Of a stretch of 64,000 nt of DNA, positions 1 through 64,000 are shown one piece after another. The position numbers were made by a program, and so were the translations under genes. The notes under the pieces are model-generated. The model was given only the letters and a program-made list of their open reading frames with translations. It had not been told where the DNA came from and did not search any database. The DNA is taken from contig NZ_VOSK01000001.1 of assembly GCF_009296175.1 (NCBI RefSeq), forward strand, positions 124,001 through 188,000. The letters run 5' to 3'. How positions within the stretch are numbered: position 1 is the first letter of the stretch; each line of letters begins with the position of its first letter. Origin of the DNA: Microvirga tunisiensis. GTDB lineage: Bacteria; Pseudomonadota; Alphaproteobacteria; Rhizobiales; Beijerinckiaceae.

Positions 1-23
1 GTCATCTAAATTTCCGCCATGAA

Positions 24-47
24 GGGCTTATCCCGCGGGATAAGCCC
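24..47. promoter_or_regulatory. 24-bp perfect palindrome upstream of the hydrolase
   Basis: Arms GGGCTTATCCCG and CGGGATAAGCCC meet with no spacer, ending 23 bases before the start codon at 71. A zero-loop palindrome here suits an operator, or a terminator of an upstream gene outside the window. There is no T tract, which favours an operator. The function is inferred. Confidence 0.5.
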
Positions 48-70
48 AGGACACGTACGGAGGCACAGCG

Positions 71-1228
71 ATGAACAGGCAAAATGCGGATGAACGTGCC
101 GTGGACGAGCATGCGGGCTTCGACCTCGGCAGGCGCAACCTCCTGAAAATGACGGGCACCGGTATGGCCGCGTTGAGCGTTGGTATGGCTGCCTCGGGTC
201 AAGCCGTCGCGCAGTCGCAAGTGAAACTCAGTGACGCTTGGGACAAGACCTTCGCCAAAAGCGATAGGGTTGACTACAAGAAAGTCACCTTCAAGAACCG
301 CTACGGCATCATCCTAGCGGCAGACCTGTACCAGCCGAAGAACGCCAGTGGCAGAATGGCGGCGATTGCCATCAGCGGCCCGTTTGGTGCGGTGAAGGAA
401 CAAGCGTCAGGCCTTTATGCACAAACCATGGCCGAACGGGGTTTCGTCACGCTGGCGTTCGATCCTTCCTATACCGGGGAAAGCAGTGGCGAAACGCGCA
501 ACGTGGCGTCGCCGGACATCAACACCGAGGATTTCAGCGCGGCCGTGGATTTTCTTGGCCTTCAGCCGAACGTTGACCGCGACCGCATCGGTGCCATTGG
601 CATTTGTGGTTTCAGCGGCATGGCACTTACTGCCGCCACCAGCGATTCGCGCATCAAGGCGGTCGCTACAGCTTCCATGTATGACATGTCTCGCAGCATG
701 AGCCGCAGCCATAAAGACGGTTATACGATGGAGCAGCGCCACAAGGTTATTAACTACATCAGCCAGCAACGCTGGATTGATGCGGAAAGCGGCAAACCTG
801 CGCTGGGTTATCACGAGGTTCCGTTCGACGAGAAGGGGAATATCCTGAAAGGGCAGCGTGTCCTTCCTGAAAGCCTGCCCGCAGATCCTGACCCGGTTCT
901 GGTCGCTTTCTTCAACTACTACAAAACCCCGCGCGGTTTCCATCCAAGGGGCATCAACTCGACAACGGCGTGGACGGCCACGACCCCCATGTCGTTCTTC
1001 AGCTTTCCGCTGTATGCGAACATCGAAATGATTTCCCCGCGCCCGGTTCTGCTGGTGGCGGGAGAAAACGCCCACTCACGCTATTACTCTGAAGATGTCT
1101 ACAAGGAGGCTTCCAATCCCAAGGAATTGGTGATTGTGCCCAATGCAGACCACGTTGATCTTTATGACCAGATGGACAAGATCCCGTTTGATAAGCTGAC
1201 GTCGTTCTTCAAACAGCATCTGGCTTGA
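71..1228 (+). CDS. Tat-exported alpha/beta hydrolase (dienelactone-hydrolase/YcjY-like)
   Basis: 385 residues. The N-terminus has a twin-arginine motif (RRNLLK, residues 21-26), a hydrophobic stretch and a likely cleavage after AVA near residue 47, so the protein is probably exported folded. The hydrolase fold carries a nucleophile elbow GICGF with Cys179 in place of the usual Ser, as in dienelactone hydrolase relatives, and a C-terminal Asp-His pair (PNADHVDLYD) near residue 362. The ATG at 71 has an ACGGAGG ribosome site at 57-63. The substrate is unknown. It stands alone, followed by about 600 bases without a clear gene. Confidence 0.8.
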   Translation: MNRQNADERAVDEHAGFDLGRRNLLKMTGTGMAALSVGMAASGQAVAQSQVKLSDAWDKTFAKSDRVDYKKVTFKNRYGIILAADLYQPKNASGRMAAIAISGPFGAVKEQASGLYAQTMAERGFVTLAFDPSYTGESSGETRNVASPDINTEDFSAAVDFLGLQPNVDRDRIGAIGICGFSGMALTAATSDSRIKAVATASMYDMSRSMSRSHKDGYTMEQRHKVINYISQQRWIDAESGKPALGYHEVPFDEKGNILKGQRVLPESLPADPDPVLVAFFNYYKTPRGFHPRGINSTTAWTATTPMSFFSFPLYANIEMISPRPVLLVAGENAHSRYYSEDVYKEASNPKELVIVPNADHVDLYDQMDKIPFDKLTSFFKQHLA

Positions 1229-1842
1229 GTGTGTGCCGTCTGATGGTCTGAATTCAATCGAGCGCCTATTTCTTGGCCGCACCCATCCAGCCGGACAGAT
1301 GCGGCCATTCCCGTGAGCCTGCGGGCATAGAACAACAGAGCATTTCATGAGAGATCAAGTAAGCAATGATCTTGCTCCCCTTTTGTGGAGCGCGGTTTGG
1401 TAGCTATCTAGCCAGCCTTTCGGACTGAATCGGGTTGACGTGGGAGCCGGAGCGAGAACAGCAGTTTTTGTCCCGCCCCGATCAAGCAGGAGTTCTACGC
1501 ATAAAGATCAAACGCCGCGGATGAAAGGGTCCACAGCGGCGCTGAAAATCACCGGCCGCTAGGTGATGGAGGTCGGCAAAGCTAACTCAATTATCTGGAC
1601 CAACCGATTTGGATTTATAGGCTAGGCTCGACTTGGTTACTGCTCGCACAATGGATCGCTGTCAAACCCTGCGTGAAGCGGCGTAATGTTGATGTTGCGG
1701 CTCGAGGGGCAAGTTGATGGTTGTTGGCCTTGGTGCAGTCTCCTTTCCGCGTCATTGTGATCGGGCGAGATCGACCGACCGAAGATCCTTCCACCAACTG
1801 AAGAAGAGCGTGTTCGGCTCATCGTGGACTTGCGTCGAAAAA
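1229..1842. other. Non-coding stretch, possible decayed sequence
   Basis: I see no convincing gene. A plus-strand run near 1780-1842 reads PTEEERVRLIVDLRRK and would continue past the IS1182 copy as CGARPTTVSAGTLTHIATSI up to a stop at about 3720. It may be a small gene split by the insertion; this is weak. A 19-base motif at 1332-1350 recurs at 6423-6441 with one mismatch. Confidence 0.3.
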
Positions 1843-3654
1843 GATACTGCTGGCGAATTCATCATGCTGGGATGGGAGCCATCATGAGCTTGGTAAAGGC
1901 GGATTGCCGGGTTCGTGCGAGCGGTGTGCCCGCGAACCAAGCCCCTAGTCGGATGAGGTTCATGGCAGCTGCCGTCAGCACGTGCTGGAGATGCGTCTTG
2001 GTGAGACCGATGTAGCGGGAGCGCCGCAGGTGCAGAGCACGGACCCCGGCCGAGATCGTTCCCTCGATGCCGGCGCGCTTCTGGTACTCTTTGGCGAAGA
2101 CACGCTGCGCCTCACGCTCGCGAGCCGCTGCAAGGGTCTCATGTTCCTCCTGAGGGCGCAGCGTCAGAAGCCGCCGATCGCTGCGGGTACAGTGTGCCTT
2201 CAACGGACTGGGACGACAGTGAGTGGTCGAGAAAGGCACCTTGAAGGCAGTCCGTCCCTGCCAGTCATCGGGACGCCAGCTCCGGCTCTCGTGCCCGGCC
2301 GGACAGATCGCAACTTGCCGATCCCAATCGAAGATGAAGTCCTGCAAGGTGAAGCCCTCACCGGATTGGGTCTGCCACTGATAATTCTGGGGAGCCGGCC
2401 CGAGGAGCGTGACGCCATAGGTCCGGCGACTGGCGACGAGTTGATCGGCCGCGACGTAACCAGCATCGACAAGATGGGTGTCGGGCAGCAGACCTTTGGC
2501 TTCGAGCGCCGCATGGATGTCTTCGAGAGCGTCGCGATCCACGACCGGTGCCGGCGTGGTCTCCACATGCGTGATCAGGTGCGGGCCACCCTCGTCACAA
2601 GCCTCGGTCAGATGAACCTTGTAGCCAATCCAGGTCGTCGTCCCCTTATTTGCATAGTGCACCTCTGGATCGTAGGGCGATCCGGCCATCAGCAGGGAGG
2701 GCGGAAATCCCTCATGGTCGGTCCGCCACCGCACCCGGGGAGTGGTCTCAGAGCATGGGCCATCCTCAGGTTCTCCGGTCTGAGCCTCGTCGGTGAGACA
2801 GAAATTCTGCACCCAAACCTGCCGCAGCAGCTCAACGGCCGGGATCTCACGCAGCCAGATTGGTGCACCAGGAGCCATGATGGCCGCCAGCAGCTGATGA
2901 CCATCGCGCCCGATCTGCTCGGCATGGGCGCGCCGCTTCGCCTCGCCTTGCGGGACGTCATAGTCGTCAGCCCGCCTGCCATAGCGCTCGATCCAGGCGG
3001 GATTGGCATGAGCGCGCAACCATGCCGGAGCCGCGGACGCCAAGACATTGAGAGCCGCCCGCATGGTCTCGGTCGCGCAGGCGAGACGGTTCAGCGAACG
3101 GACCGCCCCGAGCACATGCGTGGAGTCGGTGCGCTGGCGGCCTCGAGCGCTCAGCAGCTTGTGCTCCCGGCACAGGACCAGAAGCGTATCAAGGAGCTGC
3201 TCCTCTAAGCCTCCCGCCACCAGACGACCGCGGAACTCGCTCAGAACAGAGGCATCGAAGCCAGGGTCGGTCAGTTCCAGGCCCAGCAGGTACTTCCAAT
3301 CGATGCGGCTGCGGACCGCATCGGCTGCCCGCCGATCAGAGAGGTTCTCAGCGAACTGCAGCAAGCTCACCAGCGCCAGTCGCCGCGGGCATGCGGCCGG
3401 CTGCCCGCAAGGGGCAAAGAGGGACGCGAACTGGGCGTCGGAGAAGATCGTCCCAAGGTGGTCGCGCAAGCGCAGATAGGCATTGCCCTAGGGAAAGGCT
3501 GCATGGGCAACGGTTGCGGTCGAAGTTGGAACACCACCACTCGCGGTCGGGCGGAGCGACATGGAAACCTCCAGGTATGGACCTAAGCCCCTACAGCCTG
3601 AACGCTGATCGCGCCTCAACCGCTCCACCGAATAATGAATTCGCCAGCAGTATC
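1843..3654 (-). mobile_element. IS1182-family insertion sequence with 20-bp terminal inverted repeats
   Basis: The 20-base sequence GATACTGCTGGCGAATTCAT at 1843-1862 is repeated exactly in inverted orientation at 3635-3654, bounding a 1812-bp element that holds one transposase gene on the minus strand. The size and gene fit IS1182. The bases just outside (AAAA left, AAAT right) do not form a clear target duplication. The stop codon of the transposase overlaps the left repeat. Confidence 0.85.
1862..3562 (-). pseudogene. IS1182-family transposase with in-frame amber codon
   Basis: Reading from an ATG at 3562 gives MSLRPTASGG...AAFP, then TAG at 3488-3490, then GNAYLRLRDHLGTIFS in the same frame. 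Relatives have a lysine at this point (FPKGNPYLRLRD), so one substitution converted codon 25 to amber. The remaining 535 residues are open from a TTG at 3469 and could be made by re-initiation. The N-terminal DDE transposase domain (SRIDWKYLLGLELTDPGFD, VLSEFRGRL) is characteristic of the family. Probably inactive unless the amber codon is suppressed. Confidence 0.85.
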
Positions 3655-3716
3655 AAATGCGGAGCAAGACCAACAACAGTATCAGCAGGAACATTGACCC
3701 ACATAGCGACGTCTAT

Positions 3717-4291
3717 TTAGCCCGAAGCTTTCAGCCAGCCCCCGACCATTTCATGCCCAAGCGTATAACCGAGCCAGCGGGGTGCGAGCCACGTTCAAAG
3801 ACCATGCCGAATGATCATAGTCGGTAGACGCTAAAGCTTTCACATCTACGGGAGTTCCGCAGGTGTTCTGCCGACACAGCTCTTTCCCACGGTTCGGCAG
3901 CCGTAGAGCTTGCGGACAAATTGCCCCGCGAGCCCTTCGCTACCAGAGCTTCACCCAGCGGCCAGCCGTAGCCAGGTCCGGCCATGCGTATGCAGTGATG
4001 GACCTCATGGACGATCTGCCGGAGCAAGGCTCCATCCTGAAGGCTATTCGTGAAGTTGGGATTGTCCGGGTCCACGGTCATCGCGAACAGCGTGTCCCGA
4101 TAGGCGCGGCCGACGATGCCCATTTGAGGTCTTGTTTGCCCTACCAACCGTTCAACGAGAATATCGAGACCCGGCGGCGGCAGTAGCCCGGACGGAGTAC
4201 GGTAAGCGGCTTCGAAATTAGCCAGGATGTCAGCCCGGGAATTCTCAAGCTCACCTGAAGCTTCCAGCCAATGCAATGTCCAACGATCCAT
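3717..4291 (-). pseudogene. Broken DUF2268-like zinc protease gene
   Basis: An open frame from 4291 gives about 110 good residues, including the metal motif IVHEVHHCIR and GPGYGWPLGEALV. The family's next segment (EGLAGQFVRKLYG) then appears in another frame, and AAEPWERAV returns to the first frame, so two compensating indels are present. Further down, YDHSAW and the C-terminal RWLGYTLGHEMVGGWL occur in two different frames, ending at a TAA at 3717-3719. At least three frame changes mean no functional protein. DUF2268 is a predicted Zn-dependent protease family; the assignment is from motif order. Confidence 0.7.
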
Positions 4292-4383
4292 CAGATTTTC
4301 CGTAGCTACGAATGTTCCCTGCGAGAAGACAACTCAGGATGATACCCCACAGATGTCAGGAAATTTGCGACAGACTGCTTTGC

Positions 4384-5223
4384 TCATAACTCCGAGATTC
4401 GATAGCCATCCTCCATACAATGCACTCGGCCGAAGCCAATATGGCCGCCTGCGACGGCCCATCCGCCGCGGGCGGCATGCTCCAATGCGGTTTGGCGTGT
4501 TGTCGCAGCAACCACAGGAGAAAGGTCGTAGATCATCCCAATATTTGGATCGCGGGACTGGAGTGCCCCCAAATGCAGCACATCCCCCCAGATAAAAAGC
4601 GTGTCATCATTACCATGCAAAAGATATCCCGTGTGACCGGGAGTATGGCCCGGTAACCGCCGGGCCTCTATACCCGGTAGGACGTGGCCTTCAGGGCATT
4701 TTTGGATACGGGTACCATAGGTCTCTTGCAGCCGTTCAGCCACGGAGAACCCGCCGCGTCTGGCTTCTGGTGTTGCTTCACGTGCGGCCGGATCCAGGAA
4801 GAACGCCATATCAGTTTCGGGCACCAGTACTTCGGCATTCGCAAAATACGGAAGACTCCCATCAAACAAGCCGAAAACATGGTCGTCGTGAATGTGGGTG
4901 AGAAGAACGTGGCTCACGTCCTCCGGTAAGATTCCAGCGTCACGCATTGCGATTCTTGCTAGCCCAAAGCTTGGCCCCAGTGATGGTCCACCTCCCGTAT
5001 CCACAAGTGTGATCCCATTCGTATCGCGCAGCGCGTAGAAATTCACATCTAACTGAATGTTAGGATTGCCCCACTCCGCGATCACGCTTTGGCGGGCCGT
5101 CTCGCCATCGATATGGATCAACGCACCTATTGGTGCTTGAAACACGCCATCACAAAAGCATGTGACTTCATATCGCCCGAAGTTATGGGAGCAAGGTGCT
5201 GTCAAAGTAGTTCTCTCCTGCAT
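4384..5223 (-). CDS. MBL-fold metallo-hydrolase
   Basis: 279 residues with the metallo-beta-lactamase signature HIHDDH at residues 110-115, a preceding VDTGGGPS loop, a later PGHTPGHTGY histidine motif and GDVLH aspartate, all consistent with a two-metal centre. Such enzymes hydrolyse lactones, thioesters or phosphoesters; this one resembles the quorum-quenching/AttM-like group in layout, but the substrate cannot be told. The ATG at 5223 follows AGGAGAGAA. Neighbours on both sides are broken genes, so it is probably a survivor of an older operon. Confidence 0.8.
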   Translation of the reverse strand: MQERTTLTAPCSHNFGRYEVTCFCDGVFQAPIGALIHIDGETARQSVIAEWGNPNIQLDVNFYALRDTNGITLVDTGGGPSLGPSFGLARIAMRDAGILPEDVSHVLLTHIHDDHVFGLFDGSLPYFANAEVLVPETDMAFFLDPAAREATPEARRGGFSVAERLQETYGTRIQKCPEGHVLPGIEARRLPGHTPGHTGYLLHGNDDTLFIWGDVLHLGALQSRDPNIGMIYDLSPVVAATTRQTALEHAARGGWAVAGGHIGFGRVHCMEDGYRISEL

Positions 5224-5257
5224 TAGCTTATACGCGGACTTTTGCGACGCATCAAAA

Positions 5258-5524
5258 TCAGGATTTCTGCGAAAGAATTATGAGTTCATACGAGGCAATT
5301 TCAATCAAGCTTCCATCCGGATCACGACAATAGATCGACCTGATCGGCCCGCAAGCGCCGCTGCGCATCTCAGAACCAGAAACGACCTTCAGGCTGAACT
5401 TGGCTTCCAGTTCATTTGCTGGACTGGGCCGGCTACAGGCTTCCACGGCCAGCCTGCTCGCGGCCAAGTGCACGCGACCACTGTGGCGGCTTTCGAATTC
5501 ATACTCCTTCTTCAACTGTATCAT
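5258..5524 (-). pseudogene. C-terminal remnant of a VOC-family (glyoxalase/bleomycin-type) protein
   Basis: The last 35 residues (SGACGPIRSIYCRDPDGSLIEIASY) are the conserved C-terminal module of a vicinal-oxygen-chelate protein. Upstream the reading frame is poor, and the N-terminal half is missing where the IS3 remnant begins near 5535. It is likely non-functional. Confidence 0.65.
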
Positions 5525-5535
5525 AGCGTCGATGC

Positions 5536-5817
5536 TCAGATGGATAGCGATATATTAGCGGTGGCCTTCTTGAGGATGTCGCGCTCTTGGCGGAGCACCT
5601 CGTTCTCGCGACGGAGGCGCTTGAACTCGGCCATGACGTCCTCATGGGGCGGGGTGGTCGACGAAGGCCGCGTGTCCTGGTGCTCCGCCATCCAGCGCGC
5701 GAGCGTCGAACGGTTCACGCCAAGATCGTCAGCGATTGCGCGTTGGGAGCGCCCACTCGTCAAAACGAGGCGGACAGCCTCATCCTGAAATTCTCTCGTA
5801 AAACGGGTCTTCGGCAT
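5536..5817 (-). pseudogene. IS3-family OrfA transposase fragment
   Basis: 93 residues: an HTH_Tnp_1 helix-turn-helix (FQDEAVRLVLTSGRSQRAIADDLGVNRSTLARWM) followed by the leucine-zipper region (FKRLRRENEVLRQERDILKKATA) typical of IS3-family OrfA. The frame breaks right after ILKKATA near 5555, and neither the end of OrfA nor OrfB is present, so this is a 5' fragment abutting the VOC remnant. Confidence 0.85.
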
Positions 5818-5869
5818 GGAGATCCTCCTGCTTCATACAGAGTTCTCCGCTTCTGCGATGCAAGTCCAC

Positions 5870-6221
5870 TTGAGGGGCGCACGGGAGGCTGGAGCGTCGT
5901 CGCCATGCGGGCTAGAATTACCGCATCAATTTTATCCGTCTTAGCGAGGGTGCCTGCCGCTTGTGCGAACCGCCGTGCTCGAGCCGGGTTGAGCTTGACG
6001 CATGGCAGATCCGCCAGAGCCTGCTCTCGCTACCGGTGGTAAGCGCCAGTCGCTTCAGAGGCGATCCGATCGATCTGCCATTGCGCAAGCCAATCTATCA
6101 GCTCTCTTTGATCCTTGGCGGTATTGGGGAATTGCCGCTCGCAGCCGACAGGATGGGCATATACATCAAGGGTCGCTTTTGAGATGTCGATGCGGACCGT
6201 TTGGGGTAGAAGATTATCCAT
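5870..6221 (-). pseudogene. IS110-family transposase N-terminal fragment with amber codon
   Basis: From 6221 the frame reads IDISKATLDVYAHP...RIASEATGAYHR, then TAG, then REQALADLPCVKLNPARARRFAQAAGTLAKTDKIDAVILARMA in the same frame. This is the DEDD (RuvC-like) domain of IS110 recombinases, with D of DISKATLD and the KTDKIDA motif visible. The gene is cut near 5870 by the IS3 fragment, so the C-terminal Tnp20 domain is missing. Confidence 0.8.
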
Positions 6222-6420
6222 CTCTTCCGCTGTCCTACTCTTGTCATCCGGGCCCGAGGCCCTGGTTTCCGCCCAGGTCTGGTGGAAAAGAAAGGGGTGA
6301 CCACACTAGTCGACGGCCCCCTACGACCGAGACGACTTCGATCCATCCCCTTCCGCCCGATCCGGGGTGGCCACCCCGGATCGGACATCTCTTAATGCCA
6401 AAACCAGCGGAAAAGTCATA
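6222..6420 (-). other. Possible non-coding 5' end of the IS110 remnant, with a 28-bp palindrome
   Basis: No gene is seen. The region contains a perfect 28-bp palindrome at 6357-6384 (arms CCGATCCGGGGTGG / CCACCCCGGATCGG). In intact IS110 elements the sequence before the recombinase gene encodes a structured bridge RNA, so this may be its decayed relic. That reading rests on position only. Confidence 0.35.
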
Positions 6421-6452
6421 AGACAACAGAGCCTTTCATGATTTATTCCAAT

Positions 6453-6471
6453 GTTCTCAAAATATGAGAAC
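6453..6471. promoter_or_regulatory. Interrupted palindrome GTTCTCA-N5-TGAGAAC
   Basis: Seven-base arms are separated by AAATA in an AT-rich stretch, about 320 bases before the importer operon. It resembles a dimeric repressor operator. The arms match those of classical repABC parS sites but with a wrong spacer, so it is not called parS. Confidence 0.4.
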
Positions 6472-6791
6472 TTTGCGTAAGTTTCTGCAGCTTTGTCAAG
6501 GTAAGTACTCAAGGCTGCCAATACGGCGTGACTCAAATAGCGGAAAAATGCCCCCGGTACGGAAACACTATTCATATAAAATCCCAATGAGTGGGATTTC
6601 ACTTGAAAGGAGACCGAGGCTGTGTTAGTGATGACTGGGTGGCTGGCACTGGGTCGGGGGTGATTTGATCGGCTTCTAGCCGAATCAGGCGCTCGGCCGT
6701 GAGCGCCTGCTTATCCACACGGTCAGCTAATCCGGCCTCATGCATGGCACTGAGGTCGAGCACACGTATTTTTGCCTCGGGAGGACCAGCA

Positions 6792-7979
6792 ATGCTCCAA
6801 AATATGACTCGACGTGCGACTCGAACCAGCACGATTGCTAACGAGGCGGAGAGTAAGACTGAAACGAGTAGGAGGCGTATCGAGCGGCACACCGTGCGCA
6901 GCCTTTTCGGGGGAGCGGCCATCCTCGCGCTCGCTGGCATGAATGCGCCGGCAAACGCAGCAGATCCGGATTTTTCCCAGTATATCGAAATCACTAGGAA
7001 CGCTCAAACAACGCCAAGCTGGCCTGGCCCGACCGAGCCTGCCCCCGCCCCCAAAAATAAGTTTATTGTTGAGATCTCGTGCACCCATGCCGTAGAGGGG
7101 TGCAAGAAGAATTCGGAAGCAATTGAGGATGTCGCCAAGCGCCTCGGTTGGCGATACAAGATTATCGTTGTTTCCGACGCCACCGGCTTTGATGCTGCTG
7201 TCATGACTGGCATCAACGCAGGCGCCGACGGCATCATTCTCAACGGGATCGACACGAAGCTGATTTCCGGTGGCATCGCGTCGGCCAAGGCCAAGATGAT
7301 CCCGATCGTTAGTCCCCAGTTGCTTAACGAGGTCGGCCCATATGGCGTCGACGCAGATGTGTCGTCGGATGCCGCCGAGGTCGGCAAGATTATTGCGGCG
7401 GAAGCCATCGCCAACCACAATGGCAAGATGCATGTCCTCATGCTCAACATCGCCGAATGGCAGCTGCCGGCGCGGATCATGAAAGGTGTTAAGGCGACCC
7501 TCGATGGCTGCTCGAAGTGCCAGATCACCTACGCTACACCGATCGACTTCACGTCGTCTGTTATAGGAACGACGCTCCCCCAGCAGGTCGTCGCCGCCAT
7601 CCGTCGGGACCCCAAGATCAACGTGATCATTGAAGGCATTGATCCGATGGCGAACTTCATCATCCCGGCTTTGGACGCCGCCGGCATGCGGGATAAGGTG
7701 AAGATGTACTCGTCTCTTGCCAACCCAGGACCGCTGCAACTGATGCGGGAGGGCAACGTGCTGGTAGCCGATGTCGGTGTCTCACTTAAGTGGGGTGTGT
7801 GGGGTGCCATCGATCAGATGATCAGAATCATGAACGGCCAGCCGACGGTGCACCAGGTTGTTCCAGTGCAGTTGCTGACGATGGAGGTGCCCGACAGCCT
7901 GCCCGCTCCCGGCACCGCCTATACGAGTGATGCCAGCGGATTCGCCGAGAAATACCTGACCCTCTGGGGCATCAAGTAA
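6792..7979 (+). CDS. Periplasmic sugar-type ABC transporter substrate-binding protein
   Basis: About 395 residues from ATG 6792, chosen because GAGGA lies at 6781-6785 and upstream residues do not look like a leader. A basic N-terminus and the hydrophobic FGGAAILALAGMNAPANAA form a signal peptide, although it lies unusually far in (about residues 40-60). The mature part is a Peripla_BP_4 / RbsB-like fold (ADGIILNGID, HVLMLNIAEW, VIIEGIDPMANFIIPALDAAGM). First gene of an importer operon with the next two genes and perhaps the cyclase. Confidence 0.82.
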   Translation: MLQNMTRRATRTSTIANEAESKTETSRRRIERHTVRSLFGGAAILALAGMNAPANAADPDFSQYIEITRNAQTTPSWPGPTEPAPAPKNKFIVEISCTHAVEGCKKNSEAIEDVAKRLGWRYKIIVVSDATGFDAAVMTGINAGADGIILNGIDTKLISGGIASAKAKMIPIVSPQLLNEVGPYGVDADVSSDAAEVGKIIAAEAIANHNGKMHVLMLNIAEWQLPARIMKGVKATLDGCSKCQITYATPIDFTSSVIGTTLPQQVVAAIRRDPKINVIIEGIDPMANFIIPALDAAGMRDKVKMYSSLANPGPLQLMREGNVLVADVGVSLKWGVWGAIDQMIRIMNGQPTVHQVVPVQLLTMEVPDSLPAPGTAYTSDASGFAEKYLTLWGIK

Positions 7980-8005
7980 GTTTCCGGCTGCGCGGAGCGA
8001 CACTC

Positions 8006-9586
8006 GTGATGGCACATAATTCTGCAGCTCGCAACACGCCAGCAGCTAAGGCGACCGGTCTGGTCAAGCAATTTGGCCCGCGCGCCGTGCTCGCGGATGT
8101 CGACCTGACAGTGGAACACTATCAGGTCCACGCCTTGATTGGGGCAAACGGCTCAGGCAAGTCGACCTTGGCCAAGATCATGGCTGGCTACTATCAGCGG
8201 GACGCCGGCCAACTCGTCATCGCCGGGTCGGAAGTACCCACCGACGCTGGAGTCGCCAGCACTGAGGCGCTTGGCGTCCGGGTGGTTCATCAGGACCTCG
8301 GTCTCTTCGACGGCATATCAGTGCTGGAGAACGTCGCGGCCGGCGGGGGGTATATCAGAACCCGCCTCGGGTTGATCGACTGGCCGGCGACCCGCCAGCG
8401 TGTCGCCGAGGCGCTGGCCAGGGTCGGGCTGGACAATCTCGATCCCGACAACCATGTCGATGACCTGCCGACTTGGCAGCGGGTCGCGGTCGCCTGTGCC
8501 AGGGCGCTCTACGATGGGTTGGATGTGGTTCGGCTGCTGATCCTAGACGAGATTACCGCTGCCTTGCCTCCAAGCGAGGTACGCCTTGTGCTAGACCTCG
8601 TGCGCCGGCTGCAGTTGCTGGGAGCCGGCATCCTCTATGTGACCCATCGTTTCGAGGAGGTGATGGAGGTAACAGACCGTATAACCGTACTCAGAGATGG
8701 CAAGCTGCTAGTCAACGTGCGCACGGCCGATGTGACGGTGCGGCAACTGGTCGAATGGGTATCCGGCGACCAGGTGTCCAGGGCGAATGCCTCCGGTCGG
8801 AAGGCGACTGGAGCGCCGGTCCTCGAACTCAGGGGAATATCGACTGAACGCCTCAAGAATGTGAGCCTAGAGCTGCGACAAGGCGATATCTGTGGCGTCA
8901 TTGGCCGGGCAGCATGCGGCAAGAGCGCTCTCGGGCGAACGATCTTCGGTCAGGAGAAAATCTTGTCCGGCTCCATGCTGCTCGCCGGCCAACCACTCCT
9001 GCCTCGGAATCCACGTGACGCCATTCGAAGAGGCGTCGCCTATGTCCCACAGGATCGCCAACGGGCGGGCATCCTGCCCGGGGCAACCCTGCGGGAGAAT
9101 TTTACAATCACTAATCTCGGCAGAGTGATGCACGGCCGACTGTTGTCGTCGGGCCTGGAGCGCAAGGTCGCCGCGGAACTGATCGATCGCCATGCCGTGG
9201 TGCCGCGCGACAGCGAGGAGTGGATCCAGAACCTCAGCGGAGGCAATCAGCAGAAGATTGTCGTTGGACGGTGGGATTTGACGGACAATCTGGTTTTTGT
9301 GCTCGACGAACCAACGGAAGGTGTCGATGCGGCTGCACGCGCCAGCATCTACGCCTTTATCCGCGAACGCGCAGCCGCCGGAGCAGCGGTTCTCGTGCTT
9401 TCGTCCAGTCTTGAGGAGATTGCCGATGTCTGCGACCGCGCAATCTGCCTGACCGACGGTCGGATGACGCACTCCGTCGAGGGCGATGCGCTGACTGTGC
9501 GGAACATGGAGCACTTGCTGGTGAGCGAACTCGAAGAGTCCGTTCCCAGTCTTGAACAGGCGTCGATTGTCGGACAAAAGCGATGA
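8006..9586 (+). CDS. Ribose-type ABC transporter double ATPase (RbsA-like)
   Basis: 526 residues with two ATPase halves. The N-half has Walker A GANGSGKST (residues 46-54) and Walker B LLILDEITA, but its signature is degenerate (DLPTWQRVAVACA in place of LSGGQ). The C-half has a degenerate Walker A (GRAACGKSA) and an intact signature LSGGNQQK with Walker B VFVLDEPTEGVD. This asymmetry is usual in the RbsA/XylG class. The start may be GTG 8006 or ATG 8009. It begins 27 bases after the binding protein and overlaps the permease by ATGA. Confidence 0.85.
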   Translation: MMAHNSAARNTPAAKATGLVKQFGPRAVLADVDLTVEHYQVHALIGANGSGKSTLAKIMAGYYQRDAGQLVIAGSEVPTDAGVASTEALGVRVVHQDLGLFDGISVLENVAAGGGYIRTRLGLIDWPATRQRVAEALARVGLDNLDPDNHVDDLPTWQRVAVACARALYDGLDVVRLLILDEITAALPPSEVRLVLDLVRRLQLLGAGILYVTHRFEEVMEVTDRITVLRDGKLLVNVRTADVTVRQLVEWVSGDQVSRANASGRKATGAPVLELRGISTERLKNVSLELRQGDICGVIGRAACGKSALGRTIFGQEKILSGSMLLAGQPLLPRNPRDAIRRGVAYVPQDRQRAGILPGATLRENFTITNLGRVMHGRLLSSGLERKVAAELIDRHAVVPRDSEEWIQNLSGGNQQKIVVGRWDLTDNLVFVLDEPTEGVDAAARASIYAFIRERAAAGAAVLVLSSSLEEIADVCDRAICLTDGRMTHSVEGDALTVRNMEHLLVSELEESVPSLEQASIVGQKR

Positions 9587-10626
9587 ATGAAACAGCATCT
9601 GAAACAGTCAAGGTCACGAAGACCGCTCCCGGAATCGCCATTCCCCCGAAGAGCGATGAAAGACCCGCTACCCGCACTAGGCGTCGTGGCCTCGCTGGTT
9701 ACCTCGGGCGGTTCGGTGTGCCAATCTTCATCGTGCTGCTGACCATCTTGTTCTCCTCACTGAACCCCGACACCTTCCCCACCCTGCCCAACGCGCAGGT
9801 TGTGGCGGCCAGCAACAGCCTGGCCCTGGTCCTTGCACTAGGTGCCCTGGTCCCTCTGATTGCCGGCGAGTTCGACCTCTCGATGGGTTTCACGTTAGAA
9901 CTAAGTGCCGTGATCTCTGCGGTCCTGCTCGGCCAAGGTGGAATGAGCGTGCCCGTCGTCCTCCTGATCGTGTTCTGCACCGGCATCGCCACTGGCCTAC
10001 TGAACGGGCTGCTAATCACCCGCGTCGGGATAAGCTCGTTCATTGCCACCCTCGGCGTCGGCTCGCTCGCGGCAGCCGCCTCCATTTACCTCACCGGCGG
10101 CGCGATCCTGATTGAGGGGATTCCCCGGAGCTTCGTCGCCTTCGGACAGGGTAATACGTACGGCATTCCCAATATGGTGATGATCGGCGCGGTCACGCTG
10201 CTCGTCTTCTGGGTTGCGCTGGAAAACATGCCATTCGGGCGCAACTTGCTCGCGGTCGGACTTTCCCGCAAGGCCAGCGAATTGGTCGGCATTCGCACCA
10301 AGCTCATGATCACGACGTCCTTCGTGATCTCGGGCGCGGTCGCCTCGCTCTGCGGATTCCTGGCTCTGGGCCGTATAGGCGCGGCCAGTTCCGGGATCGG
10401 CACAAGCTACCTACTGCCGGCACTAGCAGCGTGCTTTCTCGGCGCAACCACCGTCCGGGTTGGCCGCTTCAACCCTCTTGGAACTGCCTTCGCGGTGCTG
10501 CTGGTTGCGATTGGCTTGAATGGGCTGCAACTCTACGGGGTGCCAGGTTGGGCGGAGCCTGCCTTCAACGGCTGCGTGCTTCTGATCGCGGTCGGGGCGT
10601 CATCACTCGCAGCCAAACGCCGCTAA
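9583..10626 (+). CDS. Ribose-type ABC transporter permease (RbsC-like)
   Basis: 347 residues with a basic cytoplasmic N-terminus and about 8-10 hydrophobic segments, including the family stretch LVPLIAGEFDLSMG (residues 89-102), where the RbsC family has a conserved DLS motif, and FNPLGTAFAVLLVAIGLNGLQL near the C-terminus. The ATG overlaps the stop of the ATPase gene, implying translational coupling. It forms the membrane channel for the importer. The ligand is unknown; the cyclase-family gene next door hints at a small cyclic or aromatic compound. Confidence 0.85.
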   Translation: MNETASETVKVTKTAPGIAIPPKSDERPATRTRRRGLAGYLGRFGVPIFIVLLTILFSSLNPDTFPTLPNAQVVAASNSLALVLALGALVPLIAGEFDLSMGFTLELSAVISAVLLGQGGMSVPVVLLIVFCTGIATGLLNGLLITRVGISSFIATLGVGSLAAAASIYLTGGAILIEGIPRSFVAFGQGNTYGIPNMVMIGAVTLLVFWVALENMPFGRNLLAVGLSRKASELVGIRTKLMITTSFVISGAVASLCGFLALGRIGAASSGIGTSYLLPALAACFLGATTVRVGRFNPLGTAFAVLLVAIGLNGLQLYGVPGWAEPAFNGCVLLIAVGASSLAAKRR

Positions 10627-10758
10627 CTAGACATTGCAGGGGTTCTTGACCTCTCGGAATTGAGAGACCGAAGGCGAACCACAGGGGCAAGGCTGCGTTG
10701 GCCGTTCATGTCCTACACGGCCCATACAGCGAGATACGATCGGGAGGTTAGAAGACAG

Positions 10759-11694
10759 ATGATAAAGGAAGAGATTGAAAGAGCCTTTCGTGAGCTGTCG
10801 AACTGGGGCCGATGGGGGGTCGATGATCAAATCGGCACACTGAACAACGTGACGCCGCAGAAAATAGCCGCAGCCGCCCGTCTTATCCGGGAAGGTCGGG
10901 TGTTCGCCCTGGGAGCCTCGCTGAAATGGCCTCTACAATCCACCCCAAATAAGGGTCGCTGGAACGTAATCCATAGCTACATGCAAGATGGTGCCGACGC
11001 GCACGCTGCCTTTATAGATGGCATGGTCGAGTACTCCGACGACGCTATTCATATGCCGGTACAATGCTCCACGCATTGGGATGCACTTTGCCACACATTC
11101 CACGGCGGTCAGACATATAACGGCGGCGACGCCAGGGATTTTAGGTCCAAGGGCCCGCCAAAGCTCGGAATCGAGCATACGGCCAATAGGATGGCCGGGC
11201 GTGGCGTGCTTCTGGACATCGCACGCTTCAAAAGCGTGGATCACCTGGAGAACGGCTATACCATCAGCAACCAGGATCTTGATGATTGCGCCGCCAAACA
11301 AGGCGTCAGTGTAGGCCAAGGCGACTTTGTCATAATCCGGACAGGATACCAAGAACGCTTCCTGAACAGCGGAAACTGGCACACGCATTCATACTCGGCT
11401 GCCCCGGGCGTAGCTTTCGAGAACTGCTACTGGCTGAAGGAGAAGGACGTCGCCGCTATTGCCTCTGACACCTATGCCGTGGAGGTTGTACCGGCCTCGG
11501 CAGATGGTTACGGCTTTCCCTGGCATTCAGTCGCGATCCCAAGCATTGGCGTCACCGTCGGCGAGATGTTGTACGTGAAGGAGCTTGCTGAAGACTGCGC
11601 CAGAGACGGCATCTACACCTTCTTCTTCTGCGCGCCACCGCTCAATCTGCCTGGTGGCACGGGATCGCCCATAAACCCGCAGGCGATCAAATAG
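10759..11694 (+). CDS. Cyclase-family (PF04199) metal-dependent hydrolase
   Basis: About 311 residues from ATG 10759, which has GGGAGG at 10742-10747. It carries the cyclase / kynurenine-formamidase-like motif with metal ligands in HMPVQCSTHWDALCHTFHGG, and later VEVVPASADGYGFPWHSVAIPSIGV. Members hydrolyse amide or lactone bonds of small compounds. It lies 130 bases after the permease on the same strand, so it probably acts on the imported ligand. A start at 10660 is possible but lacks a good ribosome site. Confidence 0.78.
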   Translation: MIKEEIERAFRELSNWGRWGVDDQIGTLNNVTPQKIAAAARLIREGRVFALGASLKWPLQSTPNKGRWNVIHSYMQDGADAHAAFIDGMVEYSDDAIHMPVQCSTHWDALCHTFHGGQTYNGGDARDFRSKGPPKLGIEHTANRMAGRGVLLDIARFKSVDHLENGYTISNQDLDDCAAKQGVSVGQGDFVIIRTGYQERFLNSGNWHTHSYSAAPGVAFENCYWLKEKDVAAIASDTYAVEVVPASADGYGFPWHSVAIPSIGVTVGEMLYVKELAEDCARDGIYTFFFCAPPLNLPGGTGSPINPQAIK

Positions 11695-11735
11695 TAGTTG
11701 TGACAAAAACTTTGTCTAATGACAGTGGGATCGTG

Positions 11736-11748
11736 TAAGTAGGTCGCC
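11736..11748. mobile_element. Solo terminal repeat of an IS630-family element
   Basis: TAAGTAGGTCGCC matches the first 13 bases of the inverted repeats of the IS630 copy at 43723-44871. No transposase follows; the IS6 end starts seven bases later. It is a leftover end from a deletion or nested insertion. Confidence 0.6.
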
Positions 11749-11754
11749 GGAAGC

Positions 11755-12225
11755 GGTTCCGTCGCAAATCCTGGGCAGGGACGAGGAAGTTGGAGACACC
11801 TGTGATCGGCTCATGCAGCGAGTAGCTCGAACTGTTCGGCGAGCGACGGCTGCCGATTGCAGGCGTACTTCGCCTGCCCTTTGCACACCATGTGGATCAT
11901 CTCGATCCCGCCTAGGATCACTCGCGCGGATGCCACCGACTTGAGCCCGAGCATTGGGCGAACTCGGCGTTTGATGGCGCGATGATCCTGCTTGATGCGG
12001 TTATTCAGGTAGGCACTTTGTCGAATTTGAATGGGCGTCGAATCACGCCGCGTTTTATCTTGGAGCCGGTCTGCGGTATCGCTCGATAGCATCGCTTTCC
12101 GATTCGTCTGACTGCCATCAATGGCGATGCGCTCGGGCCGGCCATGCCGCTTGAGCGCCTTGCTCAGGAAGCGCTTGGCTGCAGCCAGATAGCGCCGCTT
12201 GCTAAACCAGAATTCGACGGTACCC
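11755..12225 (-). pseudogene. IS6-family (IS26-like) transposase 3' fragment with terminal repeat
   Basis: In one minus-strand frame the sequence reads TVEFWFSKRRYLAAAKRFLSKALKRHG...IAIDGSQTNRKAM...YLNNRIKQDHRAIKRRVRPMLG, the second half of the IS6 DDE domain with the catalytic Asp (IDGSQTN) and Glu-region helix. It stops at 11811. The outer end at 11755-11768, GGTTCCGTCGCAAA, matches an IS6 terminal inverted repeat. The N-terminal half is missing, replaced at about 12225 by the Crp/Fnr fragment. Confidence 0.85.
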
Positions 12226-12594
12226 CTCCAACGTCTGGTACTCGCCTACAACGAGGCACTCCTGGCGCAGGCGTATCACACGGTCGCGTGCAACGCCGTC
12301 CATCCCGTCGAGGTCCGATGCTGCCGTTGAATCCTCAGCACGCATGATCGCTTGGACGAGGATGCCCTGCCCCTCACCCATGAGTTCCTGGCCGAGATGC
12401 TCGGCGTGCAGCGCTCGACGGTCAGCACCGTTCTGCGTGGCCTCCAGACGTCGGGGCTGATCGAGCAGTACCGTGGTGGGATCAAGGTCATCGACCGCGC
12501 CGGTCTGGAACGGGGAGCGTGCGAGTGCTACCGCAAGATCCGCTTCCGCTTCAGAACGCTGCTGTCCGGCACCTACGCCGAGCCCGAACGCTGA
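12226..12594 (+). pseudogene. Crp/Fnr-family regulator, 3' fragment with opal codon
   Basis: The frame reads LQRLVLAYNEALLAQAYHTVACNAVHPVEVRCCR, then TGA (relatives have a tryptophan here), then ILSTHDRLDEDALPLTHEFLAEMLGVQRSTVSTVLRGLQTSGLIEQYRG, a winged-helix DNA-binding domain of the Crp family, ending SGTYAEPER. The cyclic-nucleotide-like N-domain was removed by the IS6 fragment. The DNA-binding part alone could start at TTG 12352, but this is likely dead. Confidence 0.75.
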
Positions 12595-12745
12595 AGCGAG
12601 AGCCGCCTATTGGATCCGTGTGAATGCCCAGCAGGCAGATCTCCGCCTCCTACCCTCCCCTGATGTCACTTTGCCTTTAACTTTGAGATTCGTCGCGTTG
12701 GGTGTCGAAAAGCGACATTCTTTGCCGTTAAAGGCGAGATGCCGA

Positions 12746-12928
12746 TCAGGTTTGTTCGCTGCTCTTTGATCCCTGCGTGTGAACGTGGTGCTGTATCTGG
12801 CGCGCGATACGATCGACGGTGGCGAGCAAACGGGCTTCCTTGTGACAGGTCCGGAGCAAGGCGACCTTGGCGAACTCTGTCAGGTCCCGTTCCATCTCCA
12901 TCTCCATCTCCATCGCAGCCAGCCGCAC
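12746..12928 (-). CDS. Small unknown protein inside the transposon
   Basis: 60 residues, MRLAAMEMEMEMERDLTEF followed by AKVALLRTCHKEARLLATVDRIARQ. It lies entirely between the transposon ends. The MEMEMEME run comes from a 24-bp hexamer repeat (TCCATC x4 on the plus strand) at 12891-12914. I do not recognise it; it may be a relic of cargo. Confidence 0.3.
   Translation of the reverse strand: MRLAAMEMEMEMERDLTEFAKVALLRTCHKEARLLATVDRIARQIQHHVHTQGSKSSEQT
12891..12914. repeat. Hexanucleotide microsatellite (TCCATC)4
   Basis: Four exact copies of TCCATC. It is in frame with the minus-strand reading frame, so length changes would alter only the number of Met-Glu pairs. Confidence 0.9.
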
Positions 12929-13620
12929 GCCCCTGTAAACGCTGTCTCACTTTTAGGGGAAAAATCTCGATTTTATAGGCAAAGTCTCACATTTAGCGGC
13001 AAAGGATTGCCATTGATTTTGTTGAGTTCCCTATCTCGCCTTTAGGGGCAAAGCGACAATAGGGATCAGCGCACGATCTGTGCCTGATTGTACGGTAACG
13101 AAGTACGTAGCAAGAACGCAGGCTCCTGAGTTAACCGAGAGATCTCCGTGACGGCCGCATGTGCCCCGAATCGAGGTGTTTGAGCTATCATTCCAAGGCG
13201 AATCAGCAGATGGAGAAGGTTACTGCTCTCCGAAGCTGCGCCCGTGAGAGTAGCGCTGCCCACATAGGTATGACAAAGAGGTTAGTGCAATACTTTCAAA
13301 TGGGTACCAGCTCGGTGCGAGTAGCATCTAGCTTCACATTCAGGGTCAGTCCGCAAGCCCATCTCGGGATGGTTTCTGATCCGTTCGAGCTAAACGTATA
13401 ATTGGGCACAGATCTTGCGCTGGCCCCAAGCGGTTCCGACCCGGTACTGGCGTCCATCTTCATAGCTTTGCCGCGTACCTCGGAGACCGTGCCGGCGACG
13501 ATCGCCTCGTTGCGGGTGCCGCATCTACATACCTGAAAACATGTTGTTTCAAAGACTTGGCAGCTGCGACATGCTGGGTTGAAGAAATTTTTTCATTCCC
13601 CTCTTGTGTCTTGCTCAGCG

Positions 13621-13639
13621 TGTGAACATTCTGTTCACA
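13621..13639. promoter_or_regulatory. Operator-like palindrome TGTGAAC-N5-GTTCACA
   Basis: Perfect seven-base arms spaced by ATTCT, ending 32 bases before the ATG at 13672. The position suits a repressor or activator site controlling the four-gene unit that follows. The small HTH protein encoded at 14814 is a candidate ligand; this is an inference. Confidence 0.5.
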
Positions 13640-13671
13640 GAGGCGGATTTGCCGCTAGAGGAGAGAGATTG

Positions 13672-13989
13672 ATGTCGCAGTACTACGTCGCCGTTCAATA
13701 CGATTCCGAGACCCTCGCCCCGGCCAGGATCCTGGGTGCAGGCCGCACCGAGAGCGAGGCGATCGACGATGCGGTTTCGGACATCGCCAACGAGTTCGAT
13801 CGCGAGTTCTTCGCCGGGGTTTTCTCCGAAGGCGATCACGGCACCGAGCCGTGCACCGAGGTCATCTTCAACGAATTCCGCAAGTCCGGAGAACCGAAGG
13901 AGTTCGGGGTCACCAAGGACAGGATCGTCTGCACGAAGCGCGAGAAGGACGAGCTGGAACTCGCGACCGCCACCGAGCGGAAGATCTAA
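13672..13989 (+). CDS. Unknown acidic protein, first gene of a four-gene unit
   Basis: 105 residues from ATG 13672, chosen because GAGGAGAGAG lies just upstream at 13658-13667. The N-terminal half (MSQYYVAVQYDSETLAPARI, TESEAIDDAVSDIANEF) looks like a small alpha/beta domain; the rest is charged. I recognise no family. It precedes a UUCG-loop hairpin and the coupled genes at 14104-15385. Confidence 0.6.
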   Translation: MSQYYVAVQYDSETLAPARILGAGRTESEAIDDAVSDIANEFDREFFAGVFSEGDHGTEPCTEVIFNEFRKSGEPKEFGVTKDRIVCTKREKDELELATATERKI

Positions 13990-13997
13990 TCCGGGAG

Positions 13998-14013
13998 CGG
14001 GGCTTCGGCCCCG
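13998..14013 (+). terminator. GC-rich hairpin with TTCG tetraloop
   Basis: CGGGGC-TTCG-GCCCCG lies eight bases after the stop of the preceding gene. There is no T tract, so it may attenuate or protect mRNA ends between the first and second genes of the unit rather than fully terminate. Confidence 0.5.
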
Positions 14014-14103
14014 GCCTTCCCCTAAGGCCTTCACGGAGGCTTCGGGAGAGGGCCGTCCAATCCCTCAGAACAAACGGCGGACCGACCGCCAAGGATAGTG
14101 ATT

Positions 14104-14814
14104 ATGCAGAAGTATTTTGTTGAAGGTGTGCACCGGATGGGTGAGACCACGTTCGCCGTCGAGATCAGTGACACTCGGTACGGTTACAGCCATCCCGACC
14201 GGACGATCTGGCTTGAAGTTGAGAGCTCCAAACCTGATTTTCAGCGGGTCACACGGGACCTGACGACCGATACCGCGATCTCGAGCAGCCTTCTGGATCT
14301 GCCTGAAGAGATGATCTCGATGCTCAATCTGGCCGCCGAGGCGGTCACTGAGTTCATGGCACATGAGGAAATGGTCCTTCTGCCGATCAATCCTGATCGC
14401 AAGCTCGAGGTTGTGAAGGTTGATGACAGCGAAGGCATCTACGTGTCCGTTGTCACGGACCGCATGGTCGACGGAAAACCGGAGCAGATCACTCTAGAGT
14501 TCGCCTACTGCGGCAAACATCCGACTGTCGACTTCTGGACCAGAGTACCCATCGAGGACGACGTCCGTGCATTCGCCATGCAAGCTGCAAATGAGGCTCG
14601 TCGCCAGCGCATCCTCAAGAAGATCAAGCGGGCGAGAGAGGCCAAGGAGGCCCAGCGCGAAGCTGAGAAGATAGTCGCTCTGGAAGAGAAGCGGATCGCG
14701 AAGAAGGCCGAGCAGCTCGGATGCACTCCGGCTTTGGCTGAATACATCGACCGTCTTGAGGCTCGGATTGAGATCCTTGCCGAGACCGTCTCGCGCCATT
14801 TCGAGGACGCCTGA
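14104..14814 (+). CDS. Unknown protein with C-terminal coiled coil
   Basis: About 236 residues. The ATG at 14104 is preferred over GTG 14098 because AAGGA lies nine bases upstream of it. Residues 1-150 look like a globular beta-rich domain. Residues 155-235 are strongly helical and charged (RILKKIKRAREAKEAQREAEKIVALEEKRIAKKAEQ, then IDRLEARIEILAETV), predicting a coiled coil and oligomer. No family recognised. Its stop overlaps the next start (ATGA), implying co-translation with a small HTH protein. Confidence 0.65.
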   Translation: MQKYFVEGVHRMGETTFAVEISDTRYGYSHPDRTIWLEVESSKPDFQRVTRDLTTDTAISSSLLDLPEEMISMLNLAAEAVTEFMAHEEMVLLPINPDRKLEVVKVDDSEGIYVSVVTDRMVDGKPEQITLEFAYCGKHPTVDFWTRVPIEDDVRAFAMQAANEARRQRILKKIKRAREAKEAQREAEKIVALEEKRIAKKAEQLGCTPALAEYIDRLEARIEILAETVSRHFEDA

Positions 14815-15080
14815 TGCCGACTAAGACCCCTACCCTCTCACCGGAAGCCCGTCGCATTCGTGCGGCGGGTCTTCGCATGTATGGACCGCGTTGGGTTCGT
14901 GCGATGGCGGCCGCGATTGGCGTGTCGCCATCCCTCCTGTCGATGGTTGCGACCGGCAAGCGCCCGGTCACGGCCGACCTGCGGGAGAAGATCCCTGCCG
15001 TCTTCGAACGCCGCCGGAAGGAGCTCGAGAAAGCAAAGGCCGATCTCGAGGCAGCCATTCGTGAATATGGAGAAGACTGA
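14814..15080 (+). CDS. Small helix-turn-helix protein
   Basis: 88 residues. The central segment VRAMAAAIGVSPSLLSMVATGKRPVTADLREKI has the spacing of an XRE-like HTH (AAAIGVSPSLLSMVATGKR), and a charged helix follows (RRKELEKAKADLEAAI). It is coupled by ATGA overlap to the genes on both sides. It could be the regulator of the unit, binding the palindrome at 13621-13639; not proven. Confidence 0.6.
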   Translation: MPTKTPTLSPEARRIRAAGLRMYGPRWVRAMAAAIGVSPSLLSMVATGKRPVTADLREKIPAVFERRRKELEKAKADLEAAIREYGED

Positions 15081-15385
15081 TGACCGTAGTTTCAATTGAG
15101 GCCTTGCGCCTCGCCAAGGACATCCCCGCTCTCGATCCCGAGGGCTATACCCGGGCGGCCGCCAACCCGGTCAACCCGCCGCCCGAGTTGGAGATCGATG
15201 GCTGGCCTGAGGACGATATCATCGAGGCGTACAAGCTGACGAGCTGGTACCTCAAGGAGACCGAGGACGGGATGGAGCAAGCGGCGCTCTACGTCGCCCA
15301 TAAGTTCGGCCTCAGCTTTGCCCACGCATGGGATCAGGTGGAGTGCTCGTATGCGGACTACAACAGCCAGTACTCGCACAACTGA
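15080..15385 (+). CDS. Unknown protein, last gene of the four-gene unit
   Basis: 101 residues, acidic (ELEIDGWPEDDIIEAYKLTSWYLKETEDG). It starts in the ATGA overlap with the HTH gene. No transmembrane segment or known motif. The tight coupling of three consecutive genes suggests a stoichiometric complex or shared task. Confidence 0.6.
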   Translation: MTVVSIEALRLAKDIPALDPEGYTRAAANPVNPPPELEIDGWPEDDIIEAYKLTSWYLKETEDGMEQAALYVAHKFGLSFAHAWDQVECSYADYNSQYSHN

Positions 15386-15423
15386 GGAGCTGGCTGCGGC
15401 TATTTCAGGCTGAACAGGGCGTC

Positions 15424-15669
15424 CTACGGGGCACCCTTTCTGATTGGCATAAAGTCAGGCATCCGGGATTCGACGATCTCGCGCACCAGATCTCCAGCGG
15501 CAACACCGGCGTCGGCATATTCAGCAAACGTCGCCCGGTATGCGCCGTCGCCCTCCACGAAAACTTTGCACTGCTCTGTGCCGACCAAGATGCAGACGCG
15601 AAGGTCGACGGCCTTACCCGTGCCCTCGCCTTTCCTGATGTCGTACATCACCTTTGTCGGATTGCTCAT
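15424..15669 (-). CDS. Small unknown protein convergent to the four-gene unit
   Basis: 81 residues from ATG 15669 (MSNPTKVMYDIRKGEGTGKAVDLRVCILVG...IRKGAP). Upstream in-frame residues look non-coding, so the internal ATG is preferred. It faces the previous operon tail to tail, 38 bases apart. No family recognised. Confidence 0.5.
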   Translation of the reverse strand: MSNPTKVMYDIRKGEGTGKAVDLRVCILVGTEQCKVFVEGDGAYRATFAEYADAGVAAGDLVREIVESRMPDFMPIRKGAP

Positions 15670-16530
15670 ACAGTGAGAGTAGTCAGCGACCCAGAAAAGG
15701 AAAGAGCCCGGATGTCTCCGAGCCCCCTTCCCCAGCCGGCTGTGCAGACCCGAAGGCCTTGGGCACAGATCTTGTTCTGCCCCGCATATACCGGATGCTA
15801 GTCGTCGGGGTGGAGCCGCGACCAAAGCCTGTTTTGCGATCCGTCTGATGTCTCGGATCGCCGGTTTTCCTGCTCTTGAGGAAACAGACCCGCATCAAAG
15901 CCCCGCTGAAATAAACGCACTTTTGGGTGAAACCCTCTAAAACGCGACTGGAGCCTCATGGAGCGACTTCGCCGGCTGGATAGGCCAACAACCCACCGAT
16001 GTCGATTTGGGCCTGCTGTCGGTCATTCTTGTGGGTCGCTTCTGACGCACAGCCTCCTTTTTGCAACTAAGTTTCCGGCAAAATAAGGTCGCTGTGATGA
16101 ATGAGAATCGGGCTGGCAAAAGACCGACCTCATTAGAGCCGTCGGACAGGTCTAATTTCGGGTTGCCTGATGGTTCCCTACCTGGTGCGGAAAGTGGCTC
16201 AGTGAGGCTATAAATCTGTTTCTCGGCCAAAACCGCAACGACAAAGCGGGCCGCGGCATCGAACACCGAAGACGATCCCAGAGATAAGGTCCGCATAGCA
16301 GCCAAAGTTCGTCAGGCCATGGGGCTTCTTCCCCTGCTGGGTTGCAGTCGAATGCCAGACTGCCTGCCGTCGATCTGGGGAACGGAGGTCGGCCACGGTG
16401 CACTTTGAAACACCGTGGCCCGTGGAGTGCAACGAACCCGTCTCGATGAGCACGATCCAGATCTGCCCGTATGGCAGATCTCGATGCGGAGCCCGGCAGT
16501 CCTTGACGTGGCCTCGTGGGCTCTTCGTGC
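15670..16530. other. Non-coding stretch of about 860 bases
   Basis: I see no convincing gene. It contains a hairpin at 16391-16420, 110 bases past the end of the esterase gene. Short frames on both strands lack ribosome sites and family motifs. Confidence 0.4.
16391..16420 (-). terminator. Inverted repeat with 10-bp stem
   Basis: GGCCACGGTG and CACCGTGGCC are perfect complements around a 10-base loop. It lies downstream of the minus-strand esterase gene and could act as its terminator, although no T run follows. Confidence 0.4.
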
Positions 16531-17799
16531 CTACAGGGGGGATGCGGCTGTTGGTTTCGGGTGCTCGAGGAAGAAGCGCATCATCTCACGGCTGGCATCG
16601 GGTCCCCGTGGCTCCGTGTAGGACCCACTCGGACTTCCCCCAGACCAGGCATGCCCTGCCCCATGAAGAGCCCAATGCTCGAGCATCGGGTGGCCGCTGT
16701 CATCGCACGCGACCGTGCGGGTATAGCTGATCCCGCCCGGAACCTGCCCGCGGCTGACTGTTGTCTGGAGATCCGAACCCGCCTTCGACTGAGCCATGAC
16801 CTGGTCCCCATTGACGGGGTTCACGGTCGTGTCGCGATCGCCATGAAACACGATGGTCGGCACAGGCTGCTTGGATCCACCGTTCTGAGGCACCCCGCCC
16901 TGGCGCATGGCGGCAAACGCCGAGGGCATGTCACGCGCAGCCCCACACGCCAACCCGGAATGGACGCCGACGGCCGCATAGAGGTCGGGGTAGGCCGAGC
17001 CCATGATCGCCGCCGCGGCCCCACCGGCGGAGAGCCCGGCGGCATAGACGCGTCCCGGCTCGACCGAGAAGTCACGCATGATCTGCCGGGTGATGCCGGC
17101 AATCAGCGACGGCTCGCCCCGATCCCGCTGCTGATCGCCTGCGTTGAACCAGTTCCAGCACTTAGAGACATTGGCGGACTGCGCCTGCGCCGGGTAGGCA
17201 ACAAGGAACGTCTGCTCTTCAGCCAACTCGTTCATCTGAGTCCCAGCGGCAAAATCGTCCGGCGATTGCGTGCAGCCGTGCAGCATCACCACGAGCGGCA
17301 CAGGCTGACCCATGTAGCCGCTGGGGATGTAGAGCTTGTAGGCGCGGCTTCCCGCCTCGTTGGCAAAGCTCCGCTCTTCGAAGCGGGCGCCCTCCGGCAG
17401 CGGGGCCGGCGCACGGGCTGGATTGAGTCCAACCAACCCATCCAGGCCGAGCCCGGTGCCGGTTTGTCCCATGCGGTCGAGAAAGCCACGCAGCGCTTCC
17501 GGCACTTGATTCTGGCCTGACGCTCCGGCGAGACCACCAAGGTGATTAGAGGCACGGTGTGGGAGATCGAATTTCGGTGAAGTCCACGCCCCTCCCCTGG
17601 AGGACGGCGGCAGCATATCGATGATGCGAGAGAAATGCGCCGCTGCGGGTTTGCCTTCACCTCCCCCGGCGCTGCTTGAACTCGATGCTGGATCGGCACC
17701 CGCAAGCCCTCCCTGAAGAAGTGCCATGGCTTCTGCAAGCCGGCCTTCGCGGGTCAGGCGGGTGGCCTCGAGCATGTCGATGTTGGGTTGTGCGTTCAT
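16531..17799 (-). CDS. PHB-depolymerase-family esterase
   Basis: 422 residues from ATG 17799. After a variable N-terminal region of about 140 residues comes an esterase_phb domain: YKLYIPSGYMGQPVPLVVMLHGCTQSPDDFAAGT (oxyanion HGC), nucleophile GLSAGGAAAAIM, FHGDRDTTVNP (Asp) and LHGAGHAWSGG (His). Such proteins cleave polyhydroxybutyrate or aryl esters. There is no clear signal peptide, so an intracellular role in PHB granule turnover is plausible. Followed upstream by a CopG-like regulator in the same orientation, a pairing that suggests common regulation. Confidence 0.82.
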   Translation of the reverse strand: MNAQPNIDMLEATRLTREGRLAEAMALLQGGLAGADPASSSSSAGGGEGKPAAAHFSRIIDMLPPSSRGGAWTSPKFDLPHRASNHLGGLAGASGQNQVPEALRGFLDRMGQTGTGLGLDGLVGLNPARAPAPLPEGARFEERSFANEAGSRAYKLYIPSGYMGQPVPLVVMLHGCTQSPDDFAAGTQMNELAEEQTFLVAYPAQAQSANVSKCWNWFNAGDQQRDRGEPSLIAGITRQIMRDFSVEPGRVYAAGLSAGGAAAAIMGSAYPDLYAAVGVHSGLACGAARDMPSAFAAMRQGGVPQNGGSKQPVPTIVFHGDRDTTVNPVNGDQVMAQSKAGSDLQTTVSRGQVPGGISYTRTVACDDSGHPMLEHWALHGAGHAWSGGSPSGSYTEPRGPDASREMMRFFLEHPKPTAASPL

Positions 17800-17899
17800 G
17801 GTTTCAATCCTGTGGTTGGGCAAAGCGAGGCCTGCCCCTTACCGAGTCGGGAAGGGTTGGGCAGGCTCGAAAGACGGTGGGACGGGTGCTACCCGGCGG

Positions 17900-18328
17900 T
17901 CAGCGTATGCGGTCCTTCAGCGCCTCTTTGACAGCCGGACTGGCGTGCAAGGCGCCAAGGACATGAAGGGAGGCGATCGTCAGCCGGGCCAGCTCAGGCG
18001 TGACATCGTTGGCGATGCTGGCAAGACCAAGAACCTGGATGTGCAGTACTTCGCCGGCCGCTTGCACGGCCTCCAGGTCCTGGCGGCTGTAGTGGCGCAG
18101 GCCCAGATCGAGCTGGTGTCGCTCGACCGATTTCCTGACGGCATCGTTGTGCCGATCAAGCTGATTTCGGATGGCCGTGCGGATGAAGTCGGTCCGGTTG
18201 GAGTAGAAGCCCTCCTGGACGAGGAGATCGATATGGCCGAGGTCGACATAGCCCAGGTTGATCGTGATCTTCTCGGTGTCTGCCGCCTTGGACCGAAGTT
18301 CGTGTACATTGCTCGCCATCTCAGCCAT
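17900..18328 (-). CDS. CopG/RHH-like transcriptional regulator
   Basis: 142 residues. ITINLGYVDLGHIDLLVQEGFYSNRTDFIRTAIRNQLD has the ribbon-helix-helix layout: a short strand, then two helices with the conserved R-x-(D/E)-F-(I)-R. A C-terminal helical segment (LAVQAAGEVLHIQVLG-like) may mediate dimer contacts. It ends 100 bases before the esterase start on the same strand, so it may regulate that gene. Confidence 0.7.
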   Translation of the reverse strand: MAEMASNVHELRSKAADTEKITINLGYVDLGHIDLLVQEGFYSNRTDFIRTAIRNQLDRHNDAVRKSVERHQLDLGLRHYSRQDLEAVQAAGEVLHIQVLGLASIANDVTPELARLTIASLHVLGALHASPAVKEALKDRIR

Positions 18329-18568
18329 CCTGTCACCATCCCGTTGGATGGCATATGGAGGACAGAAGTGGTGAGTTCAAGCCCCAGCCCTGCTTACCAC
18401 TCAACTCGGCACGCCGTTTCGCGTCTATGTCACGGGGCCGGCCTCCGCCTCCGGATTGGCAGTGTTTGCACCGCACAAATTTGTCGCGGCCGCGGTGTCT
18501 CGAAAGCGGCACCACATGCGTTAGCCTTATGCCAACCCGCAGCAATCGCTGGAGAAAGGAAGCGCCAC

Positions 18569-18787
18569 ATGGGCCAGAGGTTCTGTCCACAGTGCTCCTG
18601 CGACGCAGCATCCGTCCTCAGCATCGTTACGGATGATGGTTGTTTCGCCGCCGCTGTTCAGTGCCACGTCTGCGGCTTCGAGCAACCCACCGATTGTGGT
18701 TTCAAGGACGAGCAGACTGCCCGCGAGGCCGCAATCCACGCCTGGTTGGAGGGTGCGGAGCCCCTCCCTTCGACCCCTCGCACTTGA
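18569..18787 (+). CDS. Small zinc-ribbon protein (Lar-like)
   Basis: 72 residues from ATG 18569 with GAGAAAGGA at 18552-18560. Two cysteine pairs, CPQC and CHVCG, with an aromatic strand and a C-terminal AREAAIHAWLEGA helix match the Lar restriction-alleviation-like zinc-ribbon family common in phages and plasmids. The family resemblance does not prove anti-restriction activity. Confidence 0.55.
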   Translation: MGQRFCPQCSCDAASVLSIVTDDGCFAAAVQCHVCGFEQPTDCGFKDEQTAREAAIHAWLEGAEPLPSTPRT

Positions 18788-18789
18788 TT

Positions 18790-18987
18790 TCAGCGCTTAT
18801 CTCCCGTCACGAGGATGGTGATGTGCAGCTTCCAGAGTTCACGCTTGAGCGCCGCCATGCGATCAGGCGGCAGCTCTGACCCAAACATCTGGTCAAACTC
18901 GTCCCTGGTGAGATAGCCGCGTTTTCTCGCTTGCTTCAGCAGGCGCCAGGATTCGGGATTGGATAGATCGATCAGCGGCTCAGGCAT
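18790..18987 (-). CDS. Stand-alone sigma-70 region 1.1-like protein
   Basis: 65 residues from ATG 18987 (MPEPLIDLSN...TGDKR). The segment LLKQARKRGYLTRDEFDQMF followed by RMAALKRELWKLHITIL resembles the helical region 1.1 of primary sigma factors (lgkekGyLTydeln...L...gI), without any other sigma region. In sigma-70 this domain occupies the RNA polymerase DNA channel. A regulatory role toward polymerase is inferred only. Confidence 0.55.
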   Translation of the reverse strand: MPEPLIDLSNPESWRLLKQARKRGYLTRDEFDQMFGSELPPDRMAALKRELWKLHITILVTGDKR

Positions 18988-19501
18988 GAGCGTCTCCGGC
19001 TGATCGTGTGATGGTACAGCGGCTGGGATCCTGCGCAAGAAAGGTTCGCGAACCACAGCATCCTGCTCTCACGGTCTGAAAGCAGCGGAGGAAAAGCTGG
19101 CCCGTGTTCATCTGGATGACACCGTAATCCGGCAGCTGACGGATTCCAGCTCACCTGATACTGAAGGCTTGCAGCGGGGCATAATGCTGTGGAGCGGACC
19201 AAGTGAAAGTCCGCTCACGCAGCAACTGCGGAACTCCAAATTAGGTCCGCCTCGTGCGAGTTCCGGACGTTCCGGACCCAGCAGCCTCCTTCTTGTTGGA
19301 TTGTTCTGTCATGACAGCCCGCACGAAGCTCAGATGCAACAAGCGGGTTTGAGCCGTGTCCGAAGAACTCAATTCAGGCCTCCGCATCCTCGAACTCGCT
19401 GTGATATCATCGGATGGGACATCGGTTTTCTGCATCCTGCCATGACTCGGCTGACCGTGGCCCTCGGTCGAGCACATTGGTTCCGGACAGGAAGGCTAGC
19501 G
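18988..19501. other. Stretch without a clear gene
   Basis: About 510 bases between the sigma-1.1-like gene and the end of the catabolic cluster. I see no supported gene, RNA or repeat. Confidence 0.4.
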
Positions 19502-20173
19502 TTAGGTCGTGGTCGCCTCCTGAAGGGGAAGCACCACGTATTCGTTGACTTCATAAGCACCGATGACATCAATGCCGGGGGCAGATTCGATTGCCGCGGT
19601 TTTGTTGAAGTTTTCACCAGTCGCGTCGCCCGCCAGGAAGACTTCGAGCACGCCATCTACCATCTGATTGCCGGCCGGAACGGTCGAGTCGACCCGGAAA
19701 TCCCGGTCTATGATGCGGTTGAGTCGGAAGCTCCCGCCGGTCGCGGACAGCACATTGGGTAGTGCGTCCAAAAGCTGCGTGAGGGCCGCGTCGTTCCCTC
19801 GGAGAAGGTACATGAGCTTGACCCCGTTGGGGGCTGCGCGGCCGATTTGGTTCAGCTTTCCTTCTTCTTGAATCAGGATGGTCACATCACTCAGGAAGCC
19901 TTGGATATCAACGATGCAGGCATGCTGCTCGGGTGAGTCCATACCCGCCGCCATGTCGGCGACGGTGTCGAAACGGAGCTGAGAAATGCCATCAACCCGG
20001 TGAAAGCCGAACTGCTCGCCGCTCGCTAGGGTCGTCTTGATATGGTTCTGCGAATAGGCTCTCATGCGCGGAACGATGCGTGCGAGCGGCCCATGCACGT
20101 CCCTCCAATGCTTTGAGAACTCCCCGAAGTCGACGGTATCATGGTTCTTGATGAGTCCGCTTCGAATAATCAC
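19502..20173 (-). CDS. EthD-domain protein (distal)
   Basis: 223 residues. The N-half has the EthD-type motif GLIKNHDTVDFGEFSKHWRDVHGPLARIVPRMRAYSQNHI (dimeric alpha+beta-barrel ferredoxin-like fold), and a second related half follows with LLRGNDAALTQLL. EthD-like proteins are small partners or decarboxylase/cyclase-like enzymes in aromatic and polyketide pathways. It is the last gene of the catabolic cluster, 108 bases after the MFS gene, and is a paralogue of 36301-36987. Confidence 0.75.
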   Translation of the reverse strand: MIIRSGLIKNHDTVDFGEFSKHWRDVHGPLARIVPRMRAYSQNHIKTTLASGEQFGFHRVDGISQLRFDTVADMAAGMDSPEQHACIVDIQGFLSDVTILIQEEGKLNQIGRAAPNGVKLMYLLRGNDAALTQLLDALPNVLSATGGSFRLNRIIDRDFRVDSTVPAGNQMVDGVLEVFLAGDATGENFNKTAAIESAPGIDVIGAYEVNEYVVLPLQEATTT

Positions 20174-20281
20174 TAAGGCTCTCCATTATCTTTGTTGGTG
20201 TTGTTCATCAGACGCCGTGCCGTTCATCCAATACGGCGGCGGCGTCATTGCCCTTGCCACATTCCCAGTGAGAGGCTCTCC

Positions 20282-21580
20282 TCATCGATTGCCCCGGTGC
20301 ACCGCCCTTTCGATTTCCTCGCCGCCGGCGCCTACTGCTCCGGCCGGATCGACCGCTGTTTCCAGCTCCTCCGGTGCAATGGCGAACAGTCTGCTTTCGC
20401 GCTTTGAACGAATACCAAAATGGGCCAGCACCGCGAGCACAGCCATGCTGGGCATCACCGTCGCAAGCGCATTCAGGGGATCGCTGAAGAGCATAGCCGC
20501 GATCGCAGATCCGGCGAGCCCAACGCCAATCTGCAGGAAGCCGGCCAGCGCGGACGCCGCACCGGCAACATTCGGAAAGCCCGCCAGGGCACCAGTGGTT
20601 GCACCTGGGATCACCAGTGCGCTGCCGAATGCCCAGATCACGACAGGGCCCATCGCCGTATACAGGGAGAGCGGCAGAAGACGCAGACCAATGCCAAACC
20701 CCAAGGCGGAAACCGCAATGAGCATCAGGCCTATCGGGACCAAACGCATGACCTCAATCCGGCGCAGCAGCCGACCCGTTACCGCCGCCCCCAGAGCATA
20801 GAAGCCGGCCTGCGCCAGCATCGCAAGACCGAACTGGGTTGGTGTCAGTCCAATCTTCTCCATCACGACGAATGGAAGAATGACGGCCATGGTATAGAAC
20901 GCGCCGACGGCGCAGCCGAGGACGAGACTTCCCCGCATGAAGCCTTTGTCCACCAGGAGCATCGCGTAATTCCGCAGGATTTGACCCGGATAGGCTTGGG
21001 TGGGATCAGGGGCGGAATTCGTCTCGATACACCAAAAGCCCATCACCAGCACGGCGACGATGCCGTAGACCGCCATGACGAGAAAAATCGAATGCCAGCC
21101 TAGGGTGCTCAGGAGCACGCCACCGATTGTCGGCGAGACAGCTGGTCCGACCGCCAGCATCAAGCCGATGAGATTCATAATACGCGCTGAACTCTGACCG
21201 GTGAACTGGTCGCGCACGATCGCCCGCGAGATCGCGACCCCTGCGGCGACCCCGATGCCCTGGAGGGCTCGCCCAACCAGGAGCCATGTGATTGAGGGCG
21301 AAAAGACCGCGATGACGCTGCCCAGGACATAGATGGAGAAAAAGCCGAGGGCGACTGGCCGCCGACCAAAGGCATCCGACAGAGGCCCACAGACAAGCTG
21401 GGCAAATGCGAAACCAAAGAGATAGACCGACAAGGACATCTTGATGGCGGCCGGTGTGGTCTGCAGCACCTCGACGAGCGTGGGCATCGCCGGTGTGTAA
21501 AGCGCCATGCTGACGGATCCGAGGGCCACGATGAGGGCTCCGATTACAGCAGTGCGGGTCTCCGACATGAGGGGCTTCAT
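20282..21580 (-). CDS. MFS efflux transporter, Bcr/CflA type
   Basis: 432 residues with about 12 hydrophobic segments and the DHA1 motifs LVCGPLSDAFGRRPVALGFF (motif A) and ALQGIGVAAGVAISRAIVRDQF (motif C region), typical of the Bcr/CflA drug-resistance group. The ATG at 21580 overlaps the stop of the MarR gene, so both are co-translated. It probably exports a toxic substrate or intermediate of the pathway. Confidence 0.85.
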   Translation of the reverse strand: MKPLMSETRTAVIGALIVALGSVSMALYTPAMPTLVEVLQTTPAAIKMSLSVYLFGFAFAQLVCGPLSDAFGRRPVALGFFSIYVLGSVIAVFSPSITWLLVGRALQGIGVAAGVAISRAIVRDQFTGQSSARIMNLIGLMLAVGPAVSPTIGGVLLSTLGWHSIFLVMAVYGIVAVLVMGFWCIETNSAPDPTQAYPGQILRNYAMLLVDKGFMRGSLVLGCAVGAFYTMAVILPFVVMEKIGLTPTQFGLAMLAQAGFYALGAAVTGRLLRRIEVMRLVPIGLMLIAVSALGFGIGLRLLPLSLYTAMGPVVIWAFGSALVIPGATTGALAGFPNVAGAASALAGFLQIGVGLAGSAIAAMLFSDPLNALATVMPSMAVLAVLAHFGIRSKRESRLFAIAPEELETAVDPAGAVGAGGEEIERAVHRGNR

Positions 21581-21975
21581 TCCTGCCCCCTCCCCGGCTC
21601 GCTGCCAGCCATATTCGCACGCATGCGCTTCAGCAGGGTTCGAAGCATCTCAACCTCGTCGGGATCAAAGTCCTGCAGGGCCTCTTCCTGAACTTTCTTC
21701 GTGACCCCAAGAACCTGCTCAAGGGTTGGCTGTGCGTCAGGAGCAAGCTGAACGATTTTGGCGCGTCGATCCGTTGGATCCGGCTCCCGCACTACAAGGC
21801 CCCGGCTTTCCAATTTGTCGAGGAATGTGACGAGTGTCATGGGCTCGATATTCGTCTGAGCCGCGAGTGCGGTCTGGCGTGAGGCTGGATAGAGGCTGAC
21901 ATAGGCCCATGTGTGGGCCTCGCCGGCCGTCAACCCATTTTCCTGGCACACGAAATTTGAGGTGTTACCAGACAT
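21577..21975 (-). CDS. MarR-family transcriptional regulator
   Basis: 132 residues. The winged helix is visible in RQTALAAQTNIEPMTLVTFLDKLESRGLVVREPDPTDRRAKIVQLAPDAQ, with the DRRAK wing characteristic of MarR. The N-terminal dimerisation helix is a little short. It sits in the same transcript as the MFS gene (4-base overlap) and directly follows the TauE gene, so it probably represses this export module in response to an aromatic ligand. Confidence 0.8.
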   Translation of the reverse strand: MSGNTSNFVCQENGLTAGEAHTWAYVSLYPASRQTALAAQTNIEPMTLVTFLDKLESRGLVVREPDPTDRRAKIVQLAPDAQPTLEQVLGVTKKVQEEALQDFDPDEVEMLRTLLKRMRANMAGSEPGRGQE

Positions 21976-22740
21976 TCAAACGCCTCCCGCGGCAAAGTCA
22001 GACAATCCATTGAAAACGAGCTTCCCGCCAACCAGCACCATCAAAATGTAGATGATGGTGATGAACCTGGCTGATGACGTGCGCCGCACGATGTAAATGC
22101 CGAGCCACGTTGAGAGGACAGCTAGAGGTAGGAGTGTCGTCGACACGATCAAATTCTTGGCAGAAAATTGCCCCAGCATGAAATACGGCAAAACCTTGAG
22201 CAGATTGACCGTGGCGAAGAACATCACGCTTGTCCCGACGAATATGTTCTGCGGCAGTCGTTGTGGAATAACGAAAATCTGGAATGGCGGCGTTCCTGCA
22301 TGGGCGATCATGCTGGTGAAGCCTGAAGCGGCGCCGCAGAGCCAGCCTATCAGCAAATTTGGCTTTGCGGTCAGCTCTCCCTGCCCACGTCGATCAATGA
22401 CGAGACGGCGCGCTGCAAACACAATTGAGATCAGACCCACAGCGAGCTCGACTGCACTCTCAGAAACCCTTGCGGCAAGGAGATAAGCGAGAAACACACC
22501 AGGCAGTGCTCCTGCCAGGAGAACTAATAGGTTCCATCGGTCCCATGTGGCCCGATAAGCGATCACGCTGATCATATCTTGCACAACGAGTATGGGCAGC
22601 AAGATGGCCGCTGCTTCGACCGGGGAGATGACGAGCGCCACCAGCGGAGTAGCAAGCATTCCGACGCCGGAAAATCCACCCTTTGATAGCCCGAGGAGAA
22701 CTACGGCCGGAATGGCAGCAACGTAGAATGAAAGATCCAT
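21976..22740 (-). CDS. TauE/SafE-family membrane exporter
   Basis: 254 residues with about eight membrane segments and the TauE repeats (VVLLGLSKGGFSGVGMLATPLVALVISPVEAAAILLPILVVQDM; GWLCGAASGFTSMIAHAGTPPFQIFVIPQ). The family exports sulfite, sulfoacetate or other organic anions. It abuts the MarR gene and probably shares its transcript. The substrate is unknown; sulfonated aromatics are one possibility. Confidence 0.8.
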   Translation of the reverse strand: MDLSFYVAAIPAVVLLGLSKGGFSGVGMLATPLVALVISPVEAAAILLPILVVQDMISVIAYRATWDRWNLLVLLAGALPGVFLAYLLAARVSESAVELAVGLISIVFAARRLVIDRRGQGELTAKPNLLIGWLCGAASGFTSMIAHAGTPPFQIFVIPQRLPQNIFVGTSVMFFATVNLLKVLPYFMLGQFSAKNLIVSTTLLPLAVLSTWLGIYIVRRTSSARFITIIYILMVLVGGKLVFNGLSDFAAGGV

Positions 22741-23010
22741 CGGTGACTCCTGGATGGCACTGGTGGCATGGTGTCTTCTCGATGATGCTTTCCCGCAGTT
22801 CTTTAAATGCTGGAGCGCTCCAGTTGGAGCGACTCCGTGAACCTAGAAGACACTCTTCGCCAGATCCATGCCAATGGTACTAACCTTGCCCATGGACGCC
22901 TCCTTCAAGTGGTGCTCAACACCGCCACCCGGACACAGCGAGGCCGCTGGGGCGCCGCGCCTTGGTTCCAACTCGACGCAGCGATTCACCTCCGGGCTGT
23001 TCCTGACCGA

Positions 23011-23646
23011 TCATTCCGCGTCCGCTTGGTTAGCAGGGTGTGCCCTTTGGAATGCTGGGTGTTCCGAGGCGTGCCAGTCCACTCTCGCAACACGCGGATA
23101 TGCTTCCAATGGAACCTTGAATCGTCGTGCTGCGTAAATTTGAGGCACGAGATACACGTCGGCGAGGCTCGGATTCGGGCCAAAGCAGTAGCCGCTGTCT
23201 CCAATGAGAGCTTCCACCGCCGCAAGACCCTGTCCGATCCATTTGGCGATCCAATCCGATATCTCCGGTTCGGAGAGACCGAAGCTCCGACGTAAATGGT
23301 TCAATGGTCCGATGTTGTGCAGTGGATGGATGTCACAGCCGATGATTGCCGCGACGGCTCGAACCTTCGCCCGCAGGACAGGATCGGAAGGGAGAAGCGC
23401 TGGTGTTGGGAACGCTTCTTCGAGAAACTCGAGAATGGCAGGTGATTGCGTCAGGACCGTCCCATCATCAAGCACAAGGCTAGGGACACGGCCCTGCGGA
23501 TTTATTACACGATATTCTGCCGCATTTTGCTCGCCGCCATTGCGAACGAGATGAACAAAGGTCTGCTCTGCCTCAATGGCCTTGAGGGCCAAAGCAATTC
23601 TTACCCGGTAGGGTGAGGTCGAACGCCAGTAAGTGTACAGCTTCAC
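23011..23646 (-). CDS. maiA: Maleylacetoacetate isomerase (GST zeta class)
   Basis: 211 residues. The N-terminal thioredoxin-like domain has the zeta signature STSPYRVRIAL (usual form SSCSWRVRIAL) near residues 9-19, NPQGRVPSLVLDDGTVLTQSPAILEFLEE for glutathione binding, and a helical C-domain with CDIHPLHN and GPNPSLADVYLVPQIYAARRF. It isomerises maleylacetoacetate to fumarylacetoacetate in the homogentisate pathway, consistent with fahA and hmgA upstream in the same cluster. Confidence 0.88.
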   Translation of the reverse strand: MKLYTYWRSTSPYRVRIALALKAIEAEQTFVHLVRNGGEQNAAEYRVINPQGRVPSLVLDDGTVLTQSPAILEFLEEAFPTPALLPSDPVLRAKVRAVAAIIGCDIHPLHNIGPLNHLRRSFGLSEPEISDWIAKWIGQGLAAVEALIGDSGYCFGPNPSLADVYLVPQIYAARRFKVPLEAYPRVARVDWHASEHPAFQRAHPANQADAE

Positions 23647-23772
23647 GGATGTAACCCCTTATGGTCCACGGGATCGGGCATGCCGCGGCACTCTAACGTC
23701 AGCCAGATCTTCGACGGCGATGCCGAGCCCACGAAAACTGCTGCGCGTGTCGCATCTCTGTGCCGCATGGTT

Positions 23773-24447
23773 TCAGCCCGATACCTGAATGCCTACACTC
23801 ATGACGGTGACGTCAGACGGCACGATCAACCGAGTGCCTGTTGCTTCGCATACCGTCTCGACTGTCATGCCCGGAGCCGTCTCTCGGAGCACGAGACCGT
23901 CCTCCGTTGGTTCAATCACAGCCATCTCGGTGACAATGAGGGTCACCGGTCGTAAGGATGTCGCCGGCAATGTCAGTTCCTCCACGATCTTCGGTTGGCC
24001 CTTCTGCGTGTGGTTCATCGCCACGATGACGCGACGGGCACCACTAACAAGGTCCATCGCTCCCCCCATGCCGGGAACGAGGTGTCCGGGAACCATCCAG
24101 TTGGCCAAGCGCCCATCCCGGTCGATCTGGAGCCCGCCGAGAACGGTCATATCGAGGTGCCCGCCACGGATCAGGGCGAACGAGGTTGCAGAGTCGAATG
24201 CGACGGCACCGGGTCTGGCAGAGACAAAAGCTCCTCCGGCGTCTGTCAAATGCACGTCCTCCATGCCCTCCGGTGGTCGCGCCCCAAATCCGATGATGCC
24301 GTTCTCTGACTGGAAATACACTTCCAAGCCGGGCGGAACATAGCTTGCGACCAGGGTTGGAAGTCCAATGCCCAGGTTGACCAAGGTATTATTGCGCAAC
24401 TCTTGTGCGACCCGGCGTGCGATCAGTTCCTTAGGGTCCATTTCCAT
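23773..24447 (-). CDS. scoB: 3-oxoacid CoA-transferase subunit B
   Basis: 224 residues with the ELIARRVAQELRNNTLVNLGIGLPTLVASYVPPG start and the catalytic glutamate motif SENGIIGFG near residues 47-55. Together with subunit A it moves CoA from succinyl-CoA to acetoacetate, the product of fumarylacetoacetase, making acetoacetyl-CoA. It follows scoA by three bases, so the two are translated together. A close relative, pcaJ, transfers CoA to 3-oxoadipate; context favours acetoacetate. Confidence 0.85.
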   Translation of the reverse strand: MEMDPKELIARRVAQELRNNTLVNLGIGLPTLVASYVPPGLEVYFQSENGIIGFGARPPEGMEDVHLTDAGGAFVSARPGAVAFDSATSFALIRGGHLDMTVLGGLQIDRDGRLANWMVPGHLVPGMGGAMDLVSGARRVIVAMNHTQKGQPKIVEELTLPATSLRPVTLIVTEMAVIEPTEDGLVLRETAPGMTVETVCEATGTRLIVPSDVTVMSVGIQVSG

Positions 24448-24450
24448 GCC

Positions 24451-25110
24451 TCAGATCAGTTGTGGCCGCTCGACCAGATAATCGATCAGGACGCCCGGAG
24501 TGTGGATCACGTCCGGAGAGAGCACTCCCAGCGGCACCACTTCATTGGCCTCCGCGATTGTGGTGGTCGCAGCCATCGCCATCAGAGGATTGAAGTTGCG
24601 GGCGGTGAGCGAGTAGACGAGATTGCCGATGTAGTCGGCACTCCGCGCTGCTACGAGGGCGATGTCCGCCTTGAGGGCTGGCTCAACGAGAAAATCGTGT
24701 CCATCCACCTGCACCACCATTCGTCCTTCGCCGGCCACGGTTCCGAGACCGGTCGCTGTGAGCACGCCACCCAGTCCCGCACCTCCTGCCCGAATTCGCT
24801 CGGCGAGGGTCCCTTGCGGTACCAACTCAACCCGGATCTCTCCGGAAAGCATCAGTCGTTGCGTTTCCGGATTGGTTCCGATGTGCGAGGCAATGACACG
24901 GGCAACGCAACCGGCGCTGATCAGCTTCCCGACACCCACGCCAGGACGTGCGGTGTCATTGACGATCACCGTCAGATTTCGCACACCGCGAGCGACCAAG
25001 GCACTGATGACGCGGTGAGGTGACCCCACGCCCATGAACCCCCCAACCATCACGGTCGCTCCGTCAGGGACGAGCTCGGCGGCAGCGGCTGGCGTGATGG
25101 CGCTCCTCAT
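24451..25110 (-). CDS. scoA: 3-oxoacid CoA-transferase subunit A
   Basis: 219 residues from ATG 25110, which overlaps the fahA stop (ATGA). It has the CoA-transferase family I motif DGATVMVGGFMGVGSPHRVISAL and the later PQGTLAERIRAGGAGLGG. It is the partner of the downstream subunit B. Coupling to fahA supports a role in acetoacetate use. Confidence 0.85.
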   Translation of the reverse strand: MRSAITPAAAAELVPDGATVMVGGFMGVGSPHRVISALVARGVRNLTVIVNDTARPGVGVGKLISAGCVARVIASHIGTNPETQRLMLSGEIRVELVPQGTLAERIRAGGAGLGGVLTATGLGTVAGEGRMVVQVDGHDFLVEPALKADIALVAARSADYIGNLVYSLTARNFNPLMAMAATTTIAEANEVVPLGVLSPDVIHTPGVLIDYLVERPQLI

Positions 25111-26414
25111 GATGGCGCCATGATGGTAGCCCGGCACTCGCCGAAGCCGATTGGGGCAAAGCCCTCCCGGCGGCCACGCGCCCGCAGGATCACCTCGTCT
25201 CCGTCCTCAAGGAAGCGCCGTTCCTCCCGGGAGGCCAGGGCGATCGGGTTTTTTCCCCCCAGCGTGGCCTCCAGAATGCTGCCGCAGCTCACCTCGTCAG
25301 GCCCTGAGATCGTTCCGGTCCCGAGAAGATCGCCCGGCTGGAGATTGCAGCCATTACAGGTGTGGTGCGTCACCATCTGCGCGACCGTCCAGTACATGTT
25401 GTTCGTATTGGACAACCCCAAACGATGGGGCGGCAGACCCTTCTCCCGCAGACCCGGAGTGAGAAGCAGGACCTCGAGTTCTACGTCGAGCCCTCCCTCG
25501 CGCTGGTCGCCCTCGTCCAGCAGATATGGCAGGGGCGCGGGATCGTCCTCTCTCCGGCTTGGCTGAGCGATCCGGAACGGAGCCAGGGCCTCCGGTGTCA
25601 CGATCCAGGCCGAGATCGTGCTGGCAAAGTTCTTGGACAGGAAGGGGCCGAGCGGCTGGTATTCCCACGCCTGGATGTCGCGTGCCGACCAATCGTTGAG
25701 CAGGCAGTAGCCCGCAACATGCTCGGCCGCCTCAGAGATGGGGATCGATTCACCGAGAGCGTTCCCAGGACCGATCCAGATCCCAAGTTCCAGCTCGTAG
25801 TCGAGCCTCTGGCTGGGGCCGAAGCTCGGAACTGGTGCGTCTGGCGGCTTCACCTGTCCCTTCGGGCGACGAACAGGCACTCCGGACGGGCGGATCGACG
25901 ACGCCCGGCCGTGATAGCCGATGGGCACGTACTTATAGTTCGGCAGCAACGGGTTATCGGGACGGAACTGCTTGCCGACATTGGTGGCGTGGTGAATGCC
26001 GACATAGAAGTCGGTGTAATCGCCGATGCGCGCCGGCAGGTGCAACGTGCAAGCGGCGGCATCGTGCAGGCACGGCTCCACGCTACCCTGCTCCGGGCAG
26101 CCCTGGGCCAGCAATTCAGATAGTCTCATGCGCAAGGCCCGACGCGGACCTGGCCCGAGCGCCAGGAACAGATTGAGCGTTGCACGAGAAGCCGCCTCCG
26201 CTGCCTTGGCGGCCTCACCCGTGAAGAGGCCGGCTGCCAGAGCAGCCGGCAGGTCAAGGATCCGGTCCCCGATGGCCACCCCGCCCCTCGGTTCGCCACC
26301 GCTGAGGCTGAAGATCCCCAGCGGCAGGTTCTGGATCGGAAAGTCCGGGTGACCATTGGCCGAAGCCACCCAGCTTTCCAGCTTCGGATCGTGAGTCTGA
26401 TCAAGTTGAGCCAT
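25107..26414 (-). CDS. fahA: Fumarylacetoacetase
   Basis: 435 residues. N-terminal FAA_hydrolase_N domain (ASANGHPDFPIQNLPLGIFS) and the C-terminal FAH catalytic domain with IGDYTDFYVGIHHATNVGKQFRPDNPLLPNYKYVPIGYHGR, DYELELGIWIGPGN and NDWSARDIQAWEYQPLGPFLSKNF, which include the metal-binding Asp/Glu residues and the catalytic His in DFYVGIHHATN. It splits fumarylacetoacetate to fumarate and acetoacetate. It lies eight bases after hmgA. Confidence 0.93.
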   Translation of the reverse strand: MAQLDQTHDPKLESWVASANGHPDFPIQNLPLGIFSLSGGEPRGGVAIGDRILDLPAALAAGLFTGEAAKAAEAASRATLNLFLALGPGPRRALRMRLSELLAQGCPEQGSVEPCLHDAAACTLHLPARIGDYTDFYVGIHHATNVGKQFRPDNPLLPNYKYVPIGYHGRASSIRPSGVPVRRPKGQVKPPDAPVPSFGPSQRLDYELELGIWIGPGNALGESIPISEAAEHVAGYCLLNDWSARDIQAWEYQPLGPFLSKNFASTISAWIVTPEALAPFRIAQPSRREDDPAPLPYLLDEGDQREGGLDVELEVLLLTPGLREKGLPPHRLGLSNTNNMYWTVAQMVTHHTCNGCNLQPGDLLGTGTISGPDEVSCGSILEATLGGKNPIALASREERRFLEDGDEVILRARGRREGFAPIGFGECRATIMAPS

Positions 26415-26422
26415 TGTCCCGC

Positions 26423-27781
26423 TTACCGCTGGTTCGGGTTGAAGTGCTTCTTCAGCTTGTGCCCGTAGGCGCCGTAGCCCTTTTGCAGCGACTCGGTCTG
26501 AGCCGCGAAGGCGGTCACCTTCTGCGGGAAGCGGGTCTCGAACATGAAGGCGAGCGTGCCTTCCAGTTTGTGGGGCTTCAGGTCCACGTTGCTGGCCTTT
26601 TCGAACGCGTCCATGTCAGGCCCATGCGGCAGCATGGTGTTGTGCAGGGAGATGCCGCCCGGCACGAAGCCGCCGCCGGTCTTGGCATCATAGACGCCGT
26701 AGATCAGGCCCATGAACTCGCTCATGACGTTCATGTGGTACCACGGCGGCCGGAAGGTGTCCTCCGTCACCAGCCAGCGGTCGGGGAAGATCACGAAGTC
26801 GATGTTGGCCGTGCCGGGCGTTTCCGACGGCGAGGTCAGCACCGTGAAGATCGACGGATCGGCGTGATCGTACAGGATCGGCCCCACCGGCGAGTAGCGC
26901 CGCAGGTCGTACTTGTAGGGCGCATAGTTGCCGTGCCAGGCCACCACATCGAGCGGCGAGTGGTCAATATCGGTCGCCCAGAGCGAGCCGCCCCATTTCA
27001 CATACATCTTCGAGGGCGCATCCTTGTCCTCGTAGGCGGCCACGGGCGTGAGGAAGTCGCGTGGGTTGGCCAGGCAGTTGGCCCCGATCGGCCCCCGCTC
27101 CGGCAGGGTGAAGGCGCCGCCATAGTTCTCGCACAGATAGCCGCGCGCCGGTCCGTTCGGAATCTCGACCCGGATCTTTACGCCGCGTGGAATGACGGCG
27201 ATCTCGCCCGGCTCGATGTCGATGATGCCGAACTCCGTCCAGAGGCGTAACGAGCCCTGCTGGGGCACGAACAGCATCTCGCCGTCGGCATTGTAGAAGT
27301 ACTCGTCCTCCATCGAGCGGGTGATGAGGTACACGTGAGACCCCATGCCGGCCTGCGTGCCGGCGTCGCCCGCCGTCGTGATGGTGCGAACCCCTTCCAG
27401 AAACGAGACCCGCTCGTCGGGCAGTGGGATCGGGTCCCACCGCATGGGCGCGATCGGCACCTCCACCTCCGGTGCGGGGGCGGTGCGCCACAGCCCGATG
27501 TCAGCCTTCTGGAACTCCCCCCAATGGGTCACGGTCGGCCGGATGCGGTAGAGCCAGGAGCGCTCGTTGGTTGTGCGGGGTGCCGTGAAGGGGGAGCCAG
27601 AAAGCTGCTCGGCATAGAGACCATAAGCGCATTGCTGGGGCGAGTTGCGGCCAATCGGCAGAGCGCCGGGCAACGCCTCGGTCTCGAAGCCGTTGCCAAA
27701 GCCGGACAGATAACTGCCATTCGCTTGGAAGACGGTACTGACACTCGAGTCTGCGCCTTTCCTCGGGGCCTGAATGTTCAT
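26423..27781 (-). CDS. hmgA: Homogentisate 1,2-dioxygenase
   Basis: 452 residues from ATG 27781, with AAGGAGG just upstream. The full-length family pattern is present: [26 protein letters not shown] near the start, the [12 protein letters not shown] cupin segment, [44 protein letters not shown] and the [12 protein letters not shown] loop, which carry the Fe(II) His/Glu ligands. It cleaves homogentisate to maleylacetoacetate and defines the pathway of this cluster. Confidence 0.95.
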
Positions 27782-27827
27782 GGTCAACCTCCTTGATGTT
27801 GGGGTGAAAATCGGGTGCGCGAGGGGC

Positions 27828-28784
27828 TCAGGCTTGCAGGGCCTCCCACATTTTGCGGTCGCGCTCGGCCGTCCAGATCACGGGATCGTCGATGCCTGAT
27901 GCTTCGTCGTAGGCGCGGGAAACATTGAACGGGAGACAGTGTTCGTAGATCGCGAAGGATCCAAACTTCGGATCCATGGCCTCCCGGATGGCCGCATAGG
28001 TCTCTTTGAGCGTCCGGCCTTTAGCCACTGACATCTCGGCGACGCCGTACAGGGTCGTCACGAAATCACGGGTCATGGCCAACGCCTCCCGAACCGTGGC
28101 CTGCCCGTTGAGGGCATCACCCCGTCCGGGAGCAACCGATTTTGGGTCGAACTCCCGGATCCCATTCAGGGTGCCGGGCCAGGCTCGCAGGTGCGCGTCC
28201 CCGCAGTAACAGGCGGAGTGGTACTCGATGAGATCGCCCGAAAACATCACCTGCGCGTCCGGTACCCAGGCGACGATATCGCCTGAGGTATGCCCCGCGC
28301 CGAGTTGCATCAGTTTCACTTCGCGCTTGCCCAGGAACAGGCTCATCTCGCCCTTGAAGGCGAGTGTGGGCCAAGTCAGGCCAGGGATACTCTCAGCGTC
28401 CCGGAACAGGCGCGGGAAGCGGCCAAACTCCGATTCCCAATCCTGCTGCCCGCGCTCAACGATGAGCCGGTGAGTCTCCTGGGACGAGATGACTCCCTCT
28501 GCTTGGTAGGCGGAGGCCCCGAGCACGCGCACGGCATGGTAATGGGACAGGATCACATACTTGATCGGCTTGTCGGTGACTGTCCGGACCTTCTCGATGA
28601 CGCTTCGGGCCATTCCGGGTGTCGCCTGCGCGTCGAAGACGGCGCAGCTGTCGTCGCCGACGATGACGCCCGTGTTGGGGTCTCCTTCGGCAGTGTAGGC
28701 ATAGAGGTCGGGTCCGATTTCGGTGAAGGAAATCTTCTTCTCGGTGAGGTCGCCGGTCGAGGCGAAACCCTTCTGGCTTGACAT
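27828..28784 (-). CDS. MBL-fold hydrolase, SoxH-like with altered metal motif
   Basis: 318 residues with an MBL fold ([63 protein letters not shown]). The usual HxHxDH is [12 protein letters not shown], so the Asp and third His are replaced by Val and Leu. This variant occurs in relatives of the quinoprotein-relay/SoxH group. It lies between hmgA and the ABC importer on the same strand and may open a ring or hydrolyse an ester of the imported substrate. Confidence 0.75.
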
Positions 28785-28903
28785 GCTTGCTCTCCTTTTA
28801 TCACGGTTTTCCGGCTTCTCATGCTCAGCGGGCGCGCAAGACTGGGCGCTGTGTGCTCAACAGCGGTGCGCTCGTCCCAGCGTGATCGTACGCGACGAAT
28901 CGT

Positions 28904-29614
28904 TCAGTGCACGCCCAGGTAGGCGGCTCGCACCCGGGGATCGTTTAGCAGTTCGGAGCCTTTGCCCTGGTGCGTGACTTGGCCCGTTTCGAGGACGTAC
29001 GCACGATCCGCGACAGCGAGGGCTTGATTGGCCATCTGCTCCACGAGCAGGATCGTCAGCCCCATCTCGCGCAGGGAGCGGATTGTTTTGAAGATGTCCT
29101 GAATGATCAGAGGAGCAAGACCGAGCGACGGTTCGTCCAGGAGGAGAAGCTTTGGCTCGCTCATCAGGGCTCGCGCGATGGCGAGCATCTGCTGCTCGCC
29201 CCCTGAGAGGGTCCCGGCCATCTGCTCCTGGCGCTCTCGAAGACGTGGGAACAGGACATAGGAGCGCTCGATCTTCGCCTTAAGGCTTTCCGGGCTGTCC
29301 TTCTTCGCGTAGGCCCCGAGCAGCAGGTTGTCCTGTACGCTCTGGTCAGAAAACACGCCACGTCCCTCCGGCGAAAGCGCGACCCCGAGCGGGGTTCTTT
29401 TGTAAGAAGGGACGGATGTGATGTCCTTGCCCTCGAAAACCACCCGGCCGGCCCCCACAGGCTCGAGCCCGACGATGCTTTTGAGAAGTGTGCTCTTGCC
29501 GGCCCCATTGGCGCCGATGATGGCGACCACCTCGCCATTCGGCACCTCGAGTGACACGCCGCGGATCGCCTCAATGGCGCCGTAGGAAACCTTTACGGAA
29601 TCGAGCTTCAACAT
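28904..29614 (-). CDS. Branched-chain-type ABC transporter ATPase (LivF-like)
   Basis: 236 residues from ATG 29614 (MLKLDSVKVSYGAIEAIRGV). Walker A GANGAGKST, signature LSGGEQQMLAIARAL, Walker B LLLLDEPSLGLAP and the short length fit LivF. It begins ten bases after the fused LivM-LivG gene. With that protein, LivH and the binding protein it forms an importer for the cluster's aromatic or carboxylic substrate rather than necessarily for leucine. Confidence 0.88.
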   Translation of the reverse strand: MLKLDSVKVSYGAIEAIRGVSLEVPNGEVVAIIGANGAGKSTLLKSIVGLEPVGAGRVVFEGKDITSVPSYKRTPLGVALSPEGRGVFSDQSVQDNLLLGAYAKKDSPESLKAKIERSYVLFPRLRERQEQMAGTLSGGEQQMLAIARALMSEPKLLLLDEPSLGLAPLIIQDIFKTIRSLREMGLTILLVEQMANQALAVADRAYVLETGQVTHQGKGSELLNDPRVRAAYLGVH

Positions 29615-29624
29615 CGTTTTGATC

Positions 29625-31391
29625 CTAAGCTGCTTCTGCGCCGAGATAGGCCTCAATGACTCGCTTGTCGGACTGGATTGCCGCGGGCGAGCCTTCCGCG
29701 ATCTTGATGCCATAATCGAGTACGACGATGTGATCGGAGATCGACATCACCAGATCCATGTGATGCTCGACCATGAGGATCGTGATCCCGAGTCGGCTGA
29801 TCTTTACGATGAGCTGGCCGAGTTCCGCCGTCTCCTGAGGATTGAGGCCGGCCGCCGGCTCGTCGAGGAGCAGAAGTTTGGGCTCTGTTGCGAGCGCGCG
29901 AGCGAGTTCTACCCGGCGCTGCAGGCCGTATGGCAAGCTGCCGGCTGGCGAATGTGCCAGATCCGCAAGGTCCACGGTCCCAAGGATGGCCGAGGCCCGC
30001 CGGTGCGCCTCAGCCTCCTCCCGCCGCGAGGACGGCAACGCGAGGAGGGACGCCCAGAAGCCGTTCTTCATCCGGCAATGTTGTCCGAGCAGTACGTTCT
30101 CCAGCACTGACAGATTCGCGAACAGGCGCAAGTTCTGGAACGTGCGGCCGATCCCCATGCGGCAGATAACATGGCTTTCCGTTCCACCGATGTCCTGCCC
30201 AACGAACGCGATGCGTCCGGAGGTCGGAGTAAGAACACCCGTGATCATGTTGATCATCGTGCTCTTTCCTGCACCGTTCGGCCCGATGAGCGCGTGAACG
30301 TGCCCCGGTGTCAGCCGGAAGGACACATCCTGGGCCGGACGCACACCGCCGAAGTGCTTCGACACGTGGTCGACGTCGAGCAGCGGCTGGGATGCGCCGA
30401 TTGATGCCGCGGCCGCCGCTGGCTTGAGTGCCTTCGGTTCCGGGAGCGTCTCGGGTTTGCGGGCCACAGTGCCGAATAACTGCTTCAGCAGGCCGGCAAC
30501 CCCATTCGGCATGAGGTAGAGGGCAAACAGCAGCAGGGCGCCATATGCGAAGTGTTGGACCGAAGGCCACTGCGCCAAGAGGGCATCGATGAGGGTTAGC
30601 AGGACCGCGCCAATGAGCGGCCCGTACAGGTTGCCTGAGCCGCCGAACAGGACGAGCAGGAGGATGAAGATCGACAGATGGAACGTGATAAAGTCGGAGT
30701 TCACATACTGGTTCTGCTGCGCCACCATAGCGCCCGCGATCCCGCAGGTCACGGCCGCGATCCCGAAGGCGAGGATCTTATAGCGATAGACGCTCACCCC
30801 CACGGACTCGGCAGCGATTTCGTCCGCCTGCAGGGACAGGAAAGCCCGTCCGAACCGTCCGCACAGGAGATTGCGCAGGAGAAGGTGCGTTACTGCCCCG
30901 AGTGCGATCGCGAACCACACCCAATGGAGGTTGCTGAACGGCGTGCCGGCGATCGCGAGAGGCTTGATGCCAAAAATCCCCTCCGCACCTCCGAAGACCT
31001 CCGTCCACTCGCTGACGAGCTTCTCGACGACGATGCCAAAGGCCAGCGTGACCATGGCGAGATAAGGCCCGCGGACCCGCAGAGACGGCCAGGCGATCAG
31101 CACGCCGCACAGTCCCGCCACGACCGCGGCCGCCGCAAGTGCCGTCCAGGGGTCGAGATCGAAGCTCGTCGTCAGGAGCGCGGCTGCATAAGCGCCGGCC
31201 GCGAAAAGTCCGGCCTGTCCAAGGGACTTCTGCCCCGCATAGCCGACCAGGACGTTCATGCCTGCGGCGCACAGGTAATAGACACCCATCATGAAGAGGA
31301 TGCGCAGATAATAGTCGTTATCGACCAGCCAGGCCAGGAGGGCGATCCCGAGCGAAACCGCAATGACGGAAAACAGATGAGGGACCCGCAT
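29625..31391 (-). CDS. Fused LivM permease-LivG ATPase of ABC importer
   Basis: 588 residues. Residues 1 to about 320 are a LivM-like permease (YYLCAAGMNVLVGYAGQKSLGQAGLFAAGAYAAALL, then FFGGSGNLYGPLIGAVLL-like helices). A linker rich in Ala/Pro follows, then a LivG ATPase (GPNGAGKSTMINMITG, YGLQRRVELARALATEPKLLLLDEPAAGLNPQE). The start at 31391 overlaps the livH stop (TGATG). Translational fusion of permease and ATPase occurs in some Hyphomicrobiales and Burkholderiales. Confidence 0.87.
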   Translation of the reverse strand: MRVPHLFSVIAVSLGIALLAWLVDNDYYLRILFMMGVYYLCAAGMNVLVGYAGQKSLGQAGLFAAGAYAAALLTTSFDLDPWTALAAAAVVAGLCGVLIAWPSLRVRGPYLAMVTLAFGIVVEKLVSEWTEVFGGAEGIFGIKPLAIAGTPFSNLHWVWFAIALGAVTHLLLRNLLCGRFGRAFLSLQADEIAAESVGVSVYRYKILAFGIAAVTCGIAGAMVAQQNQYVNSDFITFHLSIFILLLVLFGGSGNLYGPLIGAVLLTLIDALLAQWPSVQHFAYGALLLFALYLMPNGVAGLLKQLFGTVARKPETLPEPKALKPAAAAASIGASQPLLDVDHVSKHFGGVRPAQDVSFRLTPGHVHALIGPNGAGKSTMINMITGVLTPTSGRIAFVGQDIGGTESHVICRMGIGRTFQNLRLFANLSVLENVLLGQHCRMKNGFWASLLALPSSRREEAEAHRRASAILGTVDLADLAHSPAGSLPYGLQRRVELARALATEPKLLLLDEPAAGLNPQETAELGQLIVKISRLGITILMVEHHMDLVMSISDHIVVLDYGIKIAEGSPAAIQSDKRVIEAYLGAEAA

Positions 31392-32311
31392 CAGACCTTC
31401 TCCACTGTGCGCTGACCGAGCAGACCATAAGGCCGGAAAGCGAGGACCATGATCACAAGGAGGAAGACAACGATCTCCCGCCATTGCGCCTGCCAGAGAT
31501 TAACAAGGGATTCCAGAACGCCGAGCGTGAAGCCGCCGAGGACACAGCCCCGCGGATTGGACAGTCCGCCGATGATCGCTCCCGAAAAGCCTTTGAGCGC
31601 GATGGCGAGCCCCACATAAAGCGACGCCGACGCGATCGGAGCGATGAGAACCCCGCTGAGACCGGCCAGTGCGGAACTCAGGAAGAATGCTCCCACCATG
31701 ATGGCGGTCACGTTGATCCCCATGAGACTCGCAATCCGGCGGTCGTGCGCGACGGCTCGCATGGCCTTGCCCATCATGGTCCGGCTCATCACCCAGTCGA
31801 GGCCCACCATGATCACGACAGCCACGACCAACATCAGGATTTCCTGTGGTCGGATACCGATCCCTGCAATCCTGATCACCTCATCGCCAACGGGAGATGG
31901 CACGACAACCTGCGAGGGGCCCCAGATCGCGAGCCCAAGGCTGGTGAGCATAATCCCGAAGCCGATGGTGCTCATGACCCAGGACATCCCCGGCTTGCCG
32001 GCGAATGGCCGCACGGCCAACGCATAGAGGAGGACACCCAGAAGCCCGATCACGATGATGGTGCCGAGAGCTGCGACGAGATGCTGCCAGCCTGCGATCG
32101 TCGCGTCGGTCAGTGGCGCATTGATTGGCTTGCCGAGCAGCAGCCACAGGATTGAGACCCCGATGAATGCTCCGACCGAAACGAAGTCTCCATGCGAGAA
32201 ATTCAGCGTCTTCGTCGTCGTGAAAGTGATGCTGAAGCCGAGGGCAATGAGCGCGTAGGCGCCGCCGACGGCCAGTCCACTCACGATCGCCTGCACCAGT
32301 GCGACCAACAT
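31391..32311 (-). CDS. Branched-chain-type ABC permease (LivH-like)
   Basis: 306 residues with about eight membrane spans and the family motif GGAYALIALGFSITFTTTKTLNFSHGDFVSVGAFI, plus LSGVLIAPIASASLYVGLAIALKGFSGAIIGGLSNPRGC. The second permease half is in the fused gene that follows with a one-base overlap. Between it and the binding-protein gene there are 84 bases. Confidence 0.88.
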   Translation of the reverse strand: MLVALVQAIVSGLAVGGAYALIALGFSITFTTTKTLNFSHGDFVSVGAFIGVSILWLLLGKPINAPLTDATIAGWQHLVAALGTIIVIGLLGVLLYALAVRPFAGKPGMSWVMSTIGFGIMLTSLGLAIWGPSQVVVPSPVGDEVIRIAGIGIRPQEILMLVVAVVIMVGLDWVMSRTMMGKAMRAVAHDRRIASLMGINVTAIMVGAFFLSSALAGLSGVLIAPIASASLYVGLAIALKGFSGAIIGGLSNPRGCVLGGFTLGVLESLVNLWQAQWREIVVFLLVIMVLAFRPYGLLGQRTVEKV

Positions 32312-32395
32312 CGTTTCCTCCCAATAGCTTTATGGCAACTGCTCCGGGGGCGGGCCTTCGATCAGCCGAGGCCCGCCTCTTGCGACTGGGCAATT

Positions 32396-33592
32396 TTACA
32401 TTTTGAAGTCAGCGTCGCTCAGAGACTTGATGACGTCGTCGCTGTAAGCAACGAGCTTGCCGTCCTTCCAATGAGTCCAGCGGTAGTCTTTCGAAGTCAG
32501 CGCCTCCCGGACCGTAGGCGAGAACGGGTTGGTGTAGGTCTTCATGATGCCGTCATGTGTCCCTTGGAGGTTCTCGAGCGCCTCGCGGACCTTTACCCCG
32601 TCCGTTGAGTTGGCCTGCTTCATCGCCGCTGCAAGAAGCGTCACGGCGTCGTAGGAGTGTGCAGCGAAGCCGAAGGAGCTGGGCGAGGTCATCTTAGCCG
32701 CGAGCCGATCGTACAGCTTTTGCTGAGCGGGGGAGCGGTCCTCCGTCACGGTCCGCATGAAGATGGGACGCTCCGCGAGGGACTTGCCAGCGGCCTCATA
32801 AAAGCTCTGATTGTCGGCGGCCCAAGACATGAGCGTCGTAGGGAAGTAATTGATCTTCTCCATGCTACGCATGAGCTGACCGAGTGGCGTGCCCTGCGCC
32901 CACACCACGATCGTATCGACACCCGCAGCCTTGCACTTGTTGAGCTGAGAGGTCATGTCCGTGTCGTTAACGCCGAACTTCTCGTTACAGGCCGGCTTGA
33001 TTCCCTGCAGGTCACCGAGTTCCTGAATATCTTTCAGGCCACCCTGCCCATAACCGGTGGTCTCGGCGAGGTAGCCGACGTTCTTCGTCGTAGGATTCTT
33101 TTTGACGTAAGCCATCAGTCCCGCGACCTGTTCGCGGTCGACCATCGAGACCCGAAACATGTAGTTCTCGGCACCGGCCTTCACGGGATAGGTGATTGCG
33201 GTGGCCGAGCCGACAGTCCCGATCACAGGGATCTTCTTCTGTGTGGGAATGTGCTTCCAGGCAAGGGCATTGCCTGAATTGGTAGGACCGAAGACGGCGA
33301 CGACCTTCTCACTGTCGATCAGTTCCGACATGTTCTGGATCGACTTCGGAGGCTGGGAGAGATCATCTCGGACGACGAGAGTCAGCTTCCGGCCTAACAC
33401 ACCACCAGCCGCGTTGATGTCCTCGATAGCAGCTTGGAGTCCCAGGGTGGCCGCTTGCCCACTCAAGGCTGATGGCGAGGCCGACAGGTCTCCATTGAAC
33501 CCGAGCTTGATGTCCTGTGCCTGAGCGGTGGCAGCGACGATGCTCAACGCCGCGGCGCCAAGCAGGGTATGGAAGTAGGTTGAGCGTCTCAT
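32396..33592 (-). CDS. Branched-chain-type ABC substrate-binding protein
   Basis: 398 residues with a signal peptide (MRRSTYFHTLLGAAALSIVA, cleavage near AQA) and a Peripla_BP_6 fold (LGLQAAIEDINAAGGVLGRKLTLVVRDDLSQPPKSIQNMSELIDSEKVVAVFGPTNSGNALAW). It binds the substrate in the periplasm for the LivH/LivMG/LivF importer. Related proteins in aromatic-degrading operons bind benzoates or phenylacetates; the ligand here is not evident. Confidence 0.87.
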   Translation of the reverse strand: MRRSTYFHTLLGAAALSIVAATAQAQDIKLGFNGDLSASPSALSGQAATLGLQAAIEDINAAGGVLGRKLTLVVRDDLSQPPKSIQNMSELIDSEKVVAVFGPTNSGNALAWKHIPTQKKIPVIGTVGSATAITYPVKAGAENYMFRVSMVDREQVAGLMAYVKKNPTTKNVGYLAETTGYGQGGLKDIQELGDLQGIKPACNEKFGVNDTDMTSQLNKCKAAGVDTIVVWAQGTPLGQLMRSMEKINYFPTTLMSWAADNQSFYEAAGKSLAERPIFMRTVTEDRSPAQQKLYDRLAAKMTSPSSFGFAAHSYDAVTLLAAAMKQANSTDGVKVREALENLQGTHDGIMKTYTNPFSPTVREALTSKDYRWTHWKDGKLVAYSDDVIKSLSDADFKM

Positions 33593-33673
33593 TGCGGCTT
33601 CTCCTTAGAGTGTTTCCCGTATCGATTATTTCGGCGGCTTATCCCTGATGGCGGCCGCACTTCTTGGGCGATG

Positions 33674-34450
33674 TCAGACCGCCAGGAACCCGCCGTCGAC
33701 GGGCAGGACGACGCCATTGACGTAGGACGCCATTGGTGAAGCCAGGAAGACCACCGGGCCGATAAGCTCCTCCGGCTGTCCGACCCGCCCGAGCGGGGTT
33801 CGCTTGAGGAACCCGGCGAGCCGGCTGGGATCCTCGCGCGTGCTCTCCGTCATCGGCGTCTCGATGACTCCGGGTGCGATCGCATTGACGCGGATTCCAT
33901 CCGAGGCGAGTTCTCGAGCAAGAGCTTGGGTAAATAGCTTCACGGCTCCTTTCGAAGGCGAGTAGCCAAGGGTATCGGCAACCCCGACGAAGGATGCGAT
34001 TGAGGCCACGTTGATGATCGAGCCGCGCGTTTGCCGCAGGGCCGGGAGCCAGGCGTGCACCACGTTGAACGTGCCATTGACGTTCACGTCGAACACGCGG
34101 CGCCAGTTTTCGTGGGCGCGGGGGCTATTGATGTCCTCACGGATGATGATCCCAGCATTGTTCACCAAAACGCTCACGGCTCCGATCTCGCGTCCGACCT
34201 GTTCCGCCAGCGCGGTACACGCCTCAGCGTCAGTCACGTCGAGTGGGAAAGCGCTGGCCTCGCCGCCACTCGAACGGATCTCCTGCGCGGTGGCCTCGGC
34301 CGTGCCGGCCTGGATGTCCGTCACGATCACTCGGGCGCCGCTGCGGGCGACGCCGAGGGCGATGGCACGACCATTGCCCTGCCCTGCACCTGTCACGAGG
34401 ACAAGGTGCCCTTGGAGGAGGCCCGGAATAGCGATACTGCTCTCTGTCAT
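33674..34450 (-). CDS. Short-chain dehydrogenase/reductase
   Basis: 258 residues, classical SDR: TGAGQGNGRAIA cofactor motif (residues 20-31), DVTDAEAC, NNAGI, catalytic Ser in NVASIASFVG, YSPSKGAVK (Tyr/Lys) and a PG motif (IAPGVIETPMT). NAD(P)-dependent oxidation or reduction of a hydroxyl or keto group. It lies nine bases after the flavoprotein gene, so the two probably act in sequence on the substrate. Confidence 0.88.
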   Translation of the reverse strand: MTESSIAIPGLLQGHLVLVTGAGQGNGRAIALGVARSGARVIVTDIQAGTAEATAQEIRSSGGEASAFPLDVTDAEACTALAEQVGREIGAVSVLVNNAGIIIREDINSPRAHENWRRVFDVNVNGTFNVVHAWLPALRQTRGSIINVASIASFVGVADTLGYSPSKGAVKLFTQALARELASDGIRVNAIAPGVIETPMTESTREDPSRLAGFLKRTPLGRVGQPEELIGPVVFLASPMASYVNGVVLPVDGGFLAV

Positions 34451-34459
34451 CGAACCCTC

Positions 34460-36259
34460 CTACGCCACTTCGCCCATGACGATCGTCCCGTCTTCCTCGA
34501 CAGACGGGCCGCTGCGCGCCGCTGGCTTCGCGTCGGACGTGAGCTCACTTTCCACCCCGGTCTGGACGCCAGCGATGTGGCAGCCCGCGATATGGCCGAA
34601 GGTCAGGGCCGGGCCGAGCGTGATGCCGGCCCCCGGGTAGTTGCCGCCCATGATGCTCGCGATGTCATTTCCGACCGCATAGAGGCCTGCGATTGGCTCC
34701 CGGTTGCCGTCCAGGACACGCGAATGCCGATCGGTGATAAGACCCGCATAGGTTCCAAGATCGCCGACCACGAGTTTGATCGCGTAAAAGGGTCCTTTTA
34801 CCAACGGAGCAATGCAGGGATTCGGAGCATTCAGCGCATCGCCCTGGAACCGGTTGTAAGCCTTGCTGCCTTTACCGAAGGTAGGATCCTTGCCGTCACG
34901 GGCATGGATGTTGACCTCCCGAACGGTGGCTTCCAGCCCAGCGGCGTCGATGCCCGCCTTCTGAGCGAGTTCGGAGAGCGTTGCTCCCCGTATGAGATAT
35001 CCCGTGCGGAGATGATGGCCGATCGGCAGCGGGAACGGTGCCACGCAGCCAAGACCATATTTGCGAAGCGTGCGATGGTCGCAGACAAGATGGGCCGAAA
35101 CCTCTCCACGGCCAGCGGAGGCCGCGATCATGGCCTGAACGAAGTCGTGATAGGAGTTGCCTTCATTCGTGAAGCGCTTGCCGTTGGCGGCCACCGCGAT
35201 CACACCCGGCTTCGCCCGATCGATGAAGTGCGGCATGACCCCCTTTGTCCCGTCCTTACGGGTCGTCACGGACACCGGCACCCAGGCCGCCGCATGCGGG
35301 AGGGTGGTGTCGACTTTGCCACCGACGGCTTCAGCAAGCCGCAACCCATCTCCCGTGTTGCCGGTCGGCCCTGGGGAGTAATGTTCCGTTCCAGTGGGCG
35401 CGTGAGGGAACAGCTCTTTGCGCCGGGCGACATCGTGGGGGAACCCGCCACAGGCCAGCACCACCGCACGCTTGGCCCTCACGTGTGTCGGCTTGCCCTC
35501 TTTCTCGATGATCGCACCCCGGACCTCACCGTTCTCGACCACAAGCTCTCTCGCGGGAGCGGACAGCCACAGTGGCACACCGAGATCGAACGCCGACTTG
35601 GCGAGACGGCCCGCGAGCGCATTGCCGTTGGTGAGTGTCATGCCACGACCGTAGCGAAGCACTTGTGTGAAGTGCTTCGAGAGTCGCTTCGCCACATAGA
35701 TCGCGGAGGGAATGGAGCGGGTCGCGCGCATGAAATGCACGATCTCTTTGCCCGATCCGAGCATCATTCCGAATACCGTTAGCTCCGGCAGCGCCGCTCC
35801 GAGGTTCTTGATATTGTCTCCGAGTTCCCGGCCGTCGAAGGGGCGAGCCACCATAGAGCGGCCCCCTTGCGTCCCGCCGGGTGCCTCCGCATGATAGTCA
35901 GGGAAAACGAGAGGCATGTCGAAGCGCACGGATGTCTTTGTGACGAAGAAGTCGACAGCCTTGGGACCATTCTCCACAAAGGCATCGACCCGCTCGCTGT
36001 CAAAGCTGTTCCCAGCCTCATGCCGGAGATAGGTCTTGGCAAGAGCCGGGTCCTCGTGGATCCCCCAGGCTTTCGCGAGGGAGGTCCCGGGAATCCATAA
36101 CCAGCCGCCCGATCGGGCTGTGGTTCCGCCGAATTTGGGCTCTTTCTCGACGATAAGGACTTTCAGACCGTGCGCTGCCGCGGTGACTGCGGCGCTCATG
36201 CCGGATGCACCGGATCCAATGACCAGCACATCGCACTCGTAAGTATCTCGGGCTACCAT
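34460..36259 (-). CDS. FAD-dependent dehydrogenase (KstD / fumarate-reductase flavoprotein type)
   Basis: 599 residues from ATG 36259; GGAGG sits next to an earlier ATG at 36265, giving proper spacing only to the second. N-terminal FAD motif DVLVIGSGASGMSAAVTAAAHGLKVLIVEKEPKFGGTTARSGGWLWIPG and a C-terminal IAGLYAVGNDIASIMGGNYPGAGITLGPALTFGHIAG. This superfamily desaturates ring ketones such as 3-ketosteroids and 4-oxocyclohexane acids. Here it may aromatise a ring on the way to homogentisate; that step is inferred. Confidence 0.82.
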   Translation of the reverse strand: MVARDTYECDVLVIGSGASGMSAAVTAAAHGLKVLIVEKEPKFGGTTARSGGWLWIPGTSLAKAWGIHEDPALAKTYLRHEAGNSFDSERVDAFVENGPKAVDFFVTKTSVRFDMPLVFPDYHAEAPGGTQGGRSMVARPFDGRELGDNIKNLGAALPELTVFGMMLGSGKEIVHFMRATRSIPSAIYVAKRLSKHFTQVLRYGRGMTLTNGNALAGRLAKSAFDLGVPLWLSAPARELVVENGEVRGAIIEKEGKPTHVRAKRAVVLACGGFPHDVARRKELFPHAPTGTEHYSPGPTGNTGDGLRLAEAVGGKVDTTLPHAAAWVPVSVTTRKDGTKGVMPHFIDRAKPGVIAVAANGKRFTNEGNSYHDFVQAMIAASAGRGEVSAHLVCDHRTLRKYGLGCVAPFPLPIGHHLRTGYLIRGATLSELAQKAGIDAAGLEATVREVNIHARDGKDPTFGKGSKAYNRFQGDALNAPNPCIAPLVKGPFYAIKLVVGDLGTYAGLITDRHSRVLDGNREPIAGLYAVGNDIASIMGGNYPGAGITLGPALTFGHIAGCHIAGVQTGVESELTSDAKPAARSGPSVEEDGTIVMGEVA

Positions 36260-36300
36260 TCTCATCCTCCAGTTTGGGCTGGGCTGTGCATACGCCAGCG

Positions 36301-36987
36301 TCAGACGACCTCGTGCGTTTCGACGAGGAAGGTTGAAATCTCGGCGATGAACTCTTCTGCATGGGTCATCAGCGTCTTGCCGGCAGGTGAGTTAAATCCG
36401 GCGTCCAGGCTCTCGCGATCGCTGAACCAGAGCTCCACGATGCCGTCGATTGGGAGCTCGTCATAAGACGCGGGCCTGCCGCGGCCATGAGCGCGGTCGA
36501 AGATGAGGTTCTGGGTGTAGCCTTTCACCTCTGGCAACCGTTTCACCAGCACGGAATGCACTTGGAACCATTCGTGCTGGAACTTCTCCAAGGACACATC
36601 GGGCCTGCGTTTCAGGGTCGACATGCGCTTGATCAGGCGCGCCCCCGTCGGCACCGGGACCACCTGCTGCTGAATCGCGGTGATCAACTTGAGGTCGCCA
36701 ATGAACGAGGCCTCGTCCGCTGCGACCTCTTCGACGAGGTCACTCGAGAAGGCGCGCTGCATGGACGGCAGGTCATCGAACCAGAGCTCTGAGATCCCGT
36801 CGAAGTCGTGGGAGCCTCTCGCATAGACGATACCACGCTGCTCGCGGTCCACCACGTGGTTTTGGTGGTAGCGCCGCAGGCTTGGAAGCTTAGCGGCCAG
36901 AGGCCCATGCAGATCCCGCCAGTGCGCTCGGAACTCAGCGTCACTAAGGCCAGGCTTCTTCTGCAACAGTCCCATCCTGACGACCAT
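36301..36987 (-). CDS. EthD-domain protein (proximal)
   Basis: 228 residues from ATG 36987 (MVVRMGLLQKKPGLSDAEFRAHWRDLHGPLAAKLPSLRRYHQNHV). Two tandem EthD-like halves (the second: KRRPDVSLEKFQHEWFQVHSVLVKRLPEVKGYTQNLI). First gene of the catabolic cluster, divergent from the IclR gene. Paralogue of the distal EthD gene, so they may have arisen by duplication and flank the pathway. Confidence 0.78.
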   Translation of the reverse strand: MVVRMGLLQKKPGLSDAEFRAHWRDLHGPLAAKLPSLRRYHQNHVVDREQRGIVYARGSHDFDGISELWFDDLPSMQRAFSSDLVEEVAADEASFIGDLKLITAIQQQVVPVPTGARLIKRMSTLKRRPDVSLEKFQHEWFQVHSVLVKRLPEVKGYTQNLIFDRAHGRGRPASYDELPIDGIVELWFSDRESLDAGFNSPAGKTLMTHAEEFIAEISTFLVETHEVV

Positions 36988-37067
36988 CGGGGCTCTCCTC
37001 CTCGACCGCACCTTTTTGGAATAGAGCCTTGATACAGGCCCGTTAGATAATGGTCAATACATTTGAT

Positions 37068-37081
37068 AATAATTAATTATT
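37068..37081. promoter_or_regulatory. AT-rich palindrome in the divergent iclR/ethD promoter region
   Basis: AATAATTAATTATT is a perfect 14-bp palindrome in the 147-base gap between the two divergent genes. It is placed where an IclR dimer would be expected to bind and control both directions. The role is inferred from position. Confidence 0.45.
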
Positions 37082-37134
37082 GCATTAGGTCGATCGCATT
37101 TGCTAAGGTTGCCCATTAGATGAGGGATTGAACA

Positions 37135-37935
37135 ATGGACAATGGCCAGCGCGGAATTCAGTCCGTGGAAGTTGGAGGGCAGTTGCTGGTGGCGCTGGTC
37201 GAATCCGGCAAGCCCATGATGTTGCGCGAGGTCGCCGCCCTTGCTGAAATGGCTCCTGCTAAGGCTCACCCCTATCTCGTGAGCTTCATGCGGTTGGGAT
37301 TGGTGGAGCAGGACAGGGCCAGTGGGCGTTATGAACTCGGTCCGCTGGCCCTCCAGATGGGCCTTGCGTGCATGCGCCGCCTAAGCCCGGTCCGCATCGG
37401 AACAGATGCAATCGTTGAACTTGCCCCCGAGATCGGGCAGACGGTCGCCCTCGCCCTATGGGGCAATCATGGTCCCACCATCATCCGCATCGAGGAGGCA
37501 AGCGCTGCCGTTCATGTCAACATGCGCGCAGGAAGCGTGATGTCGCTCCTTGGAACGGCCACGGGACGAGTATTCGCAGCGTTCCTGCCGGCCAAGCTGA
37601 TCGAGACCTTCCTTGAAGCCGGCCAGCGCGAGGCCACTGTCGGGAATGAAGCGGCGCGGCATATGTCACGCGAGCAGATCGAAGCAGCATTGGTGGAGGT
37701 GCGGCAAAAGGGTATGGCGCGAGCCGTCGGCCGTCCGATTCCGGGCGTCAATGCCTTCAGTGTCCCGGTATTTGATCAATCGGGCTCTGTCGCGCTCGCG
37801 ATCACTGCAATTGGGCCCGAGGGCACCTTCGATGCGGATTGGGAAAGCCCTATCGCGACCAAGCTTTTGGAGTGTGCTGCCAAAGTATCAGAGCGACTTG
37901 GATCCCCATCCAACCGCTCGCATCAGGCGGCCTGA
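37135..37935 (+). CDS. IclR-family transcriptional regulator
   Basis: 266 residues. N-terminal winged helix (GIQSVEVGGQLLVALVESGKPMMLREVAALAEMAPAKAHPYLVSFMRLGLVEQDRASGRYELGPLALQMG) and C-terminal IclR effector domain (VHVNMRAGSVMSLLGTATGRVFAAFLP, GRPIPGVNAFSVPVFDQSGSVALAITAIG). Divergently transcribed from the catabolic cluster, it is the obvious regulator of the 17-gene set, sensing the aromatic substrate or an intermediate. Confidence 0.9.
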   Translation: MDNGQRGIQSVEVGGQLLVALVESGKPMMLREVAALAEMAPAKAHPYLVSFMRLGLVEQDRASGRYELGPLALQMGLACMRRLSPVRIGTDAIVELAPEIGQTVALALWGNHGPTIIRIEEASAAVHVNMRAGSVMSLLGTATGRVFAAFLPAKLIETFLEAGQREATVGNEAARHMSREQIEAALVEVRQKGMARAVGRPIPGVNAFSVPVFDQSGSVALAITAIGPEGTFDADWESPIATKLLECAAKVSERLGSPSNRSHQAA

Positions 37936-39249
<1,314 letters not shown>

Positions 39250-39281
39250 GACAAATTCCTCAAGGTCGAATGTTTCTGTTC

Positions 39282-40028
39282 TCAGTTGCCTGAATGCACC
39301 GAGCGGTTCATGTGGATGATGTCGGCATGGCTGGGGTTGGGGCTAAGCTGTCCGATGCAGTCGTAAAGCTGATTGCGGATCGCAGGCGCCTTGCCGGGAA
39401 CGGCTTCCGCCAAGGCGTTGCGCATCGTCTCCGCGTCGTAGTCGCAGCAGTAGCCCGGGGTGCCGGGTTGCTGGCGCCAGGACTCCGCCAGCGAACCTGT
39501 GTCCACGGGGTCGAAGCCGACCTCGTTCACGATGCCCATGACGATCCGCTTCGCCTCGGCGTCGTCGCCTGCCACCGCAACGGCGATGCGGACGGGCGAT
39601 GCTTCCGGACGGCCGAGTTCGGCGAGCGAATGGGCGAGGATGTTGTTGAAGGCCTTGATGATGGGACGGCCGATCTGCTCGGAGACCCAGATGCTCTCGG
39701 TCTTCCCGTCGTCAAGCTCGGGAATGTGGGGATCACGAAGGTCGGGATAGTAGTTGCCCGTATCCACGATCGGGGCACGCTCGGGAAGGCCATCGAACAG
39801 GTCCTTGGGAAGCTTCGCCACGGCAGGAAACGGGATTGACAGGATGACGAGGTCCGCGCCCTCGACTGCCCCGCGGGCATCGACGGGGGTCGCGCCAATC
39901 TCCTGAGCGAAGGAGCGCACGCCCTCAGGGCCTTTCGAGTTCGCGACACGGACCTCGTGCCCCGCCGCACTGAGCTTGCGGGCAAGTGTGCCGCCGATGT
40001 TGCCAATGCCAATGACGCCAATCTTCAT
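39282..40028 (-). CDS. F420-reductase-like NAD(P)-binding dehydrogenase (paralogue 2)
   Basis: 248 residues from ATG 40028. KIGVIGIGNIGGTLARKLSAAGHEVRVANSKGPEG, DLVILSIPFPAVAKLP, IVDTGNYYPDLRDPHI and SIWVSEQIGRPIIKAFNNILA parallel the neighbouring gene throughout, so they are tandem paralogues. Preceded by a MarR gene on the same strand 34 bases away. Substrate unknown; electrophile or quinone reduction is a guess. Confidence 0.8.
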   Translation of the reverse strand: MKIGVIGIGNIGGTLARKLSAAGHEVRVANSKGPEGVRSFAQEIGATPVDARGAVEGADLVILSIPFPAVAKLPKDLFDGLPERAPIVDTGNYYPDLRDPHIPELDDGKTESIWVSEQIGRPIIKAFNNILAHSLAELGRPEASPVRIAVAVAGDDAEAKRIVMGIVNEVGFDPVDTGSLAESWRQQPGTPGYCCDYDAETMRNALAEAVPGKAPAIRNQLYDCIGQLSPNPSHADIIHMNRSVHSGN

Positions 40029-40062
40029 GTTTGTTCCTTTCGATTGGTGTTGGTTGCGCCCC

Positions 40063-40497
40063 TCAAGGGGCAGTGATCGGACGCGCAAGGCCGTCGAGCG
40101 TGCGGCGAAGCTCTTCGAGGCCGTCCACGGTGAGCTGACACGCCACCCTGATCTTGTCGGGGATGGCGCGGAGCTCGCCTTCCAGGCCACGACCACGCGG
40201 GGTGAGATCGATGAGAACCCGGCGTTCGTCAGAAGCGTCACGTGTCCGCGTGACCACGCCAGCGGCCTCCAGTCTCTTGAGCAGCGGCGTAAGCGTGCCG
40301 GTTTCCATGTCGAGGCGGGCACACAGCTCACCAACGGTCAGGGGCGAGCCGTTCAGCAACTCCAGCGTGACCAGGTACTGCGAGAAAGTCAGACCCAGCG
40401 GCTCAAGAAGCGGTTTGTGCAACCGCACCATCCGGTTGGCGGCGGCGTTGAGCGCGAAGGAAAGCTCCGTGGCAATGCTCTGTCGGTCGGAAACCAT
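40063..40497 (-). CDS. MarR-family regulator (OhrR-like layout)
   Basis: 144 residues: LHKPLLEPLGLTFSQYLVTLELLNGSPLTVGELCARLDMETGTLTPLLKRLEAAGVVTRTRDASDERRVLIDLTPRG, a MarR winged helix with the OhrR-like LEPLGLTFSQYLV start, but OhrR's reactive Cys in the first helix region is not in the usual place (the only Cys in this part is in ELCARL). The palindrome in its own promoter suggests autoregulation. Confidence 0.82.
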   Translation of the reverse strand: MVSDRQSIATELSFALNAAANRMVRLHKPLLEPLGLTFSQYLVTLELLNGSPLTVGELCARLDMETGTLTPLLKRLEAAGVVTRTRDASDERRVLIDLTPRGRGLEGELRAIPDKIRVACQLTVDGLEELRRTLDGLARPITAP

Positions 40498-40515
40498 TTA
40501 TGCAGCTTACTATTA

Positions 40516-40529
40516 TGTAGTGTACTACA
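40516..40529. promoter_or_regulatory. MarR-type operator candidate
   Basis: TGTAGT-GT-ACTACA, arms of six bases, 18 bases before the MarR start codon at 40497. Size and position are typical of a MarR dimer site. Confidence 0.55.
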
Positions 40530-40904
40530 CAAATGGATGCCGGAGATCGAATTGTCAACCAATGTCCGCGCCTTACCCTCCGATTTCAGGCGGGACAGAT
40601 ATGCCTCCGAACGGCAGCATGGGTCGAAGGCAGACCCTCCGCTTGGTCGGTTGAGGCCAAACCTACGGTTGCAGAGTCCATCCAGAGTCGGCCCTGGGTC
40701 AAAATTTCACGTTACGACCGCTTAACAAACGTCGGCACTTGAATGCCGAAGCGGACCAAACGCTTACGCTCAGGAGTGCCATGATCCGACCTTCCCGCCA
40801 TCGCACGGTCAGATGAATTCGGCAGCTGGCGACGTTTCTTGCCTGCGGTTCAGGCAGACAATTCGATTGGGTCGAGGTGACAATATGGGCGGCTGCAGCG
40901 TGTC
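40530..40904. other. Stretch without a clear gene
   Basis: About 375 bases between the MarR promoter and the zinc-ribbon gene. No supported feature seen. Confidence 0.4.
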
Positions 40905-41273
40905 GTGAAACCGCTCATTAAGCGCCATGGCCCACTTATGGCAGCCTCCTTTTGCGTAGTTGAGACCACCGTGCGTACTTGCTCCTGTCCTGCCTGCCAC
41001 AGCACCATCAACATAGGTTCTACTCGCTGCCCATACTGCGCGACTCAACTCACTCGAGCCATCGTTCCCATCCATGGTTGGGCTACGAGAGCCACGCGAG
41101 GCCTCGTGGGTCTTGCTGGTGGCGCATTCACTGGCGCTGTTGGTGGTCTCGTGTTCAGCGCTGCAACAGGTTGGAACTGGCTAACATACGCCTGCATCAT
41201 CGTGTCCGCCCTGTTCTCCGGACACAGGCATTGGCAAGGTGGGCCCGCGGCAACGGTCGCAAAGCGCCGGTGA
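40905..41273 (+). CDS. Zinc-ribbon membrane protein
   Basis: 122 residues. CPACHSTINIGSTRCPYCATQL is a CxxC...CxxC zinc ribbon (around residues 28-48), followed by two hydrophobic segments (GLVGLAGGAFTGAVGGLVF, WLTYACIIVSALF), so the ribbon is probably tethered to the inner membrane. The start could be ATG 40938. Function unknown. Confidence 0.55.
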   Translation: MKPLIKRHGPLMAASFCVVETTVRTCSCPACHSTINIGSTRCPYCATQLTRAIVPIHGWATRATRGLVGLAGGAFTGAVGGLVFSAATGWNWLTYACIIVSALFSGHRHWQGGPAATVAKRR

Positions 41274-41409
41274 CCATGTCCGACAGGATGATTGGCAACG
41301 TGTCCGGCATGGATCGGCCCCTCTATAGGGTGTGCCTTTCCGCACGCCTCCCCGGTCCCGAAAATGCCACGGTATGCTCGCCCCCTGTGTTCCCGGATGG
41401 AGTCGAACC

Positions 41410-41619
41410 ATGCGCGCGATCCTCGCACTCCTCTGTCTGTTCTCCGGCTCGCCGGATGATGCGATGGAGAGCGTCGACACGGCGCAGGAACCCAAGATCG
41501 AGAGGTACCGGGCGCTCCTCTCTGAGCTCGCTTCCTCAGGAACAGCCTCGGAGTCCAAGGCTCCGATCGACTTGCCTGCGGGCTTGAAGGAAGCCATCGA
41601 GACCTGGACGGGCCAGTAA
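41410..41619 (+). CDS. Small secreted or lipoprotein-like unknown
   Basis: 69 residues from ATG 41410: MRAILALLCLFSG looks like a short signal sequence, followed by an acidic helical domain (QEPKIERYRALLSELASS). No family recognised. Confidence 0.45.
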   Translation: MRAILALLCLFSGSPDDAMESVDTAQEPKIERYRALLSELASSGTASESKAPIDLPAGLKEAIETWTGQ

Positions 41620-41635
41620 GCTGCAGCAATCGGAC

Positions 41636-41711
41636 TGGTGCGGGCGGAGGGACTTGAACCCCCAACCAGACCGTTATGAGCGGCCGGCTCTAACCATTGA
41701 GAGGCCCACGC
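41636..41711 (-). tRNA. tRNA-like gene, anticodon CAT (Met or Ile2), diverged
   Basis: A 76-base cloverleaf with encoded CCA. Anticodon stem GGCCG/CGGTC around loop CTCATAA (anticodon at 41676-41678), T stem GGGGG/CCCTC around TTCAAGT and D arm around AATGGTTA are good. The 5' acceptor strand GCGTGGG mispairs at two positions with CGCCCGC, and the D stem has a T:C mismatch at its base. It lacks the three G:C pairs of initiator tRNA. Either a decayed plasmid copy or a non-standard Met/Ile2 tRNA. Confidence 0.7.
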
Positions 41712-41825
41712 CTCCCGAAATGTGCCGCATTCATAGGTGCCTGGCTATGTCAGGAAAGGCACACCGGCACGGAACTCCTGGTGACCAAGGCCCTTAGGAG
41801 TCAGGTCACTGTCACTGAGTATTCG

Positions 41826-42053
41826 ATGCCTGAGATCCCCGAGCCTTCTTCCCGCGACCGAACCACGCTCTTCAAACTGCGGGCGCAGCAATGCCGCTAT
41901 GTTGTCTCGGACGAAACCGAGGCGATCTTCTGCGGGGCCCCGACCGATGACGGATCCAGCTGGTGCCCGTGGCATCGACAGCTTGTCTACACCAAGCCAG
42001 CTTCCGGTGGTATGAGGACTGGGCGTGGGTTCGCCCTTCCCGGTCCTCGCTAG
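41826..42053 (+). CDS. Stand-alone GcrA C-terminal-like protein
   Basis: 75 residues from ATG 41826. LFKLRAQQCRYVVSDETEAIFCGAPTDDGSSWCPWHRQLVYTKP follows the pattern of the C-terminal domain of the cell-cycle regulator GcrA (L..L....CRWP......FCG......YC..H..LAY), with the Cys/Cys/His positions kept, but the N-terminal GcrA DNA-binding helix domain is absent. It may bind sigma-70, as that GcrA domain does; this is inferred. Confidence 0.6.
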   Translation: MPEIPEPSSRDRTTLFKLRAQQCRYVVSDETEAIFCGAPTDDGSSWCPWHRQLVYTKPASGGMRTGRGFALPGPR

Positions 42054-42087
42054 AGCGGGCTGATGATGGGATGCGGGCGGTACATGC

Positions 42088-43026
42088 TCAGAGGGTGGAT
42101 TGCAGAGCGGTGATGGTCTGGCGAATACCCTCCCGTAGCGGCGTGACTGAGCCCCCGAACACTTGCTCGAACTTGGACGTGTCCATCACGAACGGCTGCT
42201 CGAACTGATAGAGCACCTCTCGTGCCTCGCGGATCTGGCGATTGAACAGGCCAGCCAGCATCAGCATGCCCCGTCCGAGCCGCCGCATCCGGGGCGGCTG
42301 GCCCAGGGCCTCGAACACCTCGGCGATGAAGGTCCGGCCCGTCACCGGCGGGCCGCTCGGAATGTGCCAGACATCGCCCCAGGCGCGGGCATTCGTCCCG
42401 AGAGTGATCAGACCGCGGGCAAAGTCCGGCAGGTAGGTGAGCGTATGAGGCGCATCCAATGAGCCGAGCCAGGAGGCCGTCTTTCCCCGCAAGGCCAGCT
42501 CGATCACCAGCAGGTTGGCGGCTGAGGTGGCATGGGGTCCATAAAAGTCCGAGCCGCGACCGACCGCAACACCGACCCGGCCACTCCTGTGTGCGGCCAG
42601 GAACATCTCTTCCAGGCGGGCCCGCAGCTGCCCCTTGGGACCGCTCGCCCGGCGCGGGCTATCCTCGGTCATCGGACCCCTCGACAGGCCGTACATGTAG
42701 AGGTTGTCGACCACCACGAGAACGGCATCGGCAGCGGAGGCTGCGGCGATCACGCTCTCGGTCATCGCCGGCAGGACCTGCTGCCACTGCGCGTAGGGCA
42801 CGCTCGCCGCGTGATAGACGACTGCCGCATCCCGGCAGGCCTTCCGGACCTCGTCTGATCGCATGATGTCGGCCGTGACGGCCTCAACGCCTTTAGGCCA
42901 TGGCTCGGTGGCTCGGCGGCTGACGGCCCTCACACGGCGGCCTTGGCGTGCCAGCTCAGTCACGAGGGCACGCCCGGCGCCGCCGGTGGCGCCGAGGACA
43001 ACGTGGTAGCCTCCTGTCTCTGCCAC
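42088..43026 (-). CDS. NAD-dependent epimerase/dehydratase (extended SDR)
   Basis: 312 residues. N-terminal VVLGATGGAGRALVTELARQGRRVRAVSRR Rossmann motif, DVLVVVDNLYMYG-type active region (NLYMYGLSRGPMTEDSP, Tyr of YxxxK modified), and ARLEEMFLAAHRSGRVGVAVGRGSDFYGPHA. Belongs to the atypical/extended SDR group acting on nucleotide sugars or flavonoid-like compounds. Stands alone; a non-coding gap follows. Confidence 0.8.
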   Translation of the reverse strand: MAETGGYHVVLGATGGAGRALVTELARQGRRVRAVSRRATEPWPKGVEAVTADIMRSDEVRKACRDAAVVYHAASVPYAQWQQVLPAMTESVIAAASAADAVLVVVDNLYMYGLSRGPMTEDSPRRASGPKGQLRARLEEMFLAAHRSGRVGVAVGRGSDFYGPHATSAANLLVIELALRGKTASWLGSLDAPHTLTYLPDFARGLITLGTNARAWGDVWHIPSGPPVTGRTFIAEVFEALGQPPRMRRLGRGMLMLAGLFNRQIREAREVLYQFEQPFVMDTSKFEQVFGGSVTPLREGIRQTITALQSTL

Positions 43027-43722
43027 GATCTCATTCCTCTCGCGAACGGCCGATCGTCATTAACGCGTCCTGCATCCTGCCATAAGGACGTCCTCAGGCG
43101 CCGGGCGCACTCAAGATTGGGCAGGGAAAGGCGGCAGGCACCTCCCTCCAGAACTCTGCTCTGCACCCCCTGCCCTCCCCTCTTCAACTGCCGTGAATAC
43201 GTCTTGGGTGGCGCGACAATCTCTACTCTGATGCTGACAGAGGCCGCGGGGTTTCTGCGGGTGAGGCTCCTCTCACTTGAGGTTTTCCGATCCTTGCCCG
43301 TTTCAAAGGCTACGCTTCCACGCAACTGCTAAGTTGTTGAGGTAAAACGCTGGAACGAAGTTAGTGGAAGCTTGCTCGCGGCTGGTTACGGTCTGATGGA
43401 CGGATGCGAGCTGTTTTGTCGGCTGCATCGTGAGCCACTCTACCTGAGGCCTCATCATAAGCGCTTATGCAGCTCCCCGGACGGCTGAAGGATCTCAGAA
43501 GTCCTTGTTTTAAGCCATTTTAGCAGGGCTGAGGGAAGCCCTGCCCTCTTTGAGTGGTAAACGGAATCGCTTACCGATCGTCATCAACCGATCGTTTGCA
43601 CAGGACTTCTGACTTTGTACGAAAACCCGTTTGTCGATAGCAAGCCCTCCAAGTTCGGCACCCTCCCCTACTGCCGTTGCTCGGTAGACCACGAGCCCAC
43701 TTTCTGATTGCTCCAATCTGTC
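43027..43722. other. Non-coding region before the IS630 copy, with hairpins
   Basis: No convincing gene in about 695 bases. GCAGGGCT-GAGGGA-AGCCCTGC at 43524-43545 is a strong hairpin followed by CCTCTTT on the plus strand. Without the IS630 copy this region would directly follow repB, where repABC plasmids have the antisense RNA and repC; I find no repC start. Confidence 0.4.
43524..43545 (+). terminator. Hairpin downstream of the repAB region
   Basis: Eight-base GC-rich stem with a six-base loop, followed by CCTCTTT. On the plus strand it could terminate an antisense RNA of the repABC incA type; no promoter was identified. Confidence 0.4.
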
Positions 43723-44851
43723 TAAGTAGGTCGCCAAAAGTTCTGCAACATTTTTCTGAGCCAGAAGTGTTTGGAGGCCATGCCCGCCTTGCGACATGCC
43801 TGTTGCGGCGTCAGCGTCAGCACCCAGGCTGCGGCATCGGCGGCTAGAGCATCGATGGACGCGGCCTGCCGGTTGGCCGCGACCAGCCGCTTGAGCTCAC
43901 GCCAAAGCTGATCCATCGGGCTCAGTTCGGGGGCCTGCCGGGGCAGCCACACGAAGCGGATGCGCAACCGGGCTGCCAGCGCCTGGGTCTGCGGGGCGGT
44001 GTGGGCGCTGGCCCGATCGGTCAGCAGCCAGAGCCAGCCGGCGCGGCGGTAGCGGCGCCGCAGCGTGCGCAGGAACGCCTGGGCATCGGCCTGACCGGCG
44101 TGGGAACGGATCAGCACCACCCGGCGCGCGCTTTGCAGGTCGATGCCCCCGAACAGTACCCGCTTGGCATTGCGGCCGGTGATCGGCACGACCGCCTGAG
44201 CGCCCTTGAGCGCCCAAGTCGCGCGCAGCGGCGGAAACAGCCGCAGCAGCGTCCAGTCGAGGCACAGCAGCCGATCGCCCCTGTGCCAGCCCGCCTTCAG
44301 ACGTCGGGTGATCCCCCCTTTTTCTGCGGCAGGTGAGGCGCGCGCGCGACATAGACGTAGCGCGGCCGCTTCCAGCGATAGCCCGCTTCGTGCAGCCGCC
44401 GCCGCAAGGTCCGGGGGCTGACCGCGATGCCTTTCGCGCTTAGGTCGTGCGCCAGCAGCGGCACCGTCCAGCTCGTGGCCTGATAGCCGCAGCGGCGTGG
44501 GTCGCGCGCCAGGGCCGCCGCCAGTCGCTGCGGCGTCAGCGGGCGATGCAGGCGAGGCCGCCCGCTGCGCGGCCGGTCGAGGAGCGCGCTGGCCTCATGC
44601 TCGGCCCGGTACTGCGCCAGCCAGCGATGCACGCTGGAGCGGTTGACGCGGCAGCGGCGGGCCGCCTCAGCCATGGAATGGCCCTCGGCCACCAGCAGCA
44701 GCGCCTCGAGGCGGCGATACACACGAGCCTCACGGGCGCCAGCAAGCGCTGCGGCCAGCCGCTTGCGATCCGCCTCGTCGAGCCACGTCTCGGGAGAGTG
44801 ATCATGTCGTTGCATGCTCCCCAGGGAACACCCGCAGCTCTCGCGTTGCAA
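43722..44851 (-). CDS. IS630 transposase, probable -1 frameshift product
   Basis: The first part (44851 to 44297) is an HTH domain (MAEAARRCRVNRSSVHRWLAQYR) plus linker up to HLPQKKGGSPDV. From the run AAAAAGGGGGG (plus-strand 44313-44323) the -1 frame continues as GGITRRLKAGWHRGDRLLCL-DWTLLRLFPPL, the first DDE Asp, then LLTDRASAHTA (second Asp) and LSPMDQLWRELKR (third acidic residue is Asp). Relatives encode these joined, so either programmed slippage or a mutation separates them. The slippery run favours programmed slippage. Confidence 0.75.
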
Positions 44852-44871
44852 GTCTTATGGCGACCTACTTA
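43723..44871 (-). mobile_element. IS630-family insertion sequence
   Basis: TAAGTAGGTCGCCA at 43723-43736 is repeated inverted at 44858-44871, bounded by TA dinucleotides as expected from TA target duplication. It contains two overlapping-frame transposase parts. It is inserted just downstream of repB. Confidence 0.88.
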
Positions 44872-44904
44872 GCAGTGCGGTCGATAATTGCCCGTTCATG
44901 AGTG

Positions 44905-44930
44905 AGGGCAGTCGAACACAACTGCCCTCT
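44905..44930 (-). terminator. Hairpin after repB
   Basis: GAGGGCAGT and ACTGCCCTC pair around an eight-base loop, 13 bases past the repB stop. It probably ends the repAB transcript. The T tract is weak. Confidence 0.55.
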
Positions 44931-44942
44931 AGAACGCACGGA

Positions 44943-46106
44943 TCAAGCTTGCTTGGCGCCTTGGAACTCGTTGTAGAGATCTTCTAGTCGTGATTTGAGA
45001 AAGTCCCCAAATTCTGGTGATACCTTCCGATCAATGACAAGAGAGAACCTGTCATCCGTAACGGAAATCTTCGCGAGACGGACGCCGTCGGGAGCAGTCC
45101 ATGTTTCAGGCTTTGAGCCAGGTTCCTTTGTAATGAGTGCCCTATACGCAGCTTCGAAAATGGCATCGCTGTCCCGGCCCGCCTTCTCGGCACGCTCAAT
45201 TGCACTGCGAACCTTGTCAATGGTGCGTGGCTTGATCAATCCGGAAAGGTCTTCCCATTTCCTTCTGCCGATCTTCGGTGCAGGGCCGATTGCATCGATG
45301 ATGTGACCGGGAACTGCGTTTGCGACTGAGAGCATCTTTGAAAGCATAGATTTGTCGACGCAAAGTGCCTGCATTATTACTTCCCGCCGGAAGCCGCGCT
45401 CTTCCAGGCGTGATGCAAAACGAGCCTTCTCAATGAAGCTCAGGTTTGTGCGGGCATTGTTCTCTTGGCCTTGAGCAACGACGAGTTGCTCATCGGTGAG
45501 TTCGCGAACGACGGCTCTGATCTTTATGCCGAGTTCCTTGATCGCTCGAAGTCGGCGGTGGCCGTAGGCTACCTGGTACCGTCCAGAGTGCTCAGGGTGT
45601 GGCCGCACTAGGATTGGAACTTGCTGCCCTTCAGACTTGATGGCTGCAACGAGCTCCTTATGGGCTTCGTCTGAGTAGGCCATTCGGTCAGGAACAAACG
45701 ACGCATCAATCTCGGAAGGATCGAGATCGACAATAGTGTGACCAGCTCGAAGCTGTTCCTCGAGTTCCTCAACGCGACCAACAGAGTCGACAGCTTCCTT
45801 CATTGCTCGAAGAGGCGAGGTCTTGAGAGATGGAAGCTTAGTTGGGAGCACGGCGATCTGCTCGCCAGCAACGTTGCTTGCAAGAGGACGGTCTGCGAGA
45901 GGACGAGAGGCTAGTGGCCGATCAGCAAGTGGCCGATCAGCAAGTGGCCGGTCGGAGAGAGGACGATCACCGGTAATTGCAGCAGCGGCCTCGGCCTGAA
46001 GTTCCCCTACAGGGTTGGGAGCGGGTGCTCCGGCAGTCCCAAGGTTCGCGCTGGGGGAGCCATCAGCATCATCGTTCCCAAAGGAAATAAGATTCTTGCG
46101 CGCCAT
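44943..46106 (-). CDS. repB: Plasmid-partition ParB/RepB protein with RPLAD repeats
   Basis: 387 residues; the ATG at 46106 shares a base with the repA stop. ParB N-domain (IDASFVPDRMAYSDEAHKELVAAIKSEGQQVPILVRPHPEHSGRYQVAYGHRRLRAIKELG; GHRR CTP-binding motif) and a central HTH (RREVIMQALCVDKSMLSKMLSVANAVP). RepB_plasmid C-terminal domain follows. It binds the parS sites at 47592-48603 and acts with RepA in segregation. Near residues 50-80 six tandem pentapeptides (RPLSD, RPLAD...) form an unusual insertion. Confidence 0.9.
   Translation of the reverse strand: MARKNLISFGNDDADGSPSANLGTAGAPAPNPVGELQAEAAAAITGDRPLSDRPLADRPLADRPLASRPLADRPLASNVAGEQIAVLPTKLPSLKTSPLRAMKEAVDSVGRVEELEEQLRAGHTIVDLDPSEIDASFVPDRMAYSDEAHKELVAAIKSEGQQVPILVRPHPEHSGRYQVAYGHRRLRAIKELGIKIRAVVRELTDEQLVVAQGQENNARTNLSFIEKARFASRLEERGFRREVIMQALCVDKSMLSKMLSVANAVPGHIIDAIGPAPKIGRRKWEDLSGLIKPRTIDKVRSAIERAEKAGRDSDAIFEAAYRALITKEPGSKPETWTAPDGVRLAKISVTDDRFSLVIDRKVSPEFGDFLKSRLEDLYNEFQGAKQA
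45876..45965 (-). repeat. Six 15-bp tandem repeats in repB encoding RPL(A/S)(D/S)
   Basis: Ninety bases encode RPLSD-RPLAD-RPLAD-RPLAS-RPLAD-RPLAS. DNA copies differ mainly at third codon positions, two adjacent copies being identical, so some are recent. The repeat is in the flexible region before the ParB domain. Confidence 0.9.
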
Positions 46107-47314
46107 TAGTGCCTCCCCCACGCTTTACGGATTTGATCTTCGATTTCGCCGTTAACGAGGTCCAAGGCCTCCAAAGCTCTGTCGTAAGTACCCTTGTTGA
46201 ATTTGGTCCGATCGACTTCGTACAAGGTTTGCTTTGTGATCCCGGAATCCGCAACCGCGGTGCTCTTCAGCATGCTGTTCTGCAGCACGCGATGTCCGAA
46301 CAGAGACCGCATGAACCCAACCATCTGGTTCTGAGGTCCATCGCTTGGCTCGTATCGAGTAACAAGGTATCGCAGCCAGTCATAGTCGTTGCGGTGCCTT
46401 CCAAGAGTGGTCGTGACTTCGCCAACCATCCTGAGGAATTGAGCCATGGACAGCACATCAAGCATTTGCGGATGAACTGTCACAAGAAGCGATGTTGCAG
46501 CACATAGAGCCGCCATGGTCAGGTAACCGAGATTCGGTGGGCAATCCATGACGACAACGTCGTAGTGCTGGTCCACCGACTCCAGGGCTTCCAGGACCTG
46601 CATGAAGAAGATCTTGGAATTCCTTCCGGCAGGCGCGGTTGTCTCAAATTCCATGAGTTCGAGATTGCCGGGGATGAAATGAAGGCCCGGGAGGTAGGTC
46701 GACCGAATGATGTTCTCAATCTGGGTGCGATGTTCGTCGAACCGGATTGCCCCATACAGCGTTTCGTTGTCCCGCACGTCGAGTTCCGGCTGGTTCCCGA
46801 AGAGTGTCGAAAGGCTCGCTTGCGGGTCCAGGTCGATAGCGAGCACGCGATAACCGCGAAGAGCAAGATACTGAGCTAAGTGGGCCGTCGTCGTCGTCTT
46901 CGCACTTCCGCCCTTGAAATTGATTACCGAAATGACTTGGAGCTTCTCGCCCTCAACTCGATGAGGGATATAACGGCGGTTGGACTTTGTCCCTTCGAGG
47001 AACTCTCGGACTGCGTTCACTTCCTCAATCGAGAAAGTCCGCCGGCCATTTGGCTGCATCTCTGGCAGGGGAGCTTTGCCCTCTGCCGCAAGTTGCCGGA
47101 GATAGCCCTCATGAATGCCTAAGAATTTCGAGGCTTCGCTTGAGGTAAAGCGGCGGATGGCCTTCTTCGCAACTGGAGGAAAGATCCTCTGGGTGTGTTC
47201 CTGTAGCTTTTTTGCGAGGATGTCGGCGTCAAGGACGATCTGCTGCTTATTGGAAGCGGTGTCGAGAGCCGGTGGGACTACAGGAATGGATGAAGGCTGC
47301 TGAACTGCTGTCAT
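46106..47314 (-). CDS. repA: Plasmid-partition ParA/RepA ATPase
   Basis: 402 residues. N-terminal winged/MerR-like helix (RRFTSSEASKFLGIHEGYLRQLAAEGKAPLPEMQPNGRRTFSIEEVNAVREFLEGT), as in RepA of repABC plasmids, then a deviant Walker A (INFKGGSAKTTTTAHLAQYLALRG), LAIDLDPQASLSTLFG and VVMDCPPNLGYLTMAAL (Walker B). Type Ib-like partition ATPase that also autoregulates its operon. Precedes repB in an overlapping pair; no repC follows. Confidence 0.92.
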   Translation of the reverse strand: MTAVQQPSSIPVVPPALDTASNKQQIVLDADILAKKLQEHTQRIFPPVAKKAIRRFTSSEASKFLGIHEGYLRQLAAEGKAPLPEMQPNGRRTFSIEEVNAVREFLEGTKSNRRYIPHRVEGEKLQVISVINFKGGSAKTTTTAHLAQYLALRGYRVLAIDLDPQASLSTLFGNQPELDVRDNETLYGAIRFDEHRTQIENIIRSTYLPGLHFIPGNLELMEFETTAPAGRNSKIFFMQVLEALESVDQHYDVVVMDCPPNLGYLTMAALCAATSLLVTVHPQMLDVLSMAQFLRMVGEVTTTLGRHRNDYDWLRYLVTRYEPSDGPQNQMVGFMRSLFGHRVLQNSMLKSTAVADSGITKQTLYEVDRTKFNKGTYDRALEALDLVNGEIEDQIRKAWGRH

Positions 47315-47591
47315 GTACGGTTCCTTGCGTTTCCGCGCGGAATTGGCCCTAGATCGGTAAATCTGCGCTGACCTCAGTACGCCCTTGGGATGTTAAGAAC
47401 CGGTTAATAGCACGCTCGAATTTTGCTCAAGTGAGCTGAATAGGTCGAAATATCCTCGACGGAAGCGAAGAATTGAAGGCAGCAGTGACCGCCCCCTCCC
47501 CTCTTTGACGGGCACGGCCCCTCTCAGAAAGGCGCCGGCCAGGCTGCTGGGGGCATTCTCAACGAATGTGCCGGTTGAACATCAGCCGCCG

Positions 47592-47607
47592 GTTGTCCGC
47601 GGACAAC
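47592..47607. promoter_or_regulatory. parS site 1
   Basis: GTTGTCCGCGGACAAC, a perfect palindrome matching the repABC parS consensus GTT-N4-GC-N4-AAC. It lies 278 bases upstream of the repA start. Confidence 0.85.
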
Positions 47608-47759
47608 CCATCCTGGGCCGTCAAGTGCAGCTCTATTCTAAGTGCGAGCAACTATGTGGTTGCGCCAGAGCGGCGTGGCTCAGTGAGAGTGCAGATATAT
47701 GGTTAATGAGCCGTTTCCTTCAGGTGGCATAGCATGGAGGCTGCCCGCGCTAGCTCACG

Positions 47760-48288
47760 CTACGGCGCAATCTGCCAGTAACGGGATGCCAGCCCTGACG
47801 GCGATGGAACGACGTAGATCCGCGATTCCCAACCCGTTCGATCTGAAATCCAGTAGGTTTTTCCCCGTTCGGCGCTCGAGGAACCTGGCTGCGGCCTCCT
47901 TCCCGTTAAAGGCAATGATCTTGGATCCGGACTGGGCCATCCGTCCTGCGAAAGACCTAATGTTGTAGTCGCTATCCCCGAGACCGGGGGCGGTTTCGGA
48001 CGCCTTCTTTGCGAGATTGGTGAAGCCAATGCCGAACTTGGGCAATTCCAAAAAATCGTGGGGCTGGAGCTGCCTAGATGTCAGCCCTACCTAAGAGACG
48101 GCCGACCAAAAGCGATTGCCGGGTTGCGCGTAGTAGGCACCGGACGCGGCAGAGCGGTTACCGGCAGCCAGTCCGCAGAACACGATCTTGAGGCTCTGAA
48201 GGAGAACGTCTGGGAGCCTTTTCGGTCGTAGGCCCGATCTGGAGTGAGATCGGCGGGACAGTGTAGTTGTCCGCGGACAACCCATCAA
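47760..48288 (-). pseudogene. Broken mismatch-type uracil-DNA glycosylase (Mug/UDG)
   Basis: From 48288 the frame reads RLPDVLLQSLKIVFCGLAAGNRSAASGAYYAQPGNRFWSAVS, then TAG, then VGLTSRQLQPHDFLELPKFGIGFTNLAKKA in the same frame, the conserved N-half of Mug-type glycosylases (GxAAGxxSAxxGxYYAxPGNRFW). A later frame change near 47840 puts the C-terminal PSPSGLASRYW in another frame, ending at 47760. Two independent lesions show it is dead. Its 5' end carries parS site 2. Confidence 0.8.
48266..48281. promoter_or_regulatory. parS site 2, inside the 5' end of a dead glycosylase gene
   Basis: Identical to site 1. Read on the minus strand it encodes the residues CPRTT at the start of the glycosylase pseudogene, so the site and the gene start overlap. 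Confidence 0.85.
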
Positions 48289-48419
48289 TCAAGGCGCCGG
48301 CGGACACCCCCTACCCTATTCCATTGCCGTCCCAAAACGAGAGTTAAGCTACCGGAATGGTCTTGTCCTGTGTAGGATCCGTCGTGCTGTAACTTTGCCA
48401 ACTTTCGGCCGGGAGATCG

Positions 48420-48435
48420 GTTGTCCGCGGACAAC
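48420..48435. promoter_or_regulatory. parS site 3
   Basis: Identical 16-bp palindrome, 154 bases from site 2. Confidence 0.85.
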
Positions 48436-48509
48436 CGACTGAAAGGAGCTGTGTGGAGGCCGCCATTTCTTAAAGGGCGGACCGAGTGTGGAACGGGTCG
48501 AAGCCATGG

Positions 48510-48525
48510 GTTGTCCGCGGACAAC
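48510..48525. promoter_or_regulatory. parS site 4
   Basis: Identical 16-bp palindrome, 90 bases from site 3. Confidence 0.85.
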
Positions 48526-48587
48526 CCTCGAAATACAAATCTCGAGCGCGCTTGTTGCAGCGGGACGAACCTGATGTCCGGCGCCTA

Positions 48588-48603
48588 GTTGTCCGCGAAC
48601 AAC
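48588..48603. promoter_or_regulatory. parS site 5 (one mismatch)
   Basis: GTTGTCCGCGAACAAC still fits GTT-N4-GC-N4-AAC but breaks the palindrome at one position. It lies 78 bases from site 4. Confidence 0.75.
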
Positions 48604-48713
48604 CGATCAAGTCCTCACCTGCACTCTTCGTGGATAACATCTGGCCCTTCGCACTCACCAACCGTAGCGGCCCGCGTCTCCTAAGTGGCCATACGCTGTG
48701 ATATGTCTGACCG

Positions 48714-49526
48714 ATGTTTGAGCCCTACCTGACTCTTTGGAAGCTGGTTCCCGACGGCAATCCTATCACCACCCCAGCCGCTCGGTTGTTGCCGGTAACA
48801 CAGGATGGCGAGCCCGCCATGCTCAAGATATCCCATGAGGAGGACGAGCGCTTCGGCGGCGTGCTGATGGAATGGTGGGACGGAGAAGGCGCAGCGCGGG
48901 TTCTGGCTCGGGACAATGAAGCCCTATTGTTGGAGCGTGCTACCGGCTCTGACTCTCTCGCTGAAATGGCCCGGTCCGGCCGCGATGACGAAGCCTGCCG
49001 CATTCTATGTGCTACCGCTGCTCGGCTCCACGCCCCCAGGCCGAAGCCTCATCCTGACCTGATCCCACTGATGGTTTGGTTTCGCGACCTGGAGCCGGCA
49101 GCCGCCACGCATGGGGGCATTCTGGTCCACTGCGCTGAGGCGGCCCGTACGCTGCTGGCTGCACCCCATGAGGTCGGGGTTCTGCATGGTGACTTGCACC
49201 ACGACAACGTGCTCGACTTCGGAGCACGCGGCTGGCTCGCCATTGATCCGAAGCGCTTGCTCGGGGAGCGCAGCTTCGACTTCGCCAACATCTTTACGAA
49301 CCCCGATCTGGCGGATCCTACACACCCGGTTGCAACTATGCCCGGCCGCTTCGCGCGTCGTCTGGAGCTCGTCACCTCTGCCGCAGGGCTGGAACGGCGA
49401 CGGCTACTACGCTGGATCCTAGCCTGGACTGGGCTATCGGCTGTGTGGTTCTTGGGCGACGGTGATCCGTTGGCAGCTATTGATCTAGAGGTCGCGTCGT
49501 TGGCCGCTGCGGAGCTGGATCGATGA
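48714..49526 (+). CDS. Aminoglycoside-phosphotransferase, APH(6)-like
   Basis: 270 residues. Kinase-like fold with VLHGDLHHDNVLDFG (catalytic HGDLHxxN) near residues 157-171 and AIDPKRLLGERSFDFANIF (metal-binding Asp). The layout matches the APH(6) streptomycin kinases and the related hydroxyurea kinases (Pfam APH_6_hur). The true substrate may not be a clinical drug. A GTG/ATG near 48714 follows the last parS site by about 110 bases, so it may be read from within the partition region. Confidence 0.8.
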   Translation: MFEPYLTLWKLVPDGNPITTPAARLLPVTQDGEPAMLKISHEEDERFGGVLMEWWDGEGAARVLARDNEALLLERATGSDSLAEMARSGRDDEACRILCATAARLHAPRPKPHPDLIPLMVWFRDLEPAAATHGGILVHCAEAARTLLAAPHEVGVLHGDLHHDNVLDFGARGWLAIDPKRLLGERSFDFANIFTNPDLADPTHPVATMPGRFARRLELVTSAAGLERRRLLRWILAWTGLSAVWFLGDGDPLAAIDLEVASLAAAELDR

Positions 49527-49628
49527 TCAGCCCCGCGGTTATGGTAAAGACCAAGAGGGCGGGGTGAATCGTGGATCCAGGAGCGAGTTGACCGCCTTGC
49601 CATCCTGCAGGGCAGGGGAGGCCAACCT

Positions 49629-50027
49629 TTGGGACGGGGCCCGACGCGGCGGCGACAATCCTGGGACGAGAGGCAGGGAGACCTATTCGGAGTCTCCCCA
49701 CCCAAGCCTGCTGCCGCTAAGCGTCCAATCCCTGCCATCCCGAGGGAAACTCCGGTAAACCAACCTATAGAGGCCGTGTCGCTTACTTCTTTGGCAAAGC
49801 GGGCCAGCCGCCACGAGATCGACGATATGGTTAACGAGTTGGGCGACGATGAGCTTGCCCACCTGATCGTGAGAGGGGTTAGGACTCTCAAGCGACGATT
49901 GGCACGGGTAGGGCAGGGGGCCGGTCGCTCCAGTCGAATTGGCGGGCGGCGGAGCGCATTGGATCGGGCGCTCCAGGACCTCGCGGCCGAACTGTCAGGC
50001 TTCGACGAGTCAGATGCAGATTGGTGA
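49629..50027 (+). CDS. Unknown basic protein with TTG start
   Basis: 132 residues from TTG 49629, supported by GGGGAGG at 49615-49621. Contains RRRQSWDERQGDLFG near the start and EIDDMVNELGDDELAHLIVRGVRTLKRRL as a charged helix. I recognise no domain. It is convergent with the recombinase gene that follows, 16 bases apart. Confidence 0.5.
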   Translation: MGRGPTRRRQSWDERQGDLFGVSPPKPAAAKRPIPAIPRETPVNQPIEAVSLTSLAKRASRHEIDDMVNELGDDELAHLIVRGVRTLKRRLARVGQGAGRSSRIGGRRSALDRALQDLAAELSGFDESDADW

Positions 50028-50043
50028 GAGCTTGAATATAAGC

Positions 50044-51045
50044 CTAGCTTGAGACCTCGCTACTGGTAGTTAATCCGAGCTTGTTGGCTCGATCGAGGAG
50101 CGATTTCACAGATGAAGCGGACCATCTGCTGCCTCCACGAGGAGCCCGCTCTCGCATCCTTTCCAACTGGGCTGCGATGTCACGTAGGGTGAGCTCAGGC
50201 GCCGCTATGGCAATGCCAGCGACGAGGGTCAGAAGGCGTTCACTCAGCAGCCGGGGAGGGGACTTCGTTAAGAGCGCCTTTTCGGCCAGGCCCTCCTTCA
50301 CGAGACGTCTGGTGGTCCGGCGGAGTCGTTCCGCTGTCCATGATTGGCCTGAGGCATTGAGGACTCGTGCTACGTCATCCCAGGTGTGTTGAGGGCGCAG
50401 TCGACGGACAGTGGGCAACCAAGTGTCGAGCGTTTCCAGAACTACTTCGAGATGAGCGTGAGACCAGCCGGCCGCCGCCTTGCGAATTGCAATCGGATCT
50501 CGCGCCCTCAAGCCGGGATTGCCCGGCAGCTTGCCGCGCCGGGCCGCGGCCTTGATGCCTGCCTTGGTGCGCTCGGCGATCAGGGACCGCTCCAATTGGG
50601 CAACAGCCCCCAGCACCTGGAGGGAGAACATGCCCTGTGGGGTTGTGGTATCGATCGGGTCGCCGAGAGACCGGAAATGCGCGCTGCGGGCCTCCAGCTG
50701 CTCGATGACCTCGAGGAGGTGCTTCACCGATCGTGCTAGTCGATCAAGACGGACCACGACCAGTGTCTCTCCGGGCTGAATGTTGCGGAGAAGGCTTGCC
50801 AGGACCGGACGGCTCCGCGAGGCGCCGGAGGCGAACTCCTGATGGATTACAAGGCAGCCGGCAGCGCGGAGCTCGTCAGTCTGAGGATCGGTGGCTTGGT
50901 CCTCCGTTGAGACGCGGGCGTATCCGACCAGGTTGGCTTTGAGAGGGGAGGGGGGCACGGCTGCAAGTGGCCTTTGATAAGGTGATGGAATATTCGGGAA
51001 TGCTAGACCACAGCCCAGAATTGAGCCGCACACGGAGGCATGCAC
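50044..51045 (-). CDS. Serine recombinase (resolvase/invertase family)
   Basis: Up to 333 residues. Catalytic domain VGYARVSTEDQATDPQTDELRAAGC (nucleophile Ser), ASGASRSRPVLASLLRNIQPGETLVVVRLDRLARS, and the E-helix LQVLGAVAQLERSLIAERTKAGIKAAARRGK, followed by an extra C-terminal region with two HTH-like segments longer than in Tn3 resolvase. The start is uncertain: ATG 51045 overlaps the upstream gene by 43 bases; GTG 50958 is an alternative. It may resolve plasmid multimers. Confidence 0.85.
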   Translation of the reverse strand: MHASVCGSILGCGLAFPNIPSPYQRPLAAVPPSPLKANLVGYARVSTEDQATDPQTDELRAAGCLVIHQEFASGASRSRPVLASLLRNIQPGETLVVVRLDRLARSVKHLLEVIEQLEARSAHFRSLGDPIDTTTPQGMFSLQVLGAVAQLERSLIAERTKAGIKAAARRGKLPGNPGLRARDPIAIRKAAAGWSHAHLEVVLETLDTWLPTVRRLRPQHTWDDVARVLNASGQSWTAERLRRTTRRLVKEGLAEKALLTKSPPRLLSERLLTLVAGIAIAAPELTLRDIAAQLERMRERAPRGGSRWSASSVKSLLDRANKLGLTTSSEVSS

Positions 51046-51425
51046 CTCAGGAGATCGTCTAGAGCCGTCTCATCGACGTGGCGACGTAGGGCGGTTGCGA
51101 CATCCCGTATGGCAGTTTCTGGCGAGAAGTTGTGGTCACGGCGGAGGCTTAGAACCTCAAGGGTCAAATCTGCTCGATCCCTGAATTCCCTTTGCGGCTC
51201 CTCTGAGTCCCAGTCGGCTACGAAAAGCGCTCTCAGAACCGGCGGCAGGATGTTAGCGAAGCGGATCGCCTCGATAACGGAGAGCCGGCGCCGGAAGGTG
51301 AGCAGGACCGCTTGCACCATCGTGTAGGTCTGGTTGCGCGTGGACAGGCCGGAGATGTCCCGAGCATCGCGCAAGAAGGCTTCGAAGTCCTCTGACACGT
51401 GCTGGAACTCCATGGGTATCGTCAT
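51003..51425 (-). CDS. DUF2267-family protein
   Basis: 140 residues from ATG 51425 (MTIPMEFQHVSEDFEAFLRDARDISGLSTRNQTYTMVQAVLLTFRRRLSVIEAIRFANILPPVLRALFVADWD). All-helical DUF2267 fold, often encoded near stress genes. Same strand as the recombinase and overlapping its possible start, so they may be co-transcribed. Function unknown. Confidence 0.75.
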   Translation of the reverse strand: MTIPMEFQHVSEDFEAFLRDARDISGLSTRNQTYTMVQAVLLTFRRRLSVIEAIRFANILPPVLRALFVADWDSEEPQREFRDRADLTLEVLSLRRDHNFSPETAIRDVATALRRHVDETALDDLLRCMPPCAAQFWAVV

Positions 51426-51760
51426 AGCCGTTTTGCCTCCAAATCTAGCCCTTTGTACAATGTCTGCAGATAGCCGCAACTGGCCGTTTGGGAACGTTGC
51501 TGAGGGCATTTGGATGGCGCGACGAGGAGGGCAGGGGGATTACTAAGACGGGCGAAAGTGCCTTAAAAATTAAGGTTTTGGCAGTTCGCTCAGGGAATGC
51601 GAGGCTTTCGTTGGCCTTCTTGATCAAGATGCCGATAAGGGGTAATTATCGATACCAAAGGCCAAGCTGCAAGGGGCTCATACCGCAGCGAAGCTAATCC
51701 CCGATTTGGTTCCCTTGCTGGCGCAAAGCGTGGCTGGTACAAGAGCTTAGAACAAGGGGG

Positions 51761-52909
51761 GTGGCCGTGCATCGGGATTGGGACGAGGAGCACATCGAGC
51801 GCGCCGCGCTCGCCCTGCCGGACCTGCCGTGGGAGAGCATCGCCGGTCGGCTCGAACAGATCACGATTGCCGTTCTGCGCTTCGACGCGCGCCTGGAAGC
51901 CTCCGGCCTCGCCGCCGGCTGGCAGTCCCGCTGCGACATGACCGAAGCCGTGCGCGCCCTGATCCTTGATGGTCACTTGGTCGATGTCGGCGATCTGGTG
52001 CTGCACGACGCCGGCATGGATGTGCGCCACCCCACCCATGAACTCACCCGGGCCGCCGCGGCGCTGAAGTCCCGGCGCACCGCGATGGCGCGCAAGGCCC
52101 CGTGGCCGCTGTCGATCGACGGCTTATCCGCCCTGAGGGGCATCGGAGGTGTCGCGGACGAGGCGTCGCGGCCGTCCAAGGTAAAGCGGCCCAATCCGGA
52201 CGATGACGAGGCCTACCCGCTGCATGCCAACGATGCCGACCCGTGGAAGGCCCACTTTGCCGAGATCGATGCCCTGCTCGATCGCACCAGCAAGGTGCTC
52301 GCCGGCGAAACCCCGCTGCGCAAGAGCCGCTCGCACCTGGTCTACGATCCGGATCAGGATGAAGCCGAAAACGAAGATCTGTGGCTGGATCTGATCAAGC
52401 GCACAAGCCATTGGCCGGCAGTCGCGGCGGCGGCCGTGGCGTGGAATGCCTGGCTCGATCTCAACCTCTACACCCGCCATCCCTGGCTCGGCCTGACGAT
52501 GGCTGCGTCCGTTCTCCGGGCTCGTGGCCTGACGCACCATCTGCTGCCGCTCGCGGCGGGGTTCAAGCAGTCGAAGTTCCGGCCGCAGGGCCGGGAAGGG
52601 GCCCGGGAAAAGTTGGAGGGCTTCTGCCAAGTGCTCGAGGAGGCGCTGGCCATCGCCAACAAGGATCTGGATCGCCTGATCCTGGCCCGTGAGCTGATGA
52701 ACCGGGTGACCAAGGAGTGCCGCAGCAACTCGAAGCTGCCGGGACTGGTGGAGCTGTTCCTGTCGCGGCCGCTGGTGACGGGGCCGCTCGCGGCCAAACT
52801 GCTGAAGGTGACCCCAAAGGCTGTCGACCTCATGCTAGCGCAGCTGGGAGGCGCGCTTCCGCGGGAGCTCACCGGCCGCACCCGCTATCGCGCCTGGGGC
52901 ATCGTGTGA
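51761..52909 (+). CDS. DUF1612 plasmid protein (RHE_PE00001 family)
   Basis: 382 residues from GTG 51761 with AAGGGGGG ahead. Pattern ITIAVLRFDARLEASGLAAGWQSRCDMTEAVRALILDGHLVDVGDLVLHDAGMDVR, RHPWLGLTMAASVLRARGLTHHLLPLAAGF, and a C-terminal HTH (PLVTGPLAAKLLKVTPKAVDLMLAQLGGALPRELTGRTRYRAWGI). The family is frequent on repABC plasmids of Rhizobiales; a role in replication control or DNA binding is suspected, not shown. Confidence 0.82.
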   Translation: MAVHRDWDEEHIERAALALPDLPWESIAGRLEQITIAVLRFDARLEASGLAAGWQSRCDMTEAVRALILDGHLVDVGDLVLHDAGMDVRHPTHELTRAAAALKSRRTAMARKAPWPLSIDGLSALRGIGGVADEASRPSKVKRPNPDDDEAYPLHANDADPWKAHFAEIDALLDRTSKVLAGETPLRKSRSHLVYDPDQDEAENEDLWLDLIKRTSHWPAVAAAAVAWNAWLDLNLYTRHPWLGLTMAASVLRARGLTHHLLPLAAGFKQSKFRPQGREGAREKLEGFCQVLEEALAIANKDLDRLILARELMNRVTKECRSNSKLPGLVELFLSRPLVTGPLAAKLLKVTPKAVDLMLAQLGGALPRELTGRTRYRAWGIV

Positions 52910-52964
52910 CAATTTCCTTAATCTTGACGCGGTGTTGTCATTGTCGGTTCATCTTCGTCAATCT

Positions 52965-53183
52965 ATGACTGTGTCCCGTTCAAAGGGACGGTTGCGCATG
53001 TTGATGTGGGGTACGGTCGTTGCTTTTCTGCTCTCCCTCGCGGCGGTAGGCCCGCTGCGGGAGATCTCGCCATCCTGGCTCCAGAGCGGGGCTGAGCTGA
53101 TGGCGGTCATCAGCGTCTTTGCCCTCGTGTGTTTTCTCGAATCCAGCAGCAGTAACCCCGACCGCGGCAACTCGGCCTCCTGA
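52965..53183 (+). CDS. Small membrane protein
   Basis: 72 residues from ATG 52965. Two hydrophobic spans (LMWGTVVAFLLSLAAVG; ELMAVISVFALVCFL) around a short loop. No known family; coding status moderate. Confidence 0.4.
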   Translation: MTVSRSKGRLRMLMWGTVVAFLLSLAAVGPLREISPSWLQSGAELMAVISVFALVCFLESSSSNPDRGNSAS

Positions 53184-53239
53184 AAAGTTTGGTAAGGACC
53201 CGCGCGCTACGGTGCTGACCCGTCACCGGAGACAGCACT

Positions 53240-53758
53240 GTGCGAAAACTTCTGCTCGCGGTAATCGGGATTGTCCTGGCGGCCCCCGCCGCTGTTGCCG
53301 ACGGCATGAGCCTTGCAGGCTCCCTCTGGCAATGCACCCGCTCTACCGATCAGTCTCAGTTCGTGATCACGTTCTATCCAGGAGGAGGGGTCGGAGGCGG
53401 CGAGCTGGAGAAGGACGAGGTAAGCCCCTACATCTTCGATGCTTCCCAGACGAATCCGGGCGAGTGGCCTGGGAGATGGGAACAGACAGGCCAACATTTC
53501 ACATGGGCATTTCCGGATCAGAGCATTCAGATCGAAGGTAGCCTCTCAGGATCTGGTCAGCCGGCTGCGCGGCTCACCGGCACCGGAACTGACGCTGGCG
53601 GTAAGTTTGCAGTGACGTGCAGAAGCTTGGTGAAACTGCCCCCGATCGGGGACGGGCTCGTTGTCCCAAGGGACAGCCGCTTTATCGACCTGGATGGAGA
53701 TGAGGGAGAACTGAAGGTGCCCGCTGGGGTCTCCCTTCAAGAGCCAGAACAGCGCTAA
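53240..53758 (+). CDS. Secreted unknown protein
   Basis: 172 residues from GTG 53240. Signal peptide (MRKLLLAVIGIVLAAPAAVADG), then a beta-rich domain (SLWQCTRSTDQSQFVITFYPGGGVGGGELE) that resembles small periplasmic lipocalin-like folds in pattern only. Two cysteines could form a disulfide. No family recognised. Confidence 0.6.
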   Translation: MRKLLLAVIGIVLAAPAAVADGMSLAGSLWQCTRSTDQSQFVITFYPGGGVGGGELEKDEVSPYIFDASQTNPGEWPGRWEQTGQHFTWAFPDQSIQIEGSLSGSGQPAARLTGTGTDAGGKFAVTCRSLVKLPPIGDGLVVPRDSRFIDLDGDEGELKVPAGVSLQEPEQR

Positions 53759-54372
53759 ACTTCACTTCGCGGCGGGGGATTGAGGAGATCGTCCTTAAGC
53801 TGACTGTCTCGCGCCATACCGTGGGCTGTGCGCAGGTAGGCAGGGGATAATGCGACAGGACCGGATCAATCGTCCCTGTGCTCCCATCCGCCGCTGGAGA
53901 AGGGACAGGGCCCATTCCAGCGAGGGAAGGGCCCTGAGTGACACGAAGTCACCATCTGTTTTGATGATCCGGCATCGCCGGTGGAATAGTCCAGATCGGT
54001 GAGCTGGAGTACGTCTCAGCACTCAATCGAAGGTGGGGAGGCGCGCTTCAGCCCTGGGGGTTGCACTATCTTAGCCTCCTTATGTCAGAGCCGAGGCGGG
54101 TGCGGGGCTCACGGACAATCTGGATCTGGCTGCTGTTTCAGAACCCACGAAAGCAGTCGGCAAATCCTGTGTGTGATGGCGTACTTACGCAATCCAGGTG
54201 AGTAGCCGTCGAAGGATCAAGCTGGGGAAAGCACAATGGTTTCAGCGTAACTGGAAAGAAAGAAGCGACTGGCTTTCGCATGTTTGCGCTGCAACCGACG
54301 ACGTCAGCGCGAGTTGCCTCTTCACATATGTTAATCAGGGGCAATGCAGGGCATAGCCATGAGGATGATGTC
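53759..54372. other. Stretch without a clear gene
   Basis: About 610 bases before the NepR-like gene. No supported gene, RNA or repeat was found. Confidence 0.4.
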
Positions 54373-54558
54373 ATGCAGCAGAATAACACTCGGGATTGGT
54401 CGCGTGAGATCCCCAGCAGCTTGAACTTTTCTCAGGAGCAGGTGGTCTTCGTCATCGGGCATTCCTTGAGGAGCCTGTACGACAATGTCCTTGCGGACGA
54501 CGTGCCCGATCACCTGAAAGCTCTTGTGCACAAGCTTGAGGAGAAATATCCCCTGTAG
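54373..54558 (+). CDS. NepR-like anti-sigma factor
   Basis: 61 residues from ATG 54373 (GAGGATG just upstream). VVFVIGHSLRSLYDNVLADDVPDHLKALVHKLEEKY matches the NepR core (IG..LR..YD..V...VPD....LL..L), two helices that bind the general-stress sigma factor EcfG and are titrated by PhyR. No ecfG or phyR gene lies nearby, so it is an orphan copy. It may still act on a chromosomal EcfG; inferred. Confidence 0.7.
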   Translation: MQQNNTRDWSREIPSSLNFSQEQVVFVIGHSLRSLYDNVLADDVPDHLKALVHKLEEKYPL

Positions 54559-54589
54559 ACCACGCCCTCTGCGAGGGCACCTTCGGACT

Positions 54590-54907
54590 ATGGGATTCTG
54601 GATGACCAGCAAGAACGTCACCCGTGCTGACCTGGCGCAAGCCGTAGCCTATGCCGTCGGGCTGCCCAAGCATGAGGCGATCGCTCTAGCCGAGCAGGTA
54701 CTCACCGAGATCTGCGATACACTCGAGCGAGGAGAGAACGTGAAGCTCTCCGGCTTCGGGAATTTCGTGGTCCGAGAGAAAGGCGAGCGGACAGGCCGCA
54801 ATCCCAAGACGGGTGAAGAGGTTCCGATTGAGCCCCGCCGGGTCGTCACCTTCACTCCATCGCCCAATCTGAAAGACCATGTGAACGGGCAGCCCGCCGG
54901 CACCTGA
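54590..54907 (+). CDS. ihfA: Integration host factor alpha-like protein
   Basis: About 105 residues from ATG 54590, or 101 from 54602. VTRADLAQAVAYAVGLPKHEAIALAEQVLTEICDTLERGENVKLSGFGNFVVREKGERTGRNPKTGEEVPIEPRRVVTFTPSPNLK is the HU/IHF fold with the DNA-bending proline arm RNPKTGEEVPI. It lies 31 bases after the NepR-like gene and may be a plasmid-borne architectural protein that supports replication or recombination. Confidence 0.85.
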   Translation: MGFWMTSKNVTRADLAQAVAYAVGLPKHEAIALAEQVLTEICDTLERGENVKLSGFGNFVVREKGERTGRNPKTGEEVPIEPRRVVTFTPSPNLKDHVNGQPAGT

Positions 54908-55108
54908 TCTACAAGGTGGTCAACTCGCCTCAGACACAGGTGAGCCATCCCAGAGGCCATTCGCGTGCAGCAGGAGTTTTGACGTGTTTGTTGTGCCTCC
55001 GCGGCCCCATCAAGCAGCCATCATCCTGGTGCCCAGTTGCTCCGCGGCGGTGACTGAAACTAAGTGATGCCGCCGCGCTGATCCGCGCAGGAAGAGGAGA
55101 AGCCCATC

Positions 55109-55351
55109 ATGTCGAGATTGGTAGTCGCGTTTGCACTGGCATTGGCCGCAACCACCGCCACTGCTCAAGAGGCTCCGTCCAGTCCATCGCAGGCTCCGGC
55201 TGCTACGAGCACGAATGGAACACAGCCGTTCCTATTCGATGGACGGATGAAAGGTGATGGTGCCCAGCGGAGAGAGCAGGTGGACAATCGCCACCCGAAC
55301 GCTGGTACCATCATCGTGCAGCCGAAGGAAAGCCAGCCTGAGCGCAAATAA
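55109..55351 (+). CDS. Small exported proline/alanine-rich protein
   Basis: 80 residues with a signal peptide (MSRLVVAFALALAATTATAQ, cut after AQ/EA) and a low-complexity mature part. GAAGAGGAGAAG precedes the ATG. Similar small periplasmic proteins are common in Methylobacterium-type genomes; function unknown. Confidence 0.6.
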   Translation: MSRLVVAFALALAATTATAQEAPSSPSQAPAATSTNGTQPFLFDGRMKGDGAQRREQVDNRHPNAGTIIVQPKESQPERK

Positions 55352-55434
55352 TGCGTCCGGGCATCATCAAGCCGGGGTGATCTCTTCGGCGCGAAATGAT
55401 GCCCGTGCGCTCTATAAGCTCCCGTTTCGCGAAA

Positions 55435-55914
55435 TTAGCTGCGCGCGAGCGTCAGCACGGTTAGCGCATTCCTCCCGACGTTCTCTTCGAGGCGTTGCCA
55501 TCCCAAGCGCTCATAGAAGGCGCGCTTTTCTGGTAAGGCGCAGAGATAAACAAGATCGGCCCCACTCTCGAATGCACCCTGCGCTGCCTTCCGGACTAGG
55601 GCGGCCCCAATACCTCGGCGTCGGTGCTCAGGATCGACCCAAACTGCGGCCACCCAGGGCGAGTATTCGGGTCGCTCATCAAGATCCGAGGGGATCACAG
55701 ACGCCGTTCCCAAGAACAGGCCATCCTCGTGAGCCACCACAGCACAGGGCACCGCTGCACCGTCCAGGCTCTCCGCAACGCGGCCTTCAATATAGTCGAG
55801 CGGATATCCCTTCCCCTGCCACCAAGCTCGCCAAACACGATCAGCGACTGCTTCGGTAAACTCAGGGCGCTCCCGAAGGTCGGAGACAACAAAGGAGCCT
55901 TCTGGTGAACTCAT
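55435..55914 (-). CDS. GNAT-family N-acetyltransferase
   Basis: 159 residues from ATG 55914. The acetyl-CoA motif WVAAVWVDPEHRRRGIGAALVRKAAQGAFESGADLVYLCALPEKRAFYERLGWQRLEE has the (R/Q)xxGx(G/A) signature RRRGIGA and the Tyr of the FYERLGW segment. Substrate unknown. Convergent with the small exported protein; 103 bases to the next GNAT gene on the opposite strand. Confidence 0.82.
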   Translation of the reverse strand: MSSPEGSFVVSDLRERPEFTEAVADRVWRAWWQGKGYPLDYIEGRVAESLDGAAVPCAVVAHEDGLFLGTASVIPSDLDERPEYSPWVAAVWVDPEHRRRGIGAALVRKAAQGAFESGADLVYLCALPEKRAFYERLGWQRLEENVGRNALTVLTLARS

Positions 55915-56017
55915 CCTACAATGCCCGTTTCGAGAAAAAGCCTTGGCCCGTTCCGTCGCTTGCATTGCGACGACAGGGTTGGGCGGATATCCCTATCTTA
56001 GGTAGGGAAGGAACCTG

Positions 56018-56557
56018 ATGATCCGTGTAGCCACAGCCATTGATGCAAGCAATCTCGCAGCTCTATCCATCCAGGTTTGGCTCCATACCTACGCCAAGAC
56101 TGGGCTGCGCAGCGCGCTTTCCGACTACGTACTGGCCGAATATACCCCGGAGAAGATTGCGGAGCGCCTGAGAGACGAGAACCAGGTCTTCATGGTCTAC
56201 GAGCAAGATGCTCATCTCGTCGGATATCTGAGGCTGCTCTTGGACGCGCCATGCCCGACTGATCCGAGCTCCCATGTCGAAATTGCGACGCTTTACGTCC
56301 AAGAGCACTTCATTGGACGAGGGATCGGAAGCAAGTTGCTAGAATACACCTTCGATTTTTGCAGCAAGCACGGGATCAACAGCGTTTGGCTCTCTGTAAA
56401 TCACGAGAATGCCCGCGCCATAAGCTTCTATGACAAGCATCATTTTCAGCGAAATGGCTCGATCATCTTCCACTTGGAGAACGAAAAACACGAAAATTTC
56501 GTGCTCCACAAGCCAGTCCCCATGCACTTGGCTGAGGCCGCTGATCCAGTCGGGTGA
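56018..56557 (+). CDS. GNAT-family N-acetyltransferase
   Basis: 179 residues. IATLYVQEHFIGRGIGSKLLEYTFDFCSKHGINSVWLSVNHENARAISFYDKHHFQRNGSIIF carries the acetyl-CoA signature (GRGIGS) and the family C-terminal strand. Lower GC content and different codon choice from the neighbours suggest separate acquisition. Divergent from the GNAT gene at 55435. Confidence 0.82.
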   Translation: MIRVATAIDASNLAALSIQVWLHTYAKTGLRSALSDYVLAEYTPEKIAERLRDENQVFMVYEQDAHLVGYLRLLLDAPCPTDPSSHVEIATLYVQEHFIGRGIGSKLLEYTFDFCSKHGINSVWLSVNHENARAISFYDKHHFQRNGSIIFHLENEKHENFVLHKPVPMHLAEAADPVG

Positions 56558-56590
56558 GGTCGATTGGAGCTTGGCGCGGCCCGGAACGGA

Positions 56591-56980
56591 CTATACGGGA
56601 GGTAATTCGAGGCCGTTCGGCAGTGAAACCCAGATGACAGTTTGCGCATCTGGCGAATGACGTGACAGATGGCCCTTGCCGTGGGTGTCCTCCACCAACA
56701 CGAAGCTGCCCGCCGGAACGTGGCGCACCTCTCCGTCGCTCGTCTCGTATTCAACTGAACCATCGAGCCTGATCGTCAGCACCGGCTCTGGGACCGTATG
56801 CCAAGCAACCTCGCGCATACCCGCTGGAATATGGGTAATGCGGACGCGGGACGCCGGATAGTTTCCGGTAACGTCAAACGGCACGGCATCAGGGTGCACT
56901 TGCCTCTTCGTCGTCGGCAACTCGACTTCGTCAAAATGCGACTCGCCATCCGGGGTGGCATAGATGCGCAGGCACTTCAT
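56591..56980 (-). CDS. Cupin-like protein
   Basis: 129 residues from ATG 56980 (MKCLRIYATPDGESHFDEVELP). A single cupin barrel is suggested by VRITHIPAGMREVAWHTVPEPVLTIRLDGSVEYETSDGEVRHVPAGSFVLVEDTHGKGHLSRHS, with the His/Glu positions of motif 1 only partly kept. Metal use is uncertain. Confidence 0.65.
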   Translation of the reverse strand: MKCLRIYATPDGESHFDEVELPTTKRQVHPDAVPFDVTGNYPASRVRITHIPAGMREVAWHTVPEPVLTIRLDGSVEYETSDGEVRHVPAGSFVLVEDTHGKGHLSRHSPDAQTVIWVSLPNGLELPPV

Positions 56981-57046
56981 TGCGGCTGGCTCCTTCTGGT
57001 TCGCCGTACTGACACGATATCGCTCCATAGATGCGTTATCGGAAAT

Positions 57047-57463
57047 TCAGGCCCATCGTTTGGCCATCCAGACGCGGTCGTGACCGGGGGGACGATCCTT
57101 CAAGCGGCCAATCTCGGCATAGCCTTGCTTCTGGTAGAACCCAATCGCCTGAAACGTTGACGTCGTCAGTTGCGCGCCAATTGCGCCGTGCTTCTGAGCA
57201 GCATCCTCAGCCAACCTGAGCAGGCGGGAGCCGTAGCCCTGCCCACGCAAGGACTCATCCACCCAGAAGTGGTCCACTTGCAACCAGCAGAGGACAACGG
57301 TTCCCCGAATGCCCCCGCGTACCTGGTGATCCTCATCGCGTATGAGCAGGGTCAGGGGAACACGCGCTAAGTCGCCAGTTTGCTCAATCATGTGAGCGCG
57401 CAGGCCTTCCGTCACGTCGTCTGCCCCGGGAGGGTTGGTTTCCTCAAGAACCTCGATCTGCAT
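57047..57463 (-). CDS. GNAT-family N-acetyltransferase
   Basis: 138 residues from ATG 57463. VDHFWVDESLRGQGYGSRLLRLAEDAAQKHGAIGAQLTTSTFQAIGFYQKQGYAEIGRLKDRPPGHDRVWMAKRW shows the acetyl-CoA site (RGQGYG) and an FYxKxGY strand typical of the tRNA/peptide acetyltransferase-like subgroup. Same strand as the cupin gene, 66 bases apart. Confidence 0.82.
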   Translation of the reverse strand: MQIEVLEETNPPGADDVTEGLRAHMIEQTGDLARVPLTLLIRDEDHQVRGGIRGTVVLCWLQVDHFWVDESLRGQGYGSRLLRLAEDAAQKHGAIGAQLTTSTFQAIGFYQKQGYAEIGRLKDRPPGHDRVWMAKRWA

Positions 57464-57777
57464 GTTGTCGCCTTGGTTTTTAGCAGCAATATCACAGGCT
57501 CTATGAGTAGCAACTCCGTTCCACGCACGGCCTAGAACGGCCTTCTGCGAAATCCGATGCGGGCATTGGGGAAGCACTTTGCCGAATAGTAGCGATCCGA
57601 TGCGATCGTCTCCGCTGAGAGTGCCGAAGCTGATCGCGTTAAGGCTCTCTTCACGGTGCTCATGTTCTCAAAATGTTCTATGATGTTGTGAGCCACCTGA
57701 ATCGGAAGATTCTACTGTCCGTGATGGGGCTCTCGTGTTTCGAATATTCCCTTCAACCCTCTTCTGATCTCTGAACG
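57464..57777. other. Promoter region of the helicase gene
   Basis: 314 bases between a GNAT gene and the helicase, with no gene seen. It contains the GTTC-N7-GTTC LexA-box candidate at 57664-57678. Confidence 0.5.
57664..57678 (+). promoter_or_regulatory. Probable alphaproteobacterial LexA (SOS) box
   Basis: GTTC-TCAAAAT-GTTC exactly fits the direct-repeat LexA operator GTTC-N7-GTTC known from alphaproteobacteria. It lies 99 bases before the start codon of the helicase gene. Confidence 0.65.
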
Positions 57778-60684
57778 ATGCGGCCTCTAACCAAACTCGC
57801 CGATGCTTCTGATGAGGCATCTGTCCTCCATCTTTGCCGTGTTGTCGGCGACAAGCAGGCCGAGCCTTACCAGGCCAGGATCATGTTCTCGCTGCGCGAG
57901 GCAATCCAGCGCGGTCGCTCGGGTGCGGTTCTAGCGCCCACGGGAAGTGGTAAGAGTCTGAAGGCAGCCGCTGCGGCCGAGGATGCGTTCAGTCTCGGCA
58001 AGCCCATTTTGATCCTGCACCCGGATGTCAGCCTGCTTCGGCAGAACTACGCACAGCTGCAGGCCATCCCGTCCCTGCGGGAGGCACGCTTGGCGTTCTT
58101 CGTTGCCAAGACAGAGGTCATCGGGGACGGGTCGATGCTCCGCAACACTCTCGATGCCGACGTGATCATGGCGACGAACATGTCGCTGGTGAACAAGCTG
58201 GATGACGAGGACTTCCTGCGCGGCCTCGACGAGTTCGGCCAGCGAGGGGGCGTTGCGCTTATCGACGAAGGCCACAAGGCGGCCGCCGAACAGCTCTCGA
58301 AGATTCTCCAGCGGATTGCCCGTGCCGGCGGCTCAGGCATCGTGCTCACGGCCACTCCGTTCAGAACGGACGGTCAGGACCCGCTGGATCCCTTTGGTGC
58401 CAGCATCGAGCACGATCTGATCGATGTCGCCACCTATGATGAGGTCCTGGCGACGGGCCGGACGGTGCGGACCCGGTTCGACATTGCGACCGGAGAGTTC
58501 GAGCGCCACCTCGGCGCCGACGCCGTCCGGCTGATCGAAACGGCCTTTCTAGCCCTGTTGGCCGAGAACAAGTCAGTGGATCAGGCCTCGCAGCAGGCGT
58601 TCTCCCGCTTCTTCAAGCCGGATGCGAGCGAGGGCGACAGCGCGATTGCCGAACTAATCGTTGCGGCTCTCGTAGGGATCTGGGCCAAGCGGGCGGGCAA
58701 TGCCGTTCTGGCGATGGTCCATTGCGACAGCGTGGAGTTCGCCAAAGCGCTCTCAGGAGCTCTGGCGGTTCAGCGTCTGCCTGAGGAGCACCCGCGCGCC
58801 GGTGAGCGTCCGCGCGTCGCCTTTGTGGTTGCTGGTGAGATCCGCGTCTGGCGCGACGGACGGGAGACTGGTCTTAAACTCGGCGAGGAACCCGGCCGGA
58901 AGATCAAACGTGACGATCTTCTGAATGAGGCCCGGGCGGGCGAGTTCGATATCCTCGTCAACGTGAATGCCCTCGGCATCGGGACCGATGTTCCCCAGAC
59001 GGATCTCAATATCCTGGCGTGTCAGGAACGATCGATCGGTCCCGTCAAACAGATCAGCGGCCGCGGCGAGCGCTCGCACAAGGCCACTCGGAAGACGCAC
59101 CAGGTCTTCGTCGACGTCGGCAACTCGATCCTGCGGATCTTCAATGACATCGATGCAATGCGCCGCAATGATCCTGAGCGGTGCCGCCGTCAGGTGCGTG
59201 GTCTGGCTGCGCCAATCCGGGAGCAGTTTGAGGCCTGGTTCGACAAGGATCCGTCCCTTCGAGACCAGATCGAGGAGCGCCAGCGCCAGATCCGGCTGCG
59301 TCTCGGTGAATCCGATCGGGAGCAGTACGAGGATCCTCTTGACCCCTCAATGTCCTGGGGCGAGGAAGATACCCTGCCGCTGCCGAAGCCGTTCGCGTCT
59401 GGCATGATGGCCGCCGGGATGCGCCGGTATGACTCCGAGAGCAAGAAGTTCTCCAGCCGCTTGGCCCTGTTCTGCGATCTCTATCAGTCGGGGATCTATA
59501 GCGCAGAGGCCGTACAAGATCTCCCGCGCTGGTTAGTGGCAACCCACGATGAGAAGACAGGGGCGCAGCAGGCGTTCCTGTGCTCGACCCTCGACGTTGC
59601 TCGCAAGTACGCGGCGTTTGTCGGCATCCGCTACGATGGAGAGTATGAGCAGAGTTCTCCGAGCGATAAGCAGCGGCGCTTCCTTGCTAGCCTGCAAAAG
59701 GAGAAGCCTCAGGCCCAGCCCTGGCTCGTACCCTTCGAAGAGGCGAGGAGTGCGACCCAGATCGCGTGCGGGATCGATCTGCTGAAAGATCGGGCCGCGC
59801 TGCTGGTGACGCTGCTCGCCATGGGGGCGACCCGTCTGATCGAGAGAGCGACAGGGGCCCACAGCCTGCAGCCCAAGCTGCGGTCGGTCATTCTGGATCG
59901 GCCCAACCAGATCACACCCCAGCGCCGTGATCTCCTGGCCGCCTATTGCCGGCTGCGCCAGCGCCTTGCGGAGATCGCGCCCACGGGGTTCGACCGCAAG
60001 GCGGCTCCGTTCTCGATCACGACGTACGATCCGAGCGTCCTGCCGGAAATCCGGAGCGTGGTTGCCAGCACAAATGTTGGCTTCTTCGTCATTGAGGATC
60101 CGGACAAGGAAGAGGCCCTGAAGCCCCGCCTGGCCGAAGGGCTGATGAATGCCAGCATCGTTGCCGTCGGGCCGAAAGGTCCGACCGAAGCGTGGATCCG
60201 CCAGAAGGCCGGGTTTACCCGCCACGACGATGCGGCCCGCGTGCGCGAGCGCAGCTTCAGACTGGCGCTGGAGGACTTGTGCGATGCCGGCAAGATCTCC
60301 CGGCAGAATTCCATCGCGATCACCCTGACACGTCTCGAGTACATCGAGATTGCGAGTGCAAAGCCGGGGCGCGAGCTCACCCGGGCTATGGCTGATGTCG
60401 TCAAGGATCTGATGGTCGTTCTGAGTGACGACGGGCAGATCCCTGCCGATGGTGCTCAGGTCGAAGCCATCCGGTCGGCCATCGCCAACAATCTTCCGGA
60501 GCTCGCCATCGAGCTTCCGGTCGGGCGGCTCTGCGCGCGCTATGCCCAGCAGACGGTTCCGAACCAGAAGAAGATCCTGAAGACGTTGGAGCGGGCTGCC
60601 GTTTTCAAGAAGAACCGCGATGCCTTCCTTCGGGCCCGGCAGCAGGTCTCAGACAACGGCCTCAGAGCAGGGGCGCAACGCTAG
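57778..60684 (+). CDS. Large SF2 helicase with unknown C-terminal region
   Basis: 968 residues. Motif I APTGSGKS (53-60), Ia ILHPDVSLLRQNY, II IDEGH (162-166), III TATPFR (191-196), V VNVNALGIGTDVPQTD (about 395-410), VI QISGRGERS (425-433). Residues 450-968 are mostly helical with no catalytic motif I recognise; a SPSDKQRRFLASLQKEKP segment resembles the small TekQ-type helical repeat found in phage helicases. No nuclease partner adjoins. Preceded by a LexA box, it is likely a damage-induced DNA repair or defence helicase. Confidence 0.8.
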   Translation: MRPLTKLADASDEASVLHLCRVVGDKQAEPYQARIMFSLREAIQRGRSGAVLAPTGSGKSLKAAAAAEDAFSLGKPILILHPDVSLLRQNYAQLQAIPSLREARLAFFVAKTEVIGDGSMLRNTLDADVIMATNMSLVNKLDDEDFLRGLDEFGQRGGVALIDEGHKAAAEQLSKILQRIARAGGSGIVLTATPFRTDGQDPLDPFGASIEHDLIDVATYDEVLATGRTVRTRFDIATGEFERHLGADAVRLIETAFLALLAENKSVDQASQQAFSRFFKPDASEGDSAIAELIVAALVGIWAKRAGNAVLAMVHCDSVEFAKALSGALAVQRLPEEHPRAGERPRVAFVVAGEIRVWRDGRETGLKLGEEPGRKIKRDDLLNEARAGEFDILVNVNALGIGTDVPQTDLNILACQERSIGPVKQISGRGERSHKATRKTHQVFVDVGNSILRIFNDIDAMRRNDPERCRRQVRGLAAPIREQFEAWFDKDPSLRDQIEERQRQIRLRLGESDREQYEDPLDPSMSWGEEDTLPLPKPFASGMMAAGMRRYDSESKKFSSRLALFCDLYQSGIYSAEAVQDLPRWLVATHDEKTGAQQAFLCSTLDVARKYAAFVGIRYDGEYEQSSPSDKQRRFLASLQKEKPQAQPWLVPFEEARSATQIACGIDLLKDRAALLVTLLAMGATRLIERATGAHSLQPKLRSVILDRPNQITPQRRDLLAAYCRLRQRLAEIAPTGFDRKAAPFSITTYDPSVLPEIRSVVASTNVGFFVIEDPDKEEALKPRLAEGLMNASIVAVGPKGPTEAWIRQKAGFTRHDDAARVRERSFRLALEDLCDAGKISRQNSIAITLTRLEYIEIASAKPGRELTRAMADVVKDLMVVLSDDGQIPADGAQVEAIRSAIANNLPELAIELPVGRLCARYAQQTVPNQKKILKTLERAAVFKKNRDAFLRARQQVSDNGLRAGAQR

Positions 60685-60722
60685 TGGTTAAGATCTGACG
60701 CTTGGTGCCCTGACTGCGTTTG

Positions 60723-61073
60723 TCAGCGATGTGCCAGGATGTTGACCAGGCGACCGAATGGATCACGGACATAGAAGCGGGTTACGCCCCAGGGCTCAGT
60801 CGCGGGGCCATATTCAATCGTGAACCCTGCGGCCTGCATCTTTTTATAAATGTCAGACAGATCGTCTACCTCAATGGAGAGGTCGGGAACAGGCGTTCCG
60901 GACCCGCCCTCGGTCATCACGCTGATCTGTGGCGTCATGCTGCCATCAGCCGCAAAGGTCATGATCCACCCGAGGTCCATAGCGATATTCATCCCGAGCA
61001 CGTCGCCATAGAAGGTCTTTGCGGCATCGGTCCGGTCGACAGCCAGGTTTGCAACAATGCGCCTCACGGCCAT
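60723..61073 (-). CDS. VOC-family protein
   Basis: 116 residues from ATG 61073 (MAVRRIVANLAVDRTDAAKTFYGDVLGMNIAMDLGW). Two beta-alpha-beta-beta-beta modules; C-terminal EPWGVTRFYVRDPFGRLVNILAH carries the usual metal Glu-like position. Glyoxalase/dioxygenase superfamily; substrate unknown. Convergent with the helicase, 39 bases apart. Confidence 0.8.
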   Translation of the reverse strand: MAVRRIVANLAVDRTDAAKTFYGDVLGMNIAMDLGWIMTFAADGSMTPQISVMTEGGSGTPVPDLSIEVDDLSDIYKKMQAAGFTIEYGPATEPWGVTRFYVRDPFGRLVNILAHR

Positions 61074-61141
61074 GGATTGTCTCCTTGCATAGCCCTCATG
61101 GGCGGCGACCAAGCATCAGATTTCGTCCCCTCGGTCAGTTG

Positions 61142-61699
61142 TCAAAGCCCTGGCTTCCATTTGATCGAGCAGCCCATCGAGGGTTTCTGCCCGGCTGGGG
61201 CGATGCCCGTTGCTGCCACCGCTCGCAGGGCCTCGAGGAGTTCCCGCGGGGCGGTCGGGGAGGGCTGGTTCGTGCGGCCCTCGTCCAGGCGCCCGTGGTA
61301 CCTGAGCCTTCCCTCTCGGTCGTATCCGAAGAAGTCCGGCGTACAGACCGCTCCATAGGTAAGGGCGACCGATTGATCCTCGTCATGCAGATAGGGGAAA
61401 GGCAGTCCGTGGCTCGTGGCGAAAGCCTTCATGTTGTCGAATGAGTCTTCCGGATAGGCGGTGGCATCGTTCGAGCAGATCGCCGCGAACCCAACTCCCT
61501 CGTTCTGTAAAGCCAGCGCGTCCTGAACCGCGCGATTGATGACAGCTTTCACATAGGGGCAATGATTGCAGATGAACACGATGACGGTTCCCCGTTCGCC
61601 TGCAACATCATCGAAGGAATAGATCCGCCCATCAGTCCCGCGGAGTCGGAAATCACCGGCCGGGGATCCCAGGGCGACACTGTCGGATGCTGTTGCCAT
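61142..61699 (-). CDS. Thioredoxin-fold protein (AhpC/TSA-like)
   Basis: 185 residues from ATG 61699. VFICNHCPYVKAVINRAVQDALALQNEGVGFAAICSNDATAYPEDSFDNMKAFATSHGLPFPYLHDEDQSVALTYGAVCTPDFFGYDREGRLRYHGRLDEG is the PRX-like2 type, with NHCPYV in the peroxidatic position. It may reduce peroxides or act as thiol-disulfide carrier. Same strand as the VOC gene, 68 bases upstream. Confidence 0.82.
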   Translation of the reverse strand: MATASDSVALGSPAGDFRLRGTDGRIYSFDDVAGERGTVIVFICNHCPYVKAVINRAVQDALALQNEGVGFAAICSNDATAYPEDSFDNMKAFATSHGLPFPYLHDEDQSVALTYGAVCTPDFFGYDREGRLRYHGRLDEGRTNQPSPTAPRELLEALRAVAATGIAPAGQKPSMGCSIKWKPGL

Positions 61700-61942
61700 A
61701 TGAACCTCCTCTGTCGTGGTCCGGGTCCTGTGGTGCTGCGAAGAGTAAGGAACCCGGTTGGAACAAATCAACAACGAAGATTCTTGTGCGGCTTGAAAAT
61801 AGAGATTCCGTGATCCTATTCTGTCCCTGGTCCTCCGATATGGACGTCAGAACTGGGCGGCGCGTCCGCTCTTGGTGAAGTCTTCACAGGAACCCAAACC
61901 CAGCGTGCGCGCGTTGGATCCGGCTTTCGAGGAGTATACCGT

Positions 61943-62425
61943 TTGACCACTCTCAAGGAGTTTGAGACCGCATTGCGGGAGCAGGGCATGAACATGGCCC
62001 TCGCCATCCTGGAGAAGCTCAAGGAGCGCGATCGCGCCAATCGGACGGTCAGAGTCGGGCGGCGGATCGCCGGCAAGAAGATGACGCCCGAGTTGGCGAG
62101 GCGGATCATCGAGCTCAACCAAACCACTGAGATGACCCAGCAGGAAATTGCGTTTCAGCTGGGCGTCAACCAGGGCCGCGTGAACGAAGTGCTCAAGCAC
62201 GGAAAATGGCTGCAGGACAATCCAAAGTCCGAGGAAGCCGTGTCGCGCGACCGGGCCAAGGCACGCATGGAAAAGGCGCGGGCCGAGAGCGTTCCTGTGA
62301 GCATGCGCAAGAGTGTGGCTCCACCAAATGAGATAGCGCATCGCCCAAAGCCAAGACCACGCAATGTGGCGCAGCTCTCGATTGAGGACTTCCTGAGTTC
62401 GCCGCCCAAGTCCGAACAGCGATAG
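61943..62425 (+). CDS. HTH DNA-binding protein
   Basis: 160 residues from TTG 61943. MTPELARRIIELNQTTEMTQQEIAFQLGVNQGRVNEVLKHGKWLQDNP has the Xre-like HTH with recognition helix NQGRVNEVLKHG, as in phage- and plasmid-borne regulators. A basic tail follows (KPRPRNVAQLSIEDFLSS). Target unknown. Confidence 0.65.
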   Translation: MTTLKEFETALREQGMNMALAILEKLKERDRANRTVRVGRRIAGKKMTPELARRIIELNQTTEMTQQEIAFQLGVNQGRVNEVLKHGKWLQDNPKSEEAVSRDRAKARMEKARAESVPVSMRKSVAPPNEIAHRPKPRPRNVAQLSIEDFLSSPPKSEQR

Positions 62426-62471
62426 GCCCAGCGGCGCCGGTGCCGGGATTGCCGGTGCCCAGACATGCAGA

Positions 62472-62491
62472 AGCCCGCCGGAGGGCGGGCT
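62472..62491. terminator. Bidirectional terminator hairpin
   Basis: AGCCCGCC-GGAG-GGCGGGCT, an eight-base stem with a four-base loop, sits between the convergent HTH and DUF1127 genes. Confidence 0.75.
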
Positions 62492-62518
62492 CGACATCTC
62501 TGACGAAGCTGAAGCGGG

Positions 62519-62677
62519 TTAGGCCGCAGCAGCAGAATTGCGTGCGATGTAGTCAATGTCGTTCCGCACGATGCCAAGGTCGTTGAGCTCACGATCGCTG
62601 AGATGCGACAGCTCACGAACCGTCTCGCGGTAACGCATATACGCGCGGATTTGGGAGAGAATGTAGGTTACGAACAT
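62519..62677 (-). CDS. DUF1127 small peptide
   Basis: 52 residues: MFVTYILSQIRAYMRYRETV followed by RELSHLSDRELNDLGIVRND, the arginine-rich DUF1127 (YjiS-like) pattern. Starts after AAGG in its leader. Such peptides can bind RNA or affect phosphate and stress responses; function here unknown. Short, so easily missed. Confidence 0.85.
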   Translation of the reverse strand: MFVTYILSQIRAYMRYRETVRELSHLSDRELNDLGIVRNDIDYIARNSAAAA

Positions 62678-62840
62678 AATATGCCTTCAGGTGCTAACTG
62701 CCTCGACCACCGAGGTTTTTTCCATTGTCTGTGACAGGACTGATATGGGGGTGAGACACTTAAATGAACAGTCGGCCCTATGTAGAGGCGTTATGCACTA
62801 AGAGCATATCGAGCCTAGCCGTATGGGACGGAAATGGATC

Positions 62841-63536
62841 CTAAGCTGCCGAATTCGGCTGGCCAGAATCCATGTTTGCCTGAAGGAATTGAGATCCGAC
62901 TTTCCGGGCGCTGGCGCGGTTTGTGACGTTCAGGCCCTGCAGGATGGCGGCAACGTGAACTTTCACTGTGCCAAAGCCCATCTGAAGCTCTCGAGAGATC
63001 TCCTTGTTGGTCATACCTTTCACAAGGAGGTCGAGTACTTCGAGCTGACGACGGGTGAACTGGGGCTGACCCTGGGTAGGTCGGAATTTTGGCTGAGAGC
63101 TGTCGCCTACCTCCGATGATTTCAGCTCATCCATCCCAGGTGGAACGAAGATACTGCCGTCGAGGATGCTGGTGACTGCACCAGCGATGTCGCTGGAGCT
63201 CAACCCCTTCGGGATGTAGCCGTGGATTCCAGCCTGGAGCGCCATTTCGATATCAGTCGGGTGGCTTGAGCCAGACACGATGGCGATCTTGGTGTTGGGA
63301 AAGGCTTTGGTGAGCGCTCCGATCGTGGCGGCGTTCTTCACGCCTGGCATCTGAAGGTCGAAGAGAGCGAGTTGTACGCGCGGTGTCGCTTCCAGCTGTT
63401 CCACGGCTTCGTCGAATGAGCCGACTGTAATGGCATCGGCGAACCCGAGACGGTTGGTCAGAATGGCCGCAAGAGCTTCGCACATGACCTGATGGTCGTC
63501 GGCAACGATCGCAATTTTGTTCTTCTTCGCTGGCAT
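62841..63536 (-). CDS. NarL/FixJ-type response regulator
   Basis: 231 residues. Receiver with acidic pair D13 D14, phospho-acceptor Asp60 (FDLQMPGV), SGS near residue 92 and Lys in IPKG; then linker and LuxR HTH (FTRRQLEVLDLLVKGMTNKEISRELQMGFGTVKVHVAAILQGLNVTNRASA). No sensor kinase adjoins, so it is an orphan regulator, possibly answering a hybrid kinase elsewhere. Confidence 0.88.
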   Translation of the reverse strand: MPAKKNKIAIVADDHQVMCEALAAILTNRLGFADAITVGSFDEAVEQLEATPRVQLALFDLQMPGVKNAATIGALTKAFPNTKIAIVSGSSHPTDIEMALQAGIHGYIPKGLSSSDIAGAVTSILDGSIFVPPGMDELKSSEVGDSSQPKFRPTQGQPQFTRRQLEVLDLLVKGMTNKEISRELQMGFGTVKVHVAAILQGLNVTNRASARKVGSQFLQANMDSGQPNSAA

Positions 63537-63708
63537 ATGACGTACTTGCTTCCGGCCTCTGGGAGGTGATTGTTAGCCGGGTAAGCTGACCCCTGATTTG
63601 ATTTAGCCCAATTTCCTTAAAGCTATGCAAGAGCTAAGGTCCATTCCGCTAAATCGCCCTACCCATTAGGTGGTAGGTTTGACGCCCGAGGGTCTTCGTC
63701 TGGTGCGT

Positions 63709-64000
63709 CTAGCTGAGATCTAATCCTGAGAACCGCCCGCCCGTGGAGAGCAGCGGAGCGCGATATGCCTTCGCGCAAGCATAAATCATGGCGTCGCCCA
63801 TATTGAGTTTGCCCGTCTCGCTCGCCTTCTTCCCATGCTTCTCATAGGCCTGGGCGGCACGGCGGCCGATCTCGGGCGTAATCGAAATGACTTGGATCTT
63901 GCTTAGGGTGAGGAACTCGTTGACCAGTTCCTGGGTCTTGGAGATCGGGGCCCCGGTGGCATTGGATAGACCGACGGCGGCCTCGAGAAGGCTCATCGGG
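63709..64000 (-). CDS. PIN-domain VapC-like toxin (partial)
   Basis: At least 95 residues, cut by the window edge; an ATG at 63996 exists but the N-terminal catalytic Asp region probably lies outside. ISITPEIGRRAAQAYEKHGKKASETGKLNMGDAMIYACAKAYRAPLLSTGGRFSGLDL has the conserved GD and second Asp of VapC. Its VapB antitoxin would be beyond the right edge. Confidence 0.75.
   Translation of the reverse strand, partial: PMSLLEAAVGLSNATGAPISKTQELVNEFLTLSKIQVISITPEIGRRAAQAYEKHGKKASETGKLNMGDAMIYACAKAYRAPLLSTGGRFSGLDLS

Follow-up and report, generated by a model that had tools for sequence, protein, structure and literature searches.

The window analysed here (the whole stretch of DNA, 64 kb long) carries on its forward strand a gene, at 57778..60684, that in our judgement fairly probably encodes a plasmid-borne SF2 repair motor of a lineage-restricted family (Microvirga and Camelimonas), controlled by LexA in the window's branch of that family. 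The observations behind this reading are the motor motifs of the protein, purifying selection, a conserved box upstream of the gene, the pairing of related helicases with an SRAP gene, a palindrome in front of those relatives, and the plasmid context.

We analysed the motor part of the encoded protein (968 residues, ATG start, intact ORF). Motifs I, II, III, V and VI, the set that characterizes an SF2 helicase, are all found across two RecA-like domains. Domain 1 (residues 27-196; 57856..58365, + strand) contains motif I (APTGSGKS, 53-60), motif II (DEGH, 163-166) and motif III (TATP, 191-194), and domain 2 (approximately residues 376-460; 58903..59157, + strand) contains motif V (IGTD, 401-404) and motif VI (QISGRGER, 425-432). 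The sequence-only reading had described these motifs as intact, and their conservation among 17 aligned family sequences, the window's included, bears this out: motif I, TATP, the GTD of motif V and the Q..GRGER of motif VI are invariant, and motif II reads DEG throughout, followed by H in 16 sequences and by Q in Camelimonas. Pfam recognized ResIII (2.5e-12), DEAD (2.2e-9) and SWI2_SNF2 within residues 27-224, and Helicase_C at residues 376-432 (9.6e-5; 23.1 bits, just under the cut-off of 23.5); domain 2 was also matched by the NCBIfam RadD model and by the RadD chain in the PDB. The full-length AlphaFold model, built with 17 sequences, had a pLDDT of 65. Its N-terminal part resembled SF2 cores in general, T4 UvsW and CasDinG in the top rows being tied with DEAD-box proteins, and RNA helicases and nucleosome remodellers were among the matches at similar scores. 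The resemblance in fold to RIG-I/MDA5, SNF2 and DEAD proteins represents the common SF2 core and was not taken as a sign of an RNA role; because RNA helicases and nucleosome remodellers score similarly, we infer, rather than read from the fold, that the substrate would be DNA and not RNA. The motor is an ordinary SF2 core of the ResIII/RadD/UvsW-like kind. Motors of DNA repair or recombination are among its neighbours in sequence and fold (RadD, T4 UvsW, PHROG 16), which speaks for the repair reading. The earlier description of the helicase as being of unknown type, thus, does not apply to the motor, but it holds for the C-terminal region.

As had been noted from the sequence, the C-terminal part of the protein (residues 545-968; 59410..60681, + strand) has no recognised domain. 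In the window protein it matched no Pfam family at E<=1, and among the tails of the 17 members only weak matches were seen, to PX (0.12) in two and to CBF_beta (0.25) in one. No match to PDB sequences was found at E<=10. Modelled alone, the region is predicted to adopt an alpha/beta fold (AlphaFold, pLDDT 81), which had no Foldseek match at E<=0.001 in the PDB or among the viral folds of BFVD; the best VIA-align result, a dehydrogenase domain (Z 6.2, rmsd 4.1, 112 residues), has a score that is common by the tool's own yardstick. A new fold does not follow from this lack of a convincing match. The tail is nevertheless a constrained part of the protein, as its dN/dS (NG86) was 0.035-0.078 in six within-clade pairs and 0.179 for the window versus the M. 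massiliensis locus L003. It probably gives the motor its substrate or partner specificity. Pfam recognized neither a nuclease nor any other known effector domain anywhere in the 968 residues.

Over the whole protein, dN/dS (NG86) of the window helicase was 0.065 versus M. lupini (L001), 0.079 versus M. arabica (L002) and 0.135 versus L003, and the six within-clade pairs gave 0.05-0.08 (dS 0.6-0.9); the helicase is thus under purifying selection in both halves. Relatives were found in two genera only, Microvirga and Camelimonas (Camelimonas fluminis). The family is patchy, with duplicated and partly broken copies: 19 of 48 Microvirga genomes had a match, broken copies included. The search of genome contigs returned 20 loci (18 from Microvirga, one from Camelimonas and one weak Puniceicoccaceae match of 89 residues), and all five matches in plasmid records were from Microvirga. 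The Puniceicoccaceae locus (L020), whose match covers core residues only, was excluded from the family, as were weak matches on Arcobacter, Spartinivicinus and Thioalkalivibrio plasmids that cover just 81-104 core residues. No relative was present in the phage collection, nor among IMG/VR viral contigs searched with the protein and with the alignment. A whole-protein profile at 1e-20 found one of 397 genomes of the order, the window's own, and a profile of residues 545-968 at 1e-3 found one of 385 genomes of the class, again the window's own, and 6 of 298 of the family (five Microvirga and one Camelimonas, the latter locus, L073, being identical to L016). Among the matches listed in our literature searches (Microvirga helicase, repair and LexA; plasmid-encoded SOS helicases in Rhizobium) the gene was absent.

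The comparisons below use 23 distinct loci, with L008 and L022, which are the same locus, counted once, and with fragments (L019/L025, which are one fragment, L043, L047, L054-L056 and others) set aside. In the tree of 18 rows, rooted by midpoint only, the window, M. lupini and M. arabica form one clade (100/100) and 13 rows form a sister clade (100/100); L003 and the Camelimonas locus L016 fall outside both clades (95/78 for the rest without them). The BT688 copy (L011) was left out of the tree because it is recombinant, its N-terminal part being like the window's branch and the rest like the sister clade, with a gap at about 519-575. Broken L015, L017 and L018 and truncated L024 are absent from both the alignment (A1) and the tree and were placed by resemblance only; intact L013 is in the tree but not in A1.

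The helicase had been proposed to be plasmid-borne, and this is supported by RepB- and ParA/RepA-like partition genes (44943..47314, − strand) 10.5 kb from it on the same contig of 281,640 bp, and by the presence of relatives on plasmids. It is worth asking whether the protein is a plasmid maintenance or replication helicase, whose main job would be replication restart or segregation of RepABC-type replicons, and which SOS control would only tie to fork problems. Besides the RepA/RepB-like genes in the window, repC lies within 10 kb of the helicase in 5 of the 23 loci (0.12 kb away in L016, 1.7 in L002, 1.9 in L011, 6.4 in L024 and 9.9 in L022), and Microvirga genomes with a match are larger than those without (median 6.8 Mb in 19 versus 4.8 Mb in 29; Mann-Whitney p 2e-6, on rounded sizes). 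However, no repC match was found in the examined flanks of the other 18 loci (tblastn with two RepC queries; some flanks are short), which include two M. ossetica plasmids with 12 kb on each side. The assembly has 14 RP-C matches, none of them on the helicase contig, so that some nearness is to be expected on plasmids, and no operon is shared with replication genes. We regard a dedicated maintenance role as unlikely, though it fares best among the alternatives to a repair motor.

We looked at the genes around the helicase. In the window these encode, by Pfam, GNAT acetyltransferases, a 145-residue ORF without a Pfam family, a glyoxalase, a redoxin and a small HTH/sigma-70 region-4-like protein (61943..62425, + strand), 1.26 kb after the helicase. 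In L001 and L002 a relative of this HTH protein follows the helicase at 178-179 bp, and in L009 of the sister clade at 3 kb; none was found near L011. A link of the HTH gene with the helicase is possible. Together with overlapping antisense frames it is, besides the helicase, the only ORF of at least 60 residues with counterparts in M. lupini as well as in M. arabica, and no ORF of this size is common to all four loci of the window's branch in the flanks examined (45001-64000 in the window). The helicase at the window locus, thus, stands alone, as had been suspected. As also stated earlier, no gene for a nuclease, a methylase or a CRISPR protein directly adjoins the helicase among the nine neighbour ORFs scanned; a gene with a PIN domain is located 3 kb downstream.

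The surroundings are different in the sister clade. In 17 of the 23 loci (the 13 sister-clade rows, truncated L024, and broken L015, L017 and L018, the last three outside the tree) the palindrome TGATT-N4-AATCA lies close upstream of the helicase, where it may serve as an operator. The window's own assembly contains the pattern TGATTNNNNAATCA at two places, and only one of them, the site before its second helicase copy (on contig C230), reads TGATTTGCGAATCA. With four recA genes and 8.8% contamination the assembly may be a mixed one, and this copy may then belong to a different organism. An ORF of the SRAP family is divergent from the helicase and intact in 12 of the 17 palindrome-bearing loci; it is interrupted by two stops in L023, fragmentary in L017 and L021, and was not found at L015 and L018. 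Pfam recognized SRAP in the own-assembly copy at 6.4e-24. Since SRAP was not found in the examined flanks of the four loci of the window's branch, or of L003 and L016, the link to repair through SRAP comes from the sister clade. SRAP is an SOS-linked family, some operons of which include a RecD-like SF1 helicase (PMC3765255, in the part available), and YedK, a member of it, acts on abasic sites (PMC9436759, likewise in part).

The sequence-only reading had raised a new defence system as a possibility, and a helicase that acts alone against phages or plasmids once DNA damage has switched it on would suit a gene that is plasmid-borne, patchy, duplicated and partly broken, and whose orphan tail could hide an unrecognised effector. 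PADLOC indeed gave weak matches to typeIV_DinG and PbeA cores, and a methylase ORF family occurs 5.5-6.4 kb downstream in three distinct sister-clade loci (the one scanned, in L014, has N6_N4_Mtase and Mrr_N domains). Yet the PADLOC matches are partial, do not exceed 34 bits and lie over the common helicase core, the protein has no known effector domain, no conserved defence partner was seen, and the commonest sister-clade neighbour is SRAP, a DNA-damage protein. The proposal of a new defence system, thus, found no positive evidence, and we consider such a role quite improbable; repair, rather than defence, would be the function of the motor.

The exact match to GTTC-N7-GTTC reported 99 bases before the helicase ATG is present (GTTCTCAAAATGTTC; 57664..57678, + strand), and this direct repeat is the alphaproteobacterial LexA motif (excerpts of PMC8565304 and PMC3323433). 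Taken alone, such a match is barely above background: the 64-kb window has five exact matches versus 1.8 expected (4 of 100 shuffles reach five), and the assembly has 272 versus 248 for a reversed control pattern, or approximately 0.6% per 200 bp. We think, however, that the box is beyond chance, because it is conserved as the best upstream block in four loci, because it adjoins TATGAT, and because lexA and the recA genes share the site type. GTTC[T/C]CAAAATGTTCTATG is common to the window, M. lupini, M. arabica and the recombinant BT688 copy, with the box starting at −114 in the window and at −111, −117 and −117 in the other three. In the alignment of the 200 bp upstream of these four, 14 of 15 box columns are invariant versus 65 of 193 elsewhere (Fisher 6e-6), and the same comparison without the recombinant BT688 row gives 14 of 15 versus 70 of 193 (1.5e-5). 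The longest invariant upstream run, CAAAATGTTCTATG, overlaps the box, as do all 15-column windows with at least 12 invariant columns, at an upstream identity between the window and the other box-bearing rows of 55-67% (55% over the 200 bp of M. lupini). The hexamer TATGAT directly 3' of the box (57679..57684, + strand; TATGTT in M. lupini) is, by its likeness to the consensus TATAAT, a probable −10 element. As a positive control, GTTC-N7-GTTC is found in the same assembly upstream of lexA and of all four full-length recA genes (L059 and L062-L064 for lexA and three recA genes; C55:5786-5800 for the recA at C55:5871); in two of the five (lexA and the recA on C888) site and gene are on opposite strands.

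Against the LexA reading, 19 of the 23 loci have no box near the helicase. These include L003, which after M. lupini and M. arabica has the shortest path to the window and which, like L016, has neither box nor palindrome upstream; the 17 others have the palindrome instead and no LexA box, for which reason SOS control is not claimed for them. A box that arose by chance, or is left as a relict, in front of an ordinary constitutive plasmid helicase would fit this absence and the background counts, but is the most improbable of the alternatives, as the box keeps its position in M. lupini and M. arabica as well as in the window, is better conserved in these three than any other upstream block, has A or T at five of its seven spacer bases, and adjoins a −10-like hexamer. 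The earlier claim of SOS control was to fall if the box were missing from every homologous locus; the scan found it in 4 of the 23, all in the window's branch, and the claim is well supported for that branch only. From the sequences, LexA control of the helicase is likely as a branch-specific trait.

For a LexA-controlled repair motor, the following course can be envisaged. In the window's branch LexA, bound to the box immediately 5' of the probable −10 element, would keep expression of the helicase gene low, and LexA cleavage triggered by RecA upon DNA damage would release it. The motor, with its RadD/UvsW/ResIII-like core, would then remodel damaged or stalled DNA and would most likely assist in the upkeep of large secondary replicons. 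A motor of this kind would, in the sister clade, be expressed divergently from a gene for an SRAP protein of the HMCES/YedK type, which deals with abasic sites; the palindrome that separates the two genes is a different, local one. If so, these soil and nodule bacteria have plasmids equipped with a repair motor of their own, and motors of one kind answer to two different switches, either LexA or, beside an SRAP gene, a local palindrome. It is tempting, though doubtful, to go further and see here a Microvirga plasmid DNA-damage module in two versions, an SRAP–helicase pair with a private operator, whose palindrome occurs once in the window's assembly, and a partner-free, LexA-rewired helicase, the tail being a new fold by which abasic sites, SRAP crosslinks or collapsed forks on secondary replicons would be recognised. 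The repair reading, if true, would make it possible to test directly how a helicase and an SRAP protein work together at abasic sites, and would leave an orphan domain to solve.

We compared the helicase with known systems. Among anti-phage systems, the best PADLOC match (34 bits over 77 residues) does not cover most of the model, and membership was rejected. CasDinG/Csf4 resembles the protein through a weak NCBIfam match at residues 27-117, weak PADLOC matches at 30-106 and elsewhere, and a fold match to 8e2w (Z 14.2, rmsd 9.1, 282 residues). An FeS cluster would call for close cysteine pairs, of which the protein has none, and no csf or CRISPR gene was recognised among the scanned neighbours, so that a type IV CRISPR assignment was also rejected. 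The likeness to the helicase subunits of restriction enzymes consists of the ResIII match; a type I/III enzyme was rejected, as there is no modification gene among the nine neighbour ORFs scanned. Pfam found no endonuclease domain in the protein, but the tail is without a recognised domain. PHROG 16, 'DNA helicase', which we take to include UvsW, matches residues 27-457 at 7.5e-32, and RecA-like domain 1 superimposes on T4 UvsW (1rif; Z 14.3, rmsd 3.1, 174 residues). These matches span the core only, with many other SF2 helicases within 1 Z, and no relative of the window protein was found in the phage and viral collections searched. The SRAP-linked SOS repair neighbourhoods of YedK/HMCES are comparable to the sister clade in that both pair an SRAP gene with a helicase, but the published partner is SF1 and RecD-related (PMC3765255, in the part available), while that of the sister clade is SF2 and divergently transcribed.

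A further comparison was with RadD (YejH), the SF2 repair protein of E. coli. Membership in RadD itself was rejected: the window protein scores 35.5 bits against an NCBIfam equivalog cut-off of 720, has 968 residues versus 586 in the RadD PDB chain, and showed no relation to it in the C-terminus. Moreover, the helicase domains of RadD are followed by two zinc ribbons (PMC9049331, in part), whereas the 968 residues contain no CxxC or close cysteine pair and, thus, no ribbons of this type. According to an excerpt of the same paper, efforts to demonstrate unwinding by RadD itself had been unsuccessful. Residues 375-456, however, match NCBIfam RadD (whole-protein E 3.5e-9), and residues 362-446 match the RadD PDB chain (4.2e-7). 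The repair role of RadD, thus, provides a model for the window helicase, which by analogy may work in a similar way.

In the helicase's sister clade to the window's branch, a palindrome is kept about 60-75 bp upstream of the gene at 17 loci, for example at 7926-7939 of locus L004 and at 3839-3852 of contig C230 of the window's own assembly (G000), which carries a second helicase copy. It reads TGATTTGCGAATCA in the majority of these loci, and this sequence occurs only once in the own assembly (8.8 Mb). The palindrome may be an operator for a local regulator or, alternatively, a hairpin in the 5'-UTR.

The helicase gene of BT688 (L011:8001-10727) is a recombinant of both clades; its promoter is that of the window's branch, and a gap spans roughly residues 519-575. 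At locus L018 of M. rosea the helicase gene is broken, and inspection by eye shows a PIN/VapC-like reading frame within it (L018:9489-9905). The window itself has a PIN-domain (VapC-like) gene at its end (63709-63999), and an APH(6)-type aminoglycoside/hydroxyurea phosphotransferase gene (48714-49526) near the RepB- and ParA/RepA-like partition genes.

Downstream of the helicase, loci L005 and L014 share a minus-strand ORF of 213 residues whose 5' end carries a LexA-type site, GTTCCATTTTTGTTC (L005:14462 and L014:14029); an identical site is present on the window's contig (G000:C135:276339). LexA-type sites also lie upstream of all four full-length recA genes of the own assembly (on C212, C888, C215 and C55; each above 570 bits). 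Four full-length recA genes, together with a contamination of 8.8%, suggest that this assembly is mixed.
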